A DNA stretch of 64,000 nucleotides from Edaphobacter sp. (GTDB lineage: Bacteria; Acidobacteriota; Terriglobia; Terriglobales; Acidobacteriaceae): NCBI GenBank assembly GCA_025462645.1, contig JAOAPB010000114.1, positions 1 through 64,000 on the forward strand. The letters are read 5' to 3'. The notes beneath the pieces are model-generated. The model worked only from the letters and a program-made list of their open reading frames with translations, ran no database searches and was not told the origin of the DNA. A program made the position numbers and the translations under genes. How positions within the stretch are numbered: the first letter of the stretch is position 1; each line of letters starts with the position of its first letter. This document shows, piece by piece, positions 1 to 64,000 of the stretch.

Positions 1-107
1 TCGGCTTCTACGAGATGCTCGTCTATCTCGGCTTCGTCGCTGTCGGTCTCTTCTATGTCTGGAAGAAGGGCATCCTGAACTGGGCTAACGATAAGGGAGA
101 TCTCTAA
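1..107 (+). CDS. nuoA: NADH-quinone oxidoreductase subunit A, C-terminal end
   Basis: The window opens inside this gene; 34 codons remain, read from base 3 to the TAA at 105-107. NuoA is a small membrane subunit of respiratory complex I at the junction of the membrane and peripheral arms. The visible tail holds a hydrophobic helix (FYEMLVYLGFVAVGLFYVW) followed by a Lys-rich segment and a GILNW motif, as in NuoA C-termini. Its stop overlaps the nuoC start (TAATG), so the two are translationally coupled. The usual next gene, nuoB, does not follow. Confidence 0.85.
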   Translation, partial: GFYEMLVYLGFVAVGLFYVWKKGILNWANDKGDL

Positions 108-598
108 TGTACGATCCCGCCTCAGCCCTTACCGGTATCGAAGCCGTCTTTACAGCGCATCCTGAGAACGCCGCAGTCAAGGCTTTGACCACTCTAGCCA
201 TCGACGCAAAGTACGACCGCAATGAACTGACCATCACCGTCGCCCGCGAGAATGTTATCCCGGCCTGTCAGGCAGTACAGCAGGCCGGCTATAACTTCCT
301 CGAAGACGTCACCGCAGTCGACTGGTATCCCTCCGAGCCCCGCTTCCAGATCACTTACCACATCCTGTCGATGTCGCTGAAGTCGCGGCTCCGGCTGATC
401 GCCCGGCTCAACAGTGAGGACGCTGCTATCGACAGCATCATCGGCGTCTGGCCTTCGGCCAACTTCTACGAGCGTGAGATCTTCGACCTCTTTGGCGTTC
501 ACTTCGGCGGTCACCCCAACCTCCGCCGCATCATGATGCCCGAGGACTGGCAAGGGCATCCCCTGCGTAAGGACTACCCCGTGGAGGGATACCGCTAA
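107..598 (+). CDS. nuoC: NADH-quinone oxidoreductase subunit C
   Basis: A 163-residue peripheral-arm subunit of complex I (30 kDa family). It helps hold NuoD and the quinone-reaction module at the membrane. The family signature is near the C-terminus: YEREIFDLFGVHFGGH followed by RRIMMPEDWQGHPLRKDYP. The ATG overlaps the nuoA stop, and its own stop overlaps the nuoD start (TAATG at 596-600), so nuoA-C-D form a tightly coupled set. It is a separate gene, not the NuoCD fusion seen in enterobacteria. NuoC directly follows NuoA here with no nuoB between them. Confidence 0.95.
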   Translation: MYDPASALTGIEAVFTAHPENAAVKALTTLAIDAKYDRNELTITVARENVIPACQAVQQAGYNFLEDVTAVDWYPSEPRFQITYHILSMSLKSRLRLIARLNSEDAAIDSIIGVWPSANFYEREIFDLFGVHFGGHPNLRRIMMPEDWQGHPLRKDYPVEGYR

Positions 599-1857
599 TG
601 GCACCCGTCGCCGCTCCCGATCAGATCAATCCCGGCATCGAAGACGTCATTGCCGACGCCAGACGCGCTCACCACGGCGACGACCCGGCATCCGACCAGA
701 CCATGATCATCAACATGGGCCCGCAGCACCCCTCGACCCATGGTGTGCTCCGCCTCGTGCTTGAGATCGATGGCGAATCCGTCATCAGCCTTGCCCCCGA
801 TATCGGCTATCTGCACACCGGCATCGAGAAGACCTGTGAGGCCAAGTTCTACCAGCAGGTCGTCCCCCTCACCGACCGCATCGACTATCTCTGTCCGATG
901 ACCAACAACCTCGCGTACTGTCTCGCGACAGAGAAGTTGCTTGGCCTCGAGATACCCGAACGCGCCCAGTATCTTCGCGTTCTGCTGAACGAACTCACGC
1001 GCCTTCAGTCCCACCTCGTATGGCTCGGCACCCACGCCATGGACATCGGCGCGCTCACCGTCTTCCTCTACTGCTTCCGCGAGCGCGAAGACATCCTCCG
1101 CATCTTCGAGAACGTCTCTGGCCAGCGGATGATGACCAGCTACTTCCGCATCGGCGGACTCTCGCTCGAACCGCCTCTCGACTTCTACAAACAGGTTCAG
1201 GACTTCCTGAACATCATGCCGGACCGCATCCAGCAGTACGAGAACCTGCTGACCGGCAATCCCATCTGGATGAATCGCCTGAAGAACGTCGGATATCTCT
1301 CGCCTGAGGATGCAATTGCGCTTGGCGTCACTGGTCCCCCACTGCGCGCCTCCGGCGTCGACTGGGATCTACGCCGCGATATGCCCTACAGCGGCTACGA
1401 GAAGTTCCAGTTCAAGGTCCCTGTCTCCGATGTAGGCGACGTCTGGGCTCGCTACGTCGTCCGAATGGACGAGATGCGCGAGTCGGTCAAGATCTGCCAG
1501 CAGGCCCTCGATGGCATCCCCGAAGGTCGCATCGTCGCCGACGCCCCCAAGATCATCCTGCCCGACCGCGAACAGATGAAGACCCAGATGGAGTCGCTCA
1601 TTCATCACTTCAAGATCGTCACCGAGGGCTTCGGCGTCCCCGCAGGAGAGGTCTACCAGGCCGTTGAATCGCCACGGGGCGAGATGGGCTACTACGTCGT
1701 CTCCGATGGCACCGCAAAACCGTATCGCGTTCACATGCGCAATCCGTCGTACGCGACGCTGCAGGCGCTCGAAACCATGTGCAAAGGCCGTCTCCTCGCG
1801 GACGTCGTCGCCGTCATAGGCTCCATCGACATTGTGCTCGGAGAGATTGATCGCTAA
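598..1857 (+). CDS. nuoD: NADH-quinone oxidoreductase subunit D
   Basis: A 419-residue, 49 kDa-type subunit of complex I, related to the large subunit of NiFe hydrogenases, forming most of the quinone pocket. The diagnostic N-terminal motif NMGPQHPSTHGVLRLVLE lies near residue 40; YLHTGIEK and the C-terminal ESPRGEMGYYVVSDG are also present. About 35 extra residues precede the conserved core, which is common in this phylum. The start is fixed by the TAATG overlap with nuoC. After the TAA come 169 bases before the next start, the first real gap in the operon. Confidence 0.96.
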   Translation: MAPVAAPDQINPGIEDVIADARRAHHGDDPASDQTMIINMGPQHPSTHGVLRLVLEIDGESVISLAPDIGYLHTGIEKTCEAKFYQQVVPLTDRIDYLCPMTNNLAYCLATEKLLGLEIPERAQYLRVLLNELTRLQSHLVWLGTHAMDIGALTVFLYCFREREDILRIFENVSGQRMMTSYFRIGGLSLEPPLDFYKQVQDFLNIMPDRIQQYENLLTGNPIWMNRLKNVGYLSPEDAIALGVTGPPLRASGVDWDLRRDMPYSGYEKFQFKVPVSDVGDVWARYVVRMDEMRESVKICQQALDGIPEGRIVADAPKIILPDREQMKTQMESLIHHFKIVTEGFGVPAGEVYQAVESPRGEMGYYVVSDGTAKPYRVHMRNPSYATLQALETMCKGRLLADVVAVIGSIDIVLGEIDR

Positions 1858-2026
1858 TGACTCACCCATATTTGGCTTACGAAGGTACCCAAAACTGGAG
1901 GATACTTAATCGTGCCATCGATCAGCTTGTACAGAACTCAGATCTCGTGGAGCAAACAAACAGGGCCTACATTGTCGGATATCTCTGTAAGTCTCTTTCA
2001 GAAAAGCCTCAAAACTAAGTCCGAGA

Positions 2027-2326
2027 ATGAACGCGCAACTCCACACCGAACTCTGGACCTCGTGGGCATCGCTGCTTCGCTCCTACGCCGCCGCCCACGG
2101 ACTCAATAGCCGGCATCACGCAGTCGTAGAAGTCGGCGCAGACGAGATCACCCTCCGTGTCGCCAGCCGCTGGCTTCGCTTCACGCACGAGATGCTTCAA
2201 GATAGTGATGGCAATCAGACCGCCTTCAGCCTCCAGGAAGACGGAACTGTTAAACTGAACGGTATCGCCGAAGAGATGGACCTTGCCGCCGAAAAGCTGG
2301 CGCGGGAGATGATGCATAGTGAGTGA
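2027..2326 (+). CDS. small protein of unknown function inside the nuo operon
   Basis: A 99-residue soluble protein between nuoD and nuoE. Its last 8 bases overlap the nuoE GTG, so it looks translationally coupled to nuoE. It has no cysteines, no membrane segment and no signal peptide. It begins with a helix-like stretch (LHTELWTSWASLLRSYAAA) and then alternates beta-like and charged segments. I do not recognise the family. Its position suggests an accessory or assembly role for complex I, but that is inference from context only. An overlapping reading frame beginning with GTG at 1912 lacks convincing coding character. Confidence 0.6.
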   Translation: MNAQLHTELWTSWASLLRSYAAAHGLNSRHHAVVEVGADEITLRVASRWLRFTHEMLQDSDGNQTAFSLQEDGTVKLNGIAEEMDLAAEKLAREMMHSE

Positions 2327-2828
2327 AATCGCCAACACAATTTTTTCGCCGGAGCTCGCCGCCCGCTTCGACAAGCTGGTAACTATCTACCCCTTGCGCC
2401 GCTCCGCGCTCGTCCCCATGCTGCTCTACGCACAGGACGAGATCGGCTACGTCTCCGACGCCGTCGTCACCGAGATCGCCCAGCGCATCGGCATTCTGGA
2501 GTTGGACGTACGCAACGTGCTTTCGTACTACTCCATGCTCCGTACCAAGCCCGCGGGCAAGTACAACCTCCAGGTCTGCACCAATATCTCCTGCATGCTG
2601 CGTGGCGGCTACGAGATCCTCGATCACTGCAAGGCCAAGTTAGGCATCGGCCATAAACAGGTCACTCCCGACGGCCTCTTCTCTCTCGAAGAGGTGGAGT
2701 GCATCGGCGCCTGCTGCTGGGCTCCTGCCATGCAGATCAACTACGACTTCCATGATGACCTCACCACCGTCAAAGTAGACGACATCATCGAAAACTACCG
2801 CAATGGCCAGGGAAAGGACGTGAAATAG
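2319..2828 (+). CDS. nuoE: NADH-quinone oxidoreductase subunit E
   Basis: A 169-residue, 24 kDa subunit of the NADH dehydrogenase module of complex I. It carries a thioredoxin-like fold with one 2Fe-2S cluster (N1a). The four ligands are visible as CTNISC and ECIGACCWAPA; the N-terminal helical part contains PLRRSALVPMLLYAQDEIG, typical of the family. The start is GTG at 2319, overlapping the end of the preceding small gene. The TAG stop abuts the nuoF ATG directly at 2829. Confidence 0.95.
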   Translation: MSEIANTIFSPELAARFDKLVTIYPLRRSALVPMLLYAQDEIGYVSDAVVTEIAQRIGILELDVRNVLSYYSMLRTKPAGKYNLQVCTNISCMLRGGYEILDHCKAKLGIGHKQVTPDGLFSLEEVECIGACCWAPAMQINYDFHDDLTTVKVDDIIENYRNGQGKDVK

Positions 2829-4145
2829 ATGCCTACCCTCGTCTCTCATCCGGATGAAGTCAAAGTAATCTCCCGCCGCTTCGGCATGGGCGCAACCGAC
2901 ATCGAGAAGTACATTGAGCTCGATGGCTACAAGGCCGTCCAGCAGGCCATCGCCGAGGGCCCCGAGTGGATCATCAACATCATGAAGACCTCAGGTCTAC
3001 GCGGACGTGGTGGCGCTGGATTCCCCACCGGCATGAAGTGGTCTTTCGTGCCCAAGCAGTCCGAAAAACCCAAGTACGTCCTCGTCAACGGCGACGAGTC
3101 CGAGCCCGGAACCTGCAAGGATCACGTCATCTTCCGCGAAGACCCGCACGCCGTCATCGAGGGCACCATGATCGCCGGCCTTGCCATTGGCTCGAAGCTC
3201 GGCTTCATCTATCTGCGCGGCGAATACCGCTATCTCCTCAAGATCGTCGAGAAGGCCGTAGCCGACGCCTACGCGAAGGGCTTCCTCGGCAAGAATATCT
3301 TCGGCACCGGCGTTGATTTCGACATCATCACCCAGACCGGAGCCGGAGCCTACGAAGTAGGCGAAGAGTCCGCTCTCATGGAGTCGCTCGAGGGCAAGCG
3401 CGGCGTTCCCCGCATCAAGCCGCCCTTCCCTGCCGTCGTCGGCCTCTACGGCGGTCCTACTGTCATCAACAACGCCGAGACCATTGCCAATGCCCCTCAC
3501 ATCCTCCTCATGGGAGGCGAGGCCTTCGCCAAGCTTGGCACAGAACGTAACGGTGGAACCCGCCTCTTCGGCATCAGTGGCCACGTCGAGCGCCCGGGAG
3601 TTTACGAGCTCCCCATGGGCTACAACCTCCGTAAAGCCATCTACGACGTAGCTGGCGGCATCAAGGATGGCAAGAAGCTCAAAGCTGTAGTCCCCGGCGG
3701 CGCCTCCTGCCCTGTTCTCACCGCAGATGAGATCGATGTCGGCCTCGACTTCGATCAGATGGCCAAGGCTGGCACCATGCTTGGGTCCGGAGGAGTTGTA
3801 GTGCTCGATGAGACCGTCTCTATCGTCGAGTTCGCCCTTCGCACCATCGCCTTTTACCAGCACGAGTCCTGCGGATGGTGCATCCCCTGCCGCGAGGGGA
3901 CGGACTGGATCAAGAAGACCCTTACCCGCGTTCACGCCGGGGGCGGGACAAGAAAAGATGTAGATAACGTCCAGTATCTGGCCGAAAACATGATGGGCCG
4001 CACCTTCTGCCCGCTCGGCGACGCAGCGGCGATGCCCACGCTCGGCTTCGTCAAGAAGTTCCGCAAAGAGTTCGAAGACTACATCGATGGCCACAAGGCC
4101 GGAACCCCCATCATCACCGTGCAGGAATTAGTCGGAGCACACTAA
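2829..4145 (+). CDS. nuoF: NADH-quinone oxidoreductase subunit F
   Basis: A 438-residue, 51 kDa subunit that binds NADH and FMN and holds the N3 4Fe-4S cluster, the electron entry point of complex I. Evidence: the nucleotide/FMN motif GLRGRGGAGFPTGMKW near residue 57, the acidic GDESEPGTCKD segment, and cluster ligands in ESCGWCIPCREGT (about residues 345-357) plus a later cysteine in TFCPLGD. Length and order match the family. It starts immediately after the nuoE stop. Confidence 0.97.
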   Translation: MPTLVSHPDEVKVISRRFGMGATDIEKYIELDGYKAVQQAIAEGPEWIINIMKTSGLRGRGGAGFPTGMKWSFVPKQSEKPKYVLVNGDESEPGTCKDHVIFREDPHAVIEGTMIAGLAIGSKLGFIYLRGEYRYLLKIVEKAVADAYAKGFLGKNIFGTGVDFDIITQTGAGAYEVGEESALMESLEGKRGVPRIKPPFPAVVGLYGGPTVINNAETIANAPHILLMGGEAFAKLGTERNGGTRLFGISGHVERPGVYELPMGYNLRKAIYDVAGGIKDGKKLKAVVPGGASCPVLTADEIDVGLDFDQMAKAGTMLGSGGVVVLDETVSIVEFALRTIAFYQHESCGWCIPCREGTDWIKKTLTRVHAGGGTRKDVDNVQYLAENMMGRTFCPLGDAAAMPTLGFVKKFRKEFEDYIDGHKAGTPIITVQELVGAH

Positions 4146-4149
4146 AGCT

Positions 4150-6543
4150 ATGCCAGACGTAAAATTCACCGTAGACGGCAAACAACTCACCGCACCAGCA
4201 GGTACCCTGCTCATTGATGCCTGCAAGGCCTCCGGAATCGAGATCCCCGCCTTTTGTTATTACCCCGGTCTCTCGCTCCAGGCAGCGTGCCGCATGTGCG
4301 TCGTCCGCATCGAGAAGATGCCCAAGCTCCAGACCGCCTGCACCACCCCGGTCGCCGAAGGCATGGTCGTCCAGACCGAGACCCCTGAGATCGCACAGGC
4401 CCGCAAAGCTACGCTGCAACTCCTCCTCGGCAACCACCCTCTCGACTGCCCCGTGTGCGACGCTGGCGGCGAGTGCGAGTTGCAGGACATGACCTTCAAG
4501 TACGGTGCCGCCGACAGCTTCTACGCCGAACCCAAAAATCATCGCGAAGAGCAGAAGTGGTCCCCGGTCGTCTACTTCGACCGTCCCCGCTGCATCCTCT
4601 GCTATCGCTGTGTCCGCATGTGCGGCGAGGGCATGGACGTCTTCGCCCTCGGCATCCAGAACCGCGGCAGCTCCTCCGTCATCGCCCCCAACGTCCCCGC
4701 ACAGATGTCCCCCGACGATCTCGCTCATGTGGACTGCGAGCAGTGCGGCATGTGCATCGACGCCTGCCCCGTAGGCGCGCTCACCTCCGGCACCTATCGC
4801 TACAAGACCCGCCCTTGGGAGATGAATCACGTCTCCACCGTCTGCACCCACTGCGGCGACGGCTGCAAGACGACCCTCGGCGTCCGTAGCACCTCCGACG
4901 GCAGCGAGATCGTCCGCGGCGACAACCGCGACAAGTCCGGCATCAACGGCGACTTTCTCTGTAACAAAGGCCGCTACGCCTTCGACTTCGCCAACCACGA
5001 AGACCGGATCACACAGCCTCTCGTCCGCCAGGCCAACGGCGAACTGAAGCCCGTTTCCTGGGAGATCGCCTTCGATCACGTCGGGAAGAAGCTCCGCGAA
5101 CTCCGCGACACACGCGGCGGCAAGTCCATTGGTGTCATCGGCTCCAATCGCATCACCAACGAGGAAGCTTACCTCCTCCAGAAGTTCGCACGAACGGTCT
5201 TACAGACCAACAACATCGATCACCACCGCACGGCAGACTATGTAACCTTCGCCAGCGCGCTCGCTGGAACCAAAGGCCGTACCGCCTCTCAGCGCGATAC
5301 CCAAACCGCCCCTGCAGTCCTCTTGATCGGCGGCGACCCCACCAATCAGGCCCCCGGCACCGCCTGGAACCTCCGCACCGACGTCCGCCTCAATCGCGCC
5401 CGTCTCTACGTAGCCAACTCCGCCGAAATCAAGCTCTGCCGCCAGGCCAAAGCCTTCCTGCACCTCGCGCCCTTTGGCTATAGTTCCTTCGCCAGCTTCC
5501 TCGCAGGTGACAATACAGCGGCTTCAAGCGCAGCCACCGACGCCAGCGTCCTTACAGCTTTCCGCGATGCAGTCAAAGCTGAAGAAAACCTCCTCATCCT
5601 AATCGGCTCCGAGTTCCGGGGCGCAGATCTCAAGAAGCTCATCGACTTCGGTCTGACCATTCCCGGCGCGAAGTTCGCTCTGCTCTCCGACTACGTCAAC
5701 TCACGCGGCGCAGCCGACATGGGCCTGCTCCCCGACCTGCTTCCCGGCTACACCCCCGTCGCAGGCAATAGCACCTTTGCGGAGTACAACGCTCCAACCG
5801 CACCCGGCCTCGATATGCTCGAGATCTTCGACGCAGCCAGTCGCGGCGAACTCTCCGCCCTCTATGTCGTCGGCTCCAACCCCGTCTCCCGTTACGGAGT
5901 CGAGCCCTCTTCCCTGGCCAATACATTTGTAGTGGTTCAAGATATGTTCCTCACCGAGACCGCCGCTCTCGCCGACGTCGTCCTCCCGGCAGCCAACCTC
6001 TACGAGAAGTCGGGCTCCGTCACCAACAGCTACGGCGACCTCCAACAGGTCAGCAAAGCAGGCGATCGCGCTGGCGTCCGCACCGACTTCGAGATGATCG
6101 TCCGCATCGCCGACAGGATGGGCGTGAACATGCAAGCTCTCGTCCCCTTCGGCAAAGGCCTCCGCGCCGATATGGGCCAGTCCCGTGGCGCGCAATCCGG
6201 CGAAGCCGACCGCCATGCAGTATGGCTCACCGCAAATAATCTCGAACCGAAGCTGAGCCCCTTCGATCCCTGGGCCATCCTCGACGAGATCCAGCGCCTC
6301 GTCCCCGGCTACGACCTTCTCCGCCTCCAGCTCCTCAGCGGCAACGATCAACACCTCGAACCCGCCGCTTCCGCTGAGCTCGTCCAGATAACCAACCGTC
6401 GTGACCTCGTCCTCCCAGCAAGCGACACCCTCTTCACCTCTGGAACACTCGGCCGCTACTCTGCCATGCTCTCCGACCTGCAACACAACGAGAGCCTTCG
6501 TCCTTCTTCGTCACTCACTCAGATTCAAACCGCAGCCGACTAA
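4150..6543 (+). CDS. nuoG: NADH-quinone oxidoreductase subunit G
   Basis: A 797-residue, 75 kDa-type subunit. The N-terminal ferredoxin domain has CYYPGLSLQAACRMC, the middle has the His-Cys cluster segment (HPLDCPVCDAGGECELQD), and two further clusters follow (CILCYRCVRMC and CEQCGMCIDACPVGAL). Then comes a CTHCGDGCKT segment and a long molybdopterin-oxidoreductase-like fold, catalytically silent in complex I. It passes electrons from NuoF/E towards NuoB/I. It lies 4 bases after nuoF. The C-terminal third is less conserved and rich in Ala and Ser. Confidence 0.95.
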   Translation: MPDVKFTVDGKQLTAPAGTLLIDACKASGIEIPAFCYYPGLSLQAACRMCVVRIEKMPKLQTACTTPVAEGMVVQTETPEIAQARKATLQLLLGNHPLDCPVCDAGGECELQDMTFKYGAADSFYAEPKNHREEQKWSPVVYFDRPRCILCYRCVRMCGEGMDVFALGIQNRGSSSVIAPNVPAQMSPDDLAHVDCEQCGMCIDACPVGALTSGTYRYKTRPWEMNHVSTVCTHCGDGCKTTLGVRSTSDGSEIVRGDNRDKSGINGDFLCNKGRYAFDFANHEDRITQPLVRQANGELKPVSWEIAFDHVGKKLRELRDTRGGKSIGVIGSNRITNEEAYLLQKFARTVLQTNNIDHHRTADYVTFASALAGTKGRTASQRDTQTAPAVLLIGGDPTNQAPGTAWNLRTDVRLNRARLYVANSAEIKLCRQAKAFLHLAPFGYSSFASFLAGDNTAASSAATDASVLTAFRDAVKAEENLLILIGSEFRGADLKKLIDFGLTIPGAKFALLSDYVNSRGAADMGLLPDLLPGYTPVAGNSTFAEYNAPTAPGLDMLEIFDAASRGELSALYVVGSNPVSRYGVEPSSLANTFVVVQDMFLTETAALADVVLPAANLYEKSGSVTNSYGDLQQVSKAGDRAGVRTDFEMIVRIADRMGVNMQALVPFGKGLRADMGQSRGAQSGEADRHAVWLTANNLEPKLSPFDPWAILDEIQRLVPGYDLLRLQLLSGNDQHLEPAASAELVQITNRRDLVLPASDTLFTSGTLGRYSAMLSDLQHNESLRPSSSLTQIQTAAD

Positions 6544-6580
6544 ATAGACTCAGGCAAACCCAGGAGCCGAACCCAAAACC

Positions 6581-7639
6581 GTGAGCCATCTATCACCGTT
6601 CCAGACATTTCTGCTGCTCAGCGTCCTCAAGATCGTGGTCGTCCTCGTCATCACCCTGACGGCGGTCGCCTACACGGTACTGCTGGAGCGCAAGGTCCTC
6701 GGCCGCATGCAGAACCGCTGGGGACCCTCGCGCGTGGGCCCCTTCGGCCTCCTGCAGCCCCTCGCCGACGGTATCAAACTCTTCCTTAAGGAAGACCTGC
6801 TCCCCATCGCCGCCGAGCGCCCCCTCTTCATCATCGCCCCCATCATCGCGCTGGCCTGCTCGCTCATCTCTATCTCAGTCGTTCCCTTCGGCCAGGTCCA
6901 GAACGTCAAGGGCGTCGACATCTTCAACATCGCCGACCTCAACATCGGCCTCCTCGTCATCCTCGGCATCACCTCGATCGGCGTCTACGGCATCGCCCTC
7001 TCTGGCTGGTCCTCAAACAACAAGTTCGCACTGCTCGGCAGCCTCCGCGCCACCTCGCAGATGATCAGCTACGAGCTCGCCCTCGGCCTCTCGCTCGTCG
7101 GCGTCGTCCTCCGCGCCCAGTCGCTCAGCCTACGCGATATCGTCAACAGCCAGTCCGCTCACGGGGCGTTGTCCTGGAATGTGTTCGGCGGCTTCCAGTT
7201 CGTCGCCTTCTTCATCTATCTCATGGCCGCCTACGCCGAAACCAACCGCGCCCCCTTCGACCTCCCCGAAGCCGAGTCCGAGCTCGTTGCCGGGTACCAC
7301 ACCGAGTACAGCTCCATGAAGTTCGCCATGTTCTTCATGGCCGAGTACGCCAACATGATCACCGTGGCCTGCGTCGCTTCCCTGCTCTTCTTCGGCGGAC
7401 CGTCCAGCCCGTTTGGCAACCTCTTCCCCGCGATCGGCGGCCCCATCGTCCAGGCGATCCTTCCCATCTTCTGGTTCGTTGCCAAAGTCTTCGCGTTCCT
7501 GCTTCTTTACATCTGGGTACGCGGCACCGTTCCACGCTTTCGTTACGACCAGCTCATGGCCTTTGGCTGGAAGTTTCTTCTCCCGCTGGCAATGGCCAAT
7601 ATTGTCGTCACCAGTCTCGTCCTTGCGTTACACGGATAG
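6581..7639 (+). CDS. nuoH: NADH-quinone oxidoreductase subunit H
   Basis: A 352-residue membrane subunit, the ND1 homologue, which lines the quinone channel next to NuoD and NuoB. Many hydrophobic helices are visible, with the family signatures LERKVLGRMQNRWGPSRVGPFGLLQPLADGIKLFLKED and, near residue 220, AETNRAPFDLPEAESELVAG. The start is GTG at 6581 in a 37-base gap after nuoG. The next gene is nuoJ, 100 bases downstream; the usual nuoI is not in between. Confidence 0.96.
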   Translation: MSHLSPFQTFLLLSVLKIVVVLVITLTAVAYTVLLERKVLGRMQNRWGPSRVGPFGLLQPLADGIKLFLKEDLLPIAAERPLFIIAPIIALACSLISISVVPFGQVQNVKGVDIFNIADLNIGLLVILGITSIGVYGIALSGWSSNNKFALLGSLRATSQMISYELALGLSLVGVVLRAQSLSLRDIVNSQSAHGALSWNVFGGFQFVAFFIYLMAAYAETNRAPFDLPEAESELVAGYHTEYSSMKFAMFFMAEYANMITVACVASLLFFGGPSSPFGNLFPAIGGPIVQAILPIFWFVAKVFAFLLLYIWVRGTVPRFRYDQLMAFGWKFLLPLAMANIVVTSLVLALHG

Positions 7640-7739
7640 GCGCCATGCAAGCTGTTTTACAATCAGCAGATAGCCCGACAACTCTCTGCTCAGACGTTTC
7701 AACTGATTCAAGCGATTCAGGAAAGACTTAGCGGACATC

Positions 7740-8246
7740 ATGCAACTGGCACTCTTCATAATCTTTGGCGCGCTGGCCGTAGCAGGAGCTGTGAACCTGC
7801 TCCTCCAGCGTCACCCCATCAATAGCGCTCTGTCGCTCGTGGTCGTGATGATGTCGCTCGCCGTCCTCTACTGGTCGCTCGGAGCCGAGTTCCTCGCCGC
7901 CGCGCAGGTCATCGTCTACTCCGGCGCCATCATGGTGCTCTTCGTCTTCGTCATCATGCTGCTTAACGCGGGCGAAGAGGAACGAACTACCGGCAGCCGT
8001 GCCGCCTACATCGCCGGCTTCCCTGGAGCCGCCGCCATCTTCTGCCTGCTCAGCTTCGTCTTCCTCTCCGAGAGCAAGGCGCTCGGCACAGCCAACCTCG
8101 GCGGTTATCTCAACGATGCCGTCAGCAACATCTCCGAGATCAGCTCCCTGCTCTTCACCAAGCTCCTCCTTCCCTTCGAGGTCACCAGCATCCTCATCCT
8201 CGTAGCCATCCTCGGAGCCGTCGTGCTCGCGCGAAAGGAGCAATAG
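7740..8246 (+). CDS. nuoJ: NADH-quinone oxidoreductase subunit J
   Basis: A 168-residue membrane subunit (ND6 homologue) with about five hydrophobic helices. Family features include [52 protein letters not shown], a near-invariant core. It lies 100 bases after nuoH and 5 bases before nuoK. Confidence 0.94.
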
Positions 8247-8251
8247 CCGCT

Positions 8252-8563
8252 ATGACAGCAGCCGTTCCCATCGCCTGGTATCTCATCCTTGCCGCAGTCC
8301 TCTTCTCCGTTGGCGTCGCAGCATTCCTCATCAAGCGGAACATCATCACCATCTTCATGTCCATCGAGCTCATGCTCAACGCCGTCAACCTGACCTTCGT
8401 CGCCTTCTCGCATATGTGGCACCAGGTCTCAGGACAGATCTTTGTCTTCTTCGTGATGGTCGTAGCCGCCGCGGAAGCCGCCGTCGGCCTGGCCATCATC
8501 ATCGCAATCTTCCGTACCCGCCAGACCCTGAACGTCGATCAGGTCAACCTGATGAAACTTTGA
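8252..8563 (+). CDS. nuoK: NADH-quinone oxidoreductase subunit K
   Basis: A 103-residue membrane subunit (ND4L homologue) with three hydrophobic helices. It carries the conserved intramembrane glutamates in the [11 protein letters not shown] segment and in the [11 protein letters not shown] helix, which take part in the proton relay. It starts 5 bases after nuoJ and ends 13 bases before nuoL. Confidence 0.95.
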
Positions 8564-8576
8564 GATTCGAGAAATA

Positions 8577-10565
8577 TTGATGCCCGCTTCTTATCTCTGG
8601 CTGATCCCGCTGCTTCCCTTCGCCGGCTTCCTCATCAACGGAACCGTCGGCCGCAAGCTGCCTCGCACCCTCGTCACCGCAGTCGCCCTGCTCTTCACCG
8701 CCATACCTGCCGCCCTCGTCGCATGGCTCTGGACGACCATGAAGGCCGCAGGCGCCCCAGAGGTCATCAACGTCGTCAGCGGCCCATGGATCGCCATCAC
8801 CGGCTTCCAGGTCAACTTCGCCCTCACCGTCGATCACCTCACCCTCATCATGCTGGGCGTCGTCACCGGCGTGGGCTTCCTCATCCATCTCTACTCCGCC
8901 GGCTACATGGCGCATGAGGAAGGCTACTGGCGCTTCTTCGCGTACCTCAACCTCTTCATGTTCTTCATGCTCATCCTGGTCCTCGCCGAGAGCTTCCTGT
9001 TGCTCTTCGTCGGCTGGGAGGGAGTCGGTCTCGCCTCCTACCTGCTCATCGGCTTCTACTTCAAGAAGGACTCCGCCGCCAACGCAGGTAAGAAGGCTTT
9101 CATTGTCAACCGCATCGGCGACTTCGGCTTCCTTCTCGCCATGTTCCTCCTCGTCGCCAACTTCGGCTCGCTCAGCTTCGATCACGTCTTCGACGCCATC
9201 AGCGCAAATCCGGACTGGCACGGCGGAATCCTCACCGCCATCGCACTTCTTCTCGTCGTCGGAGCTGCCGGTAAATCCGCGCAGATTCCCCTCTACGTCT
9301 GGCTCCCCGACGCCATGGAAGGCCCCACCCCCGTCTCCGCCCTCATTCACGCGGCCACGATGGTCACGGCAGGCATCTACATGGTCGCGCGTTGCCACAC
9401 CTTGTTTGACCGCTCTCCCTACGCTCTCGGCGTAGTCGCGATCATCGGAGCGGCCACCGCCATCTTCGCCGCCTGCATCGGCATGGTGCAGCACGACATC
9501 AAGCGCGTCCTCGCCTACTCCACCGTCTCCCAGCTTGGCTACATGTTCCTGGCCTGCGGAGTCGGAGCCTACACCGCCGGAATCTTCCACCTCCTCACCC
9601 ACGCCTTCTTCAAGGCCCTGCTCTTCCTCGCCGCCGGCTCCGTCATCCACGCGCTCTCGGGCGAGCAGGACATGCGCAAGATGGGCGGCCTTCGCAAGCA
9701 GATTCCCGTCACCTTCTGGACCATGACGATGGGCGTCTTCGCCATCGCGGGTATCTATCCACTCGCAGGCTTCTTCTCGAAGGACGAGATCCTGTTCCGG
9801 ACCTTCACCTCCGACAACCCACTGGGCAAACTCCTCTGGTTCGTCGGCCTCGTCACCGCCGGCATAACGGCCTTCTACATGTTCCGTCTCTGGTTCAAGA
9901 CCTTCTTCGGCGAATCCCGCTTTGAAGAGCACGGACTCGACGCTCACCACGGCCAGACGGACTCGCACGCACACGGCGTGCACGAGTCACCAGCGATCAT
10001 GACCGTTCCTCTGGTCATCCTGGCCATCCTCTCCGTCATCGGTGGATGGGTCGGCATCCCCGCCGCCCTCGGTGGGTCCAACGAGATCGAGCACTTCCTC
10101 GCACCCGTCTTTGAGAGCGGCAACGCTGCAGAGGTCGCCACCACGGCGGTAGCCAGCCACGGTCTCGAGCTCACCCTCGCCGCCGTCTCCCTGCTCACCG
10201 CCGCCATCGGCTTCTTCATCGCCTACGCCTTCTACTACAAGAAGCCCGGCACCGCCTCATCCTTTGCCAAGAGCGCACCAGCACTATATCGCCTCGTCGC
10301 GAACAAGTTCTACATCGACGAGATCTACTCGGCTGTCATCGTCACTCCGCTGCTCATGTTCAGTCGCATCATCCTCGGCGGTCTCATCGACGGCGTCATC
10401 GTCAACGGCTCCGGCAAAGCTGCCGGTGTAACCACCAAAAGTCTCAGCACTCTCACGCGCCGCATCCAGTCCGGTAACATCCGCTCTTACGCCGGCTGGC
10501 TCGCATTGGGTGCTGCTGCCGTTCTGGTCGTCATGATCTTTGGCCGTTCACTCTGGATGCACTAA
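8577..10565 (+). CDS. nuoL: NADH-quinone oxidoreductase subunit L
   Basis: A 662-residue proton-pumping membrane subunit (ND5 homologue) at the distal end of the membrane arm. It holds FVGWEGVGLASYLLIGF, the catalytic-helix motif VWLPDAMEGPTPVSALIHAATMV, and HDIKRVLAYSTVSQLGYMF. A His-rich loop (EEHGLDAHHGQTDSHAHGVHES, around residues 450-470) is typical of this subunit in several phyla. The C-terminal part would form the long lateral helix. It begins 13 bases after nuoK. Confidence 0.96.
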   Translation: MMPASYLWLIPLLPFAGFLINGTVGRKLPRTLVTAVALLFTAIPAALVAWLWTTMKAAGAPEVINVVSGPWIAITGFQVNFALTVDHLTLIMLGVVTGVGFLIHLYSAGYMAHEEGYWRFFAYLNLFMFFMLILVLAESFLLLFVGWEGVGLASYLLIGFYFKKDSAANAGKKAFIVNRIGDFGFLLAMFLLVANFGSLSFDHVFDAISANPDWHGGILTAIALLLVVGAAGKSAQIPLYVWLPDAMEGPTPVSALIHAATMVTAGIYMVARCHTLFDRSPYALGVVAIIGAATAIFAACIGMVQHDIKRVLAYSTVSQLGYMFLACGVGAYTAGIFHLLTHAFFKALLFLAAGSVIHALSGEQDMRKMGGLRKQIPVTFWTMTMGVFAIAGIYPLAGFFSKDEILFRTFTSDNPLGKLLWFVGLVTAGITAFYMFRLWFKTFFGESRFEEHGLDAHHGQTDSHAHGVHESPAIMTVPLVILAILSVIGGWVGIPAALGGSNEIEHFLAPVFESGNAAEVATTAVASHGLELTLAAVSLLTAAIGFFIAYAFYYKKPGTASSFAKSAPALYRLVANKFYIDEIYSAVIVTPLLMFSRIILGGLIDGVIVNGSGKAAGVTTKSLSTLTRRIQSGNIRSYAGWLALGAAAVLVVMIFGRSLWMH

Positions 10566-10637
10566 GCATCTGCAGTAGTCGCTTTTGTTTTTACTCGTTA
10601 CTCATTGCTCTTTCGTACCAGCTTCACCAAGGATTCG

Positions 10638-12212
10638 ATGAACATAGATCACTCCATCCTGACGCTTATCACCTTCGTCCCTCTCGCGGGAGCGCTTCTC
10701 CTTGCGCTCCTGCCGGACCGCGACAAGCTGATGCAGTGGGGCGCTCTCGCCGTCACCCTCGTCACCTTTGCCCTCACCCTGCATCTTCCCTTCCACTACA
10801 CCAACGGAACCCCCGCAGGTAGCTTCCAGTTTGAGCAGAACCTCTCCTGGGTCACCTCGCCTGCCATCCGCTACCACCTCGGCGTAGACGGCCTGTCGAT
10901 GTGGCTGGTAGTCCTCACAGGCCTCCTCGCCCCTCTCGGCGTCCTTGCCTCCTGGCGCGTTATCGACACCCGCAAGAAGCTCTTCTACACCCTCTTCCTC
11001 ATCCTCCAGGTCGCGATGTTCGGCGTCTTCGTCTCGCTCGACCTCTTCCTCTACTACGCCTTCTGGGAGCTCTCCCTCGTCCCGATGGTCCTCCTCATCG
11101 CCACCTTCGGCCGCACCGAGAACCGCCGCCGCGCTGCCATCAAGTACTTCCTCTACACCTTCATCCCCTCCGCCATCCTGCTCGTAGCCATGCTCTGGCT
11201 CTACGTCAGGACCGGCACCTTCGATCTACCTACCCTCTCCGCCCTCGCTGCCAGCCACAACATCTCCGGCAACTCTGCCGCCCTCTGGCTGGCCTCGCTC
11301 GCCTTCCTCGCAGCCTTCGCCGTCAAGGTTCCAATCTTCCCACTGCACGGCTGGCTCTCCGATGCCGTCGCCGAAGCCCCCACCGCCGCCGTCATGGTTC
11401 TCGCCGGTAAGCTCGGCCTCTACTCCATCCTGCGCTTCTCCTTCGGCATCTTCCCGGAGCAATCCCGCCACATCGCCCCACTCCTGATCGCACTCGGAGC
11501 CATCGGCATCGTCTACGGCGCCCTCCTCGCCCTCGTCCAGAAGGACCTCAAGCGCCTCGCCGCCTACGCTACCCTCGGTCACGTCAGCGTCGTTATTCTC
11601 GGCATCTTCTCCTTTACCATCGCGGGCCTCGACGGCGGCATCTTCCAGACACTCAACGAGGGTCTTGGAGGAGCAGCGCTCTTCCTGCTCCTCGGCTTCC
11701 TCTACGAGCGCTACAGCACCTACGACATGCGCGAGTACGGCGGACTGGCCGCAAAGCTTCCCTGGATGGTGACCCTCTTCGTCATCACCGCTCTCTCTGT
11801 AGTCGGCCTCCCCATGCTCAACGGCTTCGTCGGCGAGTTCCTGGTCCTCTCCGGCTCCATGCAATCTGCCATCGCCCACCACACAGGCTGGACGGTCCTC
11901 GCCACCACCGGAGTCATCCTCACCGCCTCCTACATGCTCTGGATGATCCAGCGCGTCTTCTACGGCGACCTCGGCATCAAATCCGCCGCCATCACTGCCC
12001 CGGACCTCGACGCCCGTGAGCACCTGGCCCTCTGGCCTCTCGTCGCTCTCTTTCTCCTCATGGGTCTAGCCTCTCCTTACTGGATGCAAGCCATCGACAC
12101 CGCAGGTACCGCCCTCGCACAAGAACCAGCCCCCTCGGCAGCGGCGACATCCTCCGGACTCAAGATTCACACCGACTTCATCTTCACGAATCCCTTCAAG
12201 GAGGCCAAGTAA
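10638..12212 (+). CDS. nuoM: NADH-quinone oxidoreductase subunit M
   Basis: A 524-residue proton-pumping membrane subunit (ND4 homologue). An upstream in-frame TTG at 10605 is possible, but the ATG at 10638 has an AAGGA ribosome binding site seven bases ahead and begins directly with the first hydrophobic helix. Signatures: [16 protein letters not shown] style helix, [23 protein letters not shown], and [21 protein letters not shown]. Its stop overlaps the nuoN start (TAATG). Confidence 0.95.
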
Positions 12213-13732
12213 TGTCGCCCAACATCCTCGCCCTCCTCCCCGAGTACATCCTCACCCTCACCGGCATCCTCATCATGCTGGCAGAGCCTCTCCTGCCGCC
12301 CGCCAGCAGCCGCAAGCCCCTCGGCTGGCTCGCCATCGCCGGAACCGCCGCCGCTGGCTTCTCCAGCTGGTATCTGCTCCGCTTCGGCACCCTGTATGCC
12401 TTCTCCGGCACCATCCAGGCCGACGCCTTCTCCGCCTTCTTCCACATGCTCATCGCAGCAGTCGTCCTTGTCACGCTGCTCGGGTCTCTGGATTACTTCG
12501 AAGGCAACGCCAGCCACGCCGGCGAATACTTCGCCCTCACTCTCTTCGGAGCTACCGGCATGATGTTCATGACCTGCTCCATCGAGCTGCTGATGGTCTT
12601 CATCGGCCTCGAGATCTCCTCCATCTCCACCTACATCATGTGCGGCCTCCGCAAGGGCCAGGCCACCGGCTCCGAGTCCTCCATCAAGTACTTCCTCCTG
12701 GGCTCCTTCGCCACCGCTTTCTTCCTCTATGGCGTCGCCCTGGCCTTCGGAGCCACCGGCTCGACCGACATCTTCGCGATCGCCCATGGCCTCGAGACCA
12801 CCGCCACCCCGACCCTTGCCTTCCTGGCCCTCGCCATGATCATCATCGGCCTCGGCTTCAAGGTCTCTGCCGCCCCCTTCCATGTCTGGACGCCCGACGT
12901 CTACCAGGGAGCCCCGGCCCCCGTCGTCGGCTTCATGTCCACCGCGCCCAAGGCCGCCGCCTTCGCCGTCCTGCTCCGCGTCACCTTCTCCGGCTTCCCC
13001 GGCATGCAGCCTCGCTGGTCGCTTCTGCTGTGGATCCTCGCCGCCCTTTCGATGACCATCGGCAACCTAGGCGCCCTGCTCCAGCGCGACGTCAAGCGCA
13101 TGCTGGCCTACTCCAGCATCGCCCACGCCGGCTACCTCCTCGTCGCCTTCACCGCCTTCCCCCAGGACGGCATCGCCTCCGCCTGCTTCTACACCGCCGC
13201 CTATGCCGCCATGAACGTCGGAGCCTTCGCCGTCATCACCCAGGTCTCCGGCTACAACGAGACCGCCCGCACCATCGACGACTACACCGGCCTCGCCCTC
13301 AAGCGTCCCTTCCTCGCCGCGCTTCTGGCCTTCTTCCTGCTCTCGCTCATCGGCATTCCCTTCACCGGCGGCTTCTTCGGCAAGTTCTACGTCTTCTCCG
13401 CCGCCATCAACTCCGGCCACGTCTGGCTCGCCGTCATCGGCCTGCTCAACAGCGGAGTAGCCTGCTTCTACTACCTCCGTCTACTGGCCGCCATCTACTC
13501 CCGCCCTGCCACCGAGAGTGCCCGCCTCACCGAGCGCCGCCCAATGAGCGTCCCGGCGGCCCTCGGACTCGGCCTCGCAGCGGTCTCGACCCTGATACTA
13601 GGTATCCTTCCCGAGGGCGCTCTGCTGCTAGCCCAATACGCCAGCAGCAACGTCATCGTCGAGCAGGCCCGCCACGTCTGCGCGGAGACTCCGGAGAACT
13701 GCCACATTCCGGTAGGTGTCGAGATCCACTAA
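12212..13732 (+). CDS. nuoN: NADH-quinone oxidoreductase subunit N
   Basis: A 506-residue proton-pumping membrane subunit (ND2 homologue), the last gene of the cluster. Signatures include [41 protein letters not shown] and [23 protein letters not shown]. It starts at the TAATG overlap with nuoM. About 245 bases downstream, a strong inverted repeat ends the operon. Confidence 0.96.
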
Positions 13733-13755
13733 GCAATTCCGATCCGAAGAGAGAC

Positions 13756-13795
13756 GGCCCACCTTCAACGCAGTTCATCGCGCCTAAAGGTGGAC
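13756..13795. repeat. intergenic palindromic repeat, copy 1
   Basis: Just after nuoN there is an imperfect palindrome with GGCCCACCTT on one side and AAGGTGGACC on the other, around the core TTCATCGCGCC. A close relative lies at 17835-17876 after lysS with the same core. It resembles a dispersed REP-like intergenic element; it could fold into a hairpin in the transcript. Confidence 0.5.
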
Positions 13796-13975
13796 CAAGC
13801 TGCAGTTATTCGCCCGCAGGGATACCCCCGGGTACACTTATGGTCTAAAGTATTCCATTCAGGATACTTGACCGCGTACTTACAGTGATGCGGAGGGACC
13901 CGGACGCTGATCTTGCACCACAAACCGCCTCAATCTGAGCTGTTGTTTGTCAAAATGCCCCACTCCCCAAAACAG

Positions 13976-14002
13976 AAAAGCCTCCGCGATGCGGAGGCTT
14001 TT
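13976..14002. terminator. bidirectional intrinsic terminator between nuoN and atpE
   Basis: A perfect 12-base stem, AAAAGCCTCCGC paired with GCGGAGGCTTTT around a GAT loop. It has A-runs and T-runs on both sides, so it can end transcripts from either direction. It lies between the rightward nuo operon and the leftward Fo genes, which converge here. Confidence 0.85.
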
Positions 14003-14029
14003 CTGCATAACCAAACCCAAACCTGAAGC

Positions 14030-14329
14030 TTACTTGACCTTCAGGAAGATGATGACGAACGTGAACAGCGCGAGGGACTCGATGAACGCAAGGCCGAGAA
14101 TCAGGAAGATGAAGATTCCAGGACGAGCGCCCGGGTTACGCGCCAGAGCCTCGGTCGCGGAGGCAGTCGCCTTACCCTGACCCAGACCGCAGAGACCAGC
14201 CGCCAGGGCCATGCCCAGACCGGCAGCCAGCGGAACCCACTGGTTGGCAACCTCGCCACCCTGCGCAAAAGCCGGCGTTGCAAGCAGCAGCGCGGCCAAC
14301 GACATAAACAGATATTGCAGCTTCTTCAT
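14030..14329 (-). CDS. atpE: ATP synthase Fo subunit c
   Basis: A 99-residue proteolipid that forms the rotor ring of F-type ATP synthase. The N-terminus (MKKLQYLFMSLAALLLATPAFAQ) looks like a cleavable signal peptide with an AFA-Q site. Two membrane helices follow with the GLGQGKA polar turn, the ALARNPGARP loop and the ion-carrying glutamate in AFIESLALF. Gln in helix 1 plus Glu-Ser in helix 2 partly match the sodium-binding pattern, although the usual Tyr is Phe. It is the last gene of the leftward Fo block. Confidence 0.95.
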   Translation of the reverse strand: MKKLQYLFMSLAALLLATPAFAQGGEVANQWVPLAAGLGMALAAGLCGLGQGKATASATEALARNPGARPGIFIFLILGLAFIESLALFTFVIIFLKVK

Positions 14330-14455
14330 GTATTACTCCGTCTCCCGTCAGATACGCCGCCAGTGGGTGGTTGATGCTCACCGTGCTGGCACCCTCACGC
14401 TATGCGGCGTTGTCGCTACCGCGAAGAGGGAGCCCCTCCGTGGCAAACTCAATGT

Positions 14456-15187
14456 CTAATGGTCGTGCGCCACAGCCAGTGACAGGTAGATCGCCGCCAG
14501 CAGCAGAAACACATAAGCCTGAATCACAGCCACACCGAGGTGCAGCCCGAGAAACACCAGCGGAATACCGATCGGCACCAGCGAGAAGAACGCCAGCGTC
14601 AGCAGGTCGCCCGCGAACATGTTCGCGTAGAGTCGAACCGTCAGCGAAAGCACGCGTGCGCAGTGCGAGATGATCTCGATCGGCAGCAGCAGCGGATACA
14701 GCCACCACACCGGCCCCAGGAACTGCTTGATATAAGCCGCGCCGTTCGCCCGAACGCCGTGGTAGTGGTAGTAGATAAACGTAACCAGCGCGAATCCCAG
14801 CGGCACCACCACATTGGCGGTAGGCGACTCAAGCCCCGGAACCAGGCCCAGCAGGTTGCTCAGCAGGATGAACAGGAAGAGCGCGGTCAGGTAGCTGACG
14901 AACCGCTCCGACCCATGCCCGATGATCTGCTCGCTCTGATCGGCCACAAACTCATTCGTCATCTCGGCCAGGTGCTGCACACCCTTCGGCTTCTCGACGC
15001 TCAGCGTCAGCCGCACCACGACGAAGTAGGCCACCAGCAGGCCAAACACCAGCAGCTCCATCGCGAACGCATTCGAAATCGGAGCCTGCGGATACTTCGG
15101 CTGCACATGCACAGCCCGTAACAACGCCGTCACAGGCGCAGCGAGGTGGGCATTCAGAAATTGGGTAAAAAGTAACTGAGTAGGCAT
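14456..15187 (-). CDS. atpB: ATP synthase Fo subunit a
   Basis: A 243-residue membrane stator subunit that forms the two ion half-channels against the c ring. The essential arginine sits in SLTVRLYANMFAGDLLT; a second conserved helix is IQAYVFLLLAAIYLSLAV. Preceded by atpI and followed 126 bases later by atpE. The F1 genes and subunits b and delta are not in this window, so the operon is split. Confidence 0.95.
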   Translation of the reverse strand: MPTQLLFTQFLNAHLAAPVTALLRAVHVQPKYPQAPISNAFAMELLVFGLLVAYFVVVRLTLSVEKPKGVQHLAEMTNEFVADQSEQIIGHGSERFVSYLTALFLFILLSNLLGLVPGLESPTANVVVPLGFALVTFIYYHYHGVRANGAAYIKQFLGPVWWLYPLLLPIEIISHCARVLSLTVRLYANMFAGDLLTLAFFSLVPIGIPLVFLGLHLGVAVIQAYVFLLLAAIYLSLAVAHDH

Positions 15188-15232
15188 ATAAAAATTAGGT
15201 AGAACTTAGGTCAGTACGGTCGGAGAGCCGGT

Positions 15233-15643
15233 CTAAACCGTCCACGCCTTCATCAGCCTCAACCCCTCCACCGAGAGCGCAAACACTCCCAGCGCAAGGC
15301 CTGCCGCAAGCGCGTAGACCGAACCATCCAGAATCTTAAGGCTAACATAAAGCAGCACAACGGTCAGCCCCAAGCGCAGGAAGAATCCCAGCAAAACCAT
15401 CCCCATCGGCCGCGCCTTCGCCCCGCCGTCCATCCGCACCATCACCGCCGTCATCAGCCGCAGCCACTCGTACAGCCCCGAGCCCGAGATCGCAGCGCCT
15501 ACCAGCAACAGCACGGCGCTCTGCCACCCCAGCTTCCACCACAGCAAAGGGGCCGCCACCACGGTCACCACGGCCAGCAGCCGCAGAGCGCGCAGGATCG
15601 TCCGCTTGAAGTCCTCGTCGCTGAAGTTTTCCATCGCTCGCAT
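15233..15643 (-). CDS. atpI: ATP synthase subunit I-like membrane protein
   Basis: A 136-residue protein with about four hydrophobic helices between atpZ and atpB. AtpI-type proteins help assemble the c ring and may carry magnesium. The start chosen is the ATG at 15643, which overlaps the atpZ stop (ATGA); an upstream extension would run across atpZ. The sequence itself is poorly conserved, so the call rests on size, topology and position. Confidence 0.7.
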   Translation of the reverse strand: MRAMENFSDEDFKRTILRALRLLAVVTVVAAPLLWWKLGWQSAVLLLVGAAISGSGLYEWLRLMTAVMVRMDGGAKARPMGMVLLGFFLRLGLTVVLLYVSLKILDGSVYALAAGLALGVFALSVEGLRLMKAWTV

Positions 15644-15906
15644 CAGTGGCCCCTCTTCAGGTAGCGCGAGGCCGTCACGAATATTTGCATAAACCCGGCA
15701 ACCGCACCGAGAATGATCCCCGCAATCGATATCCAGCCCTGATGGAAGTGCTTGTCCAGCCACGATCCAATCAGCCAGCCGATAACGCAGCCAGCCGGCA
15801 GCGCAATCGCCAGCTGGATCATCGACTCGGCCTTCACCAGGTCTCCAAGCGCACCCTTCCCGCTGACACCGGTCCCCTTCTCTTTCCCTCTTCCATCATC
15901 CGTCAT
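15643..15906 (-). CDS. AtpZ/AtpI family protein
   Basis: An 87-residue protein with two hydrophobic segments: [22 protein letters not shown] and a second [20 protein letters not shown], separated by a short polar loop. This matches the small AtpZ family encoded at the head of many ATP synthase operons. It is the first gene of the leftward Fo block and divergent from lysS, whose start lies about 120 bases away. Confidence 0.8.
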
Positions 15907-16024
15907 AGCAGCACCATTACATCACGCTCGCACAAACCTTGCCCTCGCTCGCATCCTCCATGAATCTCGAAGCCCTGCCCCCGCTATACTGAACCTTCAA
16001 CCACACCAGCCAAAAGGAAAACCC

Positions 16025-17821
16025 GTGTTCGAGTCCGAGTTTGAGCAAAATCTCTACCATCTGCGCCAGGACAAGCTAAAGCAGATCGCCGCCCTCGGCC
16101 ACGCCACCTACCCCAACAGCTACTCCACCAGCCACACCATTCCCGAGCTCCGCGCCGCCTTCGACGCCTACAATGCCGAGCAGCTCGAATCCAGCCCTGC
16201 CCCCATCACCGTCAGCATCGCCGGGCGCATCATGGCCATCCGCGTCCAGGGCAAGGCCGGCTTCGCCCAGCTTCAGCAGGGCGGCCAACGCATGCAGATC
16301 TACGTCCGCAAGGACGACGTCGGCGAAAACGCCTTCGCCCTCTACAAGCTTCTCGACCTCGGCGACCACATCGGGGTCAAGGGCCACCTCTTCCGCACCC
16401 GCACCGGCGAGCTAACGGTCCACGTGACAGAGCTGACGTTTCTCGCCAAGGCCATGCTCTCGCTGCCCGACAAGTTCCACGGCCTCGCCGACACGGAACT
16501 CCGCTATCGCCAGCGCTACGTCGACCTCTTCATGAACTCCGGCCACTCCGCGAAGCAAGCGGAAAAGCCCGCAGCCGCAACTGAGGTCTCCGGTGCCGAA
16601 GTCCCTGCCGACCCAGCCCTCGAGTCAAACACCGAGCCAGCCACCGAACCCGAGTCTCGCAACGTCCGCGAGGTCTTCGTCAAGCGAGCTGCCATCCTCC
16701 GCGCTCTGCGCACCTTCTTCGATGGCCGCGGCTACCTCGAAGTCGAAACCCCGATGATGCAGCAGATCGCCGGAGGAGCCGCTGCCCAGCCCTTCACGAC
16801 GCACCACAATGCGCTCGATCTCGACCTCTTCCTCCGCATCGCGCCTGAGCTCTACCTCAAGCGCCTCGTCGTCGGCGGCCTCGACCGCGTCTACGAGATC
16901 AATCGAAACTTCCGCAACGAAGGCGTCAGCACCCGGCACAACCCCGAGTTCACCATGCTCGAGTTCTACCAGGCCTACGCCAACTACCACGACCTCATGC
17001 GCCTTACCGAAGAGCTCATCATCTTCGTCGCGCAGCAGGTCAACGGAACCACCATCACCCACTTCAACGGCCACGAGATCGATCTCAGCAAATGGACGAA
17101 GCTATCGATGCGGGAAGCGATTATCAAGTGGTGGCCTCCAGAGTTTGGAGTCCCTCCTGAAACTGAACATTTCACCGACCGAAAATTATTCACAGAGCTA
17201 ATGCTTAGAGCCATGGAAGGATCGCATTCGGTAATGTCCACCTACCAATTTGATCCGACTGCTCCAATTGGTACCCAATTGATGACAGCTATTCAACGTT
17301 CGATGAGCGCCAAAAATCGGATGCTCCAAGAGCTTTGGCATGACCATATGAAAGATGCGTCTCTGGGAAAATCTATTGCGAGCCTATTCGAAATCGTGGC
17401 CGAAGAATTTCTCATCCAGCCCACAATCATCTACGACTTCCCTCTCGCCGTCAGCCCGCTCTCCAAGATCAAGCCCGACGAGCCCGACTGGGTCGAGCGC
17501 TTCGAGTTCTACATCGGCGGCTTCGAGGTAGGCAACGCCTTCAGCGAGCTTAACGACCCCGAAGACCAGCGCCGCCGCTTCGAGCAGCAGCTTGAGCAGA
17601 AGGAGCGAGGCGACGTCGAGGCCCACCAGATGGACGAGGACTACGTCCGAGCCCTCGGCTACGGCCTACCCCCCACCGCAGGCGAAGGAATAGGCATCGA
17701 CCGCCTGACCATGCTCCTCACCAACTCCAAATCCATCCGCGACGTAATCCTCTTCCCCCTCATGCGTCCCGTGGTCAAGCAACAGCAGGCCGAACCCGTC
17801 CACGGAGAGTCCGCCGAATAG
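16025..17821 (+). CDS. lysS: lysyl-tRNA synthetase, class II
   Basis: A 598-residue enzyme that charges tRNA-Lys. The GTG at 16025 is chosen because AAAAGG lies eight bases upstream and the protein then begins with the helical [17 protein letters not shown] segment; a longer frame exists but would cross the divergent atpZ. Domains: OB-fold anticodon domain (residues about 60-160), class II motif 2 ([23 protein letters not shown]) and motif 3 ([13 protein letters not shown]). It carries a 40-residue Ala/Glu/Pro-rich linker after YVDLFMN and an unusual segment encoded by low-GC DNA at 17100-17400. Confidence 0.93.
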
Positions 17822-17834
17822 ATCACAGAACCGG

Positions 17835-17876
17835 GTGCCCCATCTTCGGCGCGGCTTCATCGCGCCTAAGGTGGGC
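17835..17876. repeat. intergenic palindromic repeat, copy 2
   Basis: Located 14 bases after lysS. The sides are GTGCCCCATCTT and AAGGTGGGC and the core is CTTCATCGCGCC, matching the element at 13756-13795. It lies between converging genes and might also act as a weak terminator. Confidence 0.5.
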
Positions 17877-17917
17877 AATCGCGCAAAGCGCGATCCGTCT
17901 TTCGTCAATACCGCGAA

Positions 17918-18352
17918 TCAAATACTTTGCTGCGACTCTTTGCCCGCCGTCACCCAGGCTCCCAACAGACAAGCCGCGATCACCAGTTCGAACACCACAG
18001 GCACCACGAAAAAGTACCGCCACGACAGCACCGCATAAGCTACATAGCCCACACAGAAGGCCATCACGATAGGCCGTGTCCGCACCGCATCTACCTTCGC
18101 CATTGCGGCAAGCTGCCAGAACACCACCGCCTGCACCAGAAAACTCACGGTGATAAACAGCCCAAACCCCATAAAGAAGTCCCAGTAAGTCCGCGTCGCT
18201 CCCATCGCGTCGAACTGATTGGCCTTCATCGCTGACACAGCCGTCTGCTGTGCCCCAGGAGCCGCCTCACCGAAGACCCCGCCGATCGTATGCATCACCC
18301 CATGCAGCAGCGCCAGCACGGAGGCACCTCTGAGCAACAAAGCAGTCTTCAT
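17918..18352 (-). CDS. conserved membrane protein of unknown function
   Basis: A 144-residue protein with four predicted membrane helices. The start is the ATG at 18352, with AAGAGGA upstream; a longer frame to 18394 lacks a good binding site. The first helix (LLLRGASVLALLHGVMHTIGG) has a conserved-looking His-Gly-x-x-His pattern. The family is widespread in Bacteroidota, Acidobacteriota and Leptospira as far as I recall, without known function. Confidence 0.6.
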   Translation of the reverse strand: MKTALLLRGASVLALLHGVMHTIGGVFGEAAPGAQQTAVSAMKANQFDAMGATRTYWDFFMGFGLFITVSFLVQAVVFWQLAAMAKVDAVRTRPIVMAFCVGYVAYAVLSWRYFFVVPVVFELVIAACLLGAWVTAGKESQQSI

Positions 18353-18562
18353 CCCATCCTCTTCAGCAGAAAATAAAGACGAAAAAAGTGGCACGATCTT
18401 CGTCTCTCAAAACGTGACATCCGTTATCCACGTCTGCCACGCATTCCACCACAAGCTGACCACAGAAACACCACGAATTGCACCCAATTTTCTCTAAATA
18501 CCCCTGAAAAACGACAAAAAGCCCACTCAAACTATTTCAGGAAAATATCTGTTAAAAATCGT

Positions 18563-18940
18563 CTACTTCCCCTTCTTCATCCGCTTCACCACGCCAGCCA
18601 GCGAGTGCTCGTTCATAGCCGCCACAGCATCCCCTCGCACCTTCTTCATCAGCCCCGCCATGGCCTTGTCCTCAAGGCTCAGCCAATCCCCAGCCGAAGC
18701 CTCAAACACATCTCCCAGCCCGATCTGCTTCGGCGAAATCTTCAGCTTCGCCCCGCCATTCGGGCCTTTTCGCTGCACGATCAGCCCGGCCTTGTGCAGC
18801 AAAAGAAACGTCCGCCGCACCATCACCGCGCTCTCGTCCAACGCCTCCGCAATCGCCGACGACGTATGCATCGCATCCTGCTCGCTTGCCAGCACCGTCA
18901 ACACTCGCACGCTCAACTGAAATCGCTCACTCTGTGCCAT
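18563..18940 (-). CDS. Rrf2-family transcriptional regulator
   Basis: A 125-residue winged-helix regulator. The N-terminal helix-turn-helix (SVRVLTVLASEQ, then TSSAIAEALDESAVMVRRTFLLLHKAGLI) and the wing RKGPNGGAKL are typical of Rrf2 proteins. It has no cysteines, so it cannot bind an iron-sulfur cluster like IscR or NsrR; it is closer in that respect to YwnA-type members. The ATG at 18940 is preferred over an upstream TTG. The target is unknown; the gene stands alone between opposite-facing neighbours. Confidence 0.85.
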   Translation of the reverse strand: MAQSERFQLSVRVLTVLASEQDAMHTSSAIAEALDESAVMVRRTFLLLHKAGLIVQRKGPNGGAKLKISPKQIGLGDVFEASAGDWLSLEDKAMAGLMKKVRGDAVAAMNEHSLAGVVKRMKKGK

Positions 18941-19011
18941 GCCAAGCAAACTACCACACCCGCAGCTTCTAACATAGTGAAACTAAGCGGCCAACCTGCT
19001 AGCATCTTTCA

Positions 19012-19806
19012 GTGAATATCCTCTTCGTCGGCGACGTCTTCGGCTCCGCCGGCCGCCATATCGTCCGTGAACACCTTCCTCATGTCCTCGAGTCCAACGC
19101 CGTCGATCTCCTCGTCATCAACGGCGAAAACGCTGCTGGTGGCTTCGGCATCACCCCATCCATTGCAGAGGAACTCTTCGATCTCGGCGCCCACGTCATC
19201 ACCACCGGCAATCACATCTGGGACAAAAAAGAGATCTTCGAGTACATGACCGTACCCGCCAACTCACACGTTCGCGGTCGCCGCGTCCTGCGCCCCGCCA
19301 ACTACGCGGTCGGAACTCCCGGCTTTGGTGTCTACGAGGGCGAACTCGGCAACGGCCAACCTTATGCCGTTATCAATCTCCAGGGTCGCGTCTTCATGTC
19401 CTCCTGCGACGATCCCTTCCGCAAGGCCGACGAGCTTCTCAGCAAGATCAAAGCCAAGGTGATCCTGCTGGACCTGCACGGTGAAGCCACCAGCGAAAAA
19501 GTAGCTCTGGGCTGGTATCTCGATGGCCGCATCACCGCTCTGATCGGCACCCACACCCACATCCCCACTGCCGACGAGCGCATCCTTCCCAGCGGAACTG
19601 CCTACCAGACAGACGTCGGTATGTCGGGCCCTTACGATTCCGTGATCGGGGTCGAAAAAGAGCTCGTCCTTGCGCGCTTCCTCACTGGAATGCCAGGCAA
19701 GTTTGAGCCTGCCAGAGGCAATCCAAAGATGTGCGCCGCCCTGATCTCCTGCGATGGACTCACCGGCCGCGCCAATCGTATCCAGCGCATCATGCTCGGC
19801 GAATAG
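19012..19806 (+). CDS. YmdB-type metallophosphoesterase
   Basis: A 264-residue protein of the TIGR00282 family; the Bacillus member YmdB is a 2',3'-cyclic nucleotide phosphodiesterase. Metal-binding motifs in order: GDVFGSAGR, NGENAAGG, TTGNHIWDKKE, DLHGEATSEK and GTHTHIPTAD. It starts with GTG at 19012. The gene is divergent from the Rrf2 regulator (71 bases apart) and converges on the EAL gene. Confidence 0.92.
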   Translation: MNILFVGDVFGSAGRHIVREHLPHVLESNAVDLLVINGENAAGGFGITPSIAEELFDLGAHVITTGNHIWDKKEIFEYMTVPANSHVRGRRVLRPANYAVGTPGFGVYEGELGNGQPYAVINLQGRVFMSSCDDPFRKADELLSKIKAKVILLDLHGEATSEKVALGWYLDGRITALIGTHTHIPTADERILPSGTAYQTDVGMSGPYDSVIGVEKELVLARFLTGMPGKFEPARGNPKMCAALISCDGLTGRANRIQRIMLGE

Positions 19807-19815
19807 TACGTGCCT

Positions 19816-20628
19816 CTACTGGCGGATCGCGTTCCGTAGCCATTGCCGATCCTCGCGCGTTATTCGAGGCAGACGCCTTCGCAGTTTGTCCGGAAAGCAG
19901 AGCGCGGGTACCGTGCAGGCTGCGGGGGGTGCAAACAGATGTCCTTGCATGAGGTTGATTCCGAAACCTTGGAGCGTTCGGCACTCCGCCATTGTTTCGA
20001 CCCCTTCGGCAATGATCCGCACCTTCAGCCTTCGACATACACCGGCGAACGCCTTCACAATCGTCTTCTTCACCATATTCGATTCGATATTCGTAATCAG
20101 TTCGCGATCGATTTTGAGTACATCCGGAGTGCAGGTTGCCAGTGCATTCAAACCGGCATACCCTGCCCCAAAATCATCGATAGCTATCAAGACACCTACA
20201 GCACGATGGCAAGCGATAATTCTGTGGAGATCAACGCAGTTCATCCTAACCCCCTCTGTAAGCTCAAGCACGATAGACGAGGCTTTAATTCCATATTGTC
20301 TTGCGGTATGCAGGATATAGTCCGCGTCCATCCCGGTGATCGGCCCTACGTTGAGTGAGAGCTTCGTCCCTGTAGCCTCCAACTGAAGCTCGTCTGCCAA
20401 TTGAAGTGCCTTGGCTAGGGCTAGCTTGTTGAAAAGAGGCACTGAGAGCGGGTCAATTGCTTCAATCAACACTGCGTAGTTTTCACCGTGTGACCCTCGA
20501 GACAAGGCTTCGTAGGCAAAGATTCGTTCTCTTTCTAAGTCGACAATCGGTTGTAATACGATGTGGAATTCAGGAAATACTCCGCTTCCTCTCTGAAGCT
20601 TTTGATCGGCCCCGCTGTTGCTTTGCAT
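19816..20628 (-). CDS. stand-alone EAL-domain cyclic-di-GMP phosphodiesterase
   Basis: A 270-residue protein made of little more than one EAL domain. The start at 20628 is chosen for an AGGAGGG site nine bases ahead. Key active-site motifs appear intact: YEALSRG (EAL), LSLNVGP, ELTEGVR, IDDFGAGYAGL, LKIDREL, AEGVET and MQGHLFAPP, so it should hydrolyse c-di-GMP. No GGDEF, PAS or membrane segment precedes it. The C-terminal tail is Arg-rich. Confidence 0.9.
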   Translation of the reverse strand: MQSNSGADQKLQRGSGVFPEFHIVLQPIVDLERERIFAYEALSRGSHGENYAVLIEAIDPLSVPLFNKLALAKALQLADELQLEATGTKLSLNVGPITGMDADYILHTARQYGIKASSIVLELTEGVRMNCVDLHRIIACHRAVGVLIAIDDFGAGYAGLNALATCTPDVLKIDRELITNIESNMVKKTIVKAFAGVCRRLKVRIIAEGVETMAECRTLQGFGINLMQGHLFAPPAACTVPALCFPDKLRRRLPRITREDRQWLRNAIRQ

Positions 20629-20970
20629 AAGGCTTTCCCTCCTATTGCTCTGTGTGAGGCGGTTCAAGCATTCCACAGGTCCGGGAGTCTCCAAGAAAAC
20701 GGCAGATGAAAATTATTCAGTGACCCACAGGAAATCGTTCTAATTGTTGAGGTTCTCATCGATACAGAGCTTCATACTGCTAATTAATGGATGCCTTTGG
20801 GAAAGATTGAGATTTATGGGATATGCAATATTTTGCATTTAGCATAAATTCTTCCGGTTGCGGAAATTGGATCTCGGCACAGGAGTGGGGCTTTTTACGA
20901 TCAAATTGTGGCGAAATGCGTGGCAATTATGGAGAAGTGCGAGTCATTTTCCGGCCCATGCCATGCTCTA
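20629..20970. other. non-coding stretch upstream of the EAL gene
   Basis: About 340 bases, markedly A+T-rich around 20700-20850. I see no convincing gene. It must hold the promoter of the leftward EAL gene. Confidence 0.4.
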
Positions 20971-21004
20971 ACGCAAGAGGCAGCCCTAAGGCTGCCTCTT
21001 GCGT
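20971..21004 (-). terminator. strong hairpin after the exported repeat-protein gene
   Basis: A perfect 15-base stem, ACGCAAGAGGCAGCC paired with GGCTGCCTCTTGCGT around a CTAA loop. It lies 19 bases beyond the stop of the leftward gene at 21023. No long T-run follows, so termination strength is uncertain. Confidence 0.75.
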
Positions 21005-21022
21005 GACACAACTTCCACAAGC

Positions 21023-22324
21023 CTACCGCTTACGCGCTGGAGCCCGGTGAGCAGGTGTGGGCTTCTTCGGCTCAACGATCGCGCCATCGCTCATCGTGAT
21101 CATGATCGGGTTGGGAGTGAAGGAAGCATAGGTTCCGCTAACAGTTACCTTGGCTCCCACTGCGGGAGGCGTCTTCAACGGCTCCTTTAGCTGGAAGGTA
21201 AAGTCCGCGGTCTTCGACTGCACTGCATCTTCGGAGACAGCAACCTGCAACGCCGTATCGGAGACGGAGATAACCGTGGCATCCGGGAACTGTACCGACT
21301 TGCCCTTCATCGTGTCCCATACCTTCGCGGCATCCTCAGGCTTGCCGTTCTGGAGGATGAACTCCTTGTCGCTGATCGCCAGCGTACTCAGATCGGGCGT
21401 GCTCGCAATCACCTGCGCGACGATGTCGGATGGCGAGGGCGCGGGCTTGATGGAGAAGCCGGGTGGCGGGTTCAAGCTCGCCTTCGCCGCCGTAACCACC
21501 GCGTCATAACCATCGTCCGCACCGTGATACTTCTTGTAGCAATACTTGGCCGTCGGCTCAAACTGCGGTTTCAGCTGATCTGGAGCGTAAGCGGCCACAC
21601 GTGCCGCGTAGTAGGCGCAGTTGACCAGGTCAGGCGGGGTCGATTGCAGGTAAGCCACTGCGAGGAAGTACGTATCCTGCAGCAACGGGCCAGGAGCCTT
21701 GGTCTGCTCCTCCGGAACGCTCGCCAGTTCCTGCTTGAAGTTCGTGATCGCAGTCGCCGTATCCTTCTTGTTCAGCGCAGCAGTTGCAATCGTGCTGTAG
21801 AAGACCGGCTTAGCGGCTGTCTGCAGCGTCGCGAAGTCGGCATCGCTCATCCCGGCCGGCTTGGGAGCCGCCAGACCCTTCTGGGCGTACTCAGCCGCCT
21901 TATCCAAAGCCGCCTGCTTGGCGGCAGGGTCGGTCAATGCATCAGCGCTTGCCTTGCGAAAAAATGCCTCAAACGTCAAGGCTCGCAGATTGTTTGGATC
22001 GACCTGCAGCAGCCTGTCGGCTGCATCCAGCGTCTTTACAGGATCAAAGCTGCTGTACGCAAGCATGAGCTGCTCCAGCGTGGCTGCCTTTACCGCTGAC
22101 TGGGGGTAAGCCGTCAGATAGGCTTCCAGAGCCGGAGCCTTGGCCTGCGGAGTTGGCTGACCGATGGCAGCGTTGTAAGCGGCATACTCTGCCGGAGACA
22201 TCTGTATTCCACCACTTGCCTGTGCACTTGCACCCGGATTCGCCTGTGTTTGTGCAACCGCCATCCGCGCGACCGAGGCCACGCTAGCAACCGCCAGGAG
22301 AGACGCAACGACTACCTTCTTCAT
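21023..22324 (-). CDS. exported tetratricopeptide-like protein
   Basis: A 433-residue protein with a clear signal peptide (MKKVVVASLLAVASVASVA to an AVAQ site). The body is helical and repeat-like with TPR texture, for example YLTAYPQSAVKAATLEQLMLAY and LLQVDPNNLRALTFEAF. The last 100 residues turn beta-rich (VTVSGTYASFTPNPIMITM) with a basic Pro/Lys/Arg tail. It is probably periplasmic. I do not know a function; such proteins are frequent in Acidobacteria. Confidence 0.7.
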   Translation of the reverse strand: MKKVVVASLLAVASVASVARMAVAQTQANPGASAQASGGIQMSPAEYAAYNAAIGQPTPQAKAPALEAYLTAYPQSAVKAATLEQLMLAYSSFDPVKTLDAADRLLQVDPNNLRALTFEAFFRKASADALTDPAAKQAALDKAAEYAQKGLAAPKPAGMSDADFATLQTAAKPVFYSTIATAALNKKDTATAITNFKQELASVPEEQTKAPGPLLQDTYFLAVAYLQSTPPDLVNCAYYAARVAAYAPDQLKPQFEPTAKYCYKKYHGADDGYDAVVTAAKASLNPPPGFSIKPAPSPSDIVAQVIASTPDLSTLAISDKEFILQNGKPEDAAKVWDTMKGKSVQFPDATVISVSDTALQVAVSEDAVQSKTADFTFQLKEPLKTPPAVGAKVTVSGTYASFTPNPIMITMSDGAIVEPKKPTPAHRAPARKR

Positions 22325-22901
22325 TCCACACTCCTCAGTAAATCTTTTCTTCAGATTCTGCCATCGGTAGTCCCGCGGTCAGATGGATATACCATAAACC
22401 CCAACACATTTCCTAATACAAATCACCCAAGAGTCCTCCGGCATGCTGAAACCCTTTGGTCAAGCATGTCGAAGTGCTTGTTGCTTCAAGGGATGATGAT
22501 GCGGATTATAGAAACCACGTTGCTCTTGTGGCAAGTTCCACAGCTTTCCCCATCAACGACACAACTTACCGGCTCACCTTGTTCGTAAGGTTCTCTAGAC
22601 TTACCTCGTCTGTTGTATCGCGAACTCAACCCACCCGTGCCCCCTATAGCCACTTGCTTTACTAAAAATTCATGCTCCATCGATCTGCGAATCGTGTCAG
22701 GAGACGACTGTTTCTCTAATCTGCCTGAAGACCCTATCCTGCTCCAAAGACCCATTCATAGTGTTAGGGACGTCTTATCCACAACATGTGGTGTTGTTTT
22801 CGTTGATTCTCTCATTCTCCGCAGCTAAAGTTGAAACAGTCTTATATGAATGTGCGAGGGCCTTCCCCTGAAGCAACGGGTACTCGCCGCAGAGGTCAAT
22901 T
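22325..22901. other. long intergenic region upstream of smc
   Basis: About 575 bases, lower in GC than its neighbours, between divergent genes. Only short frames with poor start sites are present. I see no tRNA, hairpin series or recognisable gene. It probably carries the promoters of smc and of the exported protein. Confidence 0.4.
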
Positions 22902-25900
22902 TTGCTCAAGCTCAAGAAAGTTCAGATCCTCGGATTCAAATCTTTCTGTGACCGCACCGAAGTCCAGCTCTCCGGCGAAGGCATCGCCGCCATCGTCGGT
23001 CCCAACGGCTGCGGCAAATCGAACATCTCCGACGCGATCACCTGGGTCCTGGGCGAGCAGTCCGCCAAATCCCTCCGCGGCATCAAGATGGAAGACGTCA
23101 TCTTTGCGGGCACCCGTGATCGCAAACCTACGGGCATGGCCGAAGTATCTCTCACGCTTGTGGACCCTGAGGTCTACGACGGCTCCAGCCTCGGCGATGA
23201 GCCTGAGATCGTCATCGACGACAACCTCCCCGGCGACTGGGACGAGACCTCGCTGCGCCAGCAAAACGCCGCGGACACTGAAGAGGCCGTAGCCGAGGCT
23301 CAGCCCGGGACCATTATCGAAGGAGAGGCTAAAGGCCCTCAGGCTGTTCCGTCGCCGGAGGCTGAGAGCGCCGAGGCGGCTCAGGCGATCAATCCCAACA
23401 ATGTGGTTCTCAAGATCCGCCGTCGCAAGTTCGGCCGTGCCCCGGTTCGTGCCGGTGAGTTGACGATTACTCGTCGCCTGTTCCGCAGCGGCGACTCCGA
23501 GTATCTGCTCAATGGCAAGATCTGCAGGTTGCGCGACATTCAGGACATCTTCATGGGTACCGGACTGGGTGGCGAATCGTACGCGATTATCGGCCAGGAG
23601 CGTATCGGCCAGTTGCTCAGCTCCAAGCCTCTCGACCGGCGCTCCATTATCGAGGAGGCTGCAGGCATCACCCGCTTCAAGACGAAGAAGCGGCTTGCCG
23701 AGCTGCGGCTGGAGTCAGCCAAGCAGAACCTTGCGCGGGTCAACGACATCTTTGAAGAGGTTACGCGCCAGATGGGGACCCTCAAGCGTCAGGCGGCAAA
23801 GGCCGAGCGCTATGGCGCCCTGCGAGACGAGCTTCGCACCCGTCTCCGCGTGGTGCTCGCGAGCCGCATGTCCCAGCTCGATGCCGAGCAGACTGCGACC
23901 ACTGAGAAGATCAATGCGCTGGCTACCCAGATCGACTCCCAAGCCTCCACGGTCGAGACGATGGACGCTGAGCACAGCGAGGGAATCCGCAACGGCTACA
24001 CGCTGGATCAGCAGATCCGCGAGGCCAACGCGCAGGCGAACCAGTCCGCCGTGGAGTTGGAGCGCATCACCGCACGGTCTGCCGCCAACGCCGACCGCAT
24101 CGCCGAACTCACCGGCCGTCTTGCCACCGGCGCCGACGACCTTGCGCAGGCACGTGAACAGCTGGCCACGCTTGCAGGCGAGGTAGAGCAGCACCGCAGC
24201 TTCCTCGAGAATGCGAACGCCGAATCAACCGGCACGCGCGAGGCCGTGCAGAGCCAGCAGGCACAGGCGCAAGAGGCTGTCCGCGCCGTAGCCTCCGCCG
24301 AACAGCAGGCCGAGCAGAACCGTCGAGCGACGATGCAGCTGGTGCAGCGCGCCTCGCAGACCCGCAACGAGCAGGCTCAGGCGGAGGCCGCTCTTGCCGG
24401 GCTCGACCGCGAGGCGGAGCGCCTGCTCTCCGAGTCGGATATCGCTCGTCAGGAGCTGGAGACACTGGGGCTGCAACGTGGGCAGGTTGCGCTCTCCTTC
24501 GAGTCCGTGACTGCGCGTCTGAAGCGGCTCGAGGCCGAGATTGCCGACCTCCGGCTCCAGATCGAAGCGCGACGTGCGGAGGAGTCGCAGAGCAAGCGCC
24601 GTGGCGACCAGCTTCGCGGTGAAGTCGCCTCTCTCAATGGTCGCCGCAGCTCACTTGAATCTCTGATCCGCGAACACAGCTACTCGACCGATACCGTTCG
24701 CAACATCTTCAAGACGGATACCTACAAGCAGAACACCAATGGCATGGCCGCGGTGGGCACGCTCGCGGACTTCCTTGAGGTTGACGGAAAGTATGAGAGC
24801 GTCGTCGACGAGTTCCTCCGCGATGAGCTGAACTACATCGTCGTCAAGAGCTGGGACGCCGCCGACGCCGGGATGCATCTGCTGCAGACCGATGTAGCGG
24901 GTCGCGCCACCTTCCTGGTACACCCCAACGACGCACAGGCCAACTTTGCCTTCGCCGAGGGCATGAAGAGCGCGGCGCAGACCAACATCGAAGGTATCGA
25001 GGGTGTGGTGCCGCTGAAGGAGTGCGTCCGCGTCCTCGACGGCTTCGGCAAATCGCTGGAGGTCATCCTTCCCAAGTTGCGCGAGGGCTTCGTTGCGCCG
25101 GACTCCTACACAGCCCGCTCGCTGGCGCTCTCGAATCCCCAGGCCTTCTTTCTTTCGCCGTCGGGCGAGACCTTCCATAACGTCACCGTCACGGGCGGTC
25201 GTCCGCGGGCGCAGGGTCCACTTGCCCTGAAGCGCGAACTCGTCGAGGTGCAGCAGAAGGTGGAAAAAGCCGAGCAGGAGCTGACCCAGACCGACCTGCA
25301 CACTGCTGAGCTCCAACAGCAAATTGCGGAGTTGAATGCCGGGATTGAAGGCAAGACGCATGAGCGCCGCGACGCCGAACGCGAGTCCGCCAACTCGGGC
25401 GCTGCGCTTCGCCAGATGGAGTCCGAGGTTGCACGCATCGAGCGCCGCCTGCAGGATTGGGCTCTGACAAACGAGCGGAATCGGGACGCCCGCAACCAGA
25501 AGGCTGAGCTGATCGCACGGCGCCAGCAGGAGGCTACCGCCTTCGAGAACGAGCGCGCTACGCTCGAGGCTTCCCTCAGCGATTTGCAGCACCATCTCGA
25601 TGAACTCCGCGGACAGCGGGAGCATCTACAGCAGGCTGCCGCTGAGGCCTCCGCGGCACTGGCCGGCCTGGAAGAACGTCGCCGCAACGCGCAGGCCAAC
25701 TTCGACCAGACGACGCGCCTCTACAACGGACAGAACCAGCGCATCCAGCAACTCGATCAGCAGTTGGCCGCAGCTGGACAGGAGAAGCTGCGCCGGGAAG
25801 AGGAGACCGCAGCGCTCGCCACGCAGCACAGCGAGCTCTCCGAGACTCGCGCCAATGCTGCAGCGGAAGGGACTCGCCTCTCCGAAGAAGCGGCGGCTTT

Positions 25901-26771
25901 ACGCAGTGCGATGGCAGAACTGGACGCTCGTCTCCGCACGTTGCGCCACGAGACCGAAGCTCTCCGCGAGCAGCGTGCAGCTCTTACCGCACGTGCCGCC
26001 AAACTCGCCTCCGATATCGAGCACATCGACGCTACCTGCCTCAACGACCTTGCTGTCGAGGCTATTACTCTTCGTGAGGATGCGGGCATTGCCCGTATCG
26101 AAGGCGATGCGCTCCACACCGAGGAAGAAGAGGCTCGCGCACTCAAACAGAAGCTCGAAGCCATGGGGCCGGTCAACATGATGGCGCTCGAGGAGTACAA
26201 CGAGACGACCCAGCGCCATACCTTCCTCGAGACGCAGCGCAAGGACCTGCTCGATTCAATCGAGAATACGCAGGCATCCATCAAGGAGATCGACGAGGTC
26301 TCGCATATCAAGTTCGATGAGGCCTTCAAGGTTATCAACGAGAACTTCTCCGTCACCTTCACCAAGCTCTTCGGAGGCGGGCAGGCTTCGATGAAGCTGA
26401 CCGATGCGGAGAACTCGGCCGAGAGCGGCATCGATATCCTCGCCTCGCCCCCAGGCAAGAAGCTGCAGAATATCCTGCTTCTGTCTGGAGGCGAGAAGGC
26501 CCTCACTGCGCTCTCGCTGCTGGTCGGTATCTTCCAGTTCCAACCCGCGCCCTTCTGCATCCTCGACGAGGTCGACGCTCCACTCGACGAGACCAACGTT
26601 GGCCGCTTCGCCAAGCTGATCCACGACATGAGCGCGACGACACAGTTTGTCGTGATCACGCACAGCAAACGCACCATGGCCCAGGCCGACGTCATCTATG
26701 GCGTCACCATGCAGGAGCCCGGCGTCTCGAAGATCGTTAGCGTCAACCTGAACCGCCGCGCGGTAGCCTGA
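22902..26771 (+). CDS. smc: chromosome segregation protein SMC
   Basis: A 1289-residue condensin ATPase that organises and segregates the chromosome. The TTG start follows a GAGG site. Walker A is GPNGCGKSN (residues 33-41), the hinge lies about residues 610-740, the signature is LLSGGEKALTAL (near 1193) and Walker B is FCILDEVDAPLDE (near 1217); between them are two long coiled coils rich in Glu, Gln and Arg. The protein is about 100 residues longer than usual because of an acidic insertion at residues 93-170 in the N-terminal head. Confidence 0.96.
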   Translation: MLKLKKVQILGFKSFCDRTEVQLSGEGIAAIVGPNGCGKSNISDAITWVLGEQSAKSLRGIKMEDVIFAGTRDRKPTGMAEVSLTLVDPEVYDGSSLGDEPEIVIDDNLPGDWDETSLRQQNAADTEEAVAEAQPGTIIEGEAKGPQAVPSPEAESAEAAQAINPNNVVLKIRRRKFGRAPVRAGELTITRRLFRSGDSEYLLNGKICRLRDIQDIFMGTGLGGESYAIIGQERIGQLLSSKPLDRRSIIEEAAGITRFKTKKRLAELRLESAKQNLARVNDIFEEVTRQMGTLKRQAAKAERYGALRDELRTRLRVVLASRMSQLDAEQTATTEKINALATQIDSQASTVETMDAEHSEGIRNGYTLDQQIREANAQANQSAVELERITARSAANADRIAELTGRLATGADDLAQAREQLATLAGEVEQHRSFLENANAESTGTREAVQSQQAQAQEAVRAVASAEQQAEQNRRATMQLVQRASQTRNEQAQAEAALAGLDREAERLLSESDIARQELETLGLQRGQVALSFESVTARLKRLEAEIADLRLQIEARRAEESQSKRRGDQLRGEVASLNGRRSSLESLIREHSYSTDTVRNIFKTDTYKQNTNGMAAVGTLADFLEVDGKYESVVDEFLRDELNYIVVKSWDAADAGMHLLQTDVAGRATFLVHPNDAQANFAFAEGMKSAAQTNIEGIEGVVPLKECVRVLDGFGKSLEVILPKLREGFVAPDSYTARSLALSNPQAFFLSPSGETFHNVTVTGGRPRAQGPLALKRELVEVQQKVEKAEQELTQTDLHTAELQQQIAELNAGIEGKTHERRDAERESANSGAALRQMESEVARIERRLQDWALTNERNRDARNQKAELIARRQQEATAFENERATLEASLSDLQHHLDELRGQREHLQQAAAEASAALAGLEERRRNAQANFDQTTRLYNGQNQRIQQLDQQLAAAGQEKLRREEETAALATQHSELSETRANAAAEGTRLSEEAAALRSAMAELDARLRTLRHETEALREQRAALTARAAKLASDIEHIDATCLNDLAVEAITLREDAGIARIEGDALHTEEEEARALKQKLEAMGPVNMMALEEYNETTQRHTFLETQRKDLLDSIENTQASIKEIDEVSHIKFDEAFKVINENFSVTFTKLFGGGQASMKLTDAENSAESGIDILASPPGKKLQNILLLSGGEKALTALSLLVGIFQFQPAPFCILDEVDAPLDETNVGRFAKLIHDMSATTQFVVITHSKRTMAQADVIYGVTMQEPGVSKIVSVNLNRRAVA

Positions 26772-26787
26772 CGCACAAACTTTGCGC

Positions 26788-26828
26788 AGCTGGAGCGGGC
26801 CGAAATGGATCCGCTCCAGCTCTTTTTA
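26788..26828 (+). terminator. intrinsic terminator after smc
   Basis: AGCTGGAGCGG pairs with CCGCTCCAGCT, followed directly by CTTTTTAC. It ends the smc transcript 17 bases after the stop codon. Confidence 0.85.
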
Positions 26829-26864
26829 CTCTAAACAGCTCGACGCAATCTAAGCTAAAAAGGT

Positions 26865-27503
26865 ATGCACGTCCCCATCACCACCGTCGCGCTGATCCTT
26901 CTCACGCTTACGATCATCCTTCTCCGCGTTTTCTGGTTTCGCCTCCCTGCGAAGCTCCACCACTTGCTGGTCTATGCGGCAATAGCGATGATTCTCCTCC
27001 GAATCGCCTTCGTCGTCTCCGGTTGGAGCACCACCTCTGACCGCATGAATGCCCTCCTCAATTGGTGTGCAGTCGCAGGCTACGAGCTGATGATCGTTCT
27101 CTTCACCCTGTATCGTCCGAAGTGGCTCACTACGATCAGCGCGGCGATTCTGCTGATTCCCGTCTTCGCTTCCAGCATTCTGATGCCGCTCACCAACCTC
27201 TTCGATGAGACAACGGCTGACATCAGATCTATTGGCAATCACCTCATCTACGAGAGGAGCCCCTGGGAAGCGGATCCTGGGACCAAGAGCACCGGCGTCG
27301 ATCTCCTGGTCTACTACCGCCCCCCGCTCGCCCCTTTTCTGAGACACAAGATTCAACGGGCGGCCTTCAACAACGATCAGTGCAACGCCGATGTATCCTT
27401 CGCTGCCGTCGAGCCCGACCGCAAACACCTTCGCTTCCACTGCCCGGCTGCTCCCTCCAAGCCCAACGGCACGGCTATCGATCTGATCCTGCCAATCCAC
27501 TAG
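26865..27503 (+). CDS. membrane protein of unknown function
   Basis: A 212-residue protein. The N-terminal half has about four hydrophobic helices (VALILLTLTIILLRVFWF, LLVYAAIAMILLRIAFVV, and two more up to residue 110). The soluble second half has a YYRPPL motif and two cysteines. AAAAAGG lies just before the ATG. I do not recognise it. It sits alone between the smc terminator and purC, on the same strand as purC. Confidence 0.55.
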   Translation: MHVPITTVALILLTLTIILLRVFWFRLPAKLHHLLVYAAIAMILLRIAFVVSGWSTTSDRMNALLNWCAVAGYELMIVLFTLYRPKWLTTISAAILLIPVFASSILMPLTNLFDETTADIRSIGNHLIYERSPWEADPGTKSTGVDLLVYYRPPLAPFLRHKIQRAAFNNDQCNADVSFAAVEPDRKHLRFHCPAAPSKPNGTAIDLILPIH

Positions 27504-27540
27504 ACATGCAATAAAGCCTTTTGAAAGTGGTACCGTCAAC

Positions 27541-28440
27541 ATGATGACAACAGCTCTTCTCCAGACCGACCTTGGTTCCCTTCCCCTCGCCGCACGGGGG
27601 AAGGTCCGCGACATCTATGCTCTCAACGAAAAGCAGTTGCTTTTCATTGCCAGCGACCGTATCTCCGCGTTCGACCATATCCTCGGCAGCGGCATCCCCG
27701 ACAAAGGCCGCATCCTCACGCAACTCTCCCTCTTCTGGTTCGAGTTCCTCAAAGACACGGTTAAGAATCACCTCGTCACGTCGGATACACGCCAATTTCC
27801 TTCTCAGCTCCAGCCATACGTAACGCAGCTCGAAGGTCGCAGCATGTTGGTCAAACGCGCAGAGATGTTCCCGGTTGAGTGCGTCGTCCGCGGCTATCTC
27901 TCCGGCTCCGGATGGAAGGATTACCAGCAGACCGGCGCTGTGTGCGGCATCAAGCTTCCCACCGGACTTCGCGAGTCCGACCGCCTGCCGGAACCCATCT
28001 TTACCCCCGCCGCCAAGAATAATGTTGGCCACGACGAAAATATCTCCTTCGCGCAGATGGTCAACACTGTCGGCCAGAGACCTGCTGAAGATCTGCGCGC
28101 TCTCACCTTTGCGATATACGAAAGGGCAGGAAAACACGCCGCCAGCAAGGGGTTGATCCTCGCCGACACCAAGTTCGAGTTTGGCCTGATCGACGGCGAA
28201 ATCACCCTCGCCGACGAAGTCCTGACTCCCGACTCTTCTCGCTATTGGCCTGCCGAGACCTACAATCCAGGAGGCGCGCAGCCGTCCTTCGACAAGCAGT
28301 ACGTCCGCGACTACCTGGAATCCATCCATTGGAACAAGCAGGCTCCGGCCCCGGCCTTACCCGATGAAGTCGTCACCCGCACGCGCGAGAAGTATCTCGA
28401 AGCCTTTCATCTCATCACCGGCCGCACCAGTCTTACGTAA
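27541..28440 (+). CDS. purC: phosphoribosylaminoimidazole-succinocarboxamide synthase
   Basis: A 299-residue enzyme of purine synthesis, joining CAIR and aspartate with ATP to give SAICAR. Motifs: GKVRDIYAL, DRISAFDHILGSGIPDKG, MLVKRAEMFPVECVVRGYLSGSGWKDYQ, KFEFGLIDGEITLADEVLTPDSSRYW. The length fits the long form of the family. An ATG also occurs one codon downstream. It is followed 8 bases later by the cvpA-like gene. Confidence 0.96.
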   Translation: MMTTALLQTDLGSLPLAARGKVRDIYALNEKQLLFIASDRISAFDHILGSGIPDKGRILTQLSLFWFEFLKDTVKNHLVTSDTRQFPSQLQPYVTQLEGRSMLVKRAEMFPVECVVRGYLSGSGWKDYQQTGAVCGIKLPTGLRESDRLPEPIFTPAAKNNVGHDENISFAQMVNTVGQRPAEDLRALTFAIYERAGKHAASKGLILADTKFEFGLIDGEITLADEVLTPDSSRYWPAETYNPGGAQPSFDKQYVRDYLESIHWNKQAPAPALPDEVVTRTREKYLEAFHLITGRTSLT

Positions 28441-28448
28441 ACCATCGT

Positions 28449-28985
28449 ATGAATCTCTTCGACTGGTTCCTCATCGGCGTCCTTGCCTACTCCACTATCG
28501 TCGCCTTCGTGCGCGGTCTCCTGCTTGAGCTCTTCTCGCTGGGAGGCCTCATCGCCGGTATCCTTCTGGCCAGCTGGAACTATCGCAGCGTCGCGTCTCT
28601 GCTCAGTCGGGTCATCACCACACCCTCTATCGCCAATATTGTTGCCTTCCTCGTTATTGCCATCGGAGTTATGATCCTCTGCTCGATTGCGGGCAAGATC
28701 CTCCATCGTACTGCCGACGCTATCGGTCTGGGCTTCTTCAATCGGCTCCTGGGTGCAGTCTTCGGTTTCGCCCGGGGCTGCCTTATCGGTGTCGCATTTA
28801 TGATGGCCGCAGCCGCCTTTCTGCCTGAAATTACATGGATTTCAGATTCTCGTCTCGGTCCCTATTTCCTTGCGGGGGCTCATGCTGTATCCTTCGTTGT
28901 ACCTCACGACCTGCAGCAGCACATCCTGGACGGCGCAACGCACCTCAAGCACAATGCACCCGATTGGATCAAACCGCATAGTTAG
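28449..28985 (+). CDS. CvpA family membrane protein
   Basis: A 178-residue protein with four membrane helices. The beginning NLFDWFLIGVLAYSTIVAFVRGLLLELFSLGG is the CvpA family signature. CvpA proteins are linked to colicin V production and envelope homeostasis; the precise role is unknown. It lies 8 bases after purC, often a purine-gene neighbour in other bacteria too. Confidence 0.85.
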   Translation: MNLFDWFLIGVLAYSTIVAFVRGLLLELFSLGGLIAGILLASWNYRSVASLLSRVITTPSIANIVAFLVIAIGVMILCSIAGKILHRTADAIGLGFFNRLLGAVFGFARGCLIGVAFMMAAAAFLPEITWISDSRLGPYFLAGAHAVSFVVPHDLQQHILDGATHLKHNAPDWIKPHS

Positions 28986-29000
28986 GGTCACAATGAGGAT

Positions 29001-29315
29001 GTGCCTAAATCTGGCACGGCAAGCGAGGAAGAAACCTTGAAGCGCGAAATGGATAGTCTCATCACGCAGATGCATAGTGCCGGCATCCCCTACGCGGATG
29101 CTATTCGCCAGTTCAAGAAGCGTTACATCCTCGAAGTGCTTGCGCACCACAAGGGTAACCAGTGCAAGGCCGCCGAAGAGCTCGGCATGCATCGTAATAC
29201 CCTCAGCCGCACTCTCGCCGAGCTGGACATGAACACCGCGCAGATCCGCAACGGCATGCGCCGGCCTCCCAGCAGCGAGCGGCCCCGTGTGCAAAGTATC
29301 GCAAGCGCCCGTTAG
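29001..29315 (+). CDS. Fis-type helix-turn-helix protein
   Basis: A 104-residue protein starting with GTG at 29001. The C-terminal DNA-binding segment (FKKRYILEVLAHHKGNQCKAAEELGMHRNTLSRTL) is the Fis/HTH_8 motif, as at the end of NtrC-type activators. There is no AAA+ domain, so this is a stand-alone Fis-like regulator. It is 16 bases after cvpA and 28 bases before the secretin gene, so it may share their transcript. Confidence 0.85.
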   Translation: MPKSGTASEEETLKREMDSLITQMHSAGIPYADAIRQFKKRYILEVLAHHKGNQCKAAEELGMHRNTLSRTLAELDMNTAQIRNGMRRPPSSERPRVQSIASAR

Positions 29316-29342
29316 GTGTTGACTCCGTCTAATCAGCAGTAG

Positions 29343-31304
29343 ATGAAGTGCCCCTCTCAGTATCGCGCCGCCGCAATCACCAGGCGCACAGCCGTGTCTG
29401 TGATTGTCTGCCTTTCCATGACGGCCTTGGCCCAGGAACCTGTAACTCCGCCCCCACAGGGTGCAGGCTCAACCTCACAGTCCTCTGCGGCCACCGAAGC
29501 TGCACGCACAATTCCACAGCCACCCGGCAAACGTCAAAGTCAGGCCGCCGAAGACGCCTACCTCGCCGGCGCTCAGCTCCTTGACCGCAATAATCTAGCA
29601 GGTGCAGAGGCTCAGTTTGCCAAAGCTCAAAGGCTCAATCCAACCAGCAGCGAGTATGCCCTGGCCGTCGCGCTCGCTCGCGAACACCGCGTCACTGAAC
29701 TCATCCACCAATCCGGCAAGGCCCGGCTCCTGGGACAGAGCGGGAGAGCAGAGGCCCTCCTTGCGGAGGCCAGACGGCTCGATCCGCAGAACAGCATCGT
29801 TACCCAGCATGCAGGCGCTCCCTCGAAGACCTTCAATCCCCAGATAACGGCAGGGCCAGAGCCCTGGATCAAGGAAGGCCCCAGCCTCGCCGGCCCGGTT
29901 GCACTCCTGCCTGATGCCAATTCCAAGAGCTTCCATATCCATTCCGATGTGCAGGATGTCGTCCGACAGGTGATATCCAGTTATGGAATCCGTCCCGTCT
30001 TCGATGAGTCCGTTCCGCGGCAGAGCGTCCGCTTTGACCTCGAGGACACCTCCTACCAACAGGCCGTTCCTATTCTGTTGCGCATGGCTGGCCTCTTCGC
30101 TGTGCCTCTCGACCCCAAAAGCGTCCTCATTGCAAAGGACACCACCGCGAATCGCCAACGCCTGGAGCGCCAGTTGGAGGAGACCATCTACGTCCCGGGT
30201 ATGACGCCTGAGGAGATGGGCGAACTCGGCAACATTATTCGCAATGTCTTCGACGTCAAGCAGGCCACAGTGCAAAACTCCGGAGGCACTATCGCCATCC
30301 GCGCGCCTGAAGAGACAGTGAACGCGATCAACCTGACCCTTGCCGATATGATCGACGGCGGTGCGCAGATCATGCTCGATCTGAATATCTACGCCGTCGA
30401 CCAGACCCGACAACGTAACGTCGGCGTCCAGCTTCCTCAACAGATTGGGGTGTACAGCGTAGCCGGGGCCGCACACAATCTTGTCTCCTCCAATCAGGCC
30501 CTTGTCAATCAGGGCATCGCCCAGGGCCTTATCCCGGCGGGTGCAAGCGAACTTCAGATAGCTCTTGCTTTGATCGCCTCCGGTCTTGTGCAGAGCAGCC
30601 TGCTGTCGAGTACCATCGGCTTCTTCGGCGGCGGCGTCACGCTTGCCGGCGTCACCACGAACGTTGGCACGACCGTCAATTTCGGGCTCAGCTCCAGCGA
30701 CACCCGCGCCCTCGATAACATACAGCTTCGCGTTGGCGATCGGCAGGCCGCCAACTTCCGCGTCGGTTCCCGCTACCCCATCACAACCTCAACCTACTCA
30801 AGTGGGCTATCAGCAACTCCAGCCTCTCTTGCAGGTGTGACCATCAATGGAGTCAGTGCCGCCAGCCTGCTCGGCCAGGCCAACTCCATCACCATTCCCC
30901 AGATCCAGTACGAAGACCTTGGCTTAACCCTGAAGGCTACCCCCACCGTACAAAAGTCAGGCCAGATCAGGATGCACCTGGAACTCAAGATCGAAGCGTT
31001 AGCCGGCAGCGCGCTCAATAACATTCCTATTCTCGCCAGCCGGCAGTACACCTCCGATGTCACCATAGCCGATGGCGAGTCCACCTTGCTCCTGAGCAGT
31101 CTCACTAAATCCGAGTCCGCCGCCGTCAGCGGCATTCCAGGCATTAGCGAGCTACCCGGCTTTCAAACCGCCACCGCCGACAAGATCCGGGAGACAGATT
31201 CCAGCGAACTCGTCCTTATCCTCACTCCCCACATCATTCGTCATCGCTCGAACGTGACCGCTGGCCCCCGCATTGCTCTCAATCTGCCGCAACAGTCAAA
31301 TTGA
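29343..31304 (+). CDS. orphan secretin (GspD/PilQ-type outer-membrane channel)
   Basis: A 653-residue protein with an N-terminal export signal (about residues 12-30, ending TALAQ). Residues 60-150 form TPR-like helices, then come STN/N-type domains (FDLEDTSYQQAVPILLRMAGL), and the C-terminal third is a secretin channel ending in ESTLLLSSLTKSESAAVSGIPG and ELVLILTPHIIRHR. Such channels serve type II secretion or type IV pili, but no other secretion gene is nearby. The 3' end overlaps the convergent kinase gene by 26 bases. Confidence 0.88.
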   Translation: MKCPSQYRAAAITRRTAVSVIVCLSMTALAQEPVTPPPQGAGSTSQSSAATEAARTIPQPPGKRQSQAAEDAYLAGAQLLDRNNLAGAEAQFAKAQRLNPTSSEYALAVALAREHRVTELIHQSGKARLLGQSGRAEALLAEARRLDPQNSIVTQHAGAPSKTFNPQITAGPEPWIKEGPSLAGPVALLPDANSKSFHIHSDVQDVVRQVISSYGIRPVFDESVPRQSVRFDLEDTSYQQAVPILLRMAGLFAVPLDPKSVLIAKDTTANRQRLERQLEETIYVPGMTPEEMGELGNIIRNVFDVKQATVQNSGGTIAIRAPEETVNAINLTLADMIDGGAQIMLDLNIYAVDQTRQRNVGVQLPQQIGVYSVAGAAHNLVSSNQALVNQGIAQGLIPAGASELQIALALIASGLVQSSLLSSTIGFFGGGVTLAGVTTNVGTTVNFGLSSSDTRALDNIQLRVGDRQAANFRVGSRYPITTSTYSSGLSATPASLAGVTINGVSAASLLGQANSITIPQIQYEDLGLTLKATPTVQKSGQIRMHLELKIEALAGSALNNIPILASRQYTSDVTIADGESTLLLSSLTKSESAAVSGIPGISELPGFQTATADKIRETDSSELVLILTPHIIRHRSNVTAGPRIALNLPQQSN

Positions 31305-32748
31305 GTCCACTGCTCACCGGCAGCCACACCGCAAAGACCGTCCCATGCCTGACCCCCCGCCGCGTCCTGGTCCGTATGTTGCCGCCGTGCTTCTCAACGA
31401 TGCCTTTGCTCACCCACAGCCCGAGACCAGTCCCGGTCAGCTCTTTCGTCGTCTGAAACGGCTCGAATAAACGATTTTCGATATCCGGACGAATGCCCTC
31501 GCCTGTGTCAGCAATCGTCAAGCGCACCCCTCTGCATCCACTCTTCCGGTCAGACTGGGGATGCAACCGGATCGATAACCGTCCTCCCTCAATCATCGCG
31601 TCGAGGGCATTGCGTACCAGATTATTGATCACCTGCCGAATCTCACCCTCCAGGCACAGGACTGGAGGCGATGCGACCAGCTTCACGTCGATGTTGATAT
31701 CCTTTGCAAGCATCCGGCCCGAGTACAGGGACATCACCGTTCGCAGCAACTCCGCCGTATCCACTTCTGCCGGCTTACTCTGCTGCCTATGAAAGCGCAG
31801 TGTCTGCAGCGTGATCTCCGTTACGCGGGTGAGCTCCTCCTGCGCGATTCTGGCGTACTCCTGTACATCCTCCATAGCGGAGGAGTGCCGCATCAGGTAT
31901 AGGAGATTCGTAATCGACTCCAGGGGATTATTGATCTCATGCGCAATTGACGAGGCCAACTGCCCCACTGCGGCCAGCTTCTCCGACCTCCGCAACGCCT
32001 CATCCTGCAGTCGCGTCTGCGTCACATCGGTGTTCACCGCGACGCCACCGAATATCTCGCCATTCAGGAAGATCGGCGCAGCCGTGCTGCGAATCCAGCG
32101 ATCCGCCGTCTGCATAGTCTCAGTCGACGACTCCCCTGCCAGAGCTCGGTCAAGCGTATGTAACGCAGCCGGAAACTCTTCCCCACTCATCTTGCGCGCC
32201 CGACGGTTGCATCGCACCGCCGAACCTCGTGTCGCGACGTATACCGCATGAGGCATGCTCTCAATCACCGCGTCCAGCTCTGCAGTGCGCTGCTCGGCCA
32301 GATCGTAGAGCTTTCGCATATCCTCCTGCTGCCTGCAAAGCTCTGTCACATCACGAAAGGTGACCACGACCCCCGTCACTTTACCGTTCACCAAGACTGG
32401 TTGTGCCGATACCTCCGCAATAAACGAGCTCCCATCCTTGCGAAACATCGTATCCATGACCTTCCGCAGGGGTTCATTTTTTCTTAACACGCCGTAGATG
32501 GGGCACTCTGAGTTCGGAAAATGCCGCCCATCTGGGTAATGATGATGCACCAGATCGTGCATGTTATTACCCACCATCTCCTCGATGGAAAAACCAAACG
32601 TGCTGACCGCCATTCGGTTGACAAACGTACAGTTTCCTTCCCAATCCAACCCCCAGATGCCCTCGCCAGCAGAGTCAAGCGCTGCCTGCCACTGCTGCAT
32701 CTGTGCCCGATCCTGTGACGCTGCCCGTCTCCCCTGATCCGTTATCAT
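31279..32748 (-). CDS. soluble PAS-domain sensor histidine kinase
   Basis: A 489-residue kinase without membrane helices. PAS domain 1 is at residues about 20-138 (CTFVNRMAVSTFGFSIEEMVG), PAS domain 2 at about 155-245, the phosphoacceptor is His270 in SIAHEINNPLESIT, the N box is VINNLVRNALDAM, and the G boxes are IADTGEGI and GTGLGLWVSKGIVEKHGG. No response regulator is adjacent, so it is an orphan. It converges on and overlaps the secretin gene. Confidence 0.92.
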   Translation of the reverse strand: MITDQGRRAASQDRAQMQQWQAALDSAGEGIWGLDWEGNCTFVNRMAVSTFGFSIEEMVGNNMHDLVHHHYPDGRHFPNSECPIYGVLRKNEPLRKVMDTMFRKDGSSFIAEVSAQPVLVNGKVTGVVVTFRDVTELCRQQEDMRKLYDLAEQRTAELDAVIESMPHAVYVATRGSAVRCNRRARKMSGEEFPAALHTLDRALAGESSTETMQTADRWIRSTAAPIFLNGEIFGGVAVNTDVTQTRLQDEALRRSEKLAAVGQLASSIAHEINNPLESITNLLYLMRHSSAMEDVQEYARIAQEELTRVTEITLQTLRFHRQQSKPAEVDTAELLRTVMSLYSGRMLAKDINIDVKLVASPPVLCLEGEIRQVINNLVRNALDAMIEGGRLSIRLHPQSDRKSGCRGVRLTIADTGEGIRPDIENRLFEPFQTTKELTGTGLGLWVSKGIVEKHGGNIRTRTRRGVRHGTVFAVWLPVSSGLNLTVAAD

Positions 32749-32885
32749 CCCAACTCTCGCTGAATCCTTATGGACATGACCGTTGAGATGCAGGATTTGA
32801 CATAAGGGTATTAAAGGCAGGTGTCCGGATGGTCAAGCATGCGTTGACCATCCGGACACCGATCGCTATACTTGATCCTGTGAGA

Positions 32886-32960
32886 GCGGGAGTAGCTCAG
32901 TGGTAGAGTGCTTCCTTGCCAAGGAAGATGTCGCCGGTTCGACCCCGGTCTCCCGCTCCA
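32886..32960 (+). tRNA. tRNA-Gly (GCC)
   Basis: A 75-base gene with CCA encoded. The acceptor stem GCGGGAG pairs with CTCCCGC, the D arm is AGCTCAGTGGTAGAGT, the anticodon loop TTGCCAA gives anticodon GCC, and the T arm is CCGGTTCGACCCCGG. It lies 70 bases upstream of tRNA-Cys. Confidence 0.97.
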
Positions 32961-33029
32961 AAATTCGTCCTGCCTGCGATACACTTCATCTACAATTCAG
33001 CAGGGCTGAATCGCGATAGCCCACCCCGA

Positions 33030-33104
33030 GGCGCGGTACCCAAGTGGTAAGGGAGAGGTCTGCAAAACCTTTATGCGTCGGTTCGATCCCGACCCGCGCC
33101 TCCA
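33030..33104 (+). tRNA. tRNA-Cys (GCA)
   Basis: A 75-base gene with CCA encoded. The acceptor stem GGCGCGG pairs with CCGCGCC, the anticodon loop contains TGCAAAA giving anticodon GCA, and the T arm is GTCGGTTCGATCCCGAC. Degraded foreign sequence begins right after it, which suggests that the tRNA pair marks the edge of an unstable region. Confidence 0.97.
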
Positions 33105-33189
33105 AAATCTTCTCAACAACTTAGAGCGACTGATGAAACCGACTTTTGGCCCGTGGCCGCCAATAAGGCGGGCAATTGGCGTATAAGCC

Positions 33190-33500
33190 CAGATTAATCA
33201 GCTGCATGGGCAGTCATCGGAGCGGAAAATCCGCCCCCAAATCAAGGGAGCGGCGTCCGGGCCAATCTCAATGGCTGGTTCTCGTCGCTCAGCTTTGATC
33301 TCACCCACGTACTGTCGATCAACGTCGAAGTGGACAATTATTACGTATTACGGATCGATCCAAGGTGCGAGCGCAAAGCAACAAAACTTTGTGATAGGTC
33401 CTCAACTCACCTTTGGCAGCGAGAAGGCAAAGCTGCGGCCCCTCGTCTACCTCGAACTGGGAGATCAGAGATCGTCTTCCGCTGGAACGGTCTCGATCAT
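33190..33500 (+). pseudogene. outer-membrane beta-barrel protein remnant, frameshifted
   Basis: In one frame (from about 33250) the sequence reads GVRANLNGWFSSLSFDLTHV and then LSINVEVDNYY. In the next frame it continues YGSIQGASAKQQNFVIGPQL and TFGSEKAKLRPLVYLELGDQ. Alternating hydrophobic residues and aromatic strand ends fit an outer-membrane barrel. The join needs a frameshift near 33340, and both ends of the gene are missing. Confidence 0.55.
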
Positions 33501-33683
33501 CGCTCGGTGGGGCGTCCCCACTTTGGCGGACACATTGAACGGCTAATCGGAACTATTATGGGAGCCGTTCATCTGCTGCCTGGAACTACCTTTTCCAGCG
33601 TCGATCAAAAGGGCGCTTACGAGTCCGAGAAGCACGCTCTGCTCACCTTACCCGAATTGGAGCGGTTGATCGTTCATTGCTAG
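33489..33683 (+). pseudogene. Mu/TniA-type transposase fragment
   Basis: About 65 codons reading GRPHFGGHIERLIGTIMGAV followed by HLLPGTTFSSVDQKG and SEKHALLTLPELERLIV. This is the part of the DDE integrase core containing the glutamate, plus the following linker, in TniA/TnsB/MuA-type transposases. It is fused in register to the preceding outer-membrane remnant and ends in a stop; the catalytic aspartates and the C-terminus are missing. Confidence 0.75.
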
Positions 33684-33721
33684 CGCTGTCTATTTTTGTG
33701 TAGGACAAATGAGCTACGTGC

Positions 33722-34693
33722 TTAACTGGCCTCGCGCTGGACTGGAAAGGCTGTTACAGCCTGTGGCGCGTGGATTGGGAAGATGCCTGTCTTCGTGCGT
33801 CGCTCGAGTGTCAACTCCGCACACTCCATGACCACCTTGCGGAAGATGGTCATGGCCAGAGATTCATTCGTCTCCATTGCCGCCAGGCCCAGCTGCAATG
33901 CGGGCAAGGGCTCCACGAAGGGAAGTGCTACGACATCGGGGAAGGAGCAGATTGCCATCGATGCGGAGGCGATGGCCACGCCCTCGCCTGCAGCGGCGTA
34001 GGCAAACTGCACCGAGCAGGACTGCGGCGACTCCACGATTCGCGGTGTGATCCCAAATGGCGCCAACAGGCTATGGAGGAACGGCTGATGGAAGCGGCAA
34101 TCCTTGGCCCGTGACGCGATGATGCTGGTGTGGCGCAGGTCCTGTACCGAGATAGCCGGCTGCGCGGCCAGGGCGCTGTGTCGCGAGACCATTGCCACCA
34201 GCGGTTCCTTGCAGATGGGATCGAAGCGAAGGCCCTTCACCGGCAGCGCGCCGACCATTAACAGCGCATCGACCTTGCCTTCGGGCAGGCGCGACATCTG
34301 CTGCTCCGTCGTCAACTCGCTCACTTCCAGTTCGAACTCGGGATACTCGGCAGCGAGCGTGCGAATGACGGCGGGCAGCAGGATGTACTGCCCTACCGGA
34401 CCGCAACTCACGCGAAGCCGCAGGCGAGTGTGCAGGCCGCCCATGCACTCCAGCGCGGCATCGACCGTATCCATGATGGTTTGCGCGTATTCGCGGAAGG
34501 CGTAGCCGGCGTCGGTCAGCCGGACCTGTTGCCGGTCGCGCTCAAACAACCTGACACCGAAGGACTCTTCGAGAGACTTGATTTGAAATGTGATCGTCGG
34601 CTGGCTCATGTACAGGGCACGGGCCGTCTTCCCGTAGTTGAGAAGGTCCGATAGCGTCAGAAAACACTGTAGCTGCCTGAGTCTAAAGTCCAA
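33722..34693 (-). CDS. LysR-family transcriptional regulator
   Basis: A 323-residue regulator. The N-terminal winged helix reads LRQLQCFLTLSDLLNYGKTA followed by RALYMSQPTITFQIKSLEESFGVRLFERD, a canonical LysR helix-turn-helix; the remainder is a periplasmic-binding-protein-like effector domain. The effector is unknown. The gene is divergent from the TonB receptor at 35214 with 520 bases between them, the usual LysR/target arrangement. Confidence 0.93.
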   Translation of the reverse strand: MDFRLRQLQCFLTLSDLLNYGKTARALYMSQPTITFQIKSLEESFGVRLFERDRQQVRLTDAGYAFREYAQTIMDTVDAALECMGGLHTRLRLRVSCGPVGQYILLPAVIRTLAAEYPEFELEVSELTTEQQMSRLPEGKVDALLMVGALPVKGLRFDPICKEPLVAMVSRHSALAAQPAISVQDLRHTSIIASRAKDCRFHQPFLHSLLAPFGITPRIVESPQSCSVQFAYAAAGEGVAIASASMAICSFPDVVALPFVEPLPALQLGLAAMETNESLAMTIFRKVVMECAELTLERRTKTGIFPIHAPQAVTAFPVQREAS

Positions 34694-35213
34694 GTAGGCC
34701 TCGGTGTCGAAGAGAGAAACCTGTGCGCTGCTACGGGCTAATGAAGTTAAGAAAAGGCGTATGAGGTTGTGGTGGGAAGAACCGGTTATTTTGCTGATTT
34801 CAGCGAATAATTCACAACCGTGTAATCACATATTGAAAGCAGATGCGAGATTTGTCAACGAAAACCGCATCAGCAGCCGATTCGGGCTGCGGCATTTTCT
34901 ATCACGAGCGAAAATCTTTCGATTAGACAGAGCACTGGAAAGCCTCTAGGCTCCAGTCATTCAACCAAAAGCTTCTTGTCTCATCACCTGAACGAGTCTG
35001 CCGTTTTTCTACTTCTTTCCTTTGGGACGTATTTCTTCCCGTATCGACCTATCTGCATCAACATGCGAATTGAGTTCCACTGTGATGCCCAAGCGATCGA
35101 CGTCGTGTCGGTGGTCATTTCTTTCCTTAGTTCACCATCTCCTATCCCTTCCGAGGAGTTCGCGCAGTATCAGCACAGGTCAGCCTGATTCCGTTCCGTG
35201 AGGTTCTTCCGCA
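34694..35213. other. divergent intergenic region, LysR regulator / TonB receptor
   Basis: About 520 bases, clearly A+T-rich in 34740-34920. Short frames exist but none looks coding. It probably contains both promoters and LysR binding sites; I could not pick a single T-N11-A site with confidence. Confidence 0.4.
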
Positions 35214-38200
35214 ATGAAGATGATCTACCGCCTTCTCTTTGTCCTTCTTCTCTCAGTCTCCGCAGCTTATGCTCAGCAGACCGGAATCACCGGCAAGGTC
35301 ACCGACGCTCAGGGGGCCGCTATCGCCAATGCCTCCGTCGAGATCAAACAAGTGGGCGCATCCGGCTTTACCACGAAGACCAACGACGCTGGAACCTATC
35401 TCATCCCCTCGCTTACCGCCGGCGACTATGTTGTTACCGTCACGTCTCCGGGCTTTACGACTGTGAGGACCAAGGTGTCCATGCTCGTTGGCCAGACGCC
35501 GGATGTGGACGTCATGCTTCCCATTAGCGGTACTACTGAATCCGTCGTCGTCGAGGCCGACGCGATTGCGGTGGACACGACCTCCTCCACCGTAGCCGGC
35601 AACATCACGCCTGACGACGTCAAAGGCTTGCCTATCAACGGCCGTAACTACATGGAACTCGCCACGCTTGTTCCTGGTGTGCGCGTCAACGCCATCACGA
35701 ACGACACACCGCTTGGCGGCAACAACTCCGGAAAGTTCCAGATCAATCTCGACGGCCTTCAGGTTACCCAGGACACTGCCGACGCCAGCTTCGGGCAGCC
35801 CCGCTTTTCGCCCGACGCCATCAGCCAATTCCAGATCATCACCAACCGCTTTGACGCGACACTAGGTCGCTCCTCCGGCGTCTACGTGAACGTCCAGTCC
35901 AAGACCGGAAACAATGTAGTCCACGGCTCCGCCTTCGGTTACTTCCGCAGTGACGCCTTCAATGCAGCCGATCCTATCGTCAAGAAGGTCACTGCGCTAT
36001 CCGACCAGCAATACGGCGGTACCTTCGGCGGCCCGATCCTCAAGGACAGACTCTGGTACTTCGGCTCCTATGAGGGAGAGCACCAGTCCAGCAATGTTCC
36101 GACCACCCCGGTGCTCACCAACGTCGCAATTACGGCTCCCCAGACGCTCAACGTCAAGGAGTACCTCGCGCGCTCGGACTGGCAGCCAACTGACAAGAAC
36201 CACATCTTCCTTCGAGTCAATGGCTTCACTTTCAAGAACGACAATGTCGTAGGCTCCGGCAATACAGACCCCAGCAGCTTCTACTATGCCACCCGCAACA
36301 ACTACGCCATCCTTGGCGACTGGGACCGTCAGGTCAGCTCCAAACTTGTCAACGATCTGCACGTAGGCTTCAACCACTTCGGGTGGCAGAACCTTCCTGC
36401 ATACCCAACGTTTGCCATCACCTTCAACGGCGTTACCCGCTCTGATGGCACCACAGGCGGCGCTGCAACGATTGGCGGTCCCTACAACTATCCGCAGATC
36501 TTCTCCCAGAACTCGCAGGAGTATCGCGACGACGTCTTCTATCTCACCGGAAAGCACAGCTTCAAGGCCGGTGTTGAGTTCCTGCATACCTCCCACACCG
36601 GCTATTTCCAGCAGAATGTCACCGGTACCGCTTCCAACTGCGGTGTCGTCAACTACGCTCTTGCGTTTCCCAGAGGAACCACGGACCCTGCCAGTTGGAA
36701 CTACACCGAAATCAACCGGGCCTGTGCGAACGGCACCTTCACCCAGGGCTCCGGAAACTTCAACATCGATCTCGGGCGTAACGCGATCGCCTTCTGGGTA
36801 CAGGATGACTGGAAGGTGCTGTCTCGCCTTACGCTCAATCTCGGCGTTCGGTACGACAACGATCTCGGCGCCTTCGCTCCGAACCTCAAACTGAACAATG
36901 GCCTATTGACACCGAAGAGCAACGACAACAATAATTTTGCTCCGCGCCTGGGCTTCGTCTACGATCTCGCGGGGACGGGAAAGACTGTCGTGCGCGGCGG
37001 CGCCGGTCTCTTCTACTCAGACGTTTCTGCCAACCAGACTATTGATATGCAGATCTTCAACGGTGTCACCTCGCTGCAGCGATCCGTCACCGGTAGTTCG
37101 GCGAGTCCACTCAACCTGCAGAATCCCTTCCCGGCTTCCATCGCCACTCCACGCCAAGCTGTCCAGCCCCTCGGTCCCAACGTCTCGACACCCTACTCGT
37201 TGCAACTCTCCATCGGCGTTCAGCGTGAGCTTCCCCTGCGCGCCGTCGTCTCCGCTGACTTCGTCCACACACGCACCTATCACGACTGGATTCGACTCAA
37301 CGCCAACCTTCTGGCCAATCCCAACAATGCTCAATTCAACCTCAACCCGAGCGCCAAATTTGTTCCTGGAACCACGGTGAGCTGCCCCAATGGTGGCGTA
37401 ACCCCGGATGCCACCTTCACCGCCAGTAGCTTCAATGCCTGCGCCCAGGCCTTCACCGCCGTCAACCAGTTCTTTACACCCAACGAGGCGGGAGGCATCT
37501 ACGACGGGCTTCAGCTTGGCATTCGCCAGTCGGTCAGCCATGGCTTCTATAGCGGAGTCGCCTATACCTACTCGCACTACAAGAACTCCTCTGAGTCGCC
37601 CTTCTACTACCCCAACAAACCCTTCGTCAGCGGCGTTCACGATGAGTGGGCCAACGCGCAGGACGACCAGCGCCACACCCTCACGATCACAGGCAACTAC
37701 GAGTGGAAGTACGGCCTCTCGCTCTCCGGCCTCTTCCACTTTGGCTCCGGTAACGCGTTTCCCACTGCAGTTGGAAACGCGTCTGCCTCTCCCGCAACCG
37801 GCGCTGCTACCGCTCAGCCTACCGGCTATGCCCCGAGCTACAATCGCACCTTCGGTGCCGGTGTTACTCCCATCGCTGCCGGGACGACCTGCCCGACCAG
37901 CAGCTGTGTCTTCGTCTACAACCCTACTGCGAACAACTATCTCGACAGCACTGGCTACTACATCACCAAACGCAATGCCTTTTACGGCCGTAACATCTAC
38001 CGTGCCGACAGCCGCCTGCAGGAGAAGATCAAGATCACCGAGCGGTATCGCGTCATCGTTGCCGCCGAGGCCTTCAACCTCTTCAACCACTCCAACTACG
38101 GAAACTACAACACCACCGTCAACTCGCCCTCCTACGGCAATCCAATCGGCACGACTTCCGCAGCTACTGGCGTGCCTGTCGAGTGGCGTCCACGTTCGTT

Positions 38201-38228
38201 GCAGTTTCTTGCCCGCTTCGAGTTCTAA
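35214..38228 (+). CDS. Oar-like TonB-dependent outer-membrane receptor
   Basis: A 1004-residue protein with a signal peptide (MKMIYRLLFVLLLSVSAAYA-QQ). Residues about 24-110 are a carboxypeptidase-regulatory-like domain (GITGKVTDAQGAAIANASV), then a plug domain (LPINGRNYMELATLVPGV, NLDGLQVTQDTADASFGQPR) and a large barrel ending in LQFLARFEF with a terminal aromatic residue. These Oar-type receptors are strongly expanded in Acidobacteria and are thought to import large or complex substrates. The amidohydrolase gene follows on the same strand 84 bases later. Confidence 0.93.
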   Translation: MKMIYRLLFVLLLSVSAAYAQQTGITGKVTDAQGAAIANASVEIKQVGASGFTTKTNDAGTYLIPSLTAGDYVVTVTSPGFTTVRTKVSMLVGQTPDVDVMLPISGTTESVVVEADAIAVDTTSSTVAGNITPDDVKGLPINGRNYMELATLVPGVRVNAITNDTPLGGNNSGKFQINLDGLQVTQDTADASFGQPRFSPDAISQFQIITNRFDATLGRSSGVYVNVQSKTGNNVVHGSAFGYFRSDAFNAADPIVKKVTALSDQQYGGTFGGPILKDRLWYFGSYEGEHQSSNVPTTPVLTNVAITAPQTLNVKEYLARSDWQPTDKNHIFLRVNGFTFKNDNVVGSGNTDPSSFYYATRNNYAILGDWDRQVSSKLVNDLHVGFNHFGWQNLPAYPTFAITFNGVTRSDGTTGGAATIGGPYNYPQIFSQNSQEYRDDVFYLTGKHSFKAGVEFLHTSHTGYFQQNVTGTASNCGVVNYALAFPRGTTDPASWNYTEINRACANGTFTQGSGNFNIDLGRNAIAFWVQDDWKVLSRLTLNLGVRYDNDLGAFAPNLKLNNGLLTPKSNDNNNFAPRLGFVYDLAGTGKTVVRGGAGLFYSDVSANQTIDMQIFNGVTSLQRSVTGSSASPLNLQNPFPASIATPRQAVQPLGPNVSTPYSLQLSIGVQRELPLRAVVSADFVHTRTYHDWIRLNANLLANPNNAQFNLNPSAKFVPGTTVSCPNGGVTPDATFTASSFNACAQAFTAVNQFFTPNEAGGIYDGLQLGIRQSVSHGFYSGVAYTYSHYKNSSESPFYYPNKPFVSGVHDEWANAQDDQRHTLTITGNYEWKYGLSLSGLFHFGSGNAFPTAVGNASASPATGAATAQPTGYAPSYNRTFGAGVTPIAAGTTCPTSSCVFVYNPTANNYLDSTGYYITKRNAFYGRNIYRADSRLQEKIKITERYRVIVAAEAFNLFNHSNYGNYNTTVNSPSYGNPIGTTSAATGVPVEWRPRSLQFLARFEF

Positions 38229-38312
38229 CTTGTCGTAAGCTGAAGGCTCAATCCACCACCAGGATGCGCAGTGCTTGAGTGCACTGTGCATCCGCCTGAG
38301 GGGAATACATTC

Positions 38313-41300
38313 ATGTATCTTGCAGCACGTCGCCCACTTCCTGCCGCCTGCTCCCTGGTCTCTGTCCTCCTCCTCTCAGCGGTTGTAACTCCCCTCTCCG
38401 CCGCGCCGCCGGATAAGAGCAAGCTCATCACGATCTCCGAAGGTACGGATATGGCGGTGACGGTCTCTCCCGATCACAAGACGATCATCGCGGACATCCA
38501 GGGACTCCTCTACACGATGCCCATTGCCGGCGGCGCTGCCAAGCAGATCACCACGCCGTATCAGGAGGCTTCGCACCCGGACTGGTCCGCCAAGGGCGAT
38601 CTCGTCGCCATTCAGTCTTACGCCGGTGGGACCTTCCACATCTGGACTATGCGTCCCGATGGTAGTGGACTCAAGCAACTTACCAATGGTCATGGCGATG
38701 ATCGCGAGCCGCGTATATCGGTCGACGGCAAGACTATCGCCTTTGCCTCCGACCGCGCCTTCAAAGGCAACTACGATATCTGGACCGTCGACATCGCCAC
38801 CGGTGCACTCAAACAAATTACGACCGCAGAGGCTGACGAGTTCGAGCCCTCGTGGTCTCCAACTGGCGCACGAATAGCCTTCGTCAGCGGCATCGGCATT
38901 GCAGGGAAGACCATCGAATCGATCGCGCTTGCTACGGGCAAACAAACTACCCTCGCCACGAGCACCACAGGCCGCGTCGAAGCGCCGAGTTTTTCGCCCG
39001 ATGGCAAGAGCCTGGCTTACACGCAGTTCACTGGCGCGGGTATGTTCATGAGTGGCGCTCATCTCGTCGTCACAGGGACTGTTTCGTATACTGGCCAGGC
39101 TGAGGACACCTTTCCATTCCCGGCTATCTGGCTTTCAAGTACCGAACTGCTCTACACGGCCGATGGACATATTCTCCGCACCGATCTCGCCGCGAAGTCC
39201 GAAACCTCCATCCCCTTCACTGCCACTATCAAATCCATCCGGCCTCAGTATCCGCACAAGGTCTATGACTTCGACACCACAGCCGCGCACCCGGTGAAGG
39301 GGATCTATGCTCCGGCTCTTTCGCCCGACGGAAAACAGGTGGCCTTTGTGGCGCTCAACCAACTCTGCCTTATGACCATTGGTAGCGTACCGGTTGCGCT
39401 TACGCATGATTCCTTCTATAAGCAAGGGCCTGCCTGGTCTCCTGATGGTAAGACTCTTGCCTATGTCTCTGACCGTGATGGAATAGAGAACGTCTATCTC
39501 CACGACATCTCCGCTGCCGATACATCAGGAGATAAGCGTCCTTCGCCCAGCCAGTCCGCGCAGATTATGCCTGCCTGGTCGCCCGATGGAAAACTCATCG
39601 CCTTTCAGGATCAGACGGGTGCAACGCTTACCCTCGACGTTGCCACTGGCGCAGTCAAACCGCTTGCTCCGTTGACCTTCTTCCCCGGTCGCCCTGCGTT
39701 TTCGTCGAATGGCAAGACGGTCGCCATCGCCACGATCAAGCCTTACACCAAGCGCTTCCGCGAAGGGACCAGCTCTATCCTCACGGTGGACGTCGCTACG
39801 GGCAAGACCGAGTTCTTCGCACCCGCTCCGTTCGAGTCCATCACGACACGTACGGAAGATGGTCCCATCTACTCGCCCAATGGCAAAGAGATGGCCTTTG
39901 TCATGGACGACCTTCTGTACACCATGCCTGTTGATGCCAATGGCCTTCCATCCGGTTCCGCGGTCAAGCTGAACGACGAGACTACCGACGCCCCAACATG
40001 GTCCGGCGACTCCAGCAAGATCCTTTACCTCAATAACGGCAAGTTGAAGCTGATCGATCGCGCCAGCAAAGCCGTCTCGACGGTTCCGGTCAATCTCACC
40101 TTTAGCAACGCCAAGCCCGAGCAGAAGCTTCTGATCCATGCCGCGCGCTTCTGGAAGGGCGCGGGCCCTGATGGGCAGAAGGACGTCGACATCCTTATCA
40201 CGGACAACCGCGTCACTAGTGTTAGCCCCCACAGCGCTACCGCGCCCGCCGGTGTTACGCGCACCATCGAAGCTGGTGACTCCACGGTGATGCCTGGCCT
40301 GTGGGAGAACCATGCTCATACGGACTCCGACAATTCTATCTACTACGGCGATCGCTTCGGCCGTCTCTGGCTCATCTATGGCATCACCGAGATCCGCGCT
40401 ATCGCGGACAATGCCTACCGGGCGCTCTCGCATCGCGAGGCCTATGACTCCGGCACCGCCGTAGGGCCACGTCTCTTTACCACCGGAGAGGCTGTCGATG
40501 GTGAGCGCGTCTACTATCCCATGATGATCCCGACTACTAGCGAGGCGCAGCTGCATCGCGAGTTTGGCCGCCTCAAGGCGCTGGACTTCGACTTCGTTAA
40601 ACTTTACGTTCGCCTGCCCTACACCTGGGCGGAGCAGGGAATCCAGTTCGCCCACTCGCAGATGGGTGTCGAGACCGCCTCGCACTACCTTCTGCCTGCC
40701 GTCTCGCTCGGCGAGGACGGCATGAGTCATATCTCCGCTACAGCTCGCACCGGATACGCCTACTCGCGCAGTTTCACGGGACGCAGCTACTCCGACGTCC
40801 GCACGCTTCTCAATGACTCTGGCATGTGGACCATCAGCACCATCCTCAGTCCTGCCATGTACGTTCAAAATCCAACGATGGCTGACGATCCGCGCTATGA
40901 TGTGGCTCCGCCATGGGAGAAGGCTCGCCTGAAGCTTGGCCGCGACAATACCCTGAAGTCAGATCAGACCGACGGACTCAAGCGCGTTCAATATGAAGAG
41001 GAGACCATCGGCAGCGTTGTGAAAGGTGGCGGCCTCATCCTGGCGGGAACCGATTCGCCTCTGGATCTCCCAGCTACGAGCCTCCACCTCAACCTTCGCA
41101 GTCAGGTCAAGTATGGTCTCGCCCCCTGGCAGGCGCTTGAGACTGCGACTATCCTGCCTGCGAAGGCCTACGGTCTGAGCAAAGACCTTGGCACCATCGA
41201 ACCGGGCCACCTTGCGGATCTTATTATTGTCTCTGGAGACCCGCTCAAAGATATCAACGACACGACCCGCGTTCAGTGCGTTATGAAGAACGGCCAGCTT

Positions 41301-41384
41301 CAATCCGTTGCCGCGATTATGGCTCCGTTTACCAAATCCACTATCGGCGACACTATCTGCCCGGCAACGGGCCAAAACCCTTGA
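38313..41384 (+). CDS. exported TolB-propeller amidohydrolase
   Basis: A 1023-residue protein. The ATG at 38313 has GAGGGG upstream and gives a signal peptide (LPAACSLVSVLLLSAVVTPLSA). Residues about 40-600 contain WD40-like TolB/DPP repeats (SPDGKTLAYVSDRDG, WSPDGKLIAFQDQTG). The C-terminal part is an amidohydrolase: GDSTVMPGLWENHAHTDSD supplies the His-x-His metal site, and the end has ILAGTDSP and GTIEPGHLADLIIVSGDPL. Similar proteins act as peptidases or imidazolonepropionase-like hydrolases; the substrate is unknown. Confidence 0.88.
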   Translation: MYLAARRPLPAACSLVSVLLLSAVVTPLSAAPPDKSKLITISEGTDMAVTVSPDHKTIIADIQGLLYTMPIAGGAAKQITTPYQEASHPDWSAKGDLVAIQSYAGGTFHIWTMRPDGSGLKQLTNGHGDDREPRISVDGKTIAFASDRAFKGNYDIWTVDIATGALKQITTAEADEFEPSWSPTGARIAFVSGIGIAGKTIESIALATGKQTTLATSTTGRVEAPSFSPDGKSLAYTQFTGAGMFMSGAHLVVTGTVSYTGQAEDTFPFPAIWLSSTELLYTADGHILRTDLAAKSETSIPFTATIKSIRPQYPHKVYDFDTTAAHPVKGIYAPALSPDGKQVAFVALNQLCLMTIGSVPVALTHDSFYKQGPAWSPDGKTLAYVSDRDGIENVYLHDISAADTSGDKRPSPSQSAQIMPAWSPDGKLIAFQDQTGATLTLDVATGAVKPLAPLTFFPGRPAFSSNGKTVAIATIKPYTKRFREGTSSILTVDVATGKTEFFAPAPFESITTRTEDGPIYSPNGKEMAFVMDDLLYTMPVDANGLPSGSAVKLNDETTDAPTWSGDSSKILYLNNGKLKLIDRASKAVSTVPVNLTFSNAKPEQKLLIHAARFWKGAGPDGQKDVDILITDNRVTSVSPHSATAPAGVTRTIEAGDSTVMPGLWENHAHTDSDNSIYYGDRFGRLWLIYGITEIRAIADNAYRALSHREAYDSGTAVGPRLFTTGEAVDGERVYYPMMIPTTSEAQLHREFGRLKALDFDFVKLYVRLPYTWAEQGIQFAHSQMGVETASHYLLPAVSLGEDGMSHISATARTGYAYSRSFTGRSYSDVRTLLNDSGMWTISTILSPAMYVQNPTMADDPRYDVAPPWEKARLKLGRDNTLKSDQTDGLKRVQYEEETIGSVVKGGGLILAGTDSPLDLPATSLHLNLRSQVKYGLAPWQALETATILPAKAYGLSKDLGTIEPGHLADLIIVSGDPLKDINDTTRVQCVMKNGQLQSVAAIMAPFTKSTIGDTICPATGQNP

Positions 41385-41469
41385 AGCTTGTATTGTTTGG
41401 ACAGGGGCGCTAATGCATTGGTTGGGAGGGGCTCCCGGGCCATCGCCCATCTACTTTATACTTAGCCGT

Positions 41470-41800
41470 TCTGCGCTATCTCGTTCCAATAGAACAAGCA
41501 TTATCTGAGACGAATTACGAAGTAGGGCGAGCAGCCGTTCTCTTGCGTCAGTCTGTCGATTCTGTGCGCCCATTCTCTCCTTCTATTGATCAAACATTGC
41601 GAAGTGGAGCAAACTACCTCATGAGGTACATACCCTTCTCACTTTGCCCGGGATACCCTATCGACAAGATGTAGCGGTTATTATTCCAGGCCGCAGTCTT
41701 TCAGGAGAAGAGGAAGCAGTTCTGGTGCAAACTCTGAAATGGTTGGAATGGACGTTGATAATGGTTCAGGATGAGAGCATTGGATTTGTTCAAGGGACGA
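41470..41800 (+). pseudogene. degraded gene of unknown family
   Basis: Two adjacent frames carry protein-like sequence: VPIEQALSETNYEVGRAAVL and SVDSVRPFSPSIDQTLRS in one, then LPGIPYRQDVAVIIPGRSLS and EEEAVLVQTLKWLEWTL in the next, joined by a frameshift near 41630. No intact start is present. The end runs into the IS6 remnant. I do not recognise the family. Confidence 0.35.
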
Positions 41801-42130
41801 CATTTCGACCGAAATGATTGTGCTTTGTATGCGCTGGTATCTCACTTACAAACTGAGTTCTCGCGACTTGGTACAAATGATGGCGGAGCCAGGAATTGAG
41901 GTGACGCACACGACGATTCTGCGCTGGGTACAACGCTTTGTTCCTAAGTTTGAGAAGCGCTGGAGTCGGTACTCTCGGCTAGTGGGTAGGTCATGGCGTT
42001 GCGATGAGACCTATATTAAGGTGAAGGGCCGGTGGACCTATCTGTATCGAGCAGTAGACAAGCTGGGTCGAACGGTAGACTTTCTGTTGAGCGCACGGCG
42101 GGATGTTGCAGCAGCGAAGAACTGGAGCAG
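41777..42130 (+). pseudogene. IS6-family transposase remnant
   Basis: The N-terminus ALDLFKGRHFDRN is in one frame and MIVLCMRWYLTYKLSSRDLV in the next, so a one-base shift occurs near 41812. Helix-turn-helix text (GIEVTHTTILRWVQRFVP) and the first catalytic Asp region (GRSWRCDETYIKVKGRWTYL) are clear. The match stops after SARRDVAAAK; the second half with the other catalytic residues is gone. Confidence 0.8.
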
Positions 42131-42204
42131 GTGGGGCCTATCGGATCTACCAGGATCCAGCCGACCTGCTCAATCATCTCGATGAGGTCGGGATCCGTAT
42201 TGTG
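42130..42204 (+). pseudogene. short coding tail fused after the IS6 remnant
   Basis: One base out of the IS6 frame the sequence reads GAGGAYRIYQDPADLLNHLD and EVGIRIVN before a stop. It looks like the C-terminal end of a different gene joined to the broken transposase. The family is not recognised. Confidence 0.3.
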
Positions 42205-42662
42205 AACTAGAAAACAGAAGGACGGAAGGAACAGCGGCGATATTTAGCCTAAGGGTTCAGAAACTCGTTCGTTTGCCTCCGCTGCTCGTCATGGTCTGTG
42301 GCATGAATCTCTCTAATGCCTGGACTAAACACTTGGGTCTGCAAGGTACGTTTGTCGTAGGCAGCCACGATGCGTTTTGGCGCGCTATGGCGCCATGAGT
42401 TTTCGATCAATTCACGTATCACGTACCCGATCGGCAGGGAACCTTGAACAGATCTACGCGAAGGCCCATGAATATATTCCCGTTGCGCCAAATCTCTTCG
42501 TACGAATCTGGGTATTCGGCAACTACAGCTTTTGCCTCCGTCCCGGCGAGACCAGGTGTACCAGTTGTTTTGCCAGTGTGAGCTTTGAGTCTGAGCTATC
42601 AAACTCTTCAGGGTTTGCTGCCATACGTGCCTCCTACGGAACATGGATGCCAATGGTATGAA
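42205..42662. other. degraded stretch without an intact gene
   Basis: The leftward strand has protein-like text broken over frames, such as AKAVVAEYPDSYEEIWRNGN and IFMGLRVDLFKV near 42450-42560 and VIRELIENSWRHSAPKRIV near 42400. None has a good start, and each frame soon hits a stop or loses coding character. I take it as debris. Confidence 0.3.
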
Positions 42663-42821
42663 CTACTCCTGCGCATCTGCCCATCCACGCTGCCACTCGC
42701 GAGTCTCGCCTTCGCATGGTTTTCCGTCTGTGCCGGCCTGGAACCCGAGAGCGTACTCCTCAGACATGGTGTCCACATCCGGCAGCTCATTAGGCGTGTC
42801 TTTGTCTGGTCTGGTTGCCAT
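42663..42821 (-). CDS. small protein, possibly ribosome-modulation-factor-like
   Basis: A 52-residue protein from the ATG at 42821. The C-terminal half, EEYALGFQAGTDGKPCEGET followed by REWQRGWADAQE, has the Gly-rich and Trp spacing of small Rmf/CrpP-type proteins. The ribosome binding site is weak. It follows the other small gene on the same strand. Real gene or relic is undecided. Confidence 0.35.
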   Translation of the reverse strand: MATRPDKDTPNELPDVDTMSEEYALGFQAGTDGKPCEGETREWQRGWADAQE

Positions 42822-42844
42822 GATCCGGTTGGATGCCGATTGGA

Positions 42845-43027
42845 TCATGGAGGGCAGCATGATTCCACTTCTCGGGATAAATGAGCGTCGAGGCGGAAGC
42901 GCTCCAGAAAGGTATTCGGTATTTCCAAGTCAACTTCGGACCCGTCGGGGCTAACGCGGGTCACGACATATTCCTTACCGTCAGCTAGAACCCGCTCTCC
43001 AACTCTCGGTGTGCGTGCCGTGGCCAT
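42845..43027 (-). CDS. small protein of unknown function
   Basis: A 60-residue protein from the ATG at 43027. PRVGERVLADGKEYVVTRVS and EVDLEIPNTFLERFRLDAHL read as a small beta-rich domain. Its upstream region is the edge of an ISNCY fragment, so its original promoter is lost. Function unknown. Confidence 0.35.
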   Translation of the reverse strand: MATARTPRVGERVLADGKEYVVTRVSPDGSEVDLEIPNTFLERFRLDAHLSREVESCCPP

Positions 43028-43029
43028 AA

Positions 43030-43698
43030 GCAAGCCAGGCCAAAGGCCGCGTCGAACGCGGGAACCGCACACTTCAGGATCGCCTCGTCAAAGAGCTCAG
43101 GCTCGCGAACATCTCGGACATCGACGCTGGTAACGCCTTCCTGCCGAGCTTCTTGTTGACCCACAACGAGCGATTTGCCGTTTCGCCTGTCCGCTCCGAA
43201 GACATGCACCGGCCCCTCTCAGTCTCAGTGGACAAGCTCACCGATATCCTGTGCCATCGCGAGCAGCGTTACGTGGGCAGCCAACTGACCTTATCGTACG
43301 ACCGTAAGGGAATCATCCTGGAACGAAATGCCAACTCCGAGGATCTGGGTGGCAAGTACGTCGATGTCTACGACTTTCCGGATGGCAGGTTGGAGGTACG
43401 TTCCAGGGGTCTCCTACTTCCCTACCGCGTCTTCAGCAAGGATCAGAGAGTCAGCCACACTGCGATTGTCGAAAACAAGCGTCTGGGCCACACACTGGCT
43501 CTGATCAAGACACAGCAAGACAGCCATTTTGAGGTAAAGATTAAGACCAACAGCGAGAAGGGTGAGTATCAGAAACGCGGGCGGCAGATATACGGGCTGA
43601 CTATGTTCGCAAAATCCCCACCAAGCCAGCGGCAGTGGCTGACCAACCGCCAGGAAAGCATAGCGTCACTCGCGGCATCTCGTGAACGCCCGCGCTGA
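43030..43698 (+). pseudogene. ISNCY-family transposase, C-terminal fragment
   Basis: The open frame from 43030 reads SQAKGRVERGNRTLQDRLVK, then HRPLSVSVDKLTDILCHREQ and QLTLSYDRKGIILERNANSE, typical of the C-terminal half of ISNCY (ISDol1-like) DDE transposases; ENKRLGHTLALIKTQQD is also present. The N-terminal helix-turn-helix and first catalytic residues are missing because a stop at 43027 closes the frame. Confidence 0.8.
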
Positions 43699-43968
43699 AT
43701 TTCCCAAATGTATGGTCCGCCGTCTGACTGCAAGGGAAAGTCAGTGGATGAAGAAAGTCTGCGTCAATGTATCCGGCCTGTTGTGTGGAGATGTCTCTCC
43801 TGGCCATGATGAGAGATACGCCGCGTAACCTGTCTTTCGAAACCCCTCGACCGTGTAAGGGCCATTTGAGCAAACAGGCTTCAGGTGCGCCGTTTTGAGT
43901 GTTCTTTCATCCTTGCTTGTCCGGTGCAGACCTCGGTGGGAGAACTTGATCTTGATGGTTACGCTTAC

Positions 43969-44209
43969 CTACGCAGCAACTGGCTCTTGAACTGCTCGAT
44001 AGTCCTGGCCACTCGATAGCACCGCCCATGCGATCCGTGCCAGCTTGTTGGCTGCCGCGACGATGAGCACGTTGCGTGGGGCTCTGGCTTCAAGAGCCGT
44101 CATCCACGCGCCCATGGGAATCCGCTCTCGCTTACAGCGCAAGACCATGGCGCGTGCTCCATGGATGAGGATCTTGCGCAGGTAGCGATTACCGTTGCGG
44201 TAGCATGGC
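43969..44209 (-). pseudogene. IS110-family transposase, C-terminal fragment
   Basis: Leftward frame reading NGNRYLRKILIHGARAMVLR followed by ALEARAPRNVLIVAAANKLA and RIAWAVLSSGQDYR. This is the terminal part of the transposase_20 domain of IS110 elements. The RuvC-like N-terminal domain is absent. Confidence 0.8.
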
Positions 44210-44213
44210 TGGC

Positions 44214-44361
44214 ATGAGTATCCCGTGGCAAGCATTCCCGATTGCGCTCGTCGTCATCGCAATTGCTGTAGTCGTTTGGAACAGCATGAAGATGCGTCGC
44301 AGACTGGGAGATAACGCGACTCCCGAGGACATTCAGAACGAATATCCCAATGCCAAAACCT
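44214..44361 (+). pseudogene. small membrane protein cut by a transposon end
   Basis: The frame starting near 44214 begins SIPWQAFPIALVVIAIAVVV, a single membrane helix, then MKMRRRLGDNATPEDIQNEY. From 44362 the frame runs into transposon end repeats, so the natural C-terminus is lost. Function unknown. Confidence 0.3.
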
Positions 44362-44407
44362 TCACCATAATTCTGAAACTCTGCGCCAAATAATCTTGAA
44401 AGCTACA
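44362..44407 (+). repeat. Mu/Tn7-like transposon end, two tandem binding-site repeats
   Basis: Two degenerate copies of a 21-23 base repeat ending CTGAAAC and TTGAAAGCTACA. The final CA at 44406-44407 would be the transposon terminus. The same outer repeat occurs at 59308-59332 in the same orientation. ThiF coding sequence begins at the next base. Confidence 0.65.
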
Positions 44408-44693
44408 GCCGGGTAAGCCCTGCATGCGTTGTATGGGCCTGGTCACCGATAACGCGCTGGCAAAGGAGGCTGCGCGGTATGGTGCAGCAGGTGGAAAGCC
44501 GCAGGTAGTGTGGCCGAACGGAACCCTCGCTTCAATCGCGGTTGGATTGTTCATGAAACTGGTCACGCCATGGGAGACGCATAAACCAACGCCGTTGCTG
44601 CTTGAATACGATGGCGATCTGCAGACAGTGGCACCAAGCAATAAGCTCGCTTACCTGCCTCCAAACTGCAAGCATTTTCGATTCTCTGAATGA
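44406..44693 (+). pseudogene. ThiF/E1-like protein, C-terminal fragment
   Basis: From the transposon terminus onward the frame reads QPGKPCMRCMGLVTDNALAK and AARYGAAGGKPQVVWPNGTL, then ASIAVGLFMKLVTPW. The Cys-x-x-Cys and the PQVVWPNG segment are typical of bacterial ThiF-family adenylyltransferases (E1-like). The nucleotide-binding N-terminal half is missing, cut exactly at the element end. Confidence 0.7.
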
Positions 44694-45013
44694 ACTGGCA
44701 GATCCATTTTGGAGCACCGATGCTCTCGCAACTGTCGAATAGGTACACGCGGATGCAATCGTTCAATGGGACAGGCGGACGGCTGTTCAATCGACAAATA
44801 ATTCCACAAAAGCTACGACAAACAATTCCTCACCCTGCAGTCCCTTAGTTTGCTGCCTCATCCGATTGCGGCAGAAGGCGTCGAGGGTTCCGGCCGTCGC
44901 CCAGATGCTCCTAAGCTCCAATCAACTCATAGGATGAGCTACTTTGCGGCTGGCGACATCAATGTTGGCTTTAAACCAACAAACCGCAGAGTGTACGAGA
45001 GCCCCATCGCGCT
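44694..45013. other. intergenic stretch beyond the giant-gene operon
   Basis: About 320 bases of mixed composition between the ThiF fragment and the end of the leftward operon. I see no gene and no clear terminator hairpin. Confidence 0.35.
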
Positions 45014-48000
45014 TTATATCGGAACTGCCGATATGAGCAATGCCTTCCCAATGCGTCCCACGGGATCGGTAACAACCAACGCGATGCGCACAGCTGGCAT
45101 TTGCGCTGCTCCTCCCGTAACAAAAGTCAGCGCCCCGTTTTCGAAGGGGAAGGGTGCGGGTTGAGGCTCAAAGTTCTTATCGTCTTTCTGCACATGGATG
45201 TCTAGTGTGTAGCGGCCTACCGCGCGAACAGATACCACTGGGCCGCCAACGACTGTGAGGTTGAGAACCCAGCTCGCGCCACCTGCTGCAAGGGCGACGG
45301 TGGCGGTGCACATGTCTTCGGTGAGCGTGGGCATGGTGGATGGGACGAACATCGCCATCGCCGGGGCTGAGGGGAGGCTGGCTACTGCGGGAGCATCTTC
45401 GCGCTGCGACGGCTGGGTAGGCTCGATGCTTCCGGCCGGGAGTGGAACTTCGATGACATCGGGCGGCAGGCGGCGTTCGGCGGGCATGCGCACGTCGGCC
45501 CAGTAGAACCATTTCACGTACGGTAAGAGGCCCGTCGGCGTGGGTGAGTCGTCTATAGTGGCGACGAAGTTTTCGCCGTCGAAGGCCAGCGCGCCGCGAC
45601 CGATCTCGCGAGCGTAGACGGCATCGGGCACACCGCCGCTGGCTCGTCGCAGACGCCAGCTTGGGGCGCGCGCAGCGTCGTCCGGGGGATCGTTGAACAG
45701 GCCGGGCTCGGCGGCTTTCAGCGCTACCAGGTCAAGGCCGGCTGCGGTGATGGTGATGTGGGCGATGCCGGTGTCGCCATCGACATCTACCGCGACGTGC
45801 GGGGCGGGGGGCATGCGATCGCTGGGGACGGCGATGGGAAGGAGCGGGCAGGCGGCGAAGTCCGCTTCATTGCCTCGGGGGGAGATCGGCACGAAGCGCA
45901 GGAACTGCACGGTCTCGAGCGCTCGCGGCAGGTGGGTCTGCAGCAACACACGACCGCCGGCGGGTTCGAGCGGCTTGTCGGTAAGCAGACGGAAGCGGTC
46001 TCGGAGGGCGACTCCGGCCAGGCCGAGCTGCGCACCTTCGACAGCGATCTCTGCGCGAGTGCGGCGCCTGCCGCGATCGAAGTCGGCGATGTCAAGGCCG
46101 CGTGCATCGCTCATGTAGACGCGGTAGCGCGCATTCGGAGCTCCGGCAAAGTGCAGGTTGAACTCAACATCCTCGGAAGGGCCGGGACGGCTGCTCCAGA
46201 CGATGCCGATGCCGGTCTCGGGTATCAGTGGGGCGCGTGGGTCGGCGATATCGATGTCGACCGACGCGCTGGGGCCGATGTTGCCCTCCACATCTTCGAA
46301 CCGGGCGATCACCTTCAGGCGCTGGGCTTCCATCGGCATCAGATCGGGCGTGGTGAAGTCAAAGGTGAGCGTGCCCCCTTCAAGTGGAGTTGGTTGCGTC
46401 TGTGTGCCGCCATCGAATTCGACGATTGCGAGAGCGAGTGCAAGCGAGCCCGCGGTCATGCGGGTCGACTCGGGCACGATGAGTTGGAGATGCAGCGAGC
46501 CTGAAGGTGCCGGTCCCTGGTGCGCGACACGCGCTGCCGGTTCGACGCGAGGACGCAAGGTGGGCGCGGGCAGGGGCGGGCGGGCGGGAAGCGGAACGGC
46601 GAGATCGGTGGGGTCGCCGAAGCGGCCAAACATGTCGCTGAGTGAGAGTCGATAGGTCCAGGGCGCGCCATCCGCTTCAATGGGAGTGTCGTAGACGATG
46701 CCGATGCGGCCGCCACGGAGGCTGCTCTGCGAATCGGAGACGCCGAGCATGCGAGTGGCTGCACGTGGCGGGTCTCCGACGAGTTCGTGCCGCGTCTGCC
46801 ACCCCTCAGCAGTCAGGCGGCCCAGGGACATGACGGGAGCAAGCGGTGGGCTGTCCACCACAAACTGCTGGCGGAATTCTGTGCTCGGACCTTCGTCGGC
46901 ACGAATCCAGATGGCGGTTCCGAGCAACACGTTGGGTGGGGACGGCCGATCGGGAAGCGGGGCGGCGAGGGCGGGCGCGACGAACACACGCGGAGTCAGG
47001 CCAAGCTTGCTGGCGCGAAGGGTAGCGCGGGCTAGCTGTGGTGTCTGTGCGATGAGGCGCTCGAGGATACGCTTTTCAGTGGCGTCAGGCGGTAAGGGGA
47101 GGGGATCGAACTTTTTGCAGGCGAAGACGCCCGCAACGAGAAGCGCGCTAAAGATCGGCTGGCCGGTCGCGTCCAACTGCTCGGGCAGGCTGTCGAATTG
47201 CGTCATGAGGCCGAGGTAGCGCGCGGTGCCGGGATCAAGTGACTTCATCAACAGATCGTCTTGCACATTGACATGGACCCGCTGCCAGGGCCTGCGTCTG
47301 CCGGGCGAGATCTCGGCGCCGAGAAAGGTGTGGACCTGTTCCACGAGGGCGGGCGATGTGGCACTGCCGACCAGCGTGGCGAACTCGGTATCGAGGTCGT
47401 CGCGAAAGATGCTGAGCCTTGCCTCCTCATCGGCCAGAGTCAGTGGATCGAAGGGACCGTCAGGACGATCGGGCGGGGTGAAGCGCAAAGGCGCGCCGCC
47501 GCGGACGCGATCCATCGCTCGTTCCGGACCCTCGCCGCCGACGTACCATGGCGAGTCTCCCCTGATGGGTGCGCTCAGGGTTGTGATCGGCGCCGAAGCG
47601 ACGACATGCTCAAAGGCGAGGTCGGCGGGAATGACCCAGCCGATTATGGTGGCAATGCCTCGGCCGCGCAGCCGGAGGCCGGTGATATCAGGCGCGCCGA
47701 CCACCCAACGGTTTTGCGAGCGCCGGCTGATCACACGCTGGCCGACCCGATCGATCAGGATCACCTGACCTGAAGCGGCAGGCCCACCTGAGAAGCGCAC
47801 CTCCACTCCGATGAGCTGAGTGTCGGGGGTGATCGCTTTTAGCGTGCCGATCAGCTCGCCGCCCGCCGTGTCCAGATTGGGCGTTGCCTGTGCTCGACCC
47901 TGACGGTCCGCCCAGAAGAAATCGAGCGGCTGCATCCGCAGTGCGGGCATTCTCCAGACACCCATTGGAGCAAGAGGAAATCCTATCTCTGCGGAGGGAA

Positions 48001-48100
48001 ACGCGCGCAGGTGCGTGCCTTTGGGAAGGTCGTTGTCTTCACCGAGACACACGGTGGCATGAGCGGAAAACACGTTGAACTGAGCGAACCAACTGGTCAT
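45014..48100 (-). CDS. giant beta-rich protein of unknown function, 1028 residues
   Basis: A 1028-residue protein with no signal peptide and no membrane helix. The start ATG overlaps the stop of the 1768-residue neighbour (ATGA), with GAGGAGG eight bases ahead, so the two products are probably made together. It is rich in Pro, Arg and Ala and contains several beta-sandwich-like segments, e.g. GSLHLQLIVPESTRMTAGSL, LKVIARFEDVEGNIGPSASV and RVYMSDARGLDIADFDRG. These look like fibronectin- or Ig-type domains, but no family is recognised. It is the last gene of the accessory operon. Confidence 0.75.
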   Translation of the reverse strand: MTSWFAQFNVFSAHATVCLGEDNDLPKGTHLRAFPSAEIGFPLAPMGVWRMPALRMQPLDFFWADRQGRAQATPNLDTAGGELIGTLKAITPDTQLIGVEVRFSGGPAASGQVILIDRVGQRVISRRSQNRWVVGAPDITGLRLRGRGIATIIGWVIPADLAFEHVVASAPITTLSAPIRGDSPWYVGGEGPERAMDRVRGGAPLRFTPPDRPDGPFDPLTLADEEARLSIFRDDLDTEFATLVGSATSPALVEQVHTFLGAEISPGRRRPWQRVHVNVQDDLLMKSLDPGTARYLGLMTQFDSLPEQLDATGQPIFSALLVAGVFACKKFDPLPLPPDATEKRILERLIAQTPQLARATLRASKLGLTPRVFVAPALAAPLPDRPSPPNVLLGTAIWIRADEGPSTEFRQQFVVDSPPLAPVMSLGRLTAEGWQTRHELVGDPPRAATRMLGVSDSQSSLRGGRIGIVYDTPIEADGAPWTYRLSLSDMFGRFGDPTDLAVPLPARPPLPAPTLRPRVEPAARVAHQGPAPSGSLHLQLIVPESTRMTAGSLALALAIVEFDGGTQTQPTPLEGGTLTFDFTTPDLMPMEAQRLKVIARFEDVEGNIGPSASVDIDIADPRAPLIPETGIGIVWSSRPGPSEDVEFNLHFAGAPNARYRVYMSDARGLDIADFDRGRRRTRAEIAVEGAQLGLAGVALRDRFRLLTDKPLEPAGGRVLLQTHLPRALETVQFLRFVPISPRGNEADFAACPLLPIAVPSDRMPPAPHVAVDVDGDTGIAHITITAAGLDLVALKAAEPGLFNDPPDDAARAPSWRLRRASGGVPDAVYAREIGRGALAFDGENFVATIDDSPTPTGLLPYVKWFYWADVRMPAERRLPPDVIEVPLPAGSIEPTQPSQREDAPAVASLPSAPAMAMFVPSTMPTLTEDMCTATVALAAGGASWVLNLTVVGGPVVSVRAVGRYTLDIHVQKDDKNFEPQPAPFPFENGALTFVTGGAAQMPAVRIALVVTDPVGRIGKALLISAVPI

Positions 48101-51100
48101 AACGCCTCCTCGGCAAAGCTCGGTTGCAACGGCACGGTCAACGATCCGCCTAGCGTAGCTGGCACAGGGCCGAGGTCGTGACAGTTGAGCTGCATAAGCG
48201 GCGGATTGCGGGAGCCGACATTGCGGACCGGCACAAAGGGCTTCGATGTGGCGAACAGCAGGCGCGAGCCGCTGCGGTCACGCAGGCTGATGTCGAAGAC
48301 GACGCCCTTGCCTGCAGCTCCCATGATCAGCGTGAGCGAATCGACCGTGAAGCGCCCAGGCCGGTGGATAGGTTCAGGCGATTCGATCAGCACACCGGCG
48401 CAGCTCCACGTGGCCGCTTGTTGCCGCCAAAGCAGGCTGATGCGGGGTTCAGTGGCGACTGGCCAACCGTCAAGACCGACGTGGTCGATGAAGGCGTCAA
48501 ATGCAGCGTCGTCGCCTTCGACTCTGGTCGGCGTGAGCACGGCATCGGCGCGCAACACGGCACCGCCCGTCGCGGTACCTGTGGACCTGCCCGAGACCAC
48601 CTTGCGGAAGTGCAAGGTGTTCAGCATCTCTGCGCCCGTCGCCCAACGGGAGGTTCTGAAGCTTACTCCCGGGAGCCGGCCGTCGAGCTCACCTTTGGTC
48701 GACTTCGCCAGAACGAAGACCTCGTACCAGGAGAGGCGCGAAAGTTTCATCGGCACCTCCATCACGACGTTCGGTGGAGGTTGCTTGCAGACCGATGCAG
48801 CGTAGGCATCGGCTTTAGCCTTCTGCGAGCCGGTGAGGAGGTTGCTCGTGCTCGCCCACTCAAGTACTGACCGTAGGACCTGATCGGGTTCGACCTCCTT
48901 CGGTGCGTCGAGCCGCCGCAGACCGCAGCAGAGCTCGAAGCCGTAGGCTCCGGCCAGCGCGCCGACGTGGCTGACGCGGAAGTAAACGCGGGCCGGGTCG
49001 TCCGCGAAGCGGAAAAGTTCGCTCTGCGCAGGCTCGTAGCCGAGCAGGTAGCGCTCGAGCATCTCCGGATGAAAGAGGTCGCGACGGCGGTGAATTTCAG
49101 TGAAGAATTCCACGGTGCCGGGACGAGACAAGGCTTCTGCCTTTGCCGTGCGGAACCAGAAGGAACGCATGATGGGTGGATCGTCCTCGAGTTTATGCTC
49201 CGCGATCGTGAGCGGCTTGCCCATGTCGTCGCGCTTGGAGAGCTTGCCTGACCAGCGCATCGCGACCTCGATGCGATAGACGCTTCCGGGCTTGAGCATG
49301 CATCGCACCGTGGAGGAAGAAGGTGAGTCGAACTGGGGCGGTTTGTCCTTGGCTGCCTTATCCAACAGGTCGGCCTGTGCCTTGGTGGCGGCATTGCGCG
49401 CATCGGCTGCCAGCGCCGCTGTGTGCGTGATGCCGGCGACACCAATCACGCCCAAAGGCATCCCGATCGGATAGGTGATGGCGAGAGTGGTCGCCTCGGC
49501 AGCGCCTACAGCGGCAAAGCGCACGGCGAAGCGGTCTGCGTCGAAATTCACGACTTTATCGGGAGACCATGCCGCGGCGTTGTTGTCGACGGTGCGAAAA
49601 CGACCGGGGGCCCACTCCTTGCGAGGAATCGCCAGCCAGATTCGCGCCTGGCGCAACGGCTCCGCGAAGGTCACGTTCAGTAGCTGGGCGGGGCCGGCGA
49701 ACTTCTGCGGAAGGTCCTGGATGGGAAGTCCGGGCGGAAGGAGGGTTCCGCCGACATCGAGGAAACCGGTAAAGTTCCGTCCATCGAAGTCGGCTGAGGA
49801 AGCGAGTGAGACGACACGCGGCACGGCATATCCGACGCGCGCGGGGATCAACTGCACGCTCAGATGATCGAGCACGAAGCCGTTAGTGCGCCCCCCCGGC
49901 AGCCAGCGCAGCTCGATCTGCACACGTACCTGGCTCTGCAGTGCATCGACAGATAGCGGGTCCGGTGGCAGCGACCATCCATCGCCGGAGACGCTTGCCA
50001 GGGCTCCCGGAGCCCAGCCGAGGCGTGCGACAGCCTTTGCCTGGCAGAGGTTGGCCTGCGTCGTGAGCGGATCGCCCGGCAGGCTCTTGCCGGCGTCAGG
50101 TAAGGCCGCGAACCAGAGGCCGGGATCGGGCGTGAGCAGGGCTAGCTCGGCCGGTTGTGCCTGGCCTCCGGCATCGCCGAATTTGCCGATGAGCCACGTA
50201 GCGCTCATAGTCCCCGGGACGAGCTTCTCGTTCGCCGGATCGGTTGCATCGAACAGCTTCAGCCCGTTCAGTTCCCAGTCATACTCCAGGGCATCGCCGC
50301 CCATCGGTTTGGCCCGAAATTTAGTTGGATAGACGTTAGCCGAGGGGAACTGCGCATAGCCTCCGGCGAGTTCGGGCGCTGTGGCGAAGGTGAGCAACGG
50401 AATTGCGTCGGGCCACACGGAGTTGATCTCGGTGGCCTCCTCGCGCCTACCGAAGAGTGGAGCGATGACCTCGTATTTATCGTTCGTCAACGACTGCGGG
50501 CCATCGAGCGGATTGGGCGGTTGCGGCAGCGTAGGGCTTGGCTCGCTGTTGTAGGAGATCTTTACGCACTTATGGATCTCATGGAAGAAGAGATCGATCG
50601 TTCCGCAGACTTCGGCCTGCAGGTACGGCTCCTGGCCATCCATCAGCATGACGAAGACGGTGGCATCGACTCCGATGGAGAAGAAGCCGACGTGGATGTC
50701 ACCGCCGACGCATCCCATTGCCGCCAAAGTTGTGGGTTGCGTGCTGAAGAGGACGTCGGCTCGGGCGAAGAGCTCGGCCCAGACGATTGGCTTGAGTCCC
50801 CAGACGGCATTGAAGCCGAAGCCAAAGGCGGAGACGAAAGTCCCTGGGTCGCAGCTGATCTTGACGCCGCCAGAGTCCTGCCCTCCCCGTGGCCACTCCG
50901 TGATGCCGTTGCCGCGGAACATGATGTAGGCGTCGGAGCTCTGGCCGAGGAGCTCAGGGAACATGGTGCTGCTGATCGGTCCACTCTCGCGGCCTTCGCT
51001 TGGACGGCCGAGGGGCGGCGTCCAGCCGTCAGACCCGAGATGAATGAACCAGTCTGGTGAACCCTTAGGGAAACGAGCCGCGACCGGTACATGTGTGATA

Positions 51101-53403
51101 ACGATGTGCGGGATCTCGTAGACACCGTCTATTGCGATCGTCACCGCGTCTGCGGGATCAATGACGACAACGCCCTTCGCTTCGAGGACTTTGACGATGG
51201 GTTCGTCGCGCGTGATCTTCACCCGCGGCGCCATCATGACGCCCTTCATGGACCCTCGAATGACGATATCGGGCGTGGTGAGGAAGATGCCTGCGCGCGC
51301 GCTAAAGGTGAAGCCCATATCGGGTGCAGTGCCGATCACAGCTTCGAGTCCGAAGCTGAAGTCCGGCGAAGGAACGAAAGACCCCGCCTTGCGGTAGTCC
51401 CAGTCCAGTTGGAACTTGATCGCGTCGTCGCCAGGTGGCACCGGTGCGGGACGGCCGTTGGCTACGAAAAGTCCGCCAAAGCCATAGATGCCGAGGCCGG
51501 TGTTTGCCAAAGGAATCGGGCCGGGGAAATCGACACCGAGATCGAGCTTGATCATGTCGCCGTCGGTCTCGACGTCGGCGCTCGCTGAAAGGTCCAGCGG
51601 GACGACAGTCGCCGCAAGCGCTGCACGAAAACCTTTTTCGGTAAGCTGTACGGCGCCATCGCCATCGATCAGCGGATCGAGGGCGATTGAGGCATCCAGT
51701 CCGCGTAACGATCCGGTTACCTTTCCGCTGTCTTGATCAATGGTCGCGCGAATCGTGGCGCCGTTCACCTTGACTGGTCCGAGGTTGAGCTTGAAGCGTA
51801 GGTCCACCTCGATCCAGAATGAGCCGCGGCCCGAGCGCGTGCCGAGAACGTCAAAGAGGTTGTCGAGCCCCTTCACCTTCCAGCCGCCGGGGTCTTCGAC
51901 CTCGAGGGAGCTCTTAGTGTAGTCGAGGCTGATCATATCGAGCCCGCTCTGCGCCGTGTCGATGGTCAGCACCACTTCACGAACACGTACACGCAGCGGC
52001 TGGTTGGGATTCATGTTGACGGCGAGCACCTCGACGTCGATGCCGGTGACGACCGCTGCGACCGAGTAGTCGATCTTCAGCTTCACCGGCCCACCGACCG
52101 GCGCAGAGGTGCCACTGGTGAGGATCTCAGCGCGATGCATCACAAGTTGACCTGCATCGAGAAAGCTGCTCAGCCCAACGGCGGCAGTGAGCAGGGTATG
52201 CAGAGCGGGGCCACCACCGTTAGCGACGAGCGCCGTGGCAACTGTGGCCGCAGTAACGGCAATCTTGGCTCCAAGTCCTCCGACGGCGCTGTCGATCTTG
52301 ACCAGTCCGTCGGGGCCCTGGCTCTCCACCGCTAGACTCAGGTCTATGGACGGTGGGATGCCCGGTCCGCCTGGCTTCCTTGCAAAACGCGCACGCACTC
52401 TAACGGGCTTGCCGCCGCCCAGCGTGAGAGCCCCGCCGGGAGCCGCGGCTTCGGTATGGCCGGGTGTCGGCAGTTCCATCACTGCTTCCACTAACGTTGG
52501 CACAAAGCCGTCGAGCCCGGTCGCGGTCGGGTCGCGGCATTCGATGCGAACGTCGATGCCGGGGCGATTGCCGTTAGCGGGGACCTTCGCGAGGATAAGC
52601 AGATCGATGCCGGGGGTGGGCGCGCGTCCGATCTGCAGATGCGCGTCGACGGCGTGGCCGCCGAGAAAGGGCACTCCCTTCGGGAGAAAGAAACGCGCGG
52701 TACGCACGGCAATGCCGCGCCATGGAGGCTGATCGGCGGGAGTGTCGATAACGGCTCCGTCGATCATGGTCTTATCCGGGGGCACGGCGTCGTCGGCATC
52801 GTCGAACGCAACGCCACTCGTGAGCTCAAGGCCGAAGCCCGTTGTGCCGAGGAGCACGGTGCTGGGCTCGAGGCCGAGTACGATCACGTCGTCTGGCGCG
52901 TCCTTGTTGGGTGAGAGCAATACCTCGACGCTGCCGTTCGCTTTTCCGCGAATCACCAGCCAGACATTGGCGCCGGTAAGGACGACAGGTGGAGCGCCGG
53001 GCGTCGCTTCAAGCCACTCAGCGTCTTCCGGCGGGTCGCCCCCGGAGGGGTGCTTCGTAGCCGCCGTCAGCAGGTGGCCGGGCAGCGACTGCACCAGGTT
53101 GAACACGGCCTTTTGTGGACCATCGTTGAGGGATAACGCGAAGCGGAACGCCGTGCGTGATTTGGGGGGCCCGGTCAGGGTCAACACATAAGGTCGCTCA
53201 TCGTTAGGCGCGATGAGATCCAGCTTGAGAGAGCCCAGGCTTTCGACAGCGCCTAACTTAGCGGTCCCTTCTTTTTTGTCAGGCGGGTTGGGGTCGAGGT
53301 CATCCATGAGCTGGATCGTTTCCAGATAACCCTTGGCCGCGCTGCTGCGCAACACGCTGCTCCACACACCTGCACTGTCCAATCTGGACTGAAGGTTTTC
53401 CAT
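48097..53403 (-). CDS. giant beta-rich protein of unknown function, 1768 residues
   Basis: The ATG at 53403 has GGAG seven bases ahead; a TTG at 53517 would add 38 residues. There is no signal peptide. The N-terminal 60 residues are helical (LQSRLDSAGVWSSVLRSSAA). Residues about 70-1000 are long runs of alternating amphipathic strands, including GLGIYGFGGLFVANGRPAPV, FSFGLEAVIGTAPDMGFTFS and IVIRGSMKGVMMAPRVKITR. From memory this texture recalls DUF6603-type giant proteins; I could not verify that. The last 700 residues look like separate beta domains. It is coupled to the 1028-residue gene. Confidence 0.75.
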   Translation of the reverse strand: MENLQSRLDSAGVWSSVLRSSAAKGYLETIQLMDDLDPNPPDKKEGTAKLGAVESLGSLKLDLIAPNDERPYVLTLTGPPKSRTAFRFALSLNDGPQKAVFNLVQSLPGHLLTAATKHPSGGDPPEDAEWLEATPGAPPVVLTGANVWLVIRGKANGSVEVLLSPNKDAPDDVIVLGLEPSTVLLGTTGFGLELTSGVAFDDADDAVPPDKTMIDGAVIDTPADQPPWRGIAVRTARFFLPKGVPFLGGHAVDAHLQIGRAPTPGIDLLILAKVPANGNRPGIDVRIECRDPTATGLDGFVPTLVEAVMELPTPGHTEAAAPGGALTLGGGKPVRVRARFARKPGGPGIPPSIDLSLAVESQGPDGLVKIDSAVGGLGAKIAVTAATVATALVANGGGPALHTLLTAAVGLSSFLDAGQLVMHRAEILTSGTSAPVGGPVKLKIDYSVAAVVTGIDVEVLAVNMNPNQPLRVRVREVVLTIDTAQSGLDMISLDYTKSSLEVEDPGGWKVKGLDNLFDVLGTRSGRGSFWIEVDLRFKLNLGPVKVNGATIRATIDQDSGKVTGSLRGLDASIALDPLIDGDGAVQLTEKGFRAALAATVVPLDLSASADVETDGDMIKLDLGVDFPGPIPLANTGLGIYGFGGLFVANGRPAPVPPGDDAIKFQLDWDYRKAGSFVPSPDFSFGLEAVIGTAPDMGFTFSARAGIFLTTPDIVIRGSMKGVMMAPRVKITRDEPIVKVLEAKGVVVIDPADAVTIAIDGVYEIPHIVITHVPVAARFPKGSPDWFIHLGSDGWTPPLGRPSEGRESGPISSTMFPELLGQSSDAYIMFRGNGITEWPRGGQDSGGVKISCDPGTFVSAFGFGFNAVWGLKPIVWAELFARADVLFSTQPTTLAAMGCVGGDIHVGFFSIGVDATVFVMLMDGQEPYLQAEVCGTIDLFFHEIHKCVKISYNSEPSPTLPQPPNPLDGPQSLTNDKYEVIAPLFGRREEATEINSVWPDAIPLLTFATAPELAGGYAQFPSANVYPTKFRAKPMGGDALEYDWELNGLKLFDATDPANEKLVPGTMSATWLIGKFGDAGGQAQPAELALLTPDPGLWFAALPDAGKSLPGDPLTTQANLCQAKAVARLGWAPGALASVSGDGWSLPPDPLSVDALQSQVRVQIELRWLPGGRTNGFVLDHLSVQLIPARVGYAVPRVVSLASSADFDGRNFTGFLDVGGTLLPPGLPIQDLPQKFAGPAQLLNVTFAEPLRQARIWLAIPRKEWAPGRFRTVDNNAAAWSPDKVVNFDADRFAVRFAAVGAAEATTLAITYPIGMPLGVIGVAGITHTAALAADARNAATKAQADLLDKAAKDKPPQFDSPSSSTVRCMLKPGSVYRIEVAMRWSGKLSKRDDMGKPLTIAEHKLEDDPPIMRSFWFRTAKAEALSRPGTVEFFTEIHRRRDLFHPEMLERYLLGYEPAQSELFRFADDPARVYFRVSHVGALAGAYGFELCCGLRRLDAPKEVEPDQVLRSVLEWASTSNLLTGSQKAKADAYAASVCKQPPPNVVMEVPMKLSRLSWYEVFVLAKSTKGELDGRLPGVSFRTSRWATGAEMLNTLHFRKVVSGRSTGTATGGAVLRADAVLTPTRVEGDDAAFDAFIDHVGLDGWPVATEPRISLLWRQQAATWSCAGVLIESPEPIHRPGRFTVDSLTLIMGAAGKGVVFDISLRDRSGSRLLFATSKPFVPVRNVGSRNPPLMQLNCHDLGPVPATLGGSLTVPLQPSFAEEAL

Positions 53404-53536
53404 GATCTGTCTCCAACTCGGAAAAATTAAGAGCAATAGGGGCCCGGCTGCACCGATGGTGGTTATCCCATACTTTGTCTCGTAGACAGGCGTGCGTGTC
53501 TTGATCGGTAAAGGCAAAGATGACGTTCGACGTACG

Positions 53537-55012
53537 CTACGGCTGAAGCATGGCCCCGGAGAAGATGGTCTTCGCGTCCCATCCCGTTCCTACAACTTTG
53601 CCCTTGGAGTCGGCCCATTGAACGGTGTTGTCGTTGCGGCCGTTGTCTCGAAACCATAAGAGCTGAAGCTCAGTCGTGAGGGCGTAGATGACGCCGTCGC
53701 CGCTTGAGAAGGCATTCGGGTAGTTCCAGTTCGAGGCGATGAGTTGGCCTTCGTTGACGGACCATCTGTTGGTGCCGTCGTCGCGTCCTTCGTGTCAGAA
53801 GCGATAGAGGTCGCCTTTGCCGGTGAGGCCGTAGAGCGTGCCTCCGTCGCCGGCGAAGATACGGAAGAAGTGCCAGTTGCTGACGACGAGCCTTCCTTCG
53901 CGCGCGGTCCAGCGGTCGGCGCCGTCGGCGTAGCCGTCGTGGCGGTACCAGCGGAGTTCGCCGTTGCGACTGAGGGCGTAGAGAAGTCCGCCGCCGGCTC
54001 CGATCACCTGCAGGCCCTTGAAGCCGGAGTTGATGGTCTGCCCTTGCGACTGTGCCCAGCTGAAGGTACCGCCGCGTCCATCGTGGCGATACCAGACGAG
54101 GTCGCCGTCGGTGGTAATGGCGTAGAGAACACCGCCGCCGGCTCCGATCACTGTCCTGAAGTTCCATCCCGTGCCGACGGGAAGGCCTGCCGTAGCGGCC
54201 CAACGGAAGCTGCCGTCTTCGCGACCGTCGTGGCGATACCACAGCAGTTTGTTATCCGCGGTGATCGCGTAGATCACAGCCTTCGAGTCGGGAATGTTTG
54301 CGACTGCAACGGCGGGAGCCGCCGGAGCCGGCTTGGGTGCGGGCGGGTGTACTCCGACTACGGGACCGAGGCCGATGGCGGGAGTTGCTGTGGTGCCGGT
54401 CGTCGCCGTGCTGAAGTTTGGATTTTTTACGTACACGTCGACGGAGATGAGGATCAGGGGCTCTCCCGGTGGCGGCTGGTAGTTGGGCGGCGGCGGGCCG
54501 GGGCCGTCGGGATCGATGTTGATGCCGCTTCCGATCTCGATGCGAGCCACCGTCGCGGAGCTGACAGTTGTCGGAGGTTTATATTCGGGAAACTTCCATG
54601 CATTCGCCGAGGTTGAGGGTGGAAACATCTCGTACGACGATCGATCTCCCTGAACGAGGGTGTCGACCTTCAACAGCTTGCCGGACTGCGGGTCCGTAAG
54701 CTCTATTCCGCGCAACGAGGCTCTTGAATTCTTTGGATCGCGGAAGCGTACGACGATTCGTCTGATCTCGAATCTACCGGCAGGTATCTGTAGAGGTCCG
54801 GCGACGATGAGAGGATTTCTGTCAACTGCTTGAATCTGCAGGCTGCCGCCCATGGGCGTGAGAAGAGCCTTGCTTCTTCTATCGAGACCGAACCGCGCGC
54901 CCGGAGTGAAGTATTTAAGTTCGAGCTGTGCAGAAAGCGGGGGAACGAACAGCAGGACTCCGCCCGCGAGTATCAGACTGAACGTATAACGAAATATTCT
55001 TCGCTGGTACAT
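53537..55012 (-). CDS. exported tachylectin-2-like propeller, interrupted by in-frame TGA
   Basis: The ATG at 55012 has GGGAGGT just ahead and starts a signal peptide (YTFSLILAGGVLLFVPPLSA). The frame stops at TGA 53795-53797 (405 residues) but continues in the same frame to TAG 53537. Residues about 40-270 are a beta domain and a Pro-rich linker. Then come sugar-binding blades: IYAITADNKLLWYRHDG, LYAITTDGDLVWYRHDG, LYALSRNGELRWYRHDG, LYGLTGKGDLYRF-stop-HEG and, past the TGA, IYALTTELQLLWFRDNG. Tachylectin-2 has five blades, so the full propeller needs the part after the TGA. The TGA replaces a conserved Arg (probably CGA). It may be a recent nonsense mutation or readthrough. Confidence 0.75.
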
Positions 55013-55076
55013 GGCGACCTCCCGACGATGAAAGCAAACTGAAGGCCGACAGCGATTCAAGGACGAATTTGAATTA

Positions 55077-56378
55077 CTAGGACTTGACTTGTGTGATCGT
55101 GTAGATATTGTGATCGTCATGGACCCCTTTCCATGCAATGAAAGGTAGCTCTCTGAAGGAAACGATCGCCGGTCTCTGCGATGTGCCGATTCCAATAGAC
55201 ACTTGTGAACTCCATTCAATTGATGGCTGCCCACCCGGCCCGATTGCCGCTTGCGTGAAATAGACGCCGTCGTCTCCGGGAACTCCTTGCCATGCCAGGA
55301 ACAATCGTCCATCGCCGGTGTTCACGACGGTTGGGCCCATGATACTTCCCGGTATTCCGATGCCGACCGTTCCTTGCGGCCCGTTCCCCACGATCACCCA
55401 TGATAGTTGCTGTTGAGGCTGCCAGAACATTTGGACCAACGAAGTAGTGTACAAGCTATCGTCGCCGGGGATTCCCCGCCAAACCATCCGTGGAAGATTG
55501 TCTAGACCGACACATACAGAGGGTCTATCCGCGCTTCCCGCGCCGCCGATTCGTTGCTGTGTTGCCCACGGGTTCCGCCAAGTCGTGTAGTAGAGGGCGT
55601 CGTCGCCAGGAATCCCACGCCGTACCATCAGAGGAACAGCACCTACTACCGTCAGTGACGGAGCGCAAGCGGAACCAGTGCCGGGAATTGGAGCGACAGC
55701 GCTCCAGTGATCGCCAAGGTCACTGCTCGTCGCCCAGTACAGCGCATCGTCATCTGGAACGCCGCGGATCGCCAGCCATAGTGTAGCGCCATCCCACGCG
55801 AGGGCAGGACCGTCAGTTGAAGCGGCACCCGGGATTACGCTCTGTGGCGACCAGTTGACGCCGTCGGTGGTGCGAGAATTCCAAATCTGATCATCGTCTC
55901 CGATCCCTCTCCACGCCATCACCAGGAAAGAACCGCAGACGCACAATGCCGGCGAGGCATCCGTGCCAACGTCCGCGACAGCTCTTTGTGAGCCCCATCC
56001 ATATAGAGCACGGGCGGCCTCGACGTCTTCAGGCGCTAGAGTTTCAGTAACGCTGCTGAAGGGATACATGAGCGTGCCTGGTGTGGTGGAGTGTCCAATA
56101 CCGATCGCGTGCCCTATCTCATGTGCCACCACCCCAAGCAAGCTGTTGCCTCCGGGAAGCTGTGGCACAAAAATGGCTGTGGCGTTATTGTTGATGGTGA
56201 TCTCCGAAGTCAGGTGAGTATTTCCGAGTTTGCCATTCCCGGCTGAGTCCAGGGGACCGAGATCGGCAGGGCCAATGGTGATGTCAACGGGTGCAAATAC
56301 GTTGGTAACCTGTGTAAAGGCGAGCGCTGGCACTGCCGCTCGCCAGAGCTCGAAAGCTTTCTGAACGGACGTTAACAT
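55077..56378 (-). CDS. matrixin-type zinc metalloprotease with six DD-box repeats
   Basis: A 433-residue frame. The zinc site is HEIGHAIGIGH (residues 86-96) with Met-turn LMYP (103-106), diagnostic of matrixins. After residue 130 come six propeller-like repeats with the motif W/R-x-G-I/V-x-x-D-D-x-x-Y: WRGIGDDDQIW, IRGVPDDDALYW, RRGIPGDDALYY, WRGIPGDDSLY, WQGVPGDDGVYF and WKGVHDDHNIY. There is no signal peptide or pro-domain in this frame, and no ribosome binding site; the ATG overlaps the stop of the upstream FG-GAP frame (AATGTTAA), so it is either translationally coupled or separated by a frameshift. Confidence 0.85.
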   Translation of the reverse strand: MLTSVQKAFELWRAAVPALAFTQVTNVFAPVDITIGPADLGPLDSAGNGKLGNTHLTSEITINNNATAIFVPQLPGGNSLLGVVAHEIGHAIGIGHSTTPGTLMYPFSSVTETLAPEDVEAARALYGWGSQRAVADVGTDASPALCVCGSFLVMAWRGIGDDDQIWNSRTTDGVNWSPQSVIPGAASTDGPALAWDGATLWLAIRGVPDDDALYWATSSDLGDHWSAVAPIPGTGSACAPSLTVVGAVPLMVRRGIPGDDALYYTTWRNPWATQQRIGGAGSADRPSVCVGLDNLPRMVWRGIPGDDSLYTTSLVQMFWQPQQQLSWVIVGNGPQGTVGIGIPGSIMGPTVVNTGDGRLFLAWQGVPGDDGVYFTQAAIGPGGQPSIEWSSQVSIGIGTSQRPAIVSFRELPFIAWKGVHDDHNIYTITQVKS

Positions 56379-56860
56379 TTCTGAAGGTTGGACCCCATTG
56401 ACTGTGCCTGATAGTCTCCACCTTGCTTCAAACCTTGGGGATGGCTGTTGATCAGGTACGAGCGAAAGCCAATTTGCGGTGTTCCCGGCGCATCGAGATA
56501 GTCACACATTCTGCCAGTGTTCACGCGCAAAGGGACCGAGTTTACTCCAACAATGCTGAACGGCGGTCCGATGAAGGTAGGCTGACCGGTTTCTCCCAGC
56601 ACAGTCGCCCTACTTGCCACCCTCGCCCCGTTCATGAACCAGATTTGGGTCTCTTGAGTTTGAGAGTTATGCCAAAGGATGTCCGCGTTTCCGTCGCTGT
56701 TGAAGTTGCCTACTCCGACAATGCTGAACGGCGGTCCGATGAAAGTAGGCTGGCCGGTTTCTCCCAGCACAGTCGCCCTGCTTGCTACCCTCGCCCCGTT
56801 CATGAACCAGATTTGGGTTTCCCCTGTTTGACTGTGGTACCAAATGATTTCAGCGTTCAT
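56372..56860 (-). CDS. FG-GAP/VCBS-like repeat protein
   Basis: A 162-residue protein from the ATG at 56860, with GAGGAGA five bases ahead. Two almost identical 56-residue repeats each contain TQIWFMNGARVASRATVLGE; NFNSDGNADILWHNSQ between them is the calcium-binding FG-GAP/VCBS motif. After the repeats comes RMCDYLDAPGTPQIGFRSYL and a short tail. The tail may once have been the pro-region of the following matrixin, since both frames run into each other. No export signal is seen. Confidence 0.65.
   Translation of the reverse strand: MNAEIIWYHSQTGETQIWFMNGARVASRATVLGETGQPTFIGPPFSIVGVGNFNSDGNADILWHNSQTQETQIWFMNGARVASRATVLGETGQPTFIGPPFSIVGVNSVPLRVNTGRMCDYLDAPGTPQIGFRSYLINSHPQGLKQGGDYQAQSMGSNLQKC
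56550..56835. repeat. 168-base tandem duplication
   Basis: The segment beginning at 56551 recurs at 56719, 168 bases (56 codons) later, with only scattered differences over roughly 110 bases. It encodes the two repeats of the FG-GAP protein. High DNA identity points to a recent duplication or gene conversion. Confidence 0.8.
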
Positions 56861-57024
56861 CGTATCTCCTCGGCAACCCAAAATTCGTCATGCTCTCTAT
56901 TCGTTAGGTAATTGGACTCGCCCCCGCGCCACCGATGCCGAATGCCACATCGAAGCTGTCGAGCGGTCCTTCGCCCAAGGCTTTGATTACGCCTCTTTTC
57001 GCGTCCAGCAGCTAAAGCAAGTTT

Positions 57025-57258
57025 CTACTCGTTGCCGGGGAGCCAGTGCGCCGAGGGCGCTGAATTCGTTCGCGGAGAAAAGACGTTCCGCGATTTCCTC
57101 GCCTGGGTGATGAGCTGCACCTTCTTGGCGTCCTCACCAGCTTGCCTTGCTTCCGAGAGTTCTCCCGAGATTCGCTCCCCAATGACCGCTTCGCGAATCG
57201 CGATTGGCACCTCAGGGTGCTGCGGAATCTGTCTCTGCGAACCGTGTTCTGATTGCAT
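57025..57258 (-). CDS. small hypothetical protein at the head of the accessory operon
   Basis: A 77-residue protein from the ATG at 57258 with AAAGGTG six bases ahead. PEVPIAIREAVIGERISGEL and SEARQAGEDAKKVQLITQAR read as helices. It has no cysteine or membrane segment. It is on the same strand as the following genes and may be the first gene of the operon. Function unknown. Confidence 0.45.
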   Translation of the reverse strand: MQSEHGSQRQIPQHPEVPIAIREAVIGERISGELSEARQAGEDAKKVQLITQARKSRNVFSPRTNSAPSAHWLPGNE

Positions 57259-57607
57259 GGCTCACCTTTCTCTGACCGGTCGGGAAATATGGGTTGCAGT
57301 GCGGTAAAGCACTACAAGTACACCGGAAGCTCCGGGTGGCGTAAGACTAAGTTGTCTTGGGGGGCCGATTGCGCAGTCGGAATCCGAAACTCTATGGCAC
57401 AGTGCCGAAATATATACAAGAGTTAAGGTTAAAAAGCAACACTAAATTTTTACGAATGTCCTTTTAGACGCGGTGGACCATAGCTAAAGGCCAATTCCGT
57501 AGCCCTCCGACTTCGATCGAGGGGCCTGACGATTCCGAGGCGTCACTGATACTCAGAGCGGTCCCATTACGTCTTCCTGTTAGGGCTTAACGTATCCTTT
57601 ACTCGAG
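57259..57607. other. promoter-bearing intergenic region of the accessory operon
   Basis: About 350 bases between the leftward operon and the rightward gene at 57608. An A+T-rich stretch at 57405-57470 stands out from the GC-rich surroundings and is the likely promoter zone. No gene seen. Confidence 0.4.
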
Positions 57608-57997
57608 ATGAAGCGTTCTCCCAAGTCGAAAACGAAACCCCCACACCTTTTTGTTCTGGATGCACTTGCTCCTCTGAATCCCGAGGTGCGCCGGATGTTT
57701 TCCGGATTTGCAGTCTATGTGGGCAACCGACTCCTGTTGATGCTGCGGGACCACGCAAAATCTCCGCAGGACAATGGTCTCTGGCTCGTTCTTTCGGAAG
57801 GTGTCGACCCCGCAGACGCGAGCCTGCGCCAGGACTTCCCATCGATTCGTTCGATTCAGCTGCTGGGGAACAAGATCGGTCATTGGCTTCTCATACCCAG
57901 TGATAGTGCTGATTTCGAAATGACTGCTCTCCACGCATGTGATCTGATCCTGCGCCACGACCCACGCTTTGGCCGAATTCCGCAATCGAGACGGTAG
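57608..57997 (+). CDS. TfoX/Sxy N-terminal-like protein
   Basis: A 129-residue soluble protein. PEVRRMFSGFAVYVGNRLLL and LMLRDHAKSPQDNGLWLVLS match the TfoX N-terminal fold pattern (EVR-MF-G-GVY), and the C-terminal half (KIGHWLLIPSDSADFEMTAL) is well formed. TfoX domains occur in competence regulators, but stand-alone copies are mostly uncharacterised. The last residues are basic (RFGRIPQSRR). The gene looks intact and stands alone. Confidence 0.65.
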   Translation: MKRSPKSKTKPPHLFVLDALAPLNPEVRRMFSGFAVYVGNRLLLMLRDHAKSPQDNGLWLVLSEGVDPADASLRQDFPSIRSIQLLGNKIGHWLLIPSDSADFEMTALHACDLILRHDPRFGRIPQSRR

Positions 57998-58301
57998 CCC
58001 CGGCTATTGTGTAAGTGACGAGAAGCGCGTTTTCTATGAGCAGGTCATTGGTGTCAAGGTTTGGCCTTCGTCTTTTCCTTCATAGAGCTCTTGCTTTTGT
58101 TGTTGGGTGTGTTGCGCCGCATGTTGCTCTCCACCGGGTTTCTATTCGCACTCTGTGTGAGCTGACTTGATGCAAGCTCGGTGCCGGTTGGGGCTCGAGA
58201 GGAGAGTCGAGCTGCTATTTATCGGTCGGCCTCGTGGGCCAAAACGCGTGCGCAGTCATCGGAACACGGTGTCGTCGCAACAGGTCGGTGGATCACGATA
58301 T
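57998..58301. other. stretch without a gene
   Basis: About 300 bases between the TfoX-like gene and the broken DUF1016 gene. Short frames only; nothing recognisable on either strand. Confidence 0.35.
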
Positions 58302-58812
58302 CTAGTCACCGCCTGTTGTTTGCTCTTCAATCCACTCTGCTAATTTCTGCTGTAGTTTTCTCTTTGCTTGGAAGATATAGCTGGTACTCGCGCGCATGTA
58401 TGTTTGCATCTTGAGGCAATGTGATTTCTACAAGGGCGGTGTTTTTCTTCTTGCAAAGGACGATACCAACCGTAGAGTTTTCATGATCAAGCTTGACGAA
58501 GCGATCGAAGTAGTTGACATACATCTGCATCTGGCCGAGGTCTTAATGCGTCAGCTTGCCGATTTTCAAGTCAATAAGGACGTAGCACTTTAACAGGCGA
58601 TTGTAGAAGACTAGATCGATGAAGAAGTGTTCTTCGTCGAACGTGAAGCGTTTCTGGCGCGCCTCGAAGAGGAAACCTTTGCCAAGTTCCAGCAGAAAGT
58701 GCTGAACGTGCTCGACGATCGCCGCCTCGAAATCAGACTCTGAGTATGTGTGCCTGCCATCCAGGCCGAGAAACTCGAGGACGTATGGCTCCTTGAGTAT
58801 GTCTTGCGGTCT
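58302..58812 (-). pseudogene. DUF1016 (YhcG-type PD-(D/E)XK) nuclease, broken C-terminal part
   Basis: Leftward reading gives ILKEPYVLEFLGLDG, SDFEAAIVEHVQHFLLELGK, FDEEHFFIDLVFYNRLLKCY and VLIDLKIGKLTH, then TAA (58543-58545), then DLGQMQMYVNYFDRFVKLDH and VGIVLCKKKNTALVEITLP. The stop sits where Gln is expected (CAA to TAA). Near 58345 a one-base shift recovers the expected ending KLQQKLAEWIEEQTTG. The N-terminal half is missing, replaced by transposon DNA at about 58815. Confidence 0.8.
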
Positions 58813-58829
58813 GGAAACATCTTAGCCCT

Positions 58830-59253
58830 GGCGAGCGAGATCGTGGATCGCTTTCGCCTCCAGATGAACAGCCTCGAACAAATGAGATCGATTTTCGACG
58901 AGGGGACCGCCGGTATGGTGCTGATCGGCATGCCCGGCATCGAGAAGCGCATAGCCCGATTTCCGCAGTTCTATTCGCGTATCGGTTTCGTCCATGAATT
59001 CCGTCCCTTGGATGCCAATCAAGTGCAAGAACTACTCGAGCGGCGCTGGACTCCCGCGGGCGTTACGCTTCCTGATGAAAAACTCATCCCGGAGGTCATC
59101 CCCAGCCTCATACGGATGACCGGCGGAAATTTCAGGCTCTTGACTCGACTCCTCACCCAAATCGAACGGGTTCTCCGTGTCAACGACCTTCACCTCGTCT
59201 CCAATGAAGTGGTCGAAGCGGCGCGGGACAGTCTTGTGATCGGCACAAGCTGA
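58830..59253 (+). pseudogene. TniB/MuB-type transposition ATPase, C-terminal fragment
   Basis: The rightward frame reads RLQMNSLEQMRSIFDEGTAG, MVLIGMPGIEKRIARFPQFY and SRIGFVHEFRPLDANQVQEL, then TGGNFRLLTRLLTQIERVL. This is the part of the AAA+ domain after Walker B, with sensor and lid regions, of TniB/MuB-like ATPases that help a TniA/MuA transposase. Walker A and B are missing. It stops 9 bases before the transposon end repeats, the expected gene-to-end arrangement. Confidence 0.75.
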
Positions 59254-59261
59254 CGCCGTAT

Positions 59262-59332
59262 ACGCCAAATAATCTTGAAACATTACGCCAAATAGCTCTG
59301 AAACACTGCGCCAATTAAAGTTGAAAGCTACA
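59262..59332 (+). repeat. Mu/Tn7-like transposon right end, three 23-base repeats
   Basis: Three repeats start at 59262, 59285 and 59308. Their starts are ACGCCAAATAAT, ACGCCAAATAGC and GCGCCAATTAAA; each ends in a TTGAAA or CTGAAA block. The last ends TTGAAAGCTACA at 59332, with the CA terminus. Such arrays are transposase-binding sites of Mu/Tn7/Tn5053-type elements. Confidence 0.75.
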
Positions 59333-59354
59333 CCTCTGTGTCCCAAGCGCTCAA

Positions 59355-59658
59355 TTAGTCGTTGGGTGTTTTGATGCCAAGATTTCCGCCATTTCGATCT
59401 GCGGCGAATTGGCAAACAGCTCCTCGGCTTTTGCGAAGAGCGCTTTGGCTATGGCGCCATTCACATGAGCGCTCCTGCCTTCTTCATCAACAAAAGTGTC
59501 GAAAATACCGAAGGTTGCGAGACCGATCTTGATCGCATACCAGGCGGTCGTGCCTGGTTCTTGCGCTACTAAGGGTGAGCCGACTTCAAGAACGCTTCAA
59601 CCTCGACTTCTTTGCCCGGACGGGCATTCAATAACGCCAATATCGCGAACTTATCCAC
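59355..59658 (-). pseudogene. antibiotic-biosynthesis-monooxygenase (ABM) domain protein, frameshifted
   Basis: A GTG at 59658 behind GGAGGAG starts DKFAILALLNARPGKEVEVE and FLKSAHP, then hits TAG TAG. One base out of frame the protein continues LVAQEPGTTAWYAIKIGLAT, FGIFDTFVDEEGRSAHVNGA and ALFAKAEELFANSP to a stop at 59355. A single missing base near 59572 explains it. Intact relatives are about 100-residue dimeric oxygenases or quinol monooxygenases. The gene ends 22 bases from the transposon end. Confidence 0.75.
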
Positions 59659-59795
59659 TACTCCTCCTATGTGTTTCTGCGTAGTGAGACACATTTCGTA
59701 TCTCTCGGTTACATGAATATTCAGTTACTTCAGAATCGCCACCGACTCTTTCGATCGCGGGCTACGGGATAAAACCGTAACCCGTGATCTGTCGA

Positions 59796-60923
59796 CTAGA
59801 GTGCGGCGATGCCGTTGAAGCCCACGCTCTTGGGAAGGCCGTCGATCTCGCCAAGGTCGAGGAGCGTGCCGTCGGTGTTGATGCGGTAGATGCTGACAGA
59901 GCCTGCGCCAGAGTTGATGGTGTAGATGTACTTACCATCTCCGCTGACGGCGATGTCAAGGTTAGTTGTACCTGAGGGCTTGGAACTGAGAATGGTTCCG
60001 GCGATAGGAGTGAGGGTACCGTTGGAACCGACGGAGAAGCCAGCGACCGTGGCCGTGGCGGAGTTGTCGACATAGACGTACTTACCATTCGGGGTGATGA
60101 CATTCCAACAGTTTCCATCGCCCTGGGTGGGAAAACTCTGGCTGATAGCCGTGATGGTGCCGTCGGCGTTGATGGTGTAGGAGGAGATGCTGGAGATATC
60201 TGTGCCGTCGGGCTGGTTTTCAGAGACTATCAGCTTACCGCTCGGCGTGAAGACAGCAGCGAAGACGCCGGGAGTGACGCTGTGGTTGATGACGATCGAC
60301 CCAAGGGTTCCATCGGGGTGAATGGGGAGGGTGTCGATGTTGTTGGGAACCTTCTCGATCACGGCGAGCGTTCTGCCATCAGGGCTAACGGAGATGGAGG
60401 AGCCTCCGGAGTGCGTGGCAGTGAGATGCACGGTAGAGTTGGGAATCTCGTGAAGGCGACCGAGATTGTCAGCGCGGAAGGCTACGATAGCTCCGTTTCC
60501 GCCCGCGTTGAGGACGTAGACAGTGCCGTTGTGCTCGGCGACGGCGACCGGCTCGGAGCCGCCAGTGGGCTCCTGGTCGACGAGGACCGGCAGTTCGCCG
60601 AGGAGATGGAAGCTGGAGATGGTGCCACTGCCCGAGTTAATGGCAAAGAGCAGATTGTGGTCCTGGCTAAGGGTGAGCGAACCTTGCGACTGGAGTGGAT
60701 CGGTGGCGCCGCCGCTTCCGCGGCCACCTGTAATGAAGCGCTCTTTCAGGGTGAGTCTGCCGTCGAAGAGACGCTGATAGGCGAGGACCTCGTTCTTCAC
60801 GGTGTCGTTCGTCATGACAAAGACGGCGCCTGCCTTGTTATTGGCCTCTGCAGCGGAAACAATTGGGGACGCTGCGCCGATTCCAACCATGATCATCAAC
60901 AGACCACGAGTTACTCTGATCAT
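59796..60923 (-). CDS. exported lactonase-family beta-propeller protein
   Basis: A 375-residue protein with a signal peptide (LLMIMVGIGAASPIVSA-AEA). The body has seven-bladed-propeller text of the 6-phosphogluconolactonase/YbhE type: SLTLSQDHNLLFAINSGSGT, SISVSPDGRTLAVIE, VFTPSGKLIVSENQPDGTD and AVSGDGKYIYTINSGAGSVS. Exported members are not expected to act on 6-phosphogluconolactone, so the substrate is unknown. It stands alone, 300 bases from the bufferin-like locus on the same strand. Confidence 0.85.
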   Translation of the reverse strand: MIRVTRGLLMIMVGIGAASPIVSAAEANNKAGAVFVMTNDTVKNEVLAYQRLFDGRLTLKERFITGGRGSGGATDPLQSQGSLTLSQDHNLLFAINSGSGTISSFHLLGELPVLVDQEPTGGSEPVAVAEHNGTVYVLNAGGNGAIVAFRADNLGRLHEIPNSTVHLTATHSGGSSISVSPDGRTLAVIEKVPNNIDTLPIHPDGTLGSIVINHSVTPGVFAAVFTPSGKLIVSENQPDGTDISSISSYTINADGTITAISQSFPTQGDGNCWNVITPNGKYVYVDNSATATVAGFSVGSNGTLTPIAGTILSSKPSGTTNLDIAVSGDGKYIYTINSGAGSVSIYRINTDGTLLDLGEIDGLPKSVGFNGIAAL

Positions 60924-61226
60924 TACCTGCTCCTTGTGTTAGATAGAATTTGCGCGTTAACAACGAGCTTTACTGAATGCTTCAGGTGAAGATCGGGTCC
61001 TGCTCGTTTGTGTGCGCACGAGTTGGAGAAGTAATAGGTACAAAGGTTACAAGTAATTGTGAAATTCACATTGCATCTATAGAACGTCTTCTGGCCTATA
61101 GCGATATAGGCCGTGATAAGTCGGCGCAAACTTCGCATGGTAATTCGAGAGTCGTTAAACCTATTCGTCAACTAGCATGACGATCTACCGCGCATCAATT
61201 GGTGGAGAGCTGTATGACGTGTGAGC
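60924..61226. other. intergenic region between the lactonase and DUF2063 genes
   Basis: About 300 bases, A+T-rich, with the promoter of the lactonase gene expected near 60930-61000. No gene or clear terminator seen. Confidence 0.35.
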
Positions 61227-62108
61227 TTAGTGGTCGTGTTGCTTGCAGAACCAACCTAACTCGGCGGCATGCGAAAAATATTGCTGAATCATCACCGCTT
61301 GATGGTCCGCAGTGAGAGCGCTCTTGCTAAATGCGGTCTCTAAAGCTGCACCTAACGGTATGCACTTTTGAAGAGCAGACAACAATAGGAAGGCCTCGTA
61401 GTCGATTCGTCTGTAGTAGACCGAGTTCTGAAAGCGATGAACTGCCAGGTAGACCGGAGAGCGGCGCATCTTGGGCAGACGAGCTATGTCGCTGTGCTTT
61501 CGTTCAGAGACGGCGTTGCTCATGATGTCGCTAGGACCAGCTTCCTGATGTACGGCGAGGACGAGCTCATCCACTGGATAGTTGAGGTCCAGTAACTGCA
61601 AATGAGGCTGCAGGAATATCCTAGACTCGCCGGCAACAGTACCAAAATCGTCCGCGGTCAAGGGCGGAACAGTTGCTCTGTCGAAGGACTCGACATATGC
61701 CCACTCGAGCCGCGCTACATCGAGGATGAGATCATGGCGCCGTGGTGAGAACTCGGAATGTGCTCCGAGCCATTGCGGCAGCATGGACCCCAGATTGCGA
61801 AGGGTAAAGGAAGTAGATGGATTCTCGCGGAGATATGCCAGCACCAGACGATCGAATATTTTGTCTCCCAGTACCGCATTCAATGCGGGGTAATCTTCGG
61901 CTACTGCTCCGATAACGCGAAACCAATACTGCCGGTTGTAGATCTCGAGGCGCTCAAACGAGTTCAGTCGATCATTAGGTTTGATGTAGCCAGCTACGAG
62001 TTCATGAGTCGAGCTTCCATCCGAGGTCGTTGGTTGCATCTGGAAGTCGGACGTGAGAGGCCGCATCACGTCTTCTGCCATGCGCCGCTGCAGATCGAGG
62101 AGATTCAT
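61227..62108 (-). CDS. DUF2063 (BufC/HvfC-type) partner protein
   Basis: A 293-residue protein. The N-terminus LLDLQRRMAEDVMRPL and the segment RLNSFERLEIYNRQYWFRVI, then EDYPALNAVLGDKIFDRL, identify the DUF2063 domain, the partner that binds the precursor and presents it to the DUF692 enzyme in MNIO peptide-modifying systems. The C-terminal half is a second, less conserved domain. Its ATG overlaps the DUF692 stop (ATGA), so the two are co-translated. It is the last gene of the locus. Confidence 0.88.
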   Translation of the reverse strand: MNLLDLQRRMAEDVMRPLTSDFQMQPTTSDGSSTHELVAGYIKPNDRLNSFERLEIYNRQYWFRVIGAVAEDYPALNAVLGDKIFDRLVLAYLRENPSTSFTLRNLGSMLPQWLGAHSEFSPRRHDLILDVARLEWAYVESFDRATVPPLTADDFGTVAGESRIFLQPHLQLLDLNYPVDELVLAVHQEAGPSDIMSNAVSERKHSDIARLPKMRRSPVYLAVHRFQNSVYYRRIDYEAFLLLSALQKCIPLGAALETAFSKSALTADHQAVMIQQYFSHAAELGWFCKQHDH

Positions 62109-62998
62109 GGGTGGACGACCTCGGCGGCGCTGGTCCCTATAAAAGATTCTGGCGTCTCGGGATGTTCAGAAGACTCAAGATATTGAGTCGCCTTCAGAGC
62201 CTCGGAATGCACTTCGTCGAAAGAAGGAATATTGTCATCCCACTCAAGCAGGGTTGCCGTGGAACCAGTTCTTTCGATTGCTCGCGCATACAGACGCCAA
62301 ACTGGATCTAAGACCGGATGATCATGAGTATCGAGCGTGTACTTCTCGAACTTGGAATGACCGGCGATATGGATCTGCGCAACCCGTTCTGCAGGCACGC
62401 TATTGACATAGTCGAAGGGATTGAAGCCGTGATTCTGCGACGACACATAGATGTTGTTAACGTCAAGCAGAATGCCACAGTCGGCGGCTTCGACGACCTC
62501 ATTCAAAAACTCCCACTCGGTCATCTCGGATTGGTGAAACTCCGCGTAGCTACTTACGTTCTCCACAGCTAGAGGTATCTCCAAGAAGTCCTGGACCTCG
62601 CGGATTCGCGCAGCCGTAGCTCTCACGGCTTCAAAGGTATAGGGCATCGGGAGAAGATCGTGGGTGTAACGGCCGTCGACGCTTCCCCAGCACAGATGAT
62701 CGGAGAGCCAGGGAGTCTTCGTCCGCCGTGTGAGCGTCTTGAGGCGCTTCAGGTGTTCGCGATCAGCTGGTTGCGCCGACCCAAAGTACATCGATACACC
62801 GTGTTGAACGACGCGGTATCGATCGAGTATTTCGTCGAGAATCTGTAAGGCCCGGCCACCATCGACCGTGTAGTTCTCGGAGATGATTTCAAACCAGTCA
62901 ACGACTGGCTTCTCAGCAAAAATATGATCGTAGTGAGGGACTCGCAAGCCAATCCCCACGCCGTAGTCACTGAATCCATTGAAACGATTGGCAGGCAT
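62105..62998 (-). CDS. DUF692 multinuclear iron enzyme (BufB/MNIO type)
   Basis: A 297-residue TIM-barrel enzyme of the DUF692 family, which uses two or three iron ions to modify Cys (or other residues) in a precursor peptide. Conserved elements: GIGLRVPHYDHIF, VDWFEIISENY, VQHGVSMYFGSAQP, WLSDHLCWGSVDG, LAVENVSSYAEF, GILLDVNNIYVSSQNHGFNP, IHIAGHSKFE and LLEWDDNIPSFDEV. The likely metal ligands (His, Glu, Asp, Asn) are all present. It lies 79 bases after the small Cys peptide gene. Confidence 0.93.
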   Translation of the reverse strand: MPANRFNGFSDYGVGIGLRVPHYDHIFAEKPVVDWFEIISENYTVDGGRALQILDEILDRYRVVQHGVSMYFGSAQPADREHLKRLKTLTRRTKTPWLSDHLCWGSVDGRYTHDLLPMPYTFEAVRATAARIREVQDFLEIPLAVENVSSYAEFHQSEMTEWEFLNEVVEAADCGILLDVNNIYVSSQNHGFNPFDYVNSVPAERVAQIHIAGHSKFEKYTLDTHDHPVLDPVWRLYARAIERTGSTATLLEWDDNIPSFDEVHSEALKATQYLESSEHPETPESFIGTSAAEVVHP

Positions 62999-63077
62999 TG
63001 CTCACTCCGCTATATCAAACAATGATGTGTGAACTGGAGGTTTGAAAGGAACTCAAGCCTCCAGTCATAGAGGTGAG

Positions 63078-63374
63078 TCAGCTCTTTGCAGGTGGCTTGG
63101 AGCCGTCGGTAGCGCATCCGCCCTTGCCCTTGCAGTCGTTCTTTCCAGGGTGCTTGCCGCCACCTTGTCCCTTGCAATCATTCTTGCCCTTGCAGGCGTG
63201 CTTGGGCAGTTCAGGCTGGGTGCTCTGGGCGAGAAGTACACCGGCCTGCGCCGACTGGCTTGCCGTCGGAGTGCCAGTCGGCTGTAGGGGCTGCGCGTTA
63301 AGACGCACTGCGGTGCCACCGAGCAGACCAGCGAACGCGGCGGCCAAAGCGAGAGATTGTGCGGAATTCTTCAT
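63078..63374 (-). CDS. bufferin-like precursor peptide
   Basis: A 98-residue exported peptide. The ATG at 63374 (AAAGG upstream) gives a signal peptide (SAQSLALAAAFAGLLGGTAV to about LNAQ). The C-terminus has four cysteines (61, 67, 81, 87) in a Lys/Gly-rich setting: HACKGKNDCKGQGG and GKNDCKGKGGCATDG, so the KNDCKG unit is repeated. Followed by DUF692 and DUF2063 genes, this matches bufferin-type precursors whose cysteines are oxidised to heterocycles that bind copper. The exact subclass (BufA1/BufA2-like) is not decided. Confidence 0.85.
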   Translation of the reverse strand: MKNSAQSLALAAAFAGLLGGTAVRLNAQPLQPTGTPTASQSAQAGVLLAQSTQPELPKHACKGKNDCKGQGGGKHPGKNDCKGKGGCATDGSKPPAKS

Positions 63375-63555
63375 AGGGATAAGCCTTTCTTTTGGTTGAG
63401 CCACGCGCGATGCGCTGGACGTTGATCATGGCTACGCGAACCGTAGCAACGTGAAAACGGGTCTCGCTCGTTTCCTCTGTGCCGCACATTGGAGTGCAAT
63501 GGGTTGCAAAAGGTTACAGCGAAATGGAAACATCTATTTGCCGGTACATTGAGGA

Positions 63556-63819
63556 CTAGCTCCTATCCGGCGTAGCAGGCGAAATACGCCTCATCTCCGC
63601 GTCCAGCCGAGCATGCAGGCGTTCACTGAAACCGAGCGGTAACTCAAAGACACGCTCGTCTGCCGTGAGGATCAGGATATTTCGCGTTGAATCCAGGATA
63701 GCCGAGCAGATCTCGCAATGCTCCAAATGTTTTTGGACCTGTTCCAGTTGCTCCGGGGCGAGTGCGCCATCCAAATAGCCAGAGATGTGCTCCCAAACAT
63801 GCTTGCAATCTATAACCAT
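63556..63819 (-). CDS. zinc-finger anti-sigma factor
   Basis: An 87-residue protein. The ATG at 63819 is preferred because GGAGGTG lies just upstream. CKHVWEHISGYLDGAL and LEQVQKHLEHCEICSAI form the His-x3-Cys-x2-Cys ZAS zinc motif. There is no membrane helix, so it acts in the cytoplasm, perhaps as a metal- or redox-responsive switch. Its start overlaps the end of the sigma gene region (stop at 63810-63812). Confidence 0.88.
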   Translation of the reverse strand: MVIDCKHVWEHISGYLDGALAPEQLEQVQKHLEHCEICSAILDSTRNILILTADERVFELPLGFSERLHARLDAEMRRISPATPDRS

Positions 63820-64000
63820 GGGATCCACCTCCGCTTTGGGTTGATCTGTTTCAACTGTGGAACAAGTGTCTTTTGCAACATCATTCGAGCACGATGTAAC
63901 CGTACTTTAACGGATGCTACGGAGATACCGAGCGCTTCTGCCGACTCGTTTACAGTCAATTCCTCTACATCACGCAATAGAAAAATTTCACGGTAGATCA
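63810..64000 (-). CDS. ECF-type RNA polymerase sigma factor, C-terminal end
   Basis: The gene is cut by the window edge; about 60 codons are visible. YREIFLLRDVEELTVNESAE and ALGISVASVKVRLHRARMML are sigma region 4, which reads the -35 element. The stop at 63810 lies inside the start of the anti-sigma gene, so the pair is translationally coupled. It probably drives the bufferin-like locus downstream. Confidence 0.88.
   Translation of the reverse strand, partial: IYREIFLLRDVEELTVNESAEALGISVASVKVRLHRARMMLQKTLVPQLKQINPKRRWIPWL

Follow-up and report, generated by a model that had tools for sequence, protein, structure and literature searches.

A co-inherited pair of giant genes in Edaphobacter encodes a putative diverged relative of DUF6603

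DUF6603 (PF20248) comprises large proteins that are often plasmid-borne and are encoded within runs of large unknown genes. In the literature searched, no paper named the family and no function was described for it. Two overlapping genes for giant proteins, designated A and B, lie in a 64,000-nucleotide stretch of Edaphobacter DNA (the window), and A resembles the DUF6603 proteins in these respects as well as in its related core. It differs from them in that five DUF6603 proteins reach 385-467 bits and are accompanied by other partners, whereas A of the window gives no match. Long A proteins from other loci contain an OmpA-like peptidoglycan-binding domain (profile match to OprF, E = 4e-6), which is absent from A of the window and from A of the closest locus, L010. 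A third giant, C, encoded at related loci, is similar at its end to the phospholipase D (PLD) superfamily (PF13091, PF00614) and near its start to a phage tail-fibre module (8jov). PLD, SGNH-like and PhoD proteins are typically lipid or phosphodiester enzymes. The beta-groove proteins AsmA, TamB and VPS13 are like A in being very long and beta-rich with alternating strands; they are unlike A in that no sequence match was obtained, and the fold of A is only predicted.

The original prediction described five co-oriented genes, and five same-strand, leftward open reading frames were indeed found at the positions given for them (Table 1). The giants of 1768 and 1028 residues were recovered as described, their frames sharing 4 bases (ATGA, 48097-48100). 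The location in mobile-element debris was borne out by the fragment of an IS240-type DDE transposase to the left of the pair. Further transposase debris nearby was recognised by eye. The giants had also been described as lacking signal peptides, and no leader-like N-terminus was seen in the A proteins of 10 strong loci (19-residue hydropathy windows and inspection by eye). No export route for the giants is visible.

Table 1 Features of the locus in the Edaphobacter window
Feature	Position	Strand	Remarks
DDE_Tnp_IS240 transposase fragment	41814..42185	+	left of the A-B pair
Giant B, 1028 aa	45014..48100	-	start codon on the ATGA overlap with A
Giant A, 1768 aa	48097..53403	-	putative diverged DUF6603 relative; leader not seen; ATG at 53403
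A core, residues 419-954	50542..52149	-	AlphaFold model and alternation test
Stretch upstream of A	53404..53573	-	kept in L010; includes GGAG just 5' of the ATG of A
Tachylectin-like lectin ORF	53795..55012	-	leader-like N-terminus; closed by in-frame TGA; neighbour outside the A-B unit
Matrixin (M10) with six-box propeller-like part	55077..56378	-	N-terminus missing; neighbour outside the A-B unit
Two FG-GAP-like repeats, remnant ORF	56372..56860	-	neighbour outside the A-B unit

A and B are a real unit, a co-inherited pair of which the lectin and protease genes are not part. A adjoins B in all 10 strong loci, which belong to Acidobacteriota, Paracoccus and Rhizobium, and at the eight junctions worked out the genes overlap by at most 8 bp or are separated by 1 bp. 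The ATGA overlap is present in both the window and L010. We define the A-B(-C) cassette as A and B on one strand, abutting or overlapping, and this arrangement was found in the window. Across the strong loci, the distance matrices of A and B were correlated with r = 0.987, and none of 20000 label permutations gave a value as high; with L010 removed, r was 0.983 and 1 of 20000 permutations was as high. The window and L010 share a blastn block at 45111-53573 with 77.6% identity, and in their alignment the far end of the stretch upstream of A covers the final codons of the lectin read-through frame. The frames of both giants are open throughout, and dN/dS between the window and L010 was 0.10 for A and 0.15 for B, which indicates purifying selection.

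The A core was matched in 6 of 62 genomes of the genus, its own genome included, and on two Alphaproteobacteria plasmids. This patchy occurrence fits the earlier suggestion that the locus was probably acquired, and at the loci examined the A-B pair sits patchily on chromosomes and plasmids. Profile searches across the order covered 397 genomes, of which 15 had the A core, 12 had B and 11 had both. Seven of the B matches, the strong ones, are to genomes whose B is in the profile, and only the five further matches test co-occurrence; four of these five fall in genomes with A. Because only two to three candidates per genome were scored in the order-wide A and B searches, genomes can be missed, as were the B-like ORFs beside A in G036 (L049). 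A single-protein B search of the genus was insensitive, finding B in 2 of 62 genomes (own genome included) and missing the B that adjoins A in G055, G044, G006 and G040, and it was replaced by the profile search.

Neither A nor B of the window matched any family at E ≤ 1 in Pfam, NCBIfam and PDB sequence searches, a weak PDB match of B (E = 0.4) being taken as chance, and B had no Pfam match in any of the seven members scanned. The Pfam curated cut-off for DUF6603, 27 bits, was passed by two of the eight A proteins scanned (L008, 43.6 bits; L045, 28.1 bits). A profile of the A core reached the DUF6603 proteins of L031 (4e-42) and L019 (2e-9). Judged from these profile comparisons, the A core is a diverged relative of DUF6603. 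Since two homologues pass the cut-off and A of the window matches 0 families at E ≤ 1, the latter is a relative and not a member of the family by the rule of Pfam.

In the AlphaFold model of A, the ten-residue blocks of the core had pLDDT values of 43-88, with at least 60 in 40 of 53 blocks (54.7 for the whole of A). The core model contains 25 predicted beta strands of 9-17 residues in which hydrophobic and polar residues alternate. The alternation score of the core strands was 3.03, compared with 1.58 (sd 0.23) in shuffles, and 0 of 2000 shuffles scored as high; the stretch has 29 strands, of which the test covered 27, two short ones (407-410 and 431-435) being left out. The AlphaFold model of B, with a mean pLDDT of 36, was too poor to use. 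A fibronectin-III-like stretch was noticed in B, by eye only.

The third giant, C, follows B in 7 of the 10 strong loci, and tblastn with three C proteins (E ≤ 1) found it neither in the window nor in the fetched stretches of L010 and L022. Each of six C proteins aligns with the second catalytic half of a Mycetohabitans PLD (blastp against that single protein, 7e-10 to 2e-4), and one also matches an Azospirillum PLD-like protein (all-plasmid search, E = 1e-6). Unlike the PLD superfamily, these six C proteins with a PLD-like end nowhere contain HxKxxxxD, a motif held by the Mycetohabitans PLD, which is encoded beside a DUF6603 giant. Because the motif is absent from all six, C is probably not an enzyme. 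The C of L007, which has no PLD-like end, is not counted with the six. A profile built only from the six detected no PLD among PDB entries (E ≤ 1). It did match 8jov, a putative tail fibre protein, near the start of C (E = 7e-7). This match spans roughly 90 residues out of some 1100, in a part that four of the six C proteins have and two lack; the other match of the profile was at chance level. A single C protein found nothing in the PDB. A C profile that included the true Mycetohabitans PLD gave PLD in the PDB at 1e-10, which is not independent evidence. PADLOC returned nothing for A, B or one C, and with the Mycetohabitans PLD it returned weak matches, mostly to DrmC.

A hydrolase or hydrolase-like gene of varying type lies in the same run at 13 of 34 superfamily loci (the window, L006/L054, L007, L008/L055, L010, L022, L023, L045-L047, L028-L030, L048-L053, L017-L021, L031, L075-L079 and L081-L084). 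These are the PLD-like C of L006/L054, L008/L055, L023, L045, L046 and L047; genes with three SGNH motifs recognised by eye, in which Pfam found nothing, in L028 and L029; PhoD in L017 and L075; a trypsin-like gene in L019; a PLD in L031; and an S8 peptidase, as annotated, in L084. At the remaining 21 loci no module was recognised in the same run, where some of the neighbours were scanned. In this tally the matrixin of the window is counted as outside the run, L053 is counted as a locus and not entered in A7, and L080, the locus of the Azospirillum PLD, lies outside the 34 as its stretch has no annotated DUF6603 gene.

The explanation that we favour, tentatively, is that a mobile A-B-C cassette of leaderless giants related to DUF6603 is present here in a shortened form, without C. 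The giants would form a beta-rich complex with a slot for a module, A and B being translationally linked. A and B would together make a single large complex, in which the amphipathic core of A may provide an extended hydrophobic surface or groove and B may serve as the outer scaffold. In full-length forms the OmpA-like domain would hold A to peptidoglycan; this anchoring cannot apply to the window, which lacks both C and the OmpA-like part. The neighbouring slot would be filled by an exchangeable hydrolase or hydrolase-derived binding module (motif-less or live PLD, SGNH-like, PhoD, trypsin-like or S8), and the complex would position this module on an envelope target, possibly lipid. In the genome of the window the module would have been lost. 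Counting against the slot, a module was recognised in only 13 of 34 loci and hydrolases are common genes. In a wider and doubtful version, DUF6603-type giants would be the fixed scaffold of an undescribed mobile multi-giant system of bacteria and haloarchaea that carries an interchangeable module to envelopes or other cells. The window would then hold a stripped A-B pair, with the matrixin and lectin as decayed local payload.

It is also conceivable, though doubtful, that A is a bridge-like lipid carrier with a long hydrophobic beta groove like that of AsmA, TamB and VPS13, and that PLD-like, SGNH and PhoD neighbours bind or edit lipids. The 25 long strands of the core with their strong alternation would suit such a groove, as would the types of neighbouring enzyme, and in the Foldseek list for the A model LptD ranks first and ApoB100 39th. 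However, these matches have TM-scores of 0.06-0.21 by query and high rmsd. Pfam scans of eight A proteins gave no match to AsmA or VPS13, and the predicted meander is perhaps the default outcome of a 16-row alignment. The profile of six C proteins, which found no PLD in the PDB, weakens the link between C and PLD. None of these groove proteins stands near the top of the fold lists, and absence from the lists does not speak against a family.

The tail-fibre match of C raises another explanation, which we consider unlikely, namely that the three giants are components of a secreted particle, a tail-like assembly or a cell-binding fibre. Consistent with this, a tail fibre and a fibronectin protein are among the top five Foldseek matches to viral models, and some 9-13 kb upstream of the Paenibacillus DUF6603 gene there are annotated baseplate genes. 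The top five viral matches, however, have TM-scores of 0.06-0.11 by query and rmsd of 28-59 Å, A matched none of 50,697 phage records and was not found in the viral contigs searched, and the window is without C. Sheath, tube and baseplate genes were not recognised by eye beside the strong loci, where some neighbours were also run against Pfam.

The idea that A forms a giant beta-barrel in the outer membrane, with the OmpA-like domain of the long forms anchoring it to peptidoglycan, is improbable. The best solved look-alikes of the A model, among the matches listed by Foldseek and VIA-align, are LptD, SlpA, ushers and porins, and one record is annotated as "outer membrane protein". The best VIA-align match has Z 14.7 with an rmsd of 9.7 Å, and 7zgx_A has Z 11.6 with 5.6 Å over 260 residues. 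These structures superpose poorly on A. In view of the low TM-scores and high rmsd, the resemblance of A to porins and LptD was attributed to a common meander of long strands, and homology was rejected. Hydropathy and inspection by eye showed no leader-like N-terminus in the 10 strong A proteins. Indirect evidence against a barrel is that haloarchaea, Streptomyces and Paenibacillus, all without an outer membrane of this kind, contain DUF6603 relatives.

The proposal of a joint role at the cell surface for the FG-GAP protein, matrixin, lectin, A and B is largely refuted and very improbable. The five genes share a strand and are closely spaced, yet they are not an operon of intact genes. The lectin was correctly identified as Tachylectin-like (PF14517, E = 6.6e-26, 91.9 bits against a cut-off of 29.8), and it is not intact, since its ORF ends at an in-frame TGA (53795-53797) beyond which the frame is open for 85 more codons, to 53537. 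An intact Tachylectin propeller has five blades; the frame in the window is cut, and the gene is probably a pseudogene. Its TGA lies 391 bp from A. The matrixin likewise has the six predicted D-D boxes (residues 155, 203, 252, 299, 362 and 415), an M10 match (E = 3.7e-14, 53.3 bits against a cut-off of 24) and the zinc site HExxHxxGxxH, here HEIGHAIGIGH, and is truncated. Upstream of its ATG the frame continues through 41 open codons with no ATG, GTG or TTG among them, and the M10 match begins at profile position 26, the first 25 positions being missing; the N-terminus and any leader are therefore missing. The FG-GAP gene is present as an ORF with two 46-codon repeats (121 of 138 nt identical), and its FG-GAP matches fall below the Pfam cut-offs.

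In L010 A is preceded by an apparent lectin remnant (29 of 39 nt; peptide E = 0.07 in tblastn), so a lectin beside A may be old in this lineage. The lectin was not found elsewhere in the L010 genome and may survive there only as its last 11 codons. With the lectin perhaps so reduced and purifying selection still acting on A and B, a joint role is unsupported. Lectin or matrixin homologues were found in none of the nine other strong loci and, among 25 loci, near A in the window only (fetched stretch; ORFs of at least 100 aa, E ≤ 1e-3). In the genus searches, G040 has a lectin match 714 kb from A and G055 has a propeller match on a different contig from A. The giants were thus not seen apart from each other and were seen apart from the lectin and protease genes, which look like decaying neighbours of the A-B pair. 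Least probable of all is that A-B is idle cargo of a mobile element heading for decay, as the nearby transposase debris and broken neighbouring genes might suggest, since both frames are open and under purifying selection (dN/dS 0.10-0.15).

Genes of 3-8 kb have been kept intact, co-inherited and apparently moved between phyla, and what the giants do must therefore be both costly and useful. The three-gene cassette is carried by the well-studied strain Rhizobium tropici CIAT 899, which makes the system directly testable. If the exchangeable slot holds up, A, B and their neighbours would represent a new class of protein machine, in which a constant scaffold is combined with a variable tool.

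The five leftward ORFs of the original prediction were present in the window (Table), and the reading frames of the two giant proteins, A and B, overlapped by 4 bases as described, with ATGA in common. Public genome contigs were scanned for relatives of the giants, and one was found, in locus L010 (an Acidobacteria MAG, contig JABDHA010000005.1), where A was 83% and B 78% identical to the window proteins. DNA similarity between the window and L010 formed one block (window 45111-53573, 77.6%) that spanned A, almost the whole of B and approximately 170 bp 5' of A. In this comparison (Nei-Gojobori, dS near 1), A had a dN/dS of 0.10 and B one of 0.15.

Features of the window discussed in the text
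Feature	Position	Strand	Remarks
Transposase tail and integrase remnants	43000-44500		by eye; left of B
Giant B	45014-48100	-	1028 aa
Giant A	48097-53403	-	1768 aa
Lectin (tachylectin-like)	53795-55012	-	right of A
Matrixin	55077-56378	-	right of lectin
Short FG-GAP ORF	56372-56860	-	right of matrixin
Lactonase-type seven-bladed propeller protein	59796-60923	-	adjoins MNIO operon
DUF2063 protein	61227-62108	-	MNIO operon
MNIO enzyme MbnB/TglH/ChrH	62105-62998	-	E=2e-107
98-aa Cys-rich ORF	63078-63374	-	directly 5' of MNIO gene; CKGKNDCKGQGG-type repeats, leader-like start

Further, more distant relatives were drawn from the genus, phylum and order, and from plasmids of Paracoccus aminophilus and Rhizobium tropici. 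B lay directly after A in all ten strong A-B loci (the window, L006, L007, L008, L010, L022, L023, L045, L046 and L047). The A and B trees were congruent except for the position of one short inner branch, and the correlation between the two distance matrices (0.987) was equalled in none of 20,000 permutations. Order-wide, in the same 397 genomes, the A core was detected in 15, B in 12 and both in 11, counts in which misses are possible as few candidates were scored per genome. Seven of the 12 B genomes contribute rows to the B profile, so only the remaining five hits count as a test; four fell within A genomes (G232, G516, G615 and G673), and the fifth, in G532, was weak (E=6.6e-5) and came from a genome outside the A set. 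That A and B form one unit is well supported.

A joint role of the giants with the lectin and the protease had also been proposed. The matrixin did contain the six D-D boxes described, together with an M10 zinc site. Among 25 loci searched over stretches of 16-31 kb, a matrixin or lectin homologue was found in the window only; L051 had an FG-GAP protein of the pro-kumamolisin type. Within the genus, matrixin matches occurred in 7 of 62 genomes including that of the window, the other six covering only parts beyond the protease domain, and lectin matches in 6 of 62, again including that of the window. In one genome (G040) A and the lectin match were 714 kb apart, and in another (G055) the propeller match and A were on different contigs. 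The expected co-occurrence was borne out for the two giants with each other, and not for the lectin and matrixin, which do not travel with them.

The lectin and matrixin beside the giants are damaged genes. The lectin ORF has an in-frame TGA stop, 391 bp from A, and lectin-like sequence continues in the same frame down to 53537. The matrixin has 41 open codons 5' of its first ATG with no start codon among them, and its M10 match starts only at profile position 26. The FG-GAP ORF holds two FG-GAP-like repeats of 46 codons each, identical at 121/138 nt and representing either a recent duplication or the remnant of a longer repeat protein. The apparent mobile-element remnants left of B would fit acquisition of this segment. 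One observation speaks for an association of the lectin with the giants: 39 nt of L010 that run up to a stop just 5' of A resemble the lectin's end (29/39 identical; KTILSGAALKP versus KTIFSGAMLQP, tblastn E=0.07). A lectin gene may therefore once have adjoined A in the two lineages and decayed in each of them, with A and B kept; alternatively, the match could reflect conservation of a promoter that overlaps the end of the gene. Other lectin sequence was not found in the rest of the L010 genome, a search in which an empty answer is weak.

Window A had no Pfam match, and the cut-off of DUF6603 (PF20248) was passed by two of the eight A proteins scanned, which came from all strong loci but L023 and L046. 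The A-core profile matched the DUF6603 giants of Mycetohabitans (4e-42), L017, L018 and L019, and did not reach L020 or L021. DUF6603 matches occurred in 5 of 297 phylum genomes, and one DUF6603 protein as query found relatives on 16 plasmid records, including those of haloarchaea, Streptomyces, Nocardia and Paenibacillus. In the literature library searched, no paper was found that names DUF6603 or PF20248. Long A proteins have a domain resembling OmpA, recognised by a profile match to OprF (4e-6); it is missing in A of the window and of L010.

An AlphaFold model of A residues 380-1575, built from 16 sequences, was of moderate confidence overall (54.7); the model of B was unusable. Across residues 420-949, ten-residue blocks scored 43 to 88, with at least 60 in 40 of 53, and this stretch had 25 strands of 9-17 residues joined by mostly short turns. 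Hydrophobic/polar alternation in the strands was 3.03 versus 1.58 in shuffles, none of 2000 being as high. Among solved folds, LptD, SlpA, ushers and porins came closest, at low TM-scores and high rmsd. It is unlikely that A is a true outer-membrane barrel: the strong A proteins showed no leader, and some organisms that carry relatives lack such a membrane.

A large third gene, C, followed B in seven of the ten strong loci. C of L007 is without a PLD-like end; in the other six, this end matched the PLD adjoining the DUF6603 giant of Mycetohabitans (blastp against that single protein, 7e-10 to 2e-4). VHSKLMIVDD in the PLD corresponds to IRSTTVIVDD or similar in C, and HxKxxxxD occurs nowhere in these six proteins. 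A search of the plasmid collection with one C protein also gave a PLD-like protein of Azospirillum (E=1e-6). The PDB searches speak against the PLD link: a single C protein found nothing, and a profile built from the six C proteins only did not find PLD; a further PLD match came from a profile that already contained the Mycetohabitans PLD and is not independent. The six-protein profile matched a putative phage tail-fibre protein (8jov, 7e-7) over approximately 90 residues in the first part of C, present in four of the six (L045, L046, L054 and L055, the last two being the loci of L006 and L008). C was not found in the stretches looked at from the window, L010 or Paracoccus. Paracoccus clusters with the C-bearing L047, and we therefore infer two losses of C as the simpler account.

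Other modules adjoin the giants of the wider superfamily: an intact PLD in Mycetohabitans, PhoD-like enzymes in L017 and the archaeon Salinigranum, trypsin-like proteins in L019, SGNH motifs in L028 and L029, where Pfam gave no match, and in Nocardia a gene annotated as an S8 peptidase. Recognised modules, the six C proteins included, were present in 13 of 34 superfamily loci, a raw tally that is no more than suggestive of an exchangeable slot next to the giants. On the Mycetohabitans endofungorum megaplasmid (L031), one run comprises the DUF6603 giant, the PLD, with its HxKxxxxD motif intact, and a protein of 1322 aa that starts like B (GIHLRW). DUF6603 giants also have a second conserved set of large partners, made up of L017 ORF 11220-14150 and its relatives (loci L017, L018, L019, L075 and L077), which is common to Acidobacteriota, a haloarchaeon and Rhizobium. 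Elsewhere in the window, 61227-63374 is a probable bufferin-type operon.

In the best reading, A and B would be a leaderless giant scaffold pair derived from a mobile A-B-C cassette and serving an exchangeable module, a function that is a guess worth testing. That module would have been lost in the window, where the local lectin and protease would be decaying neighbours.
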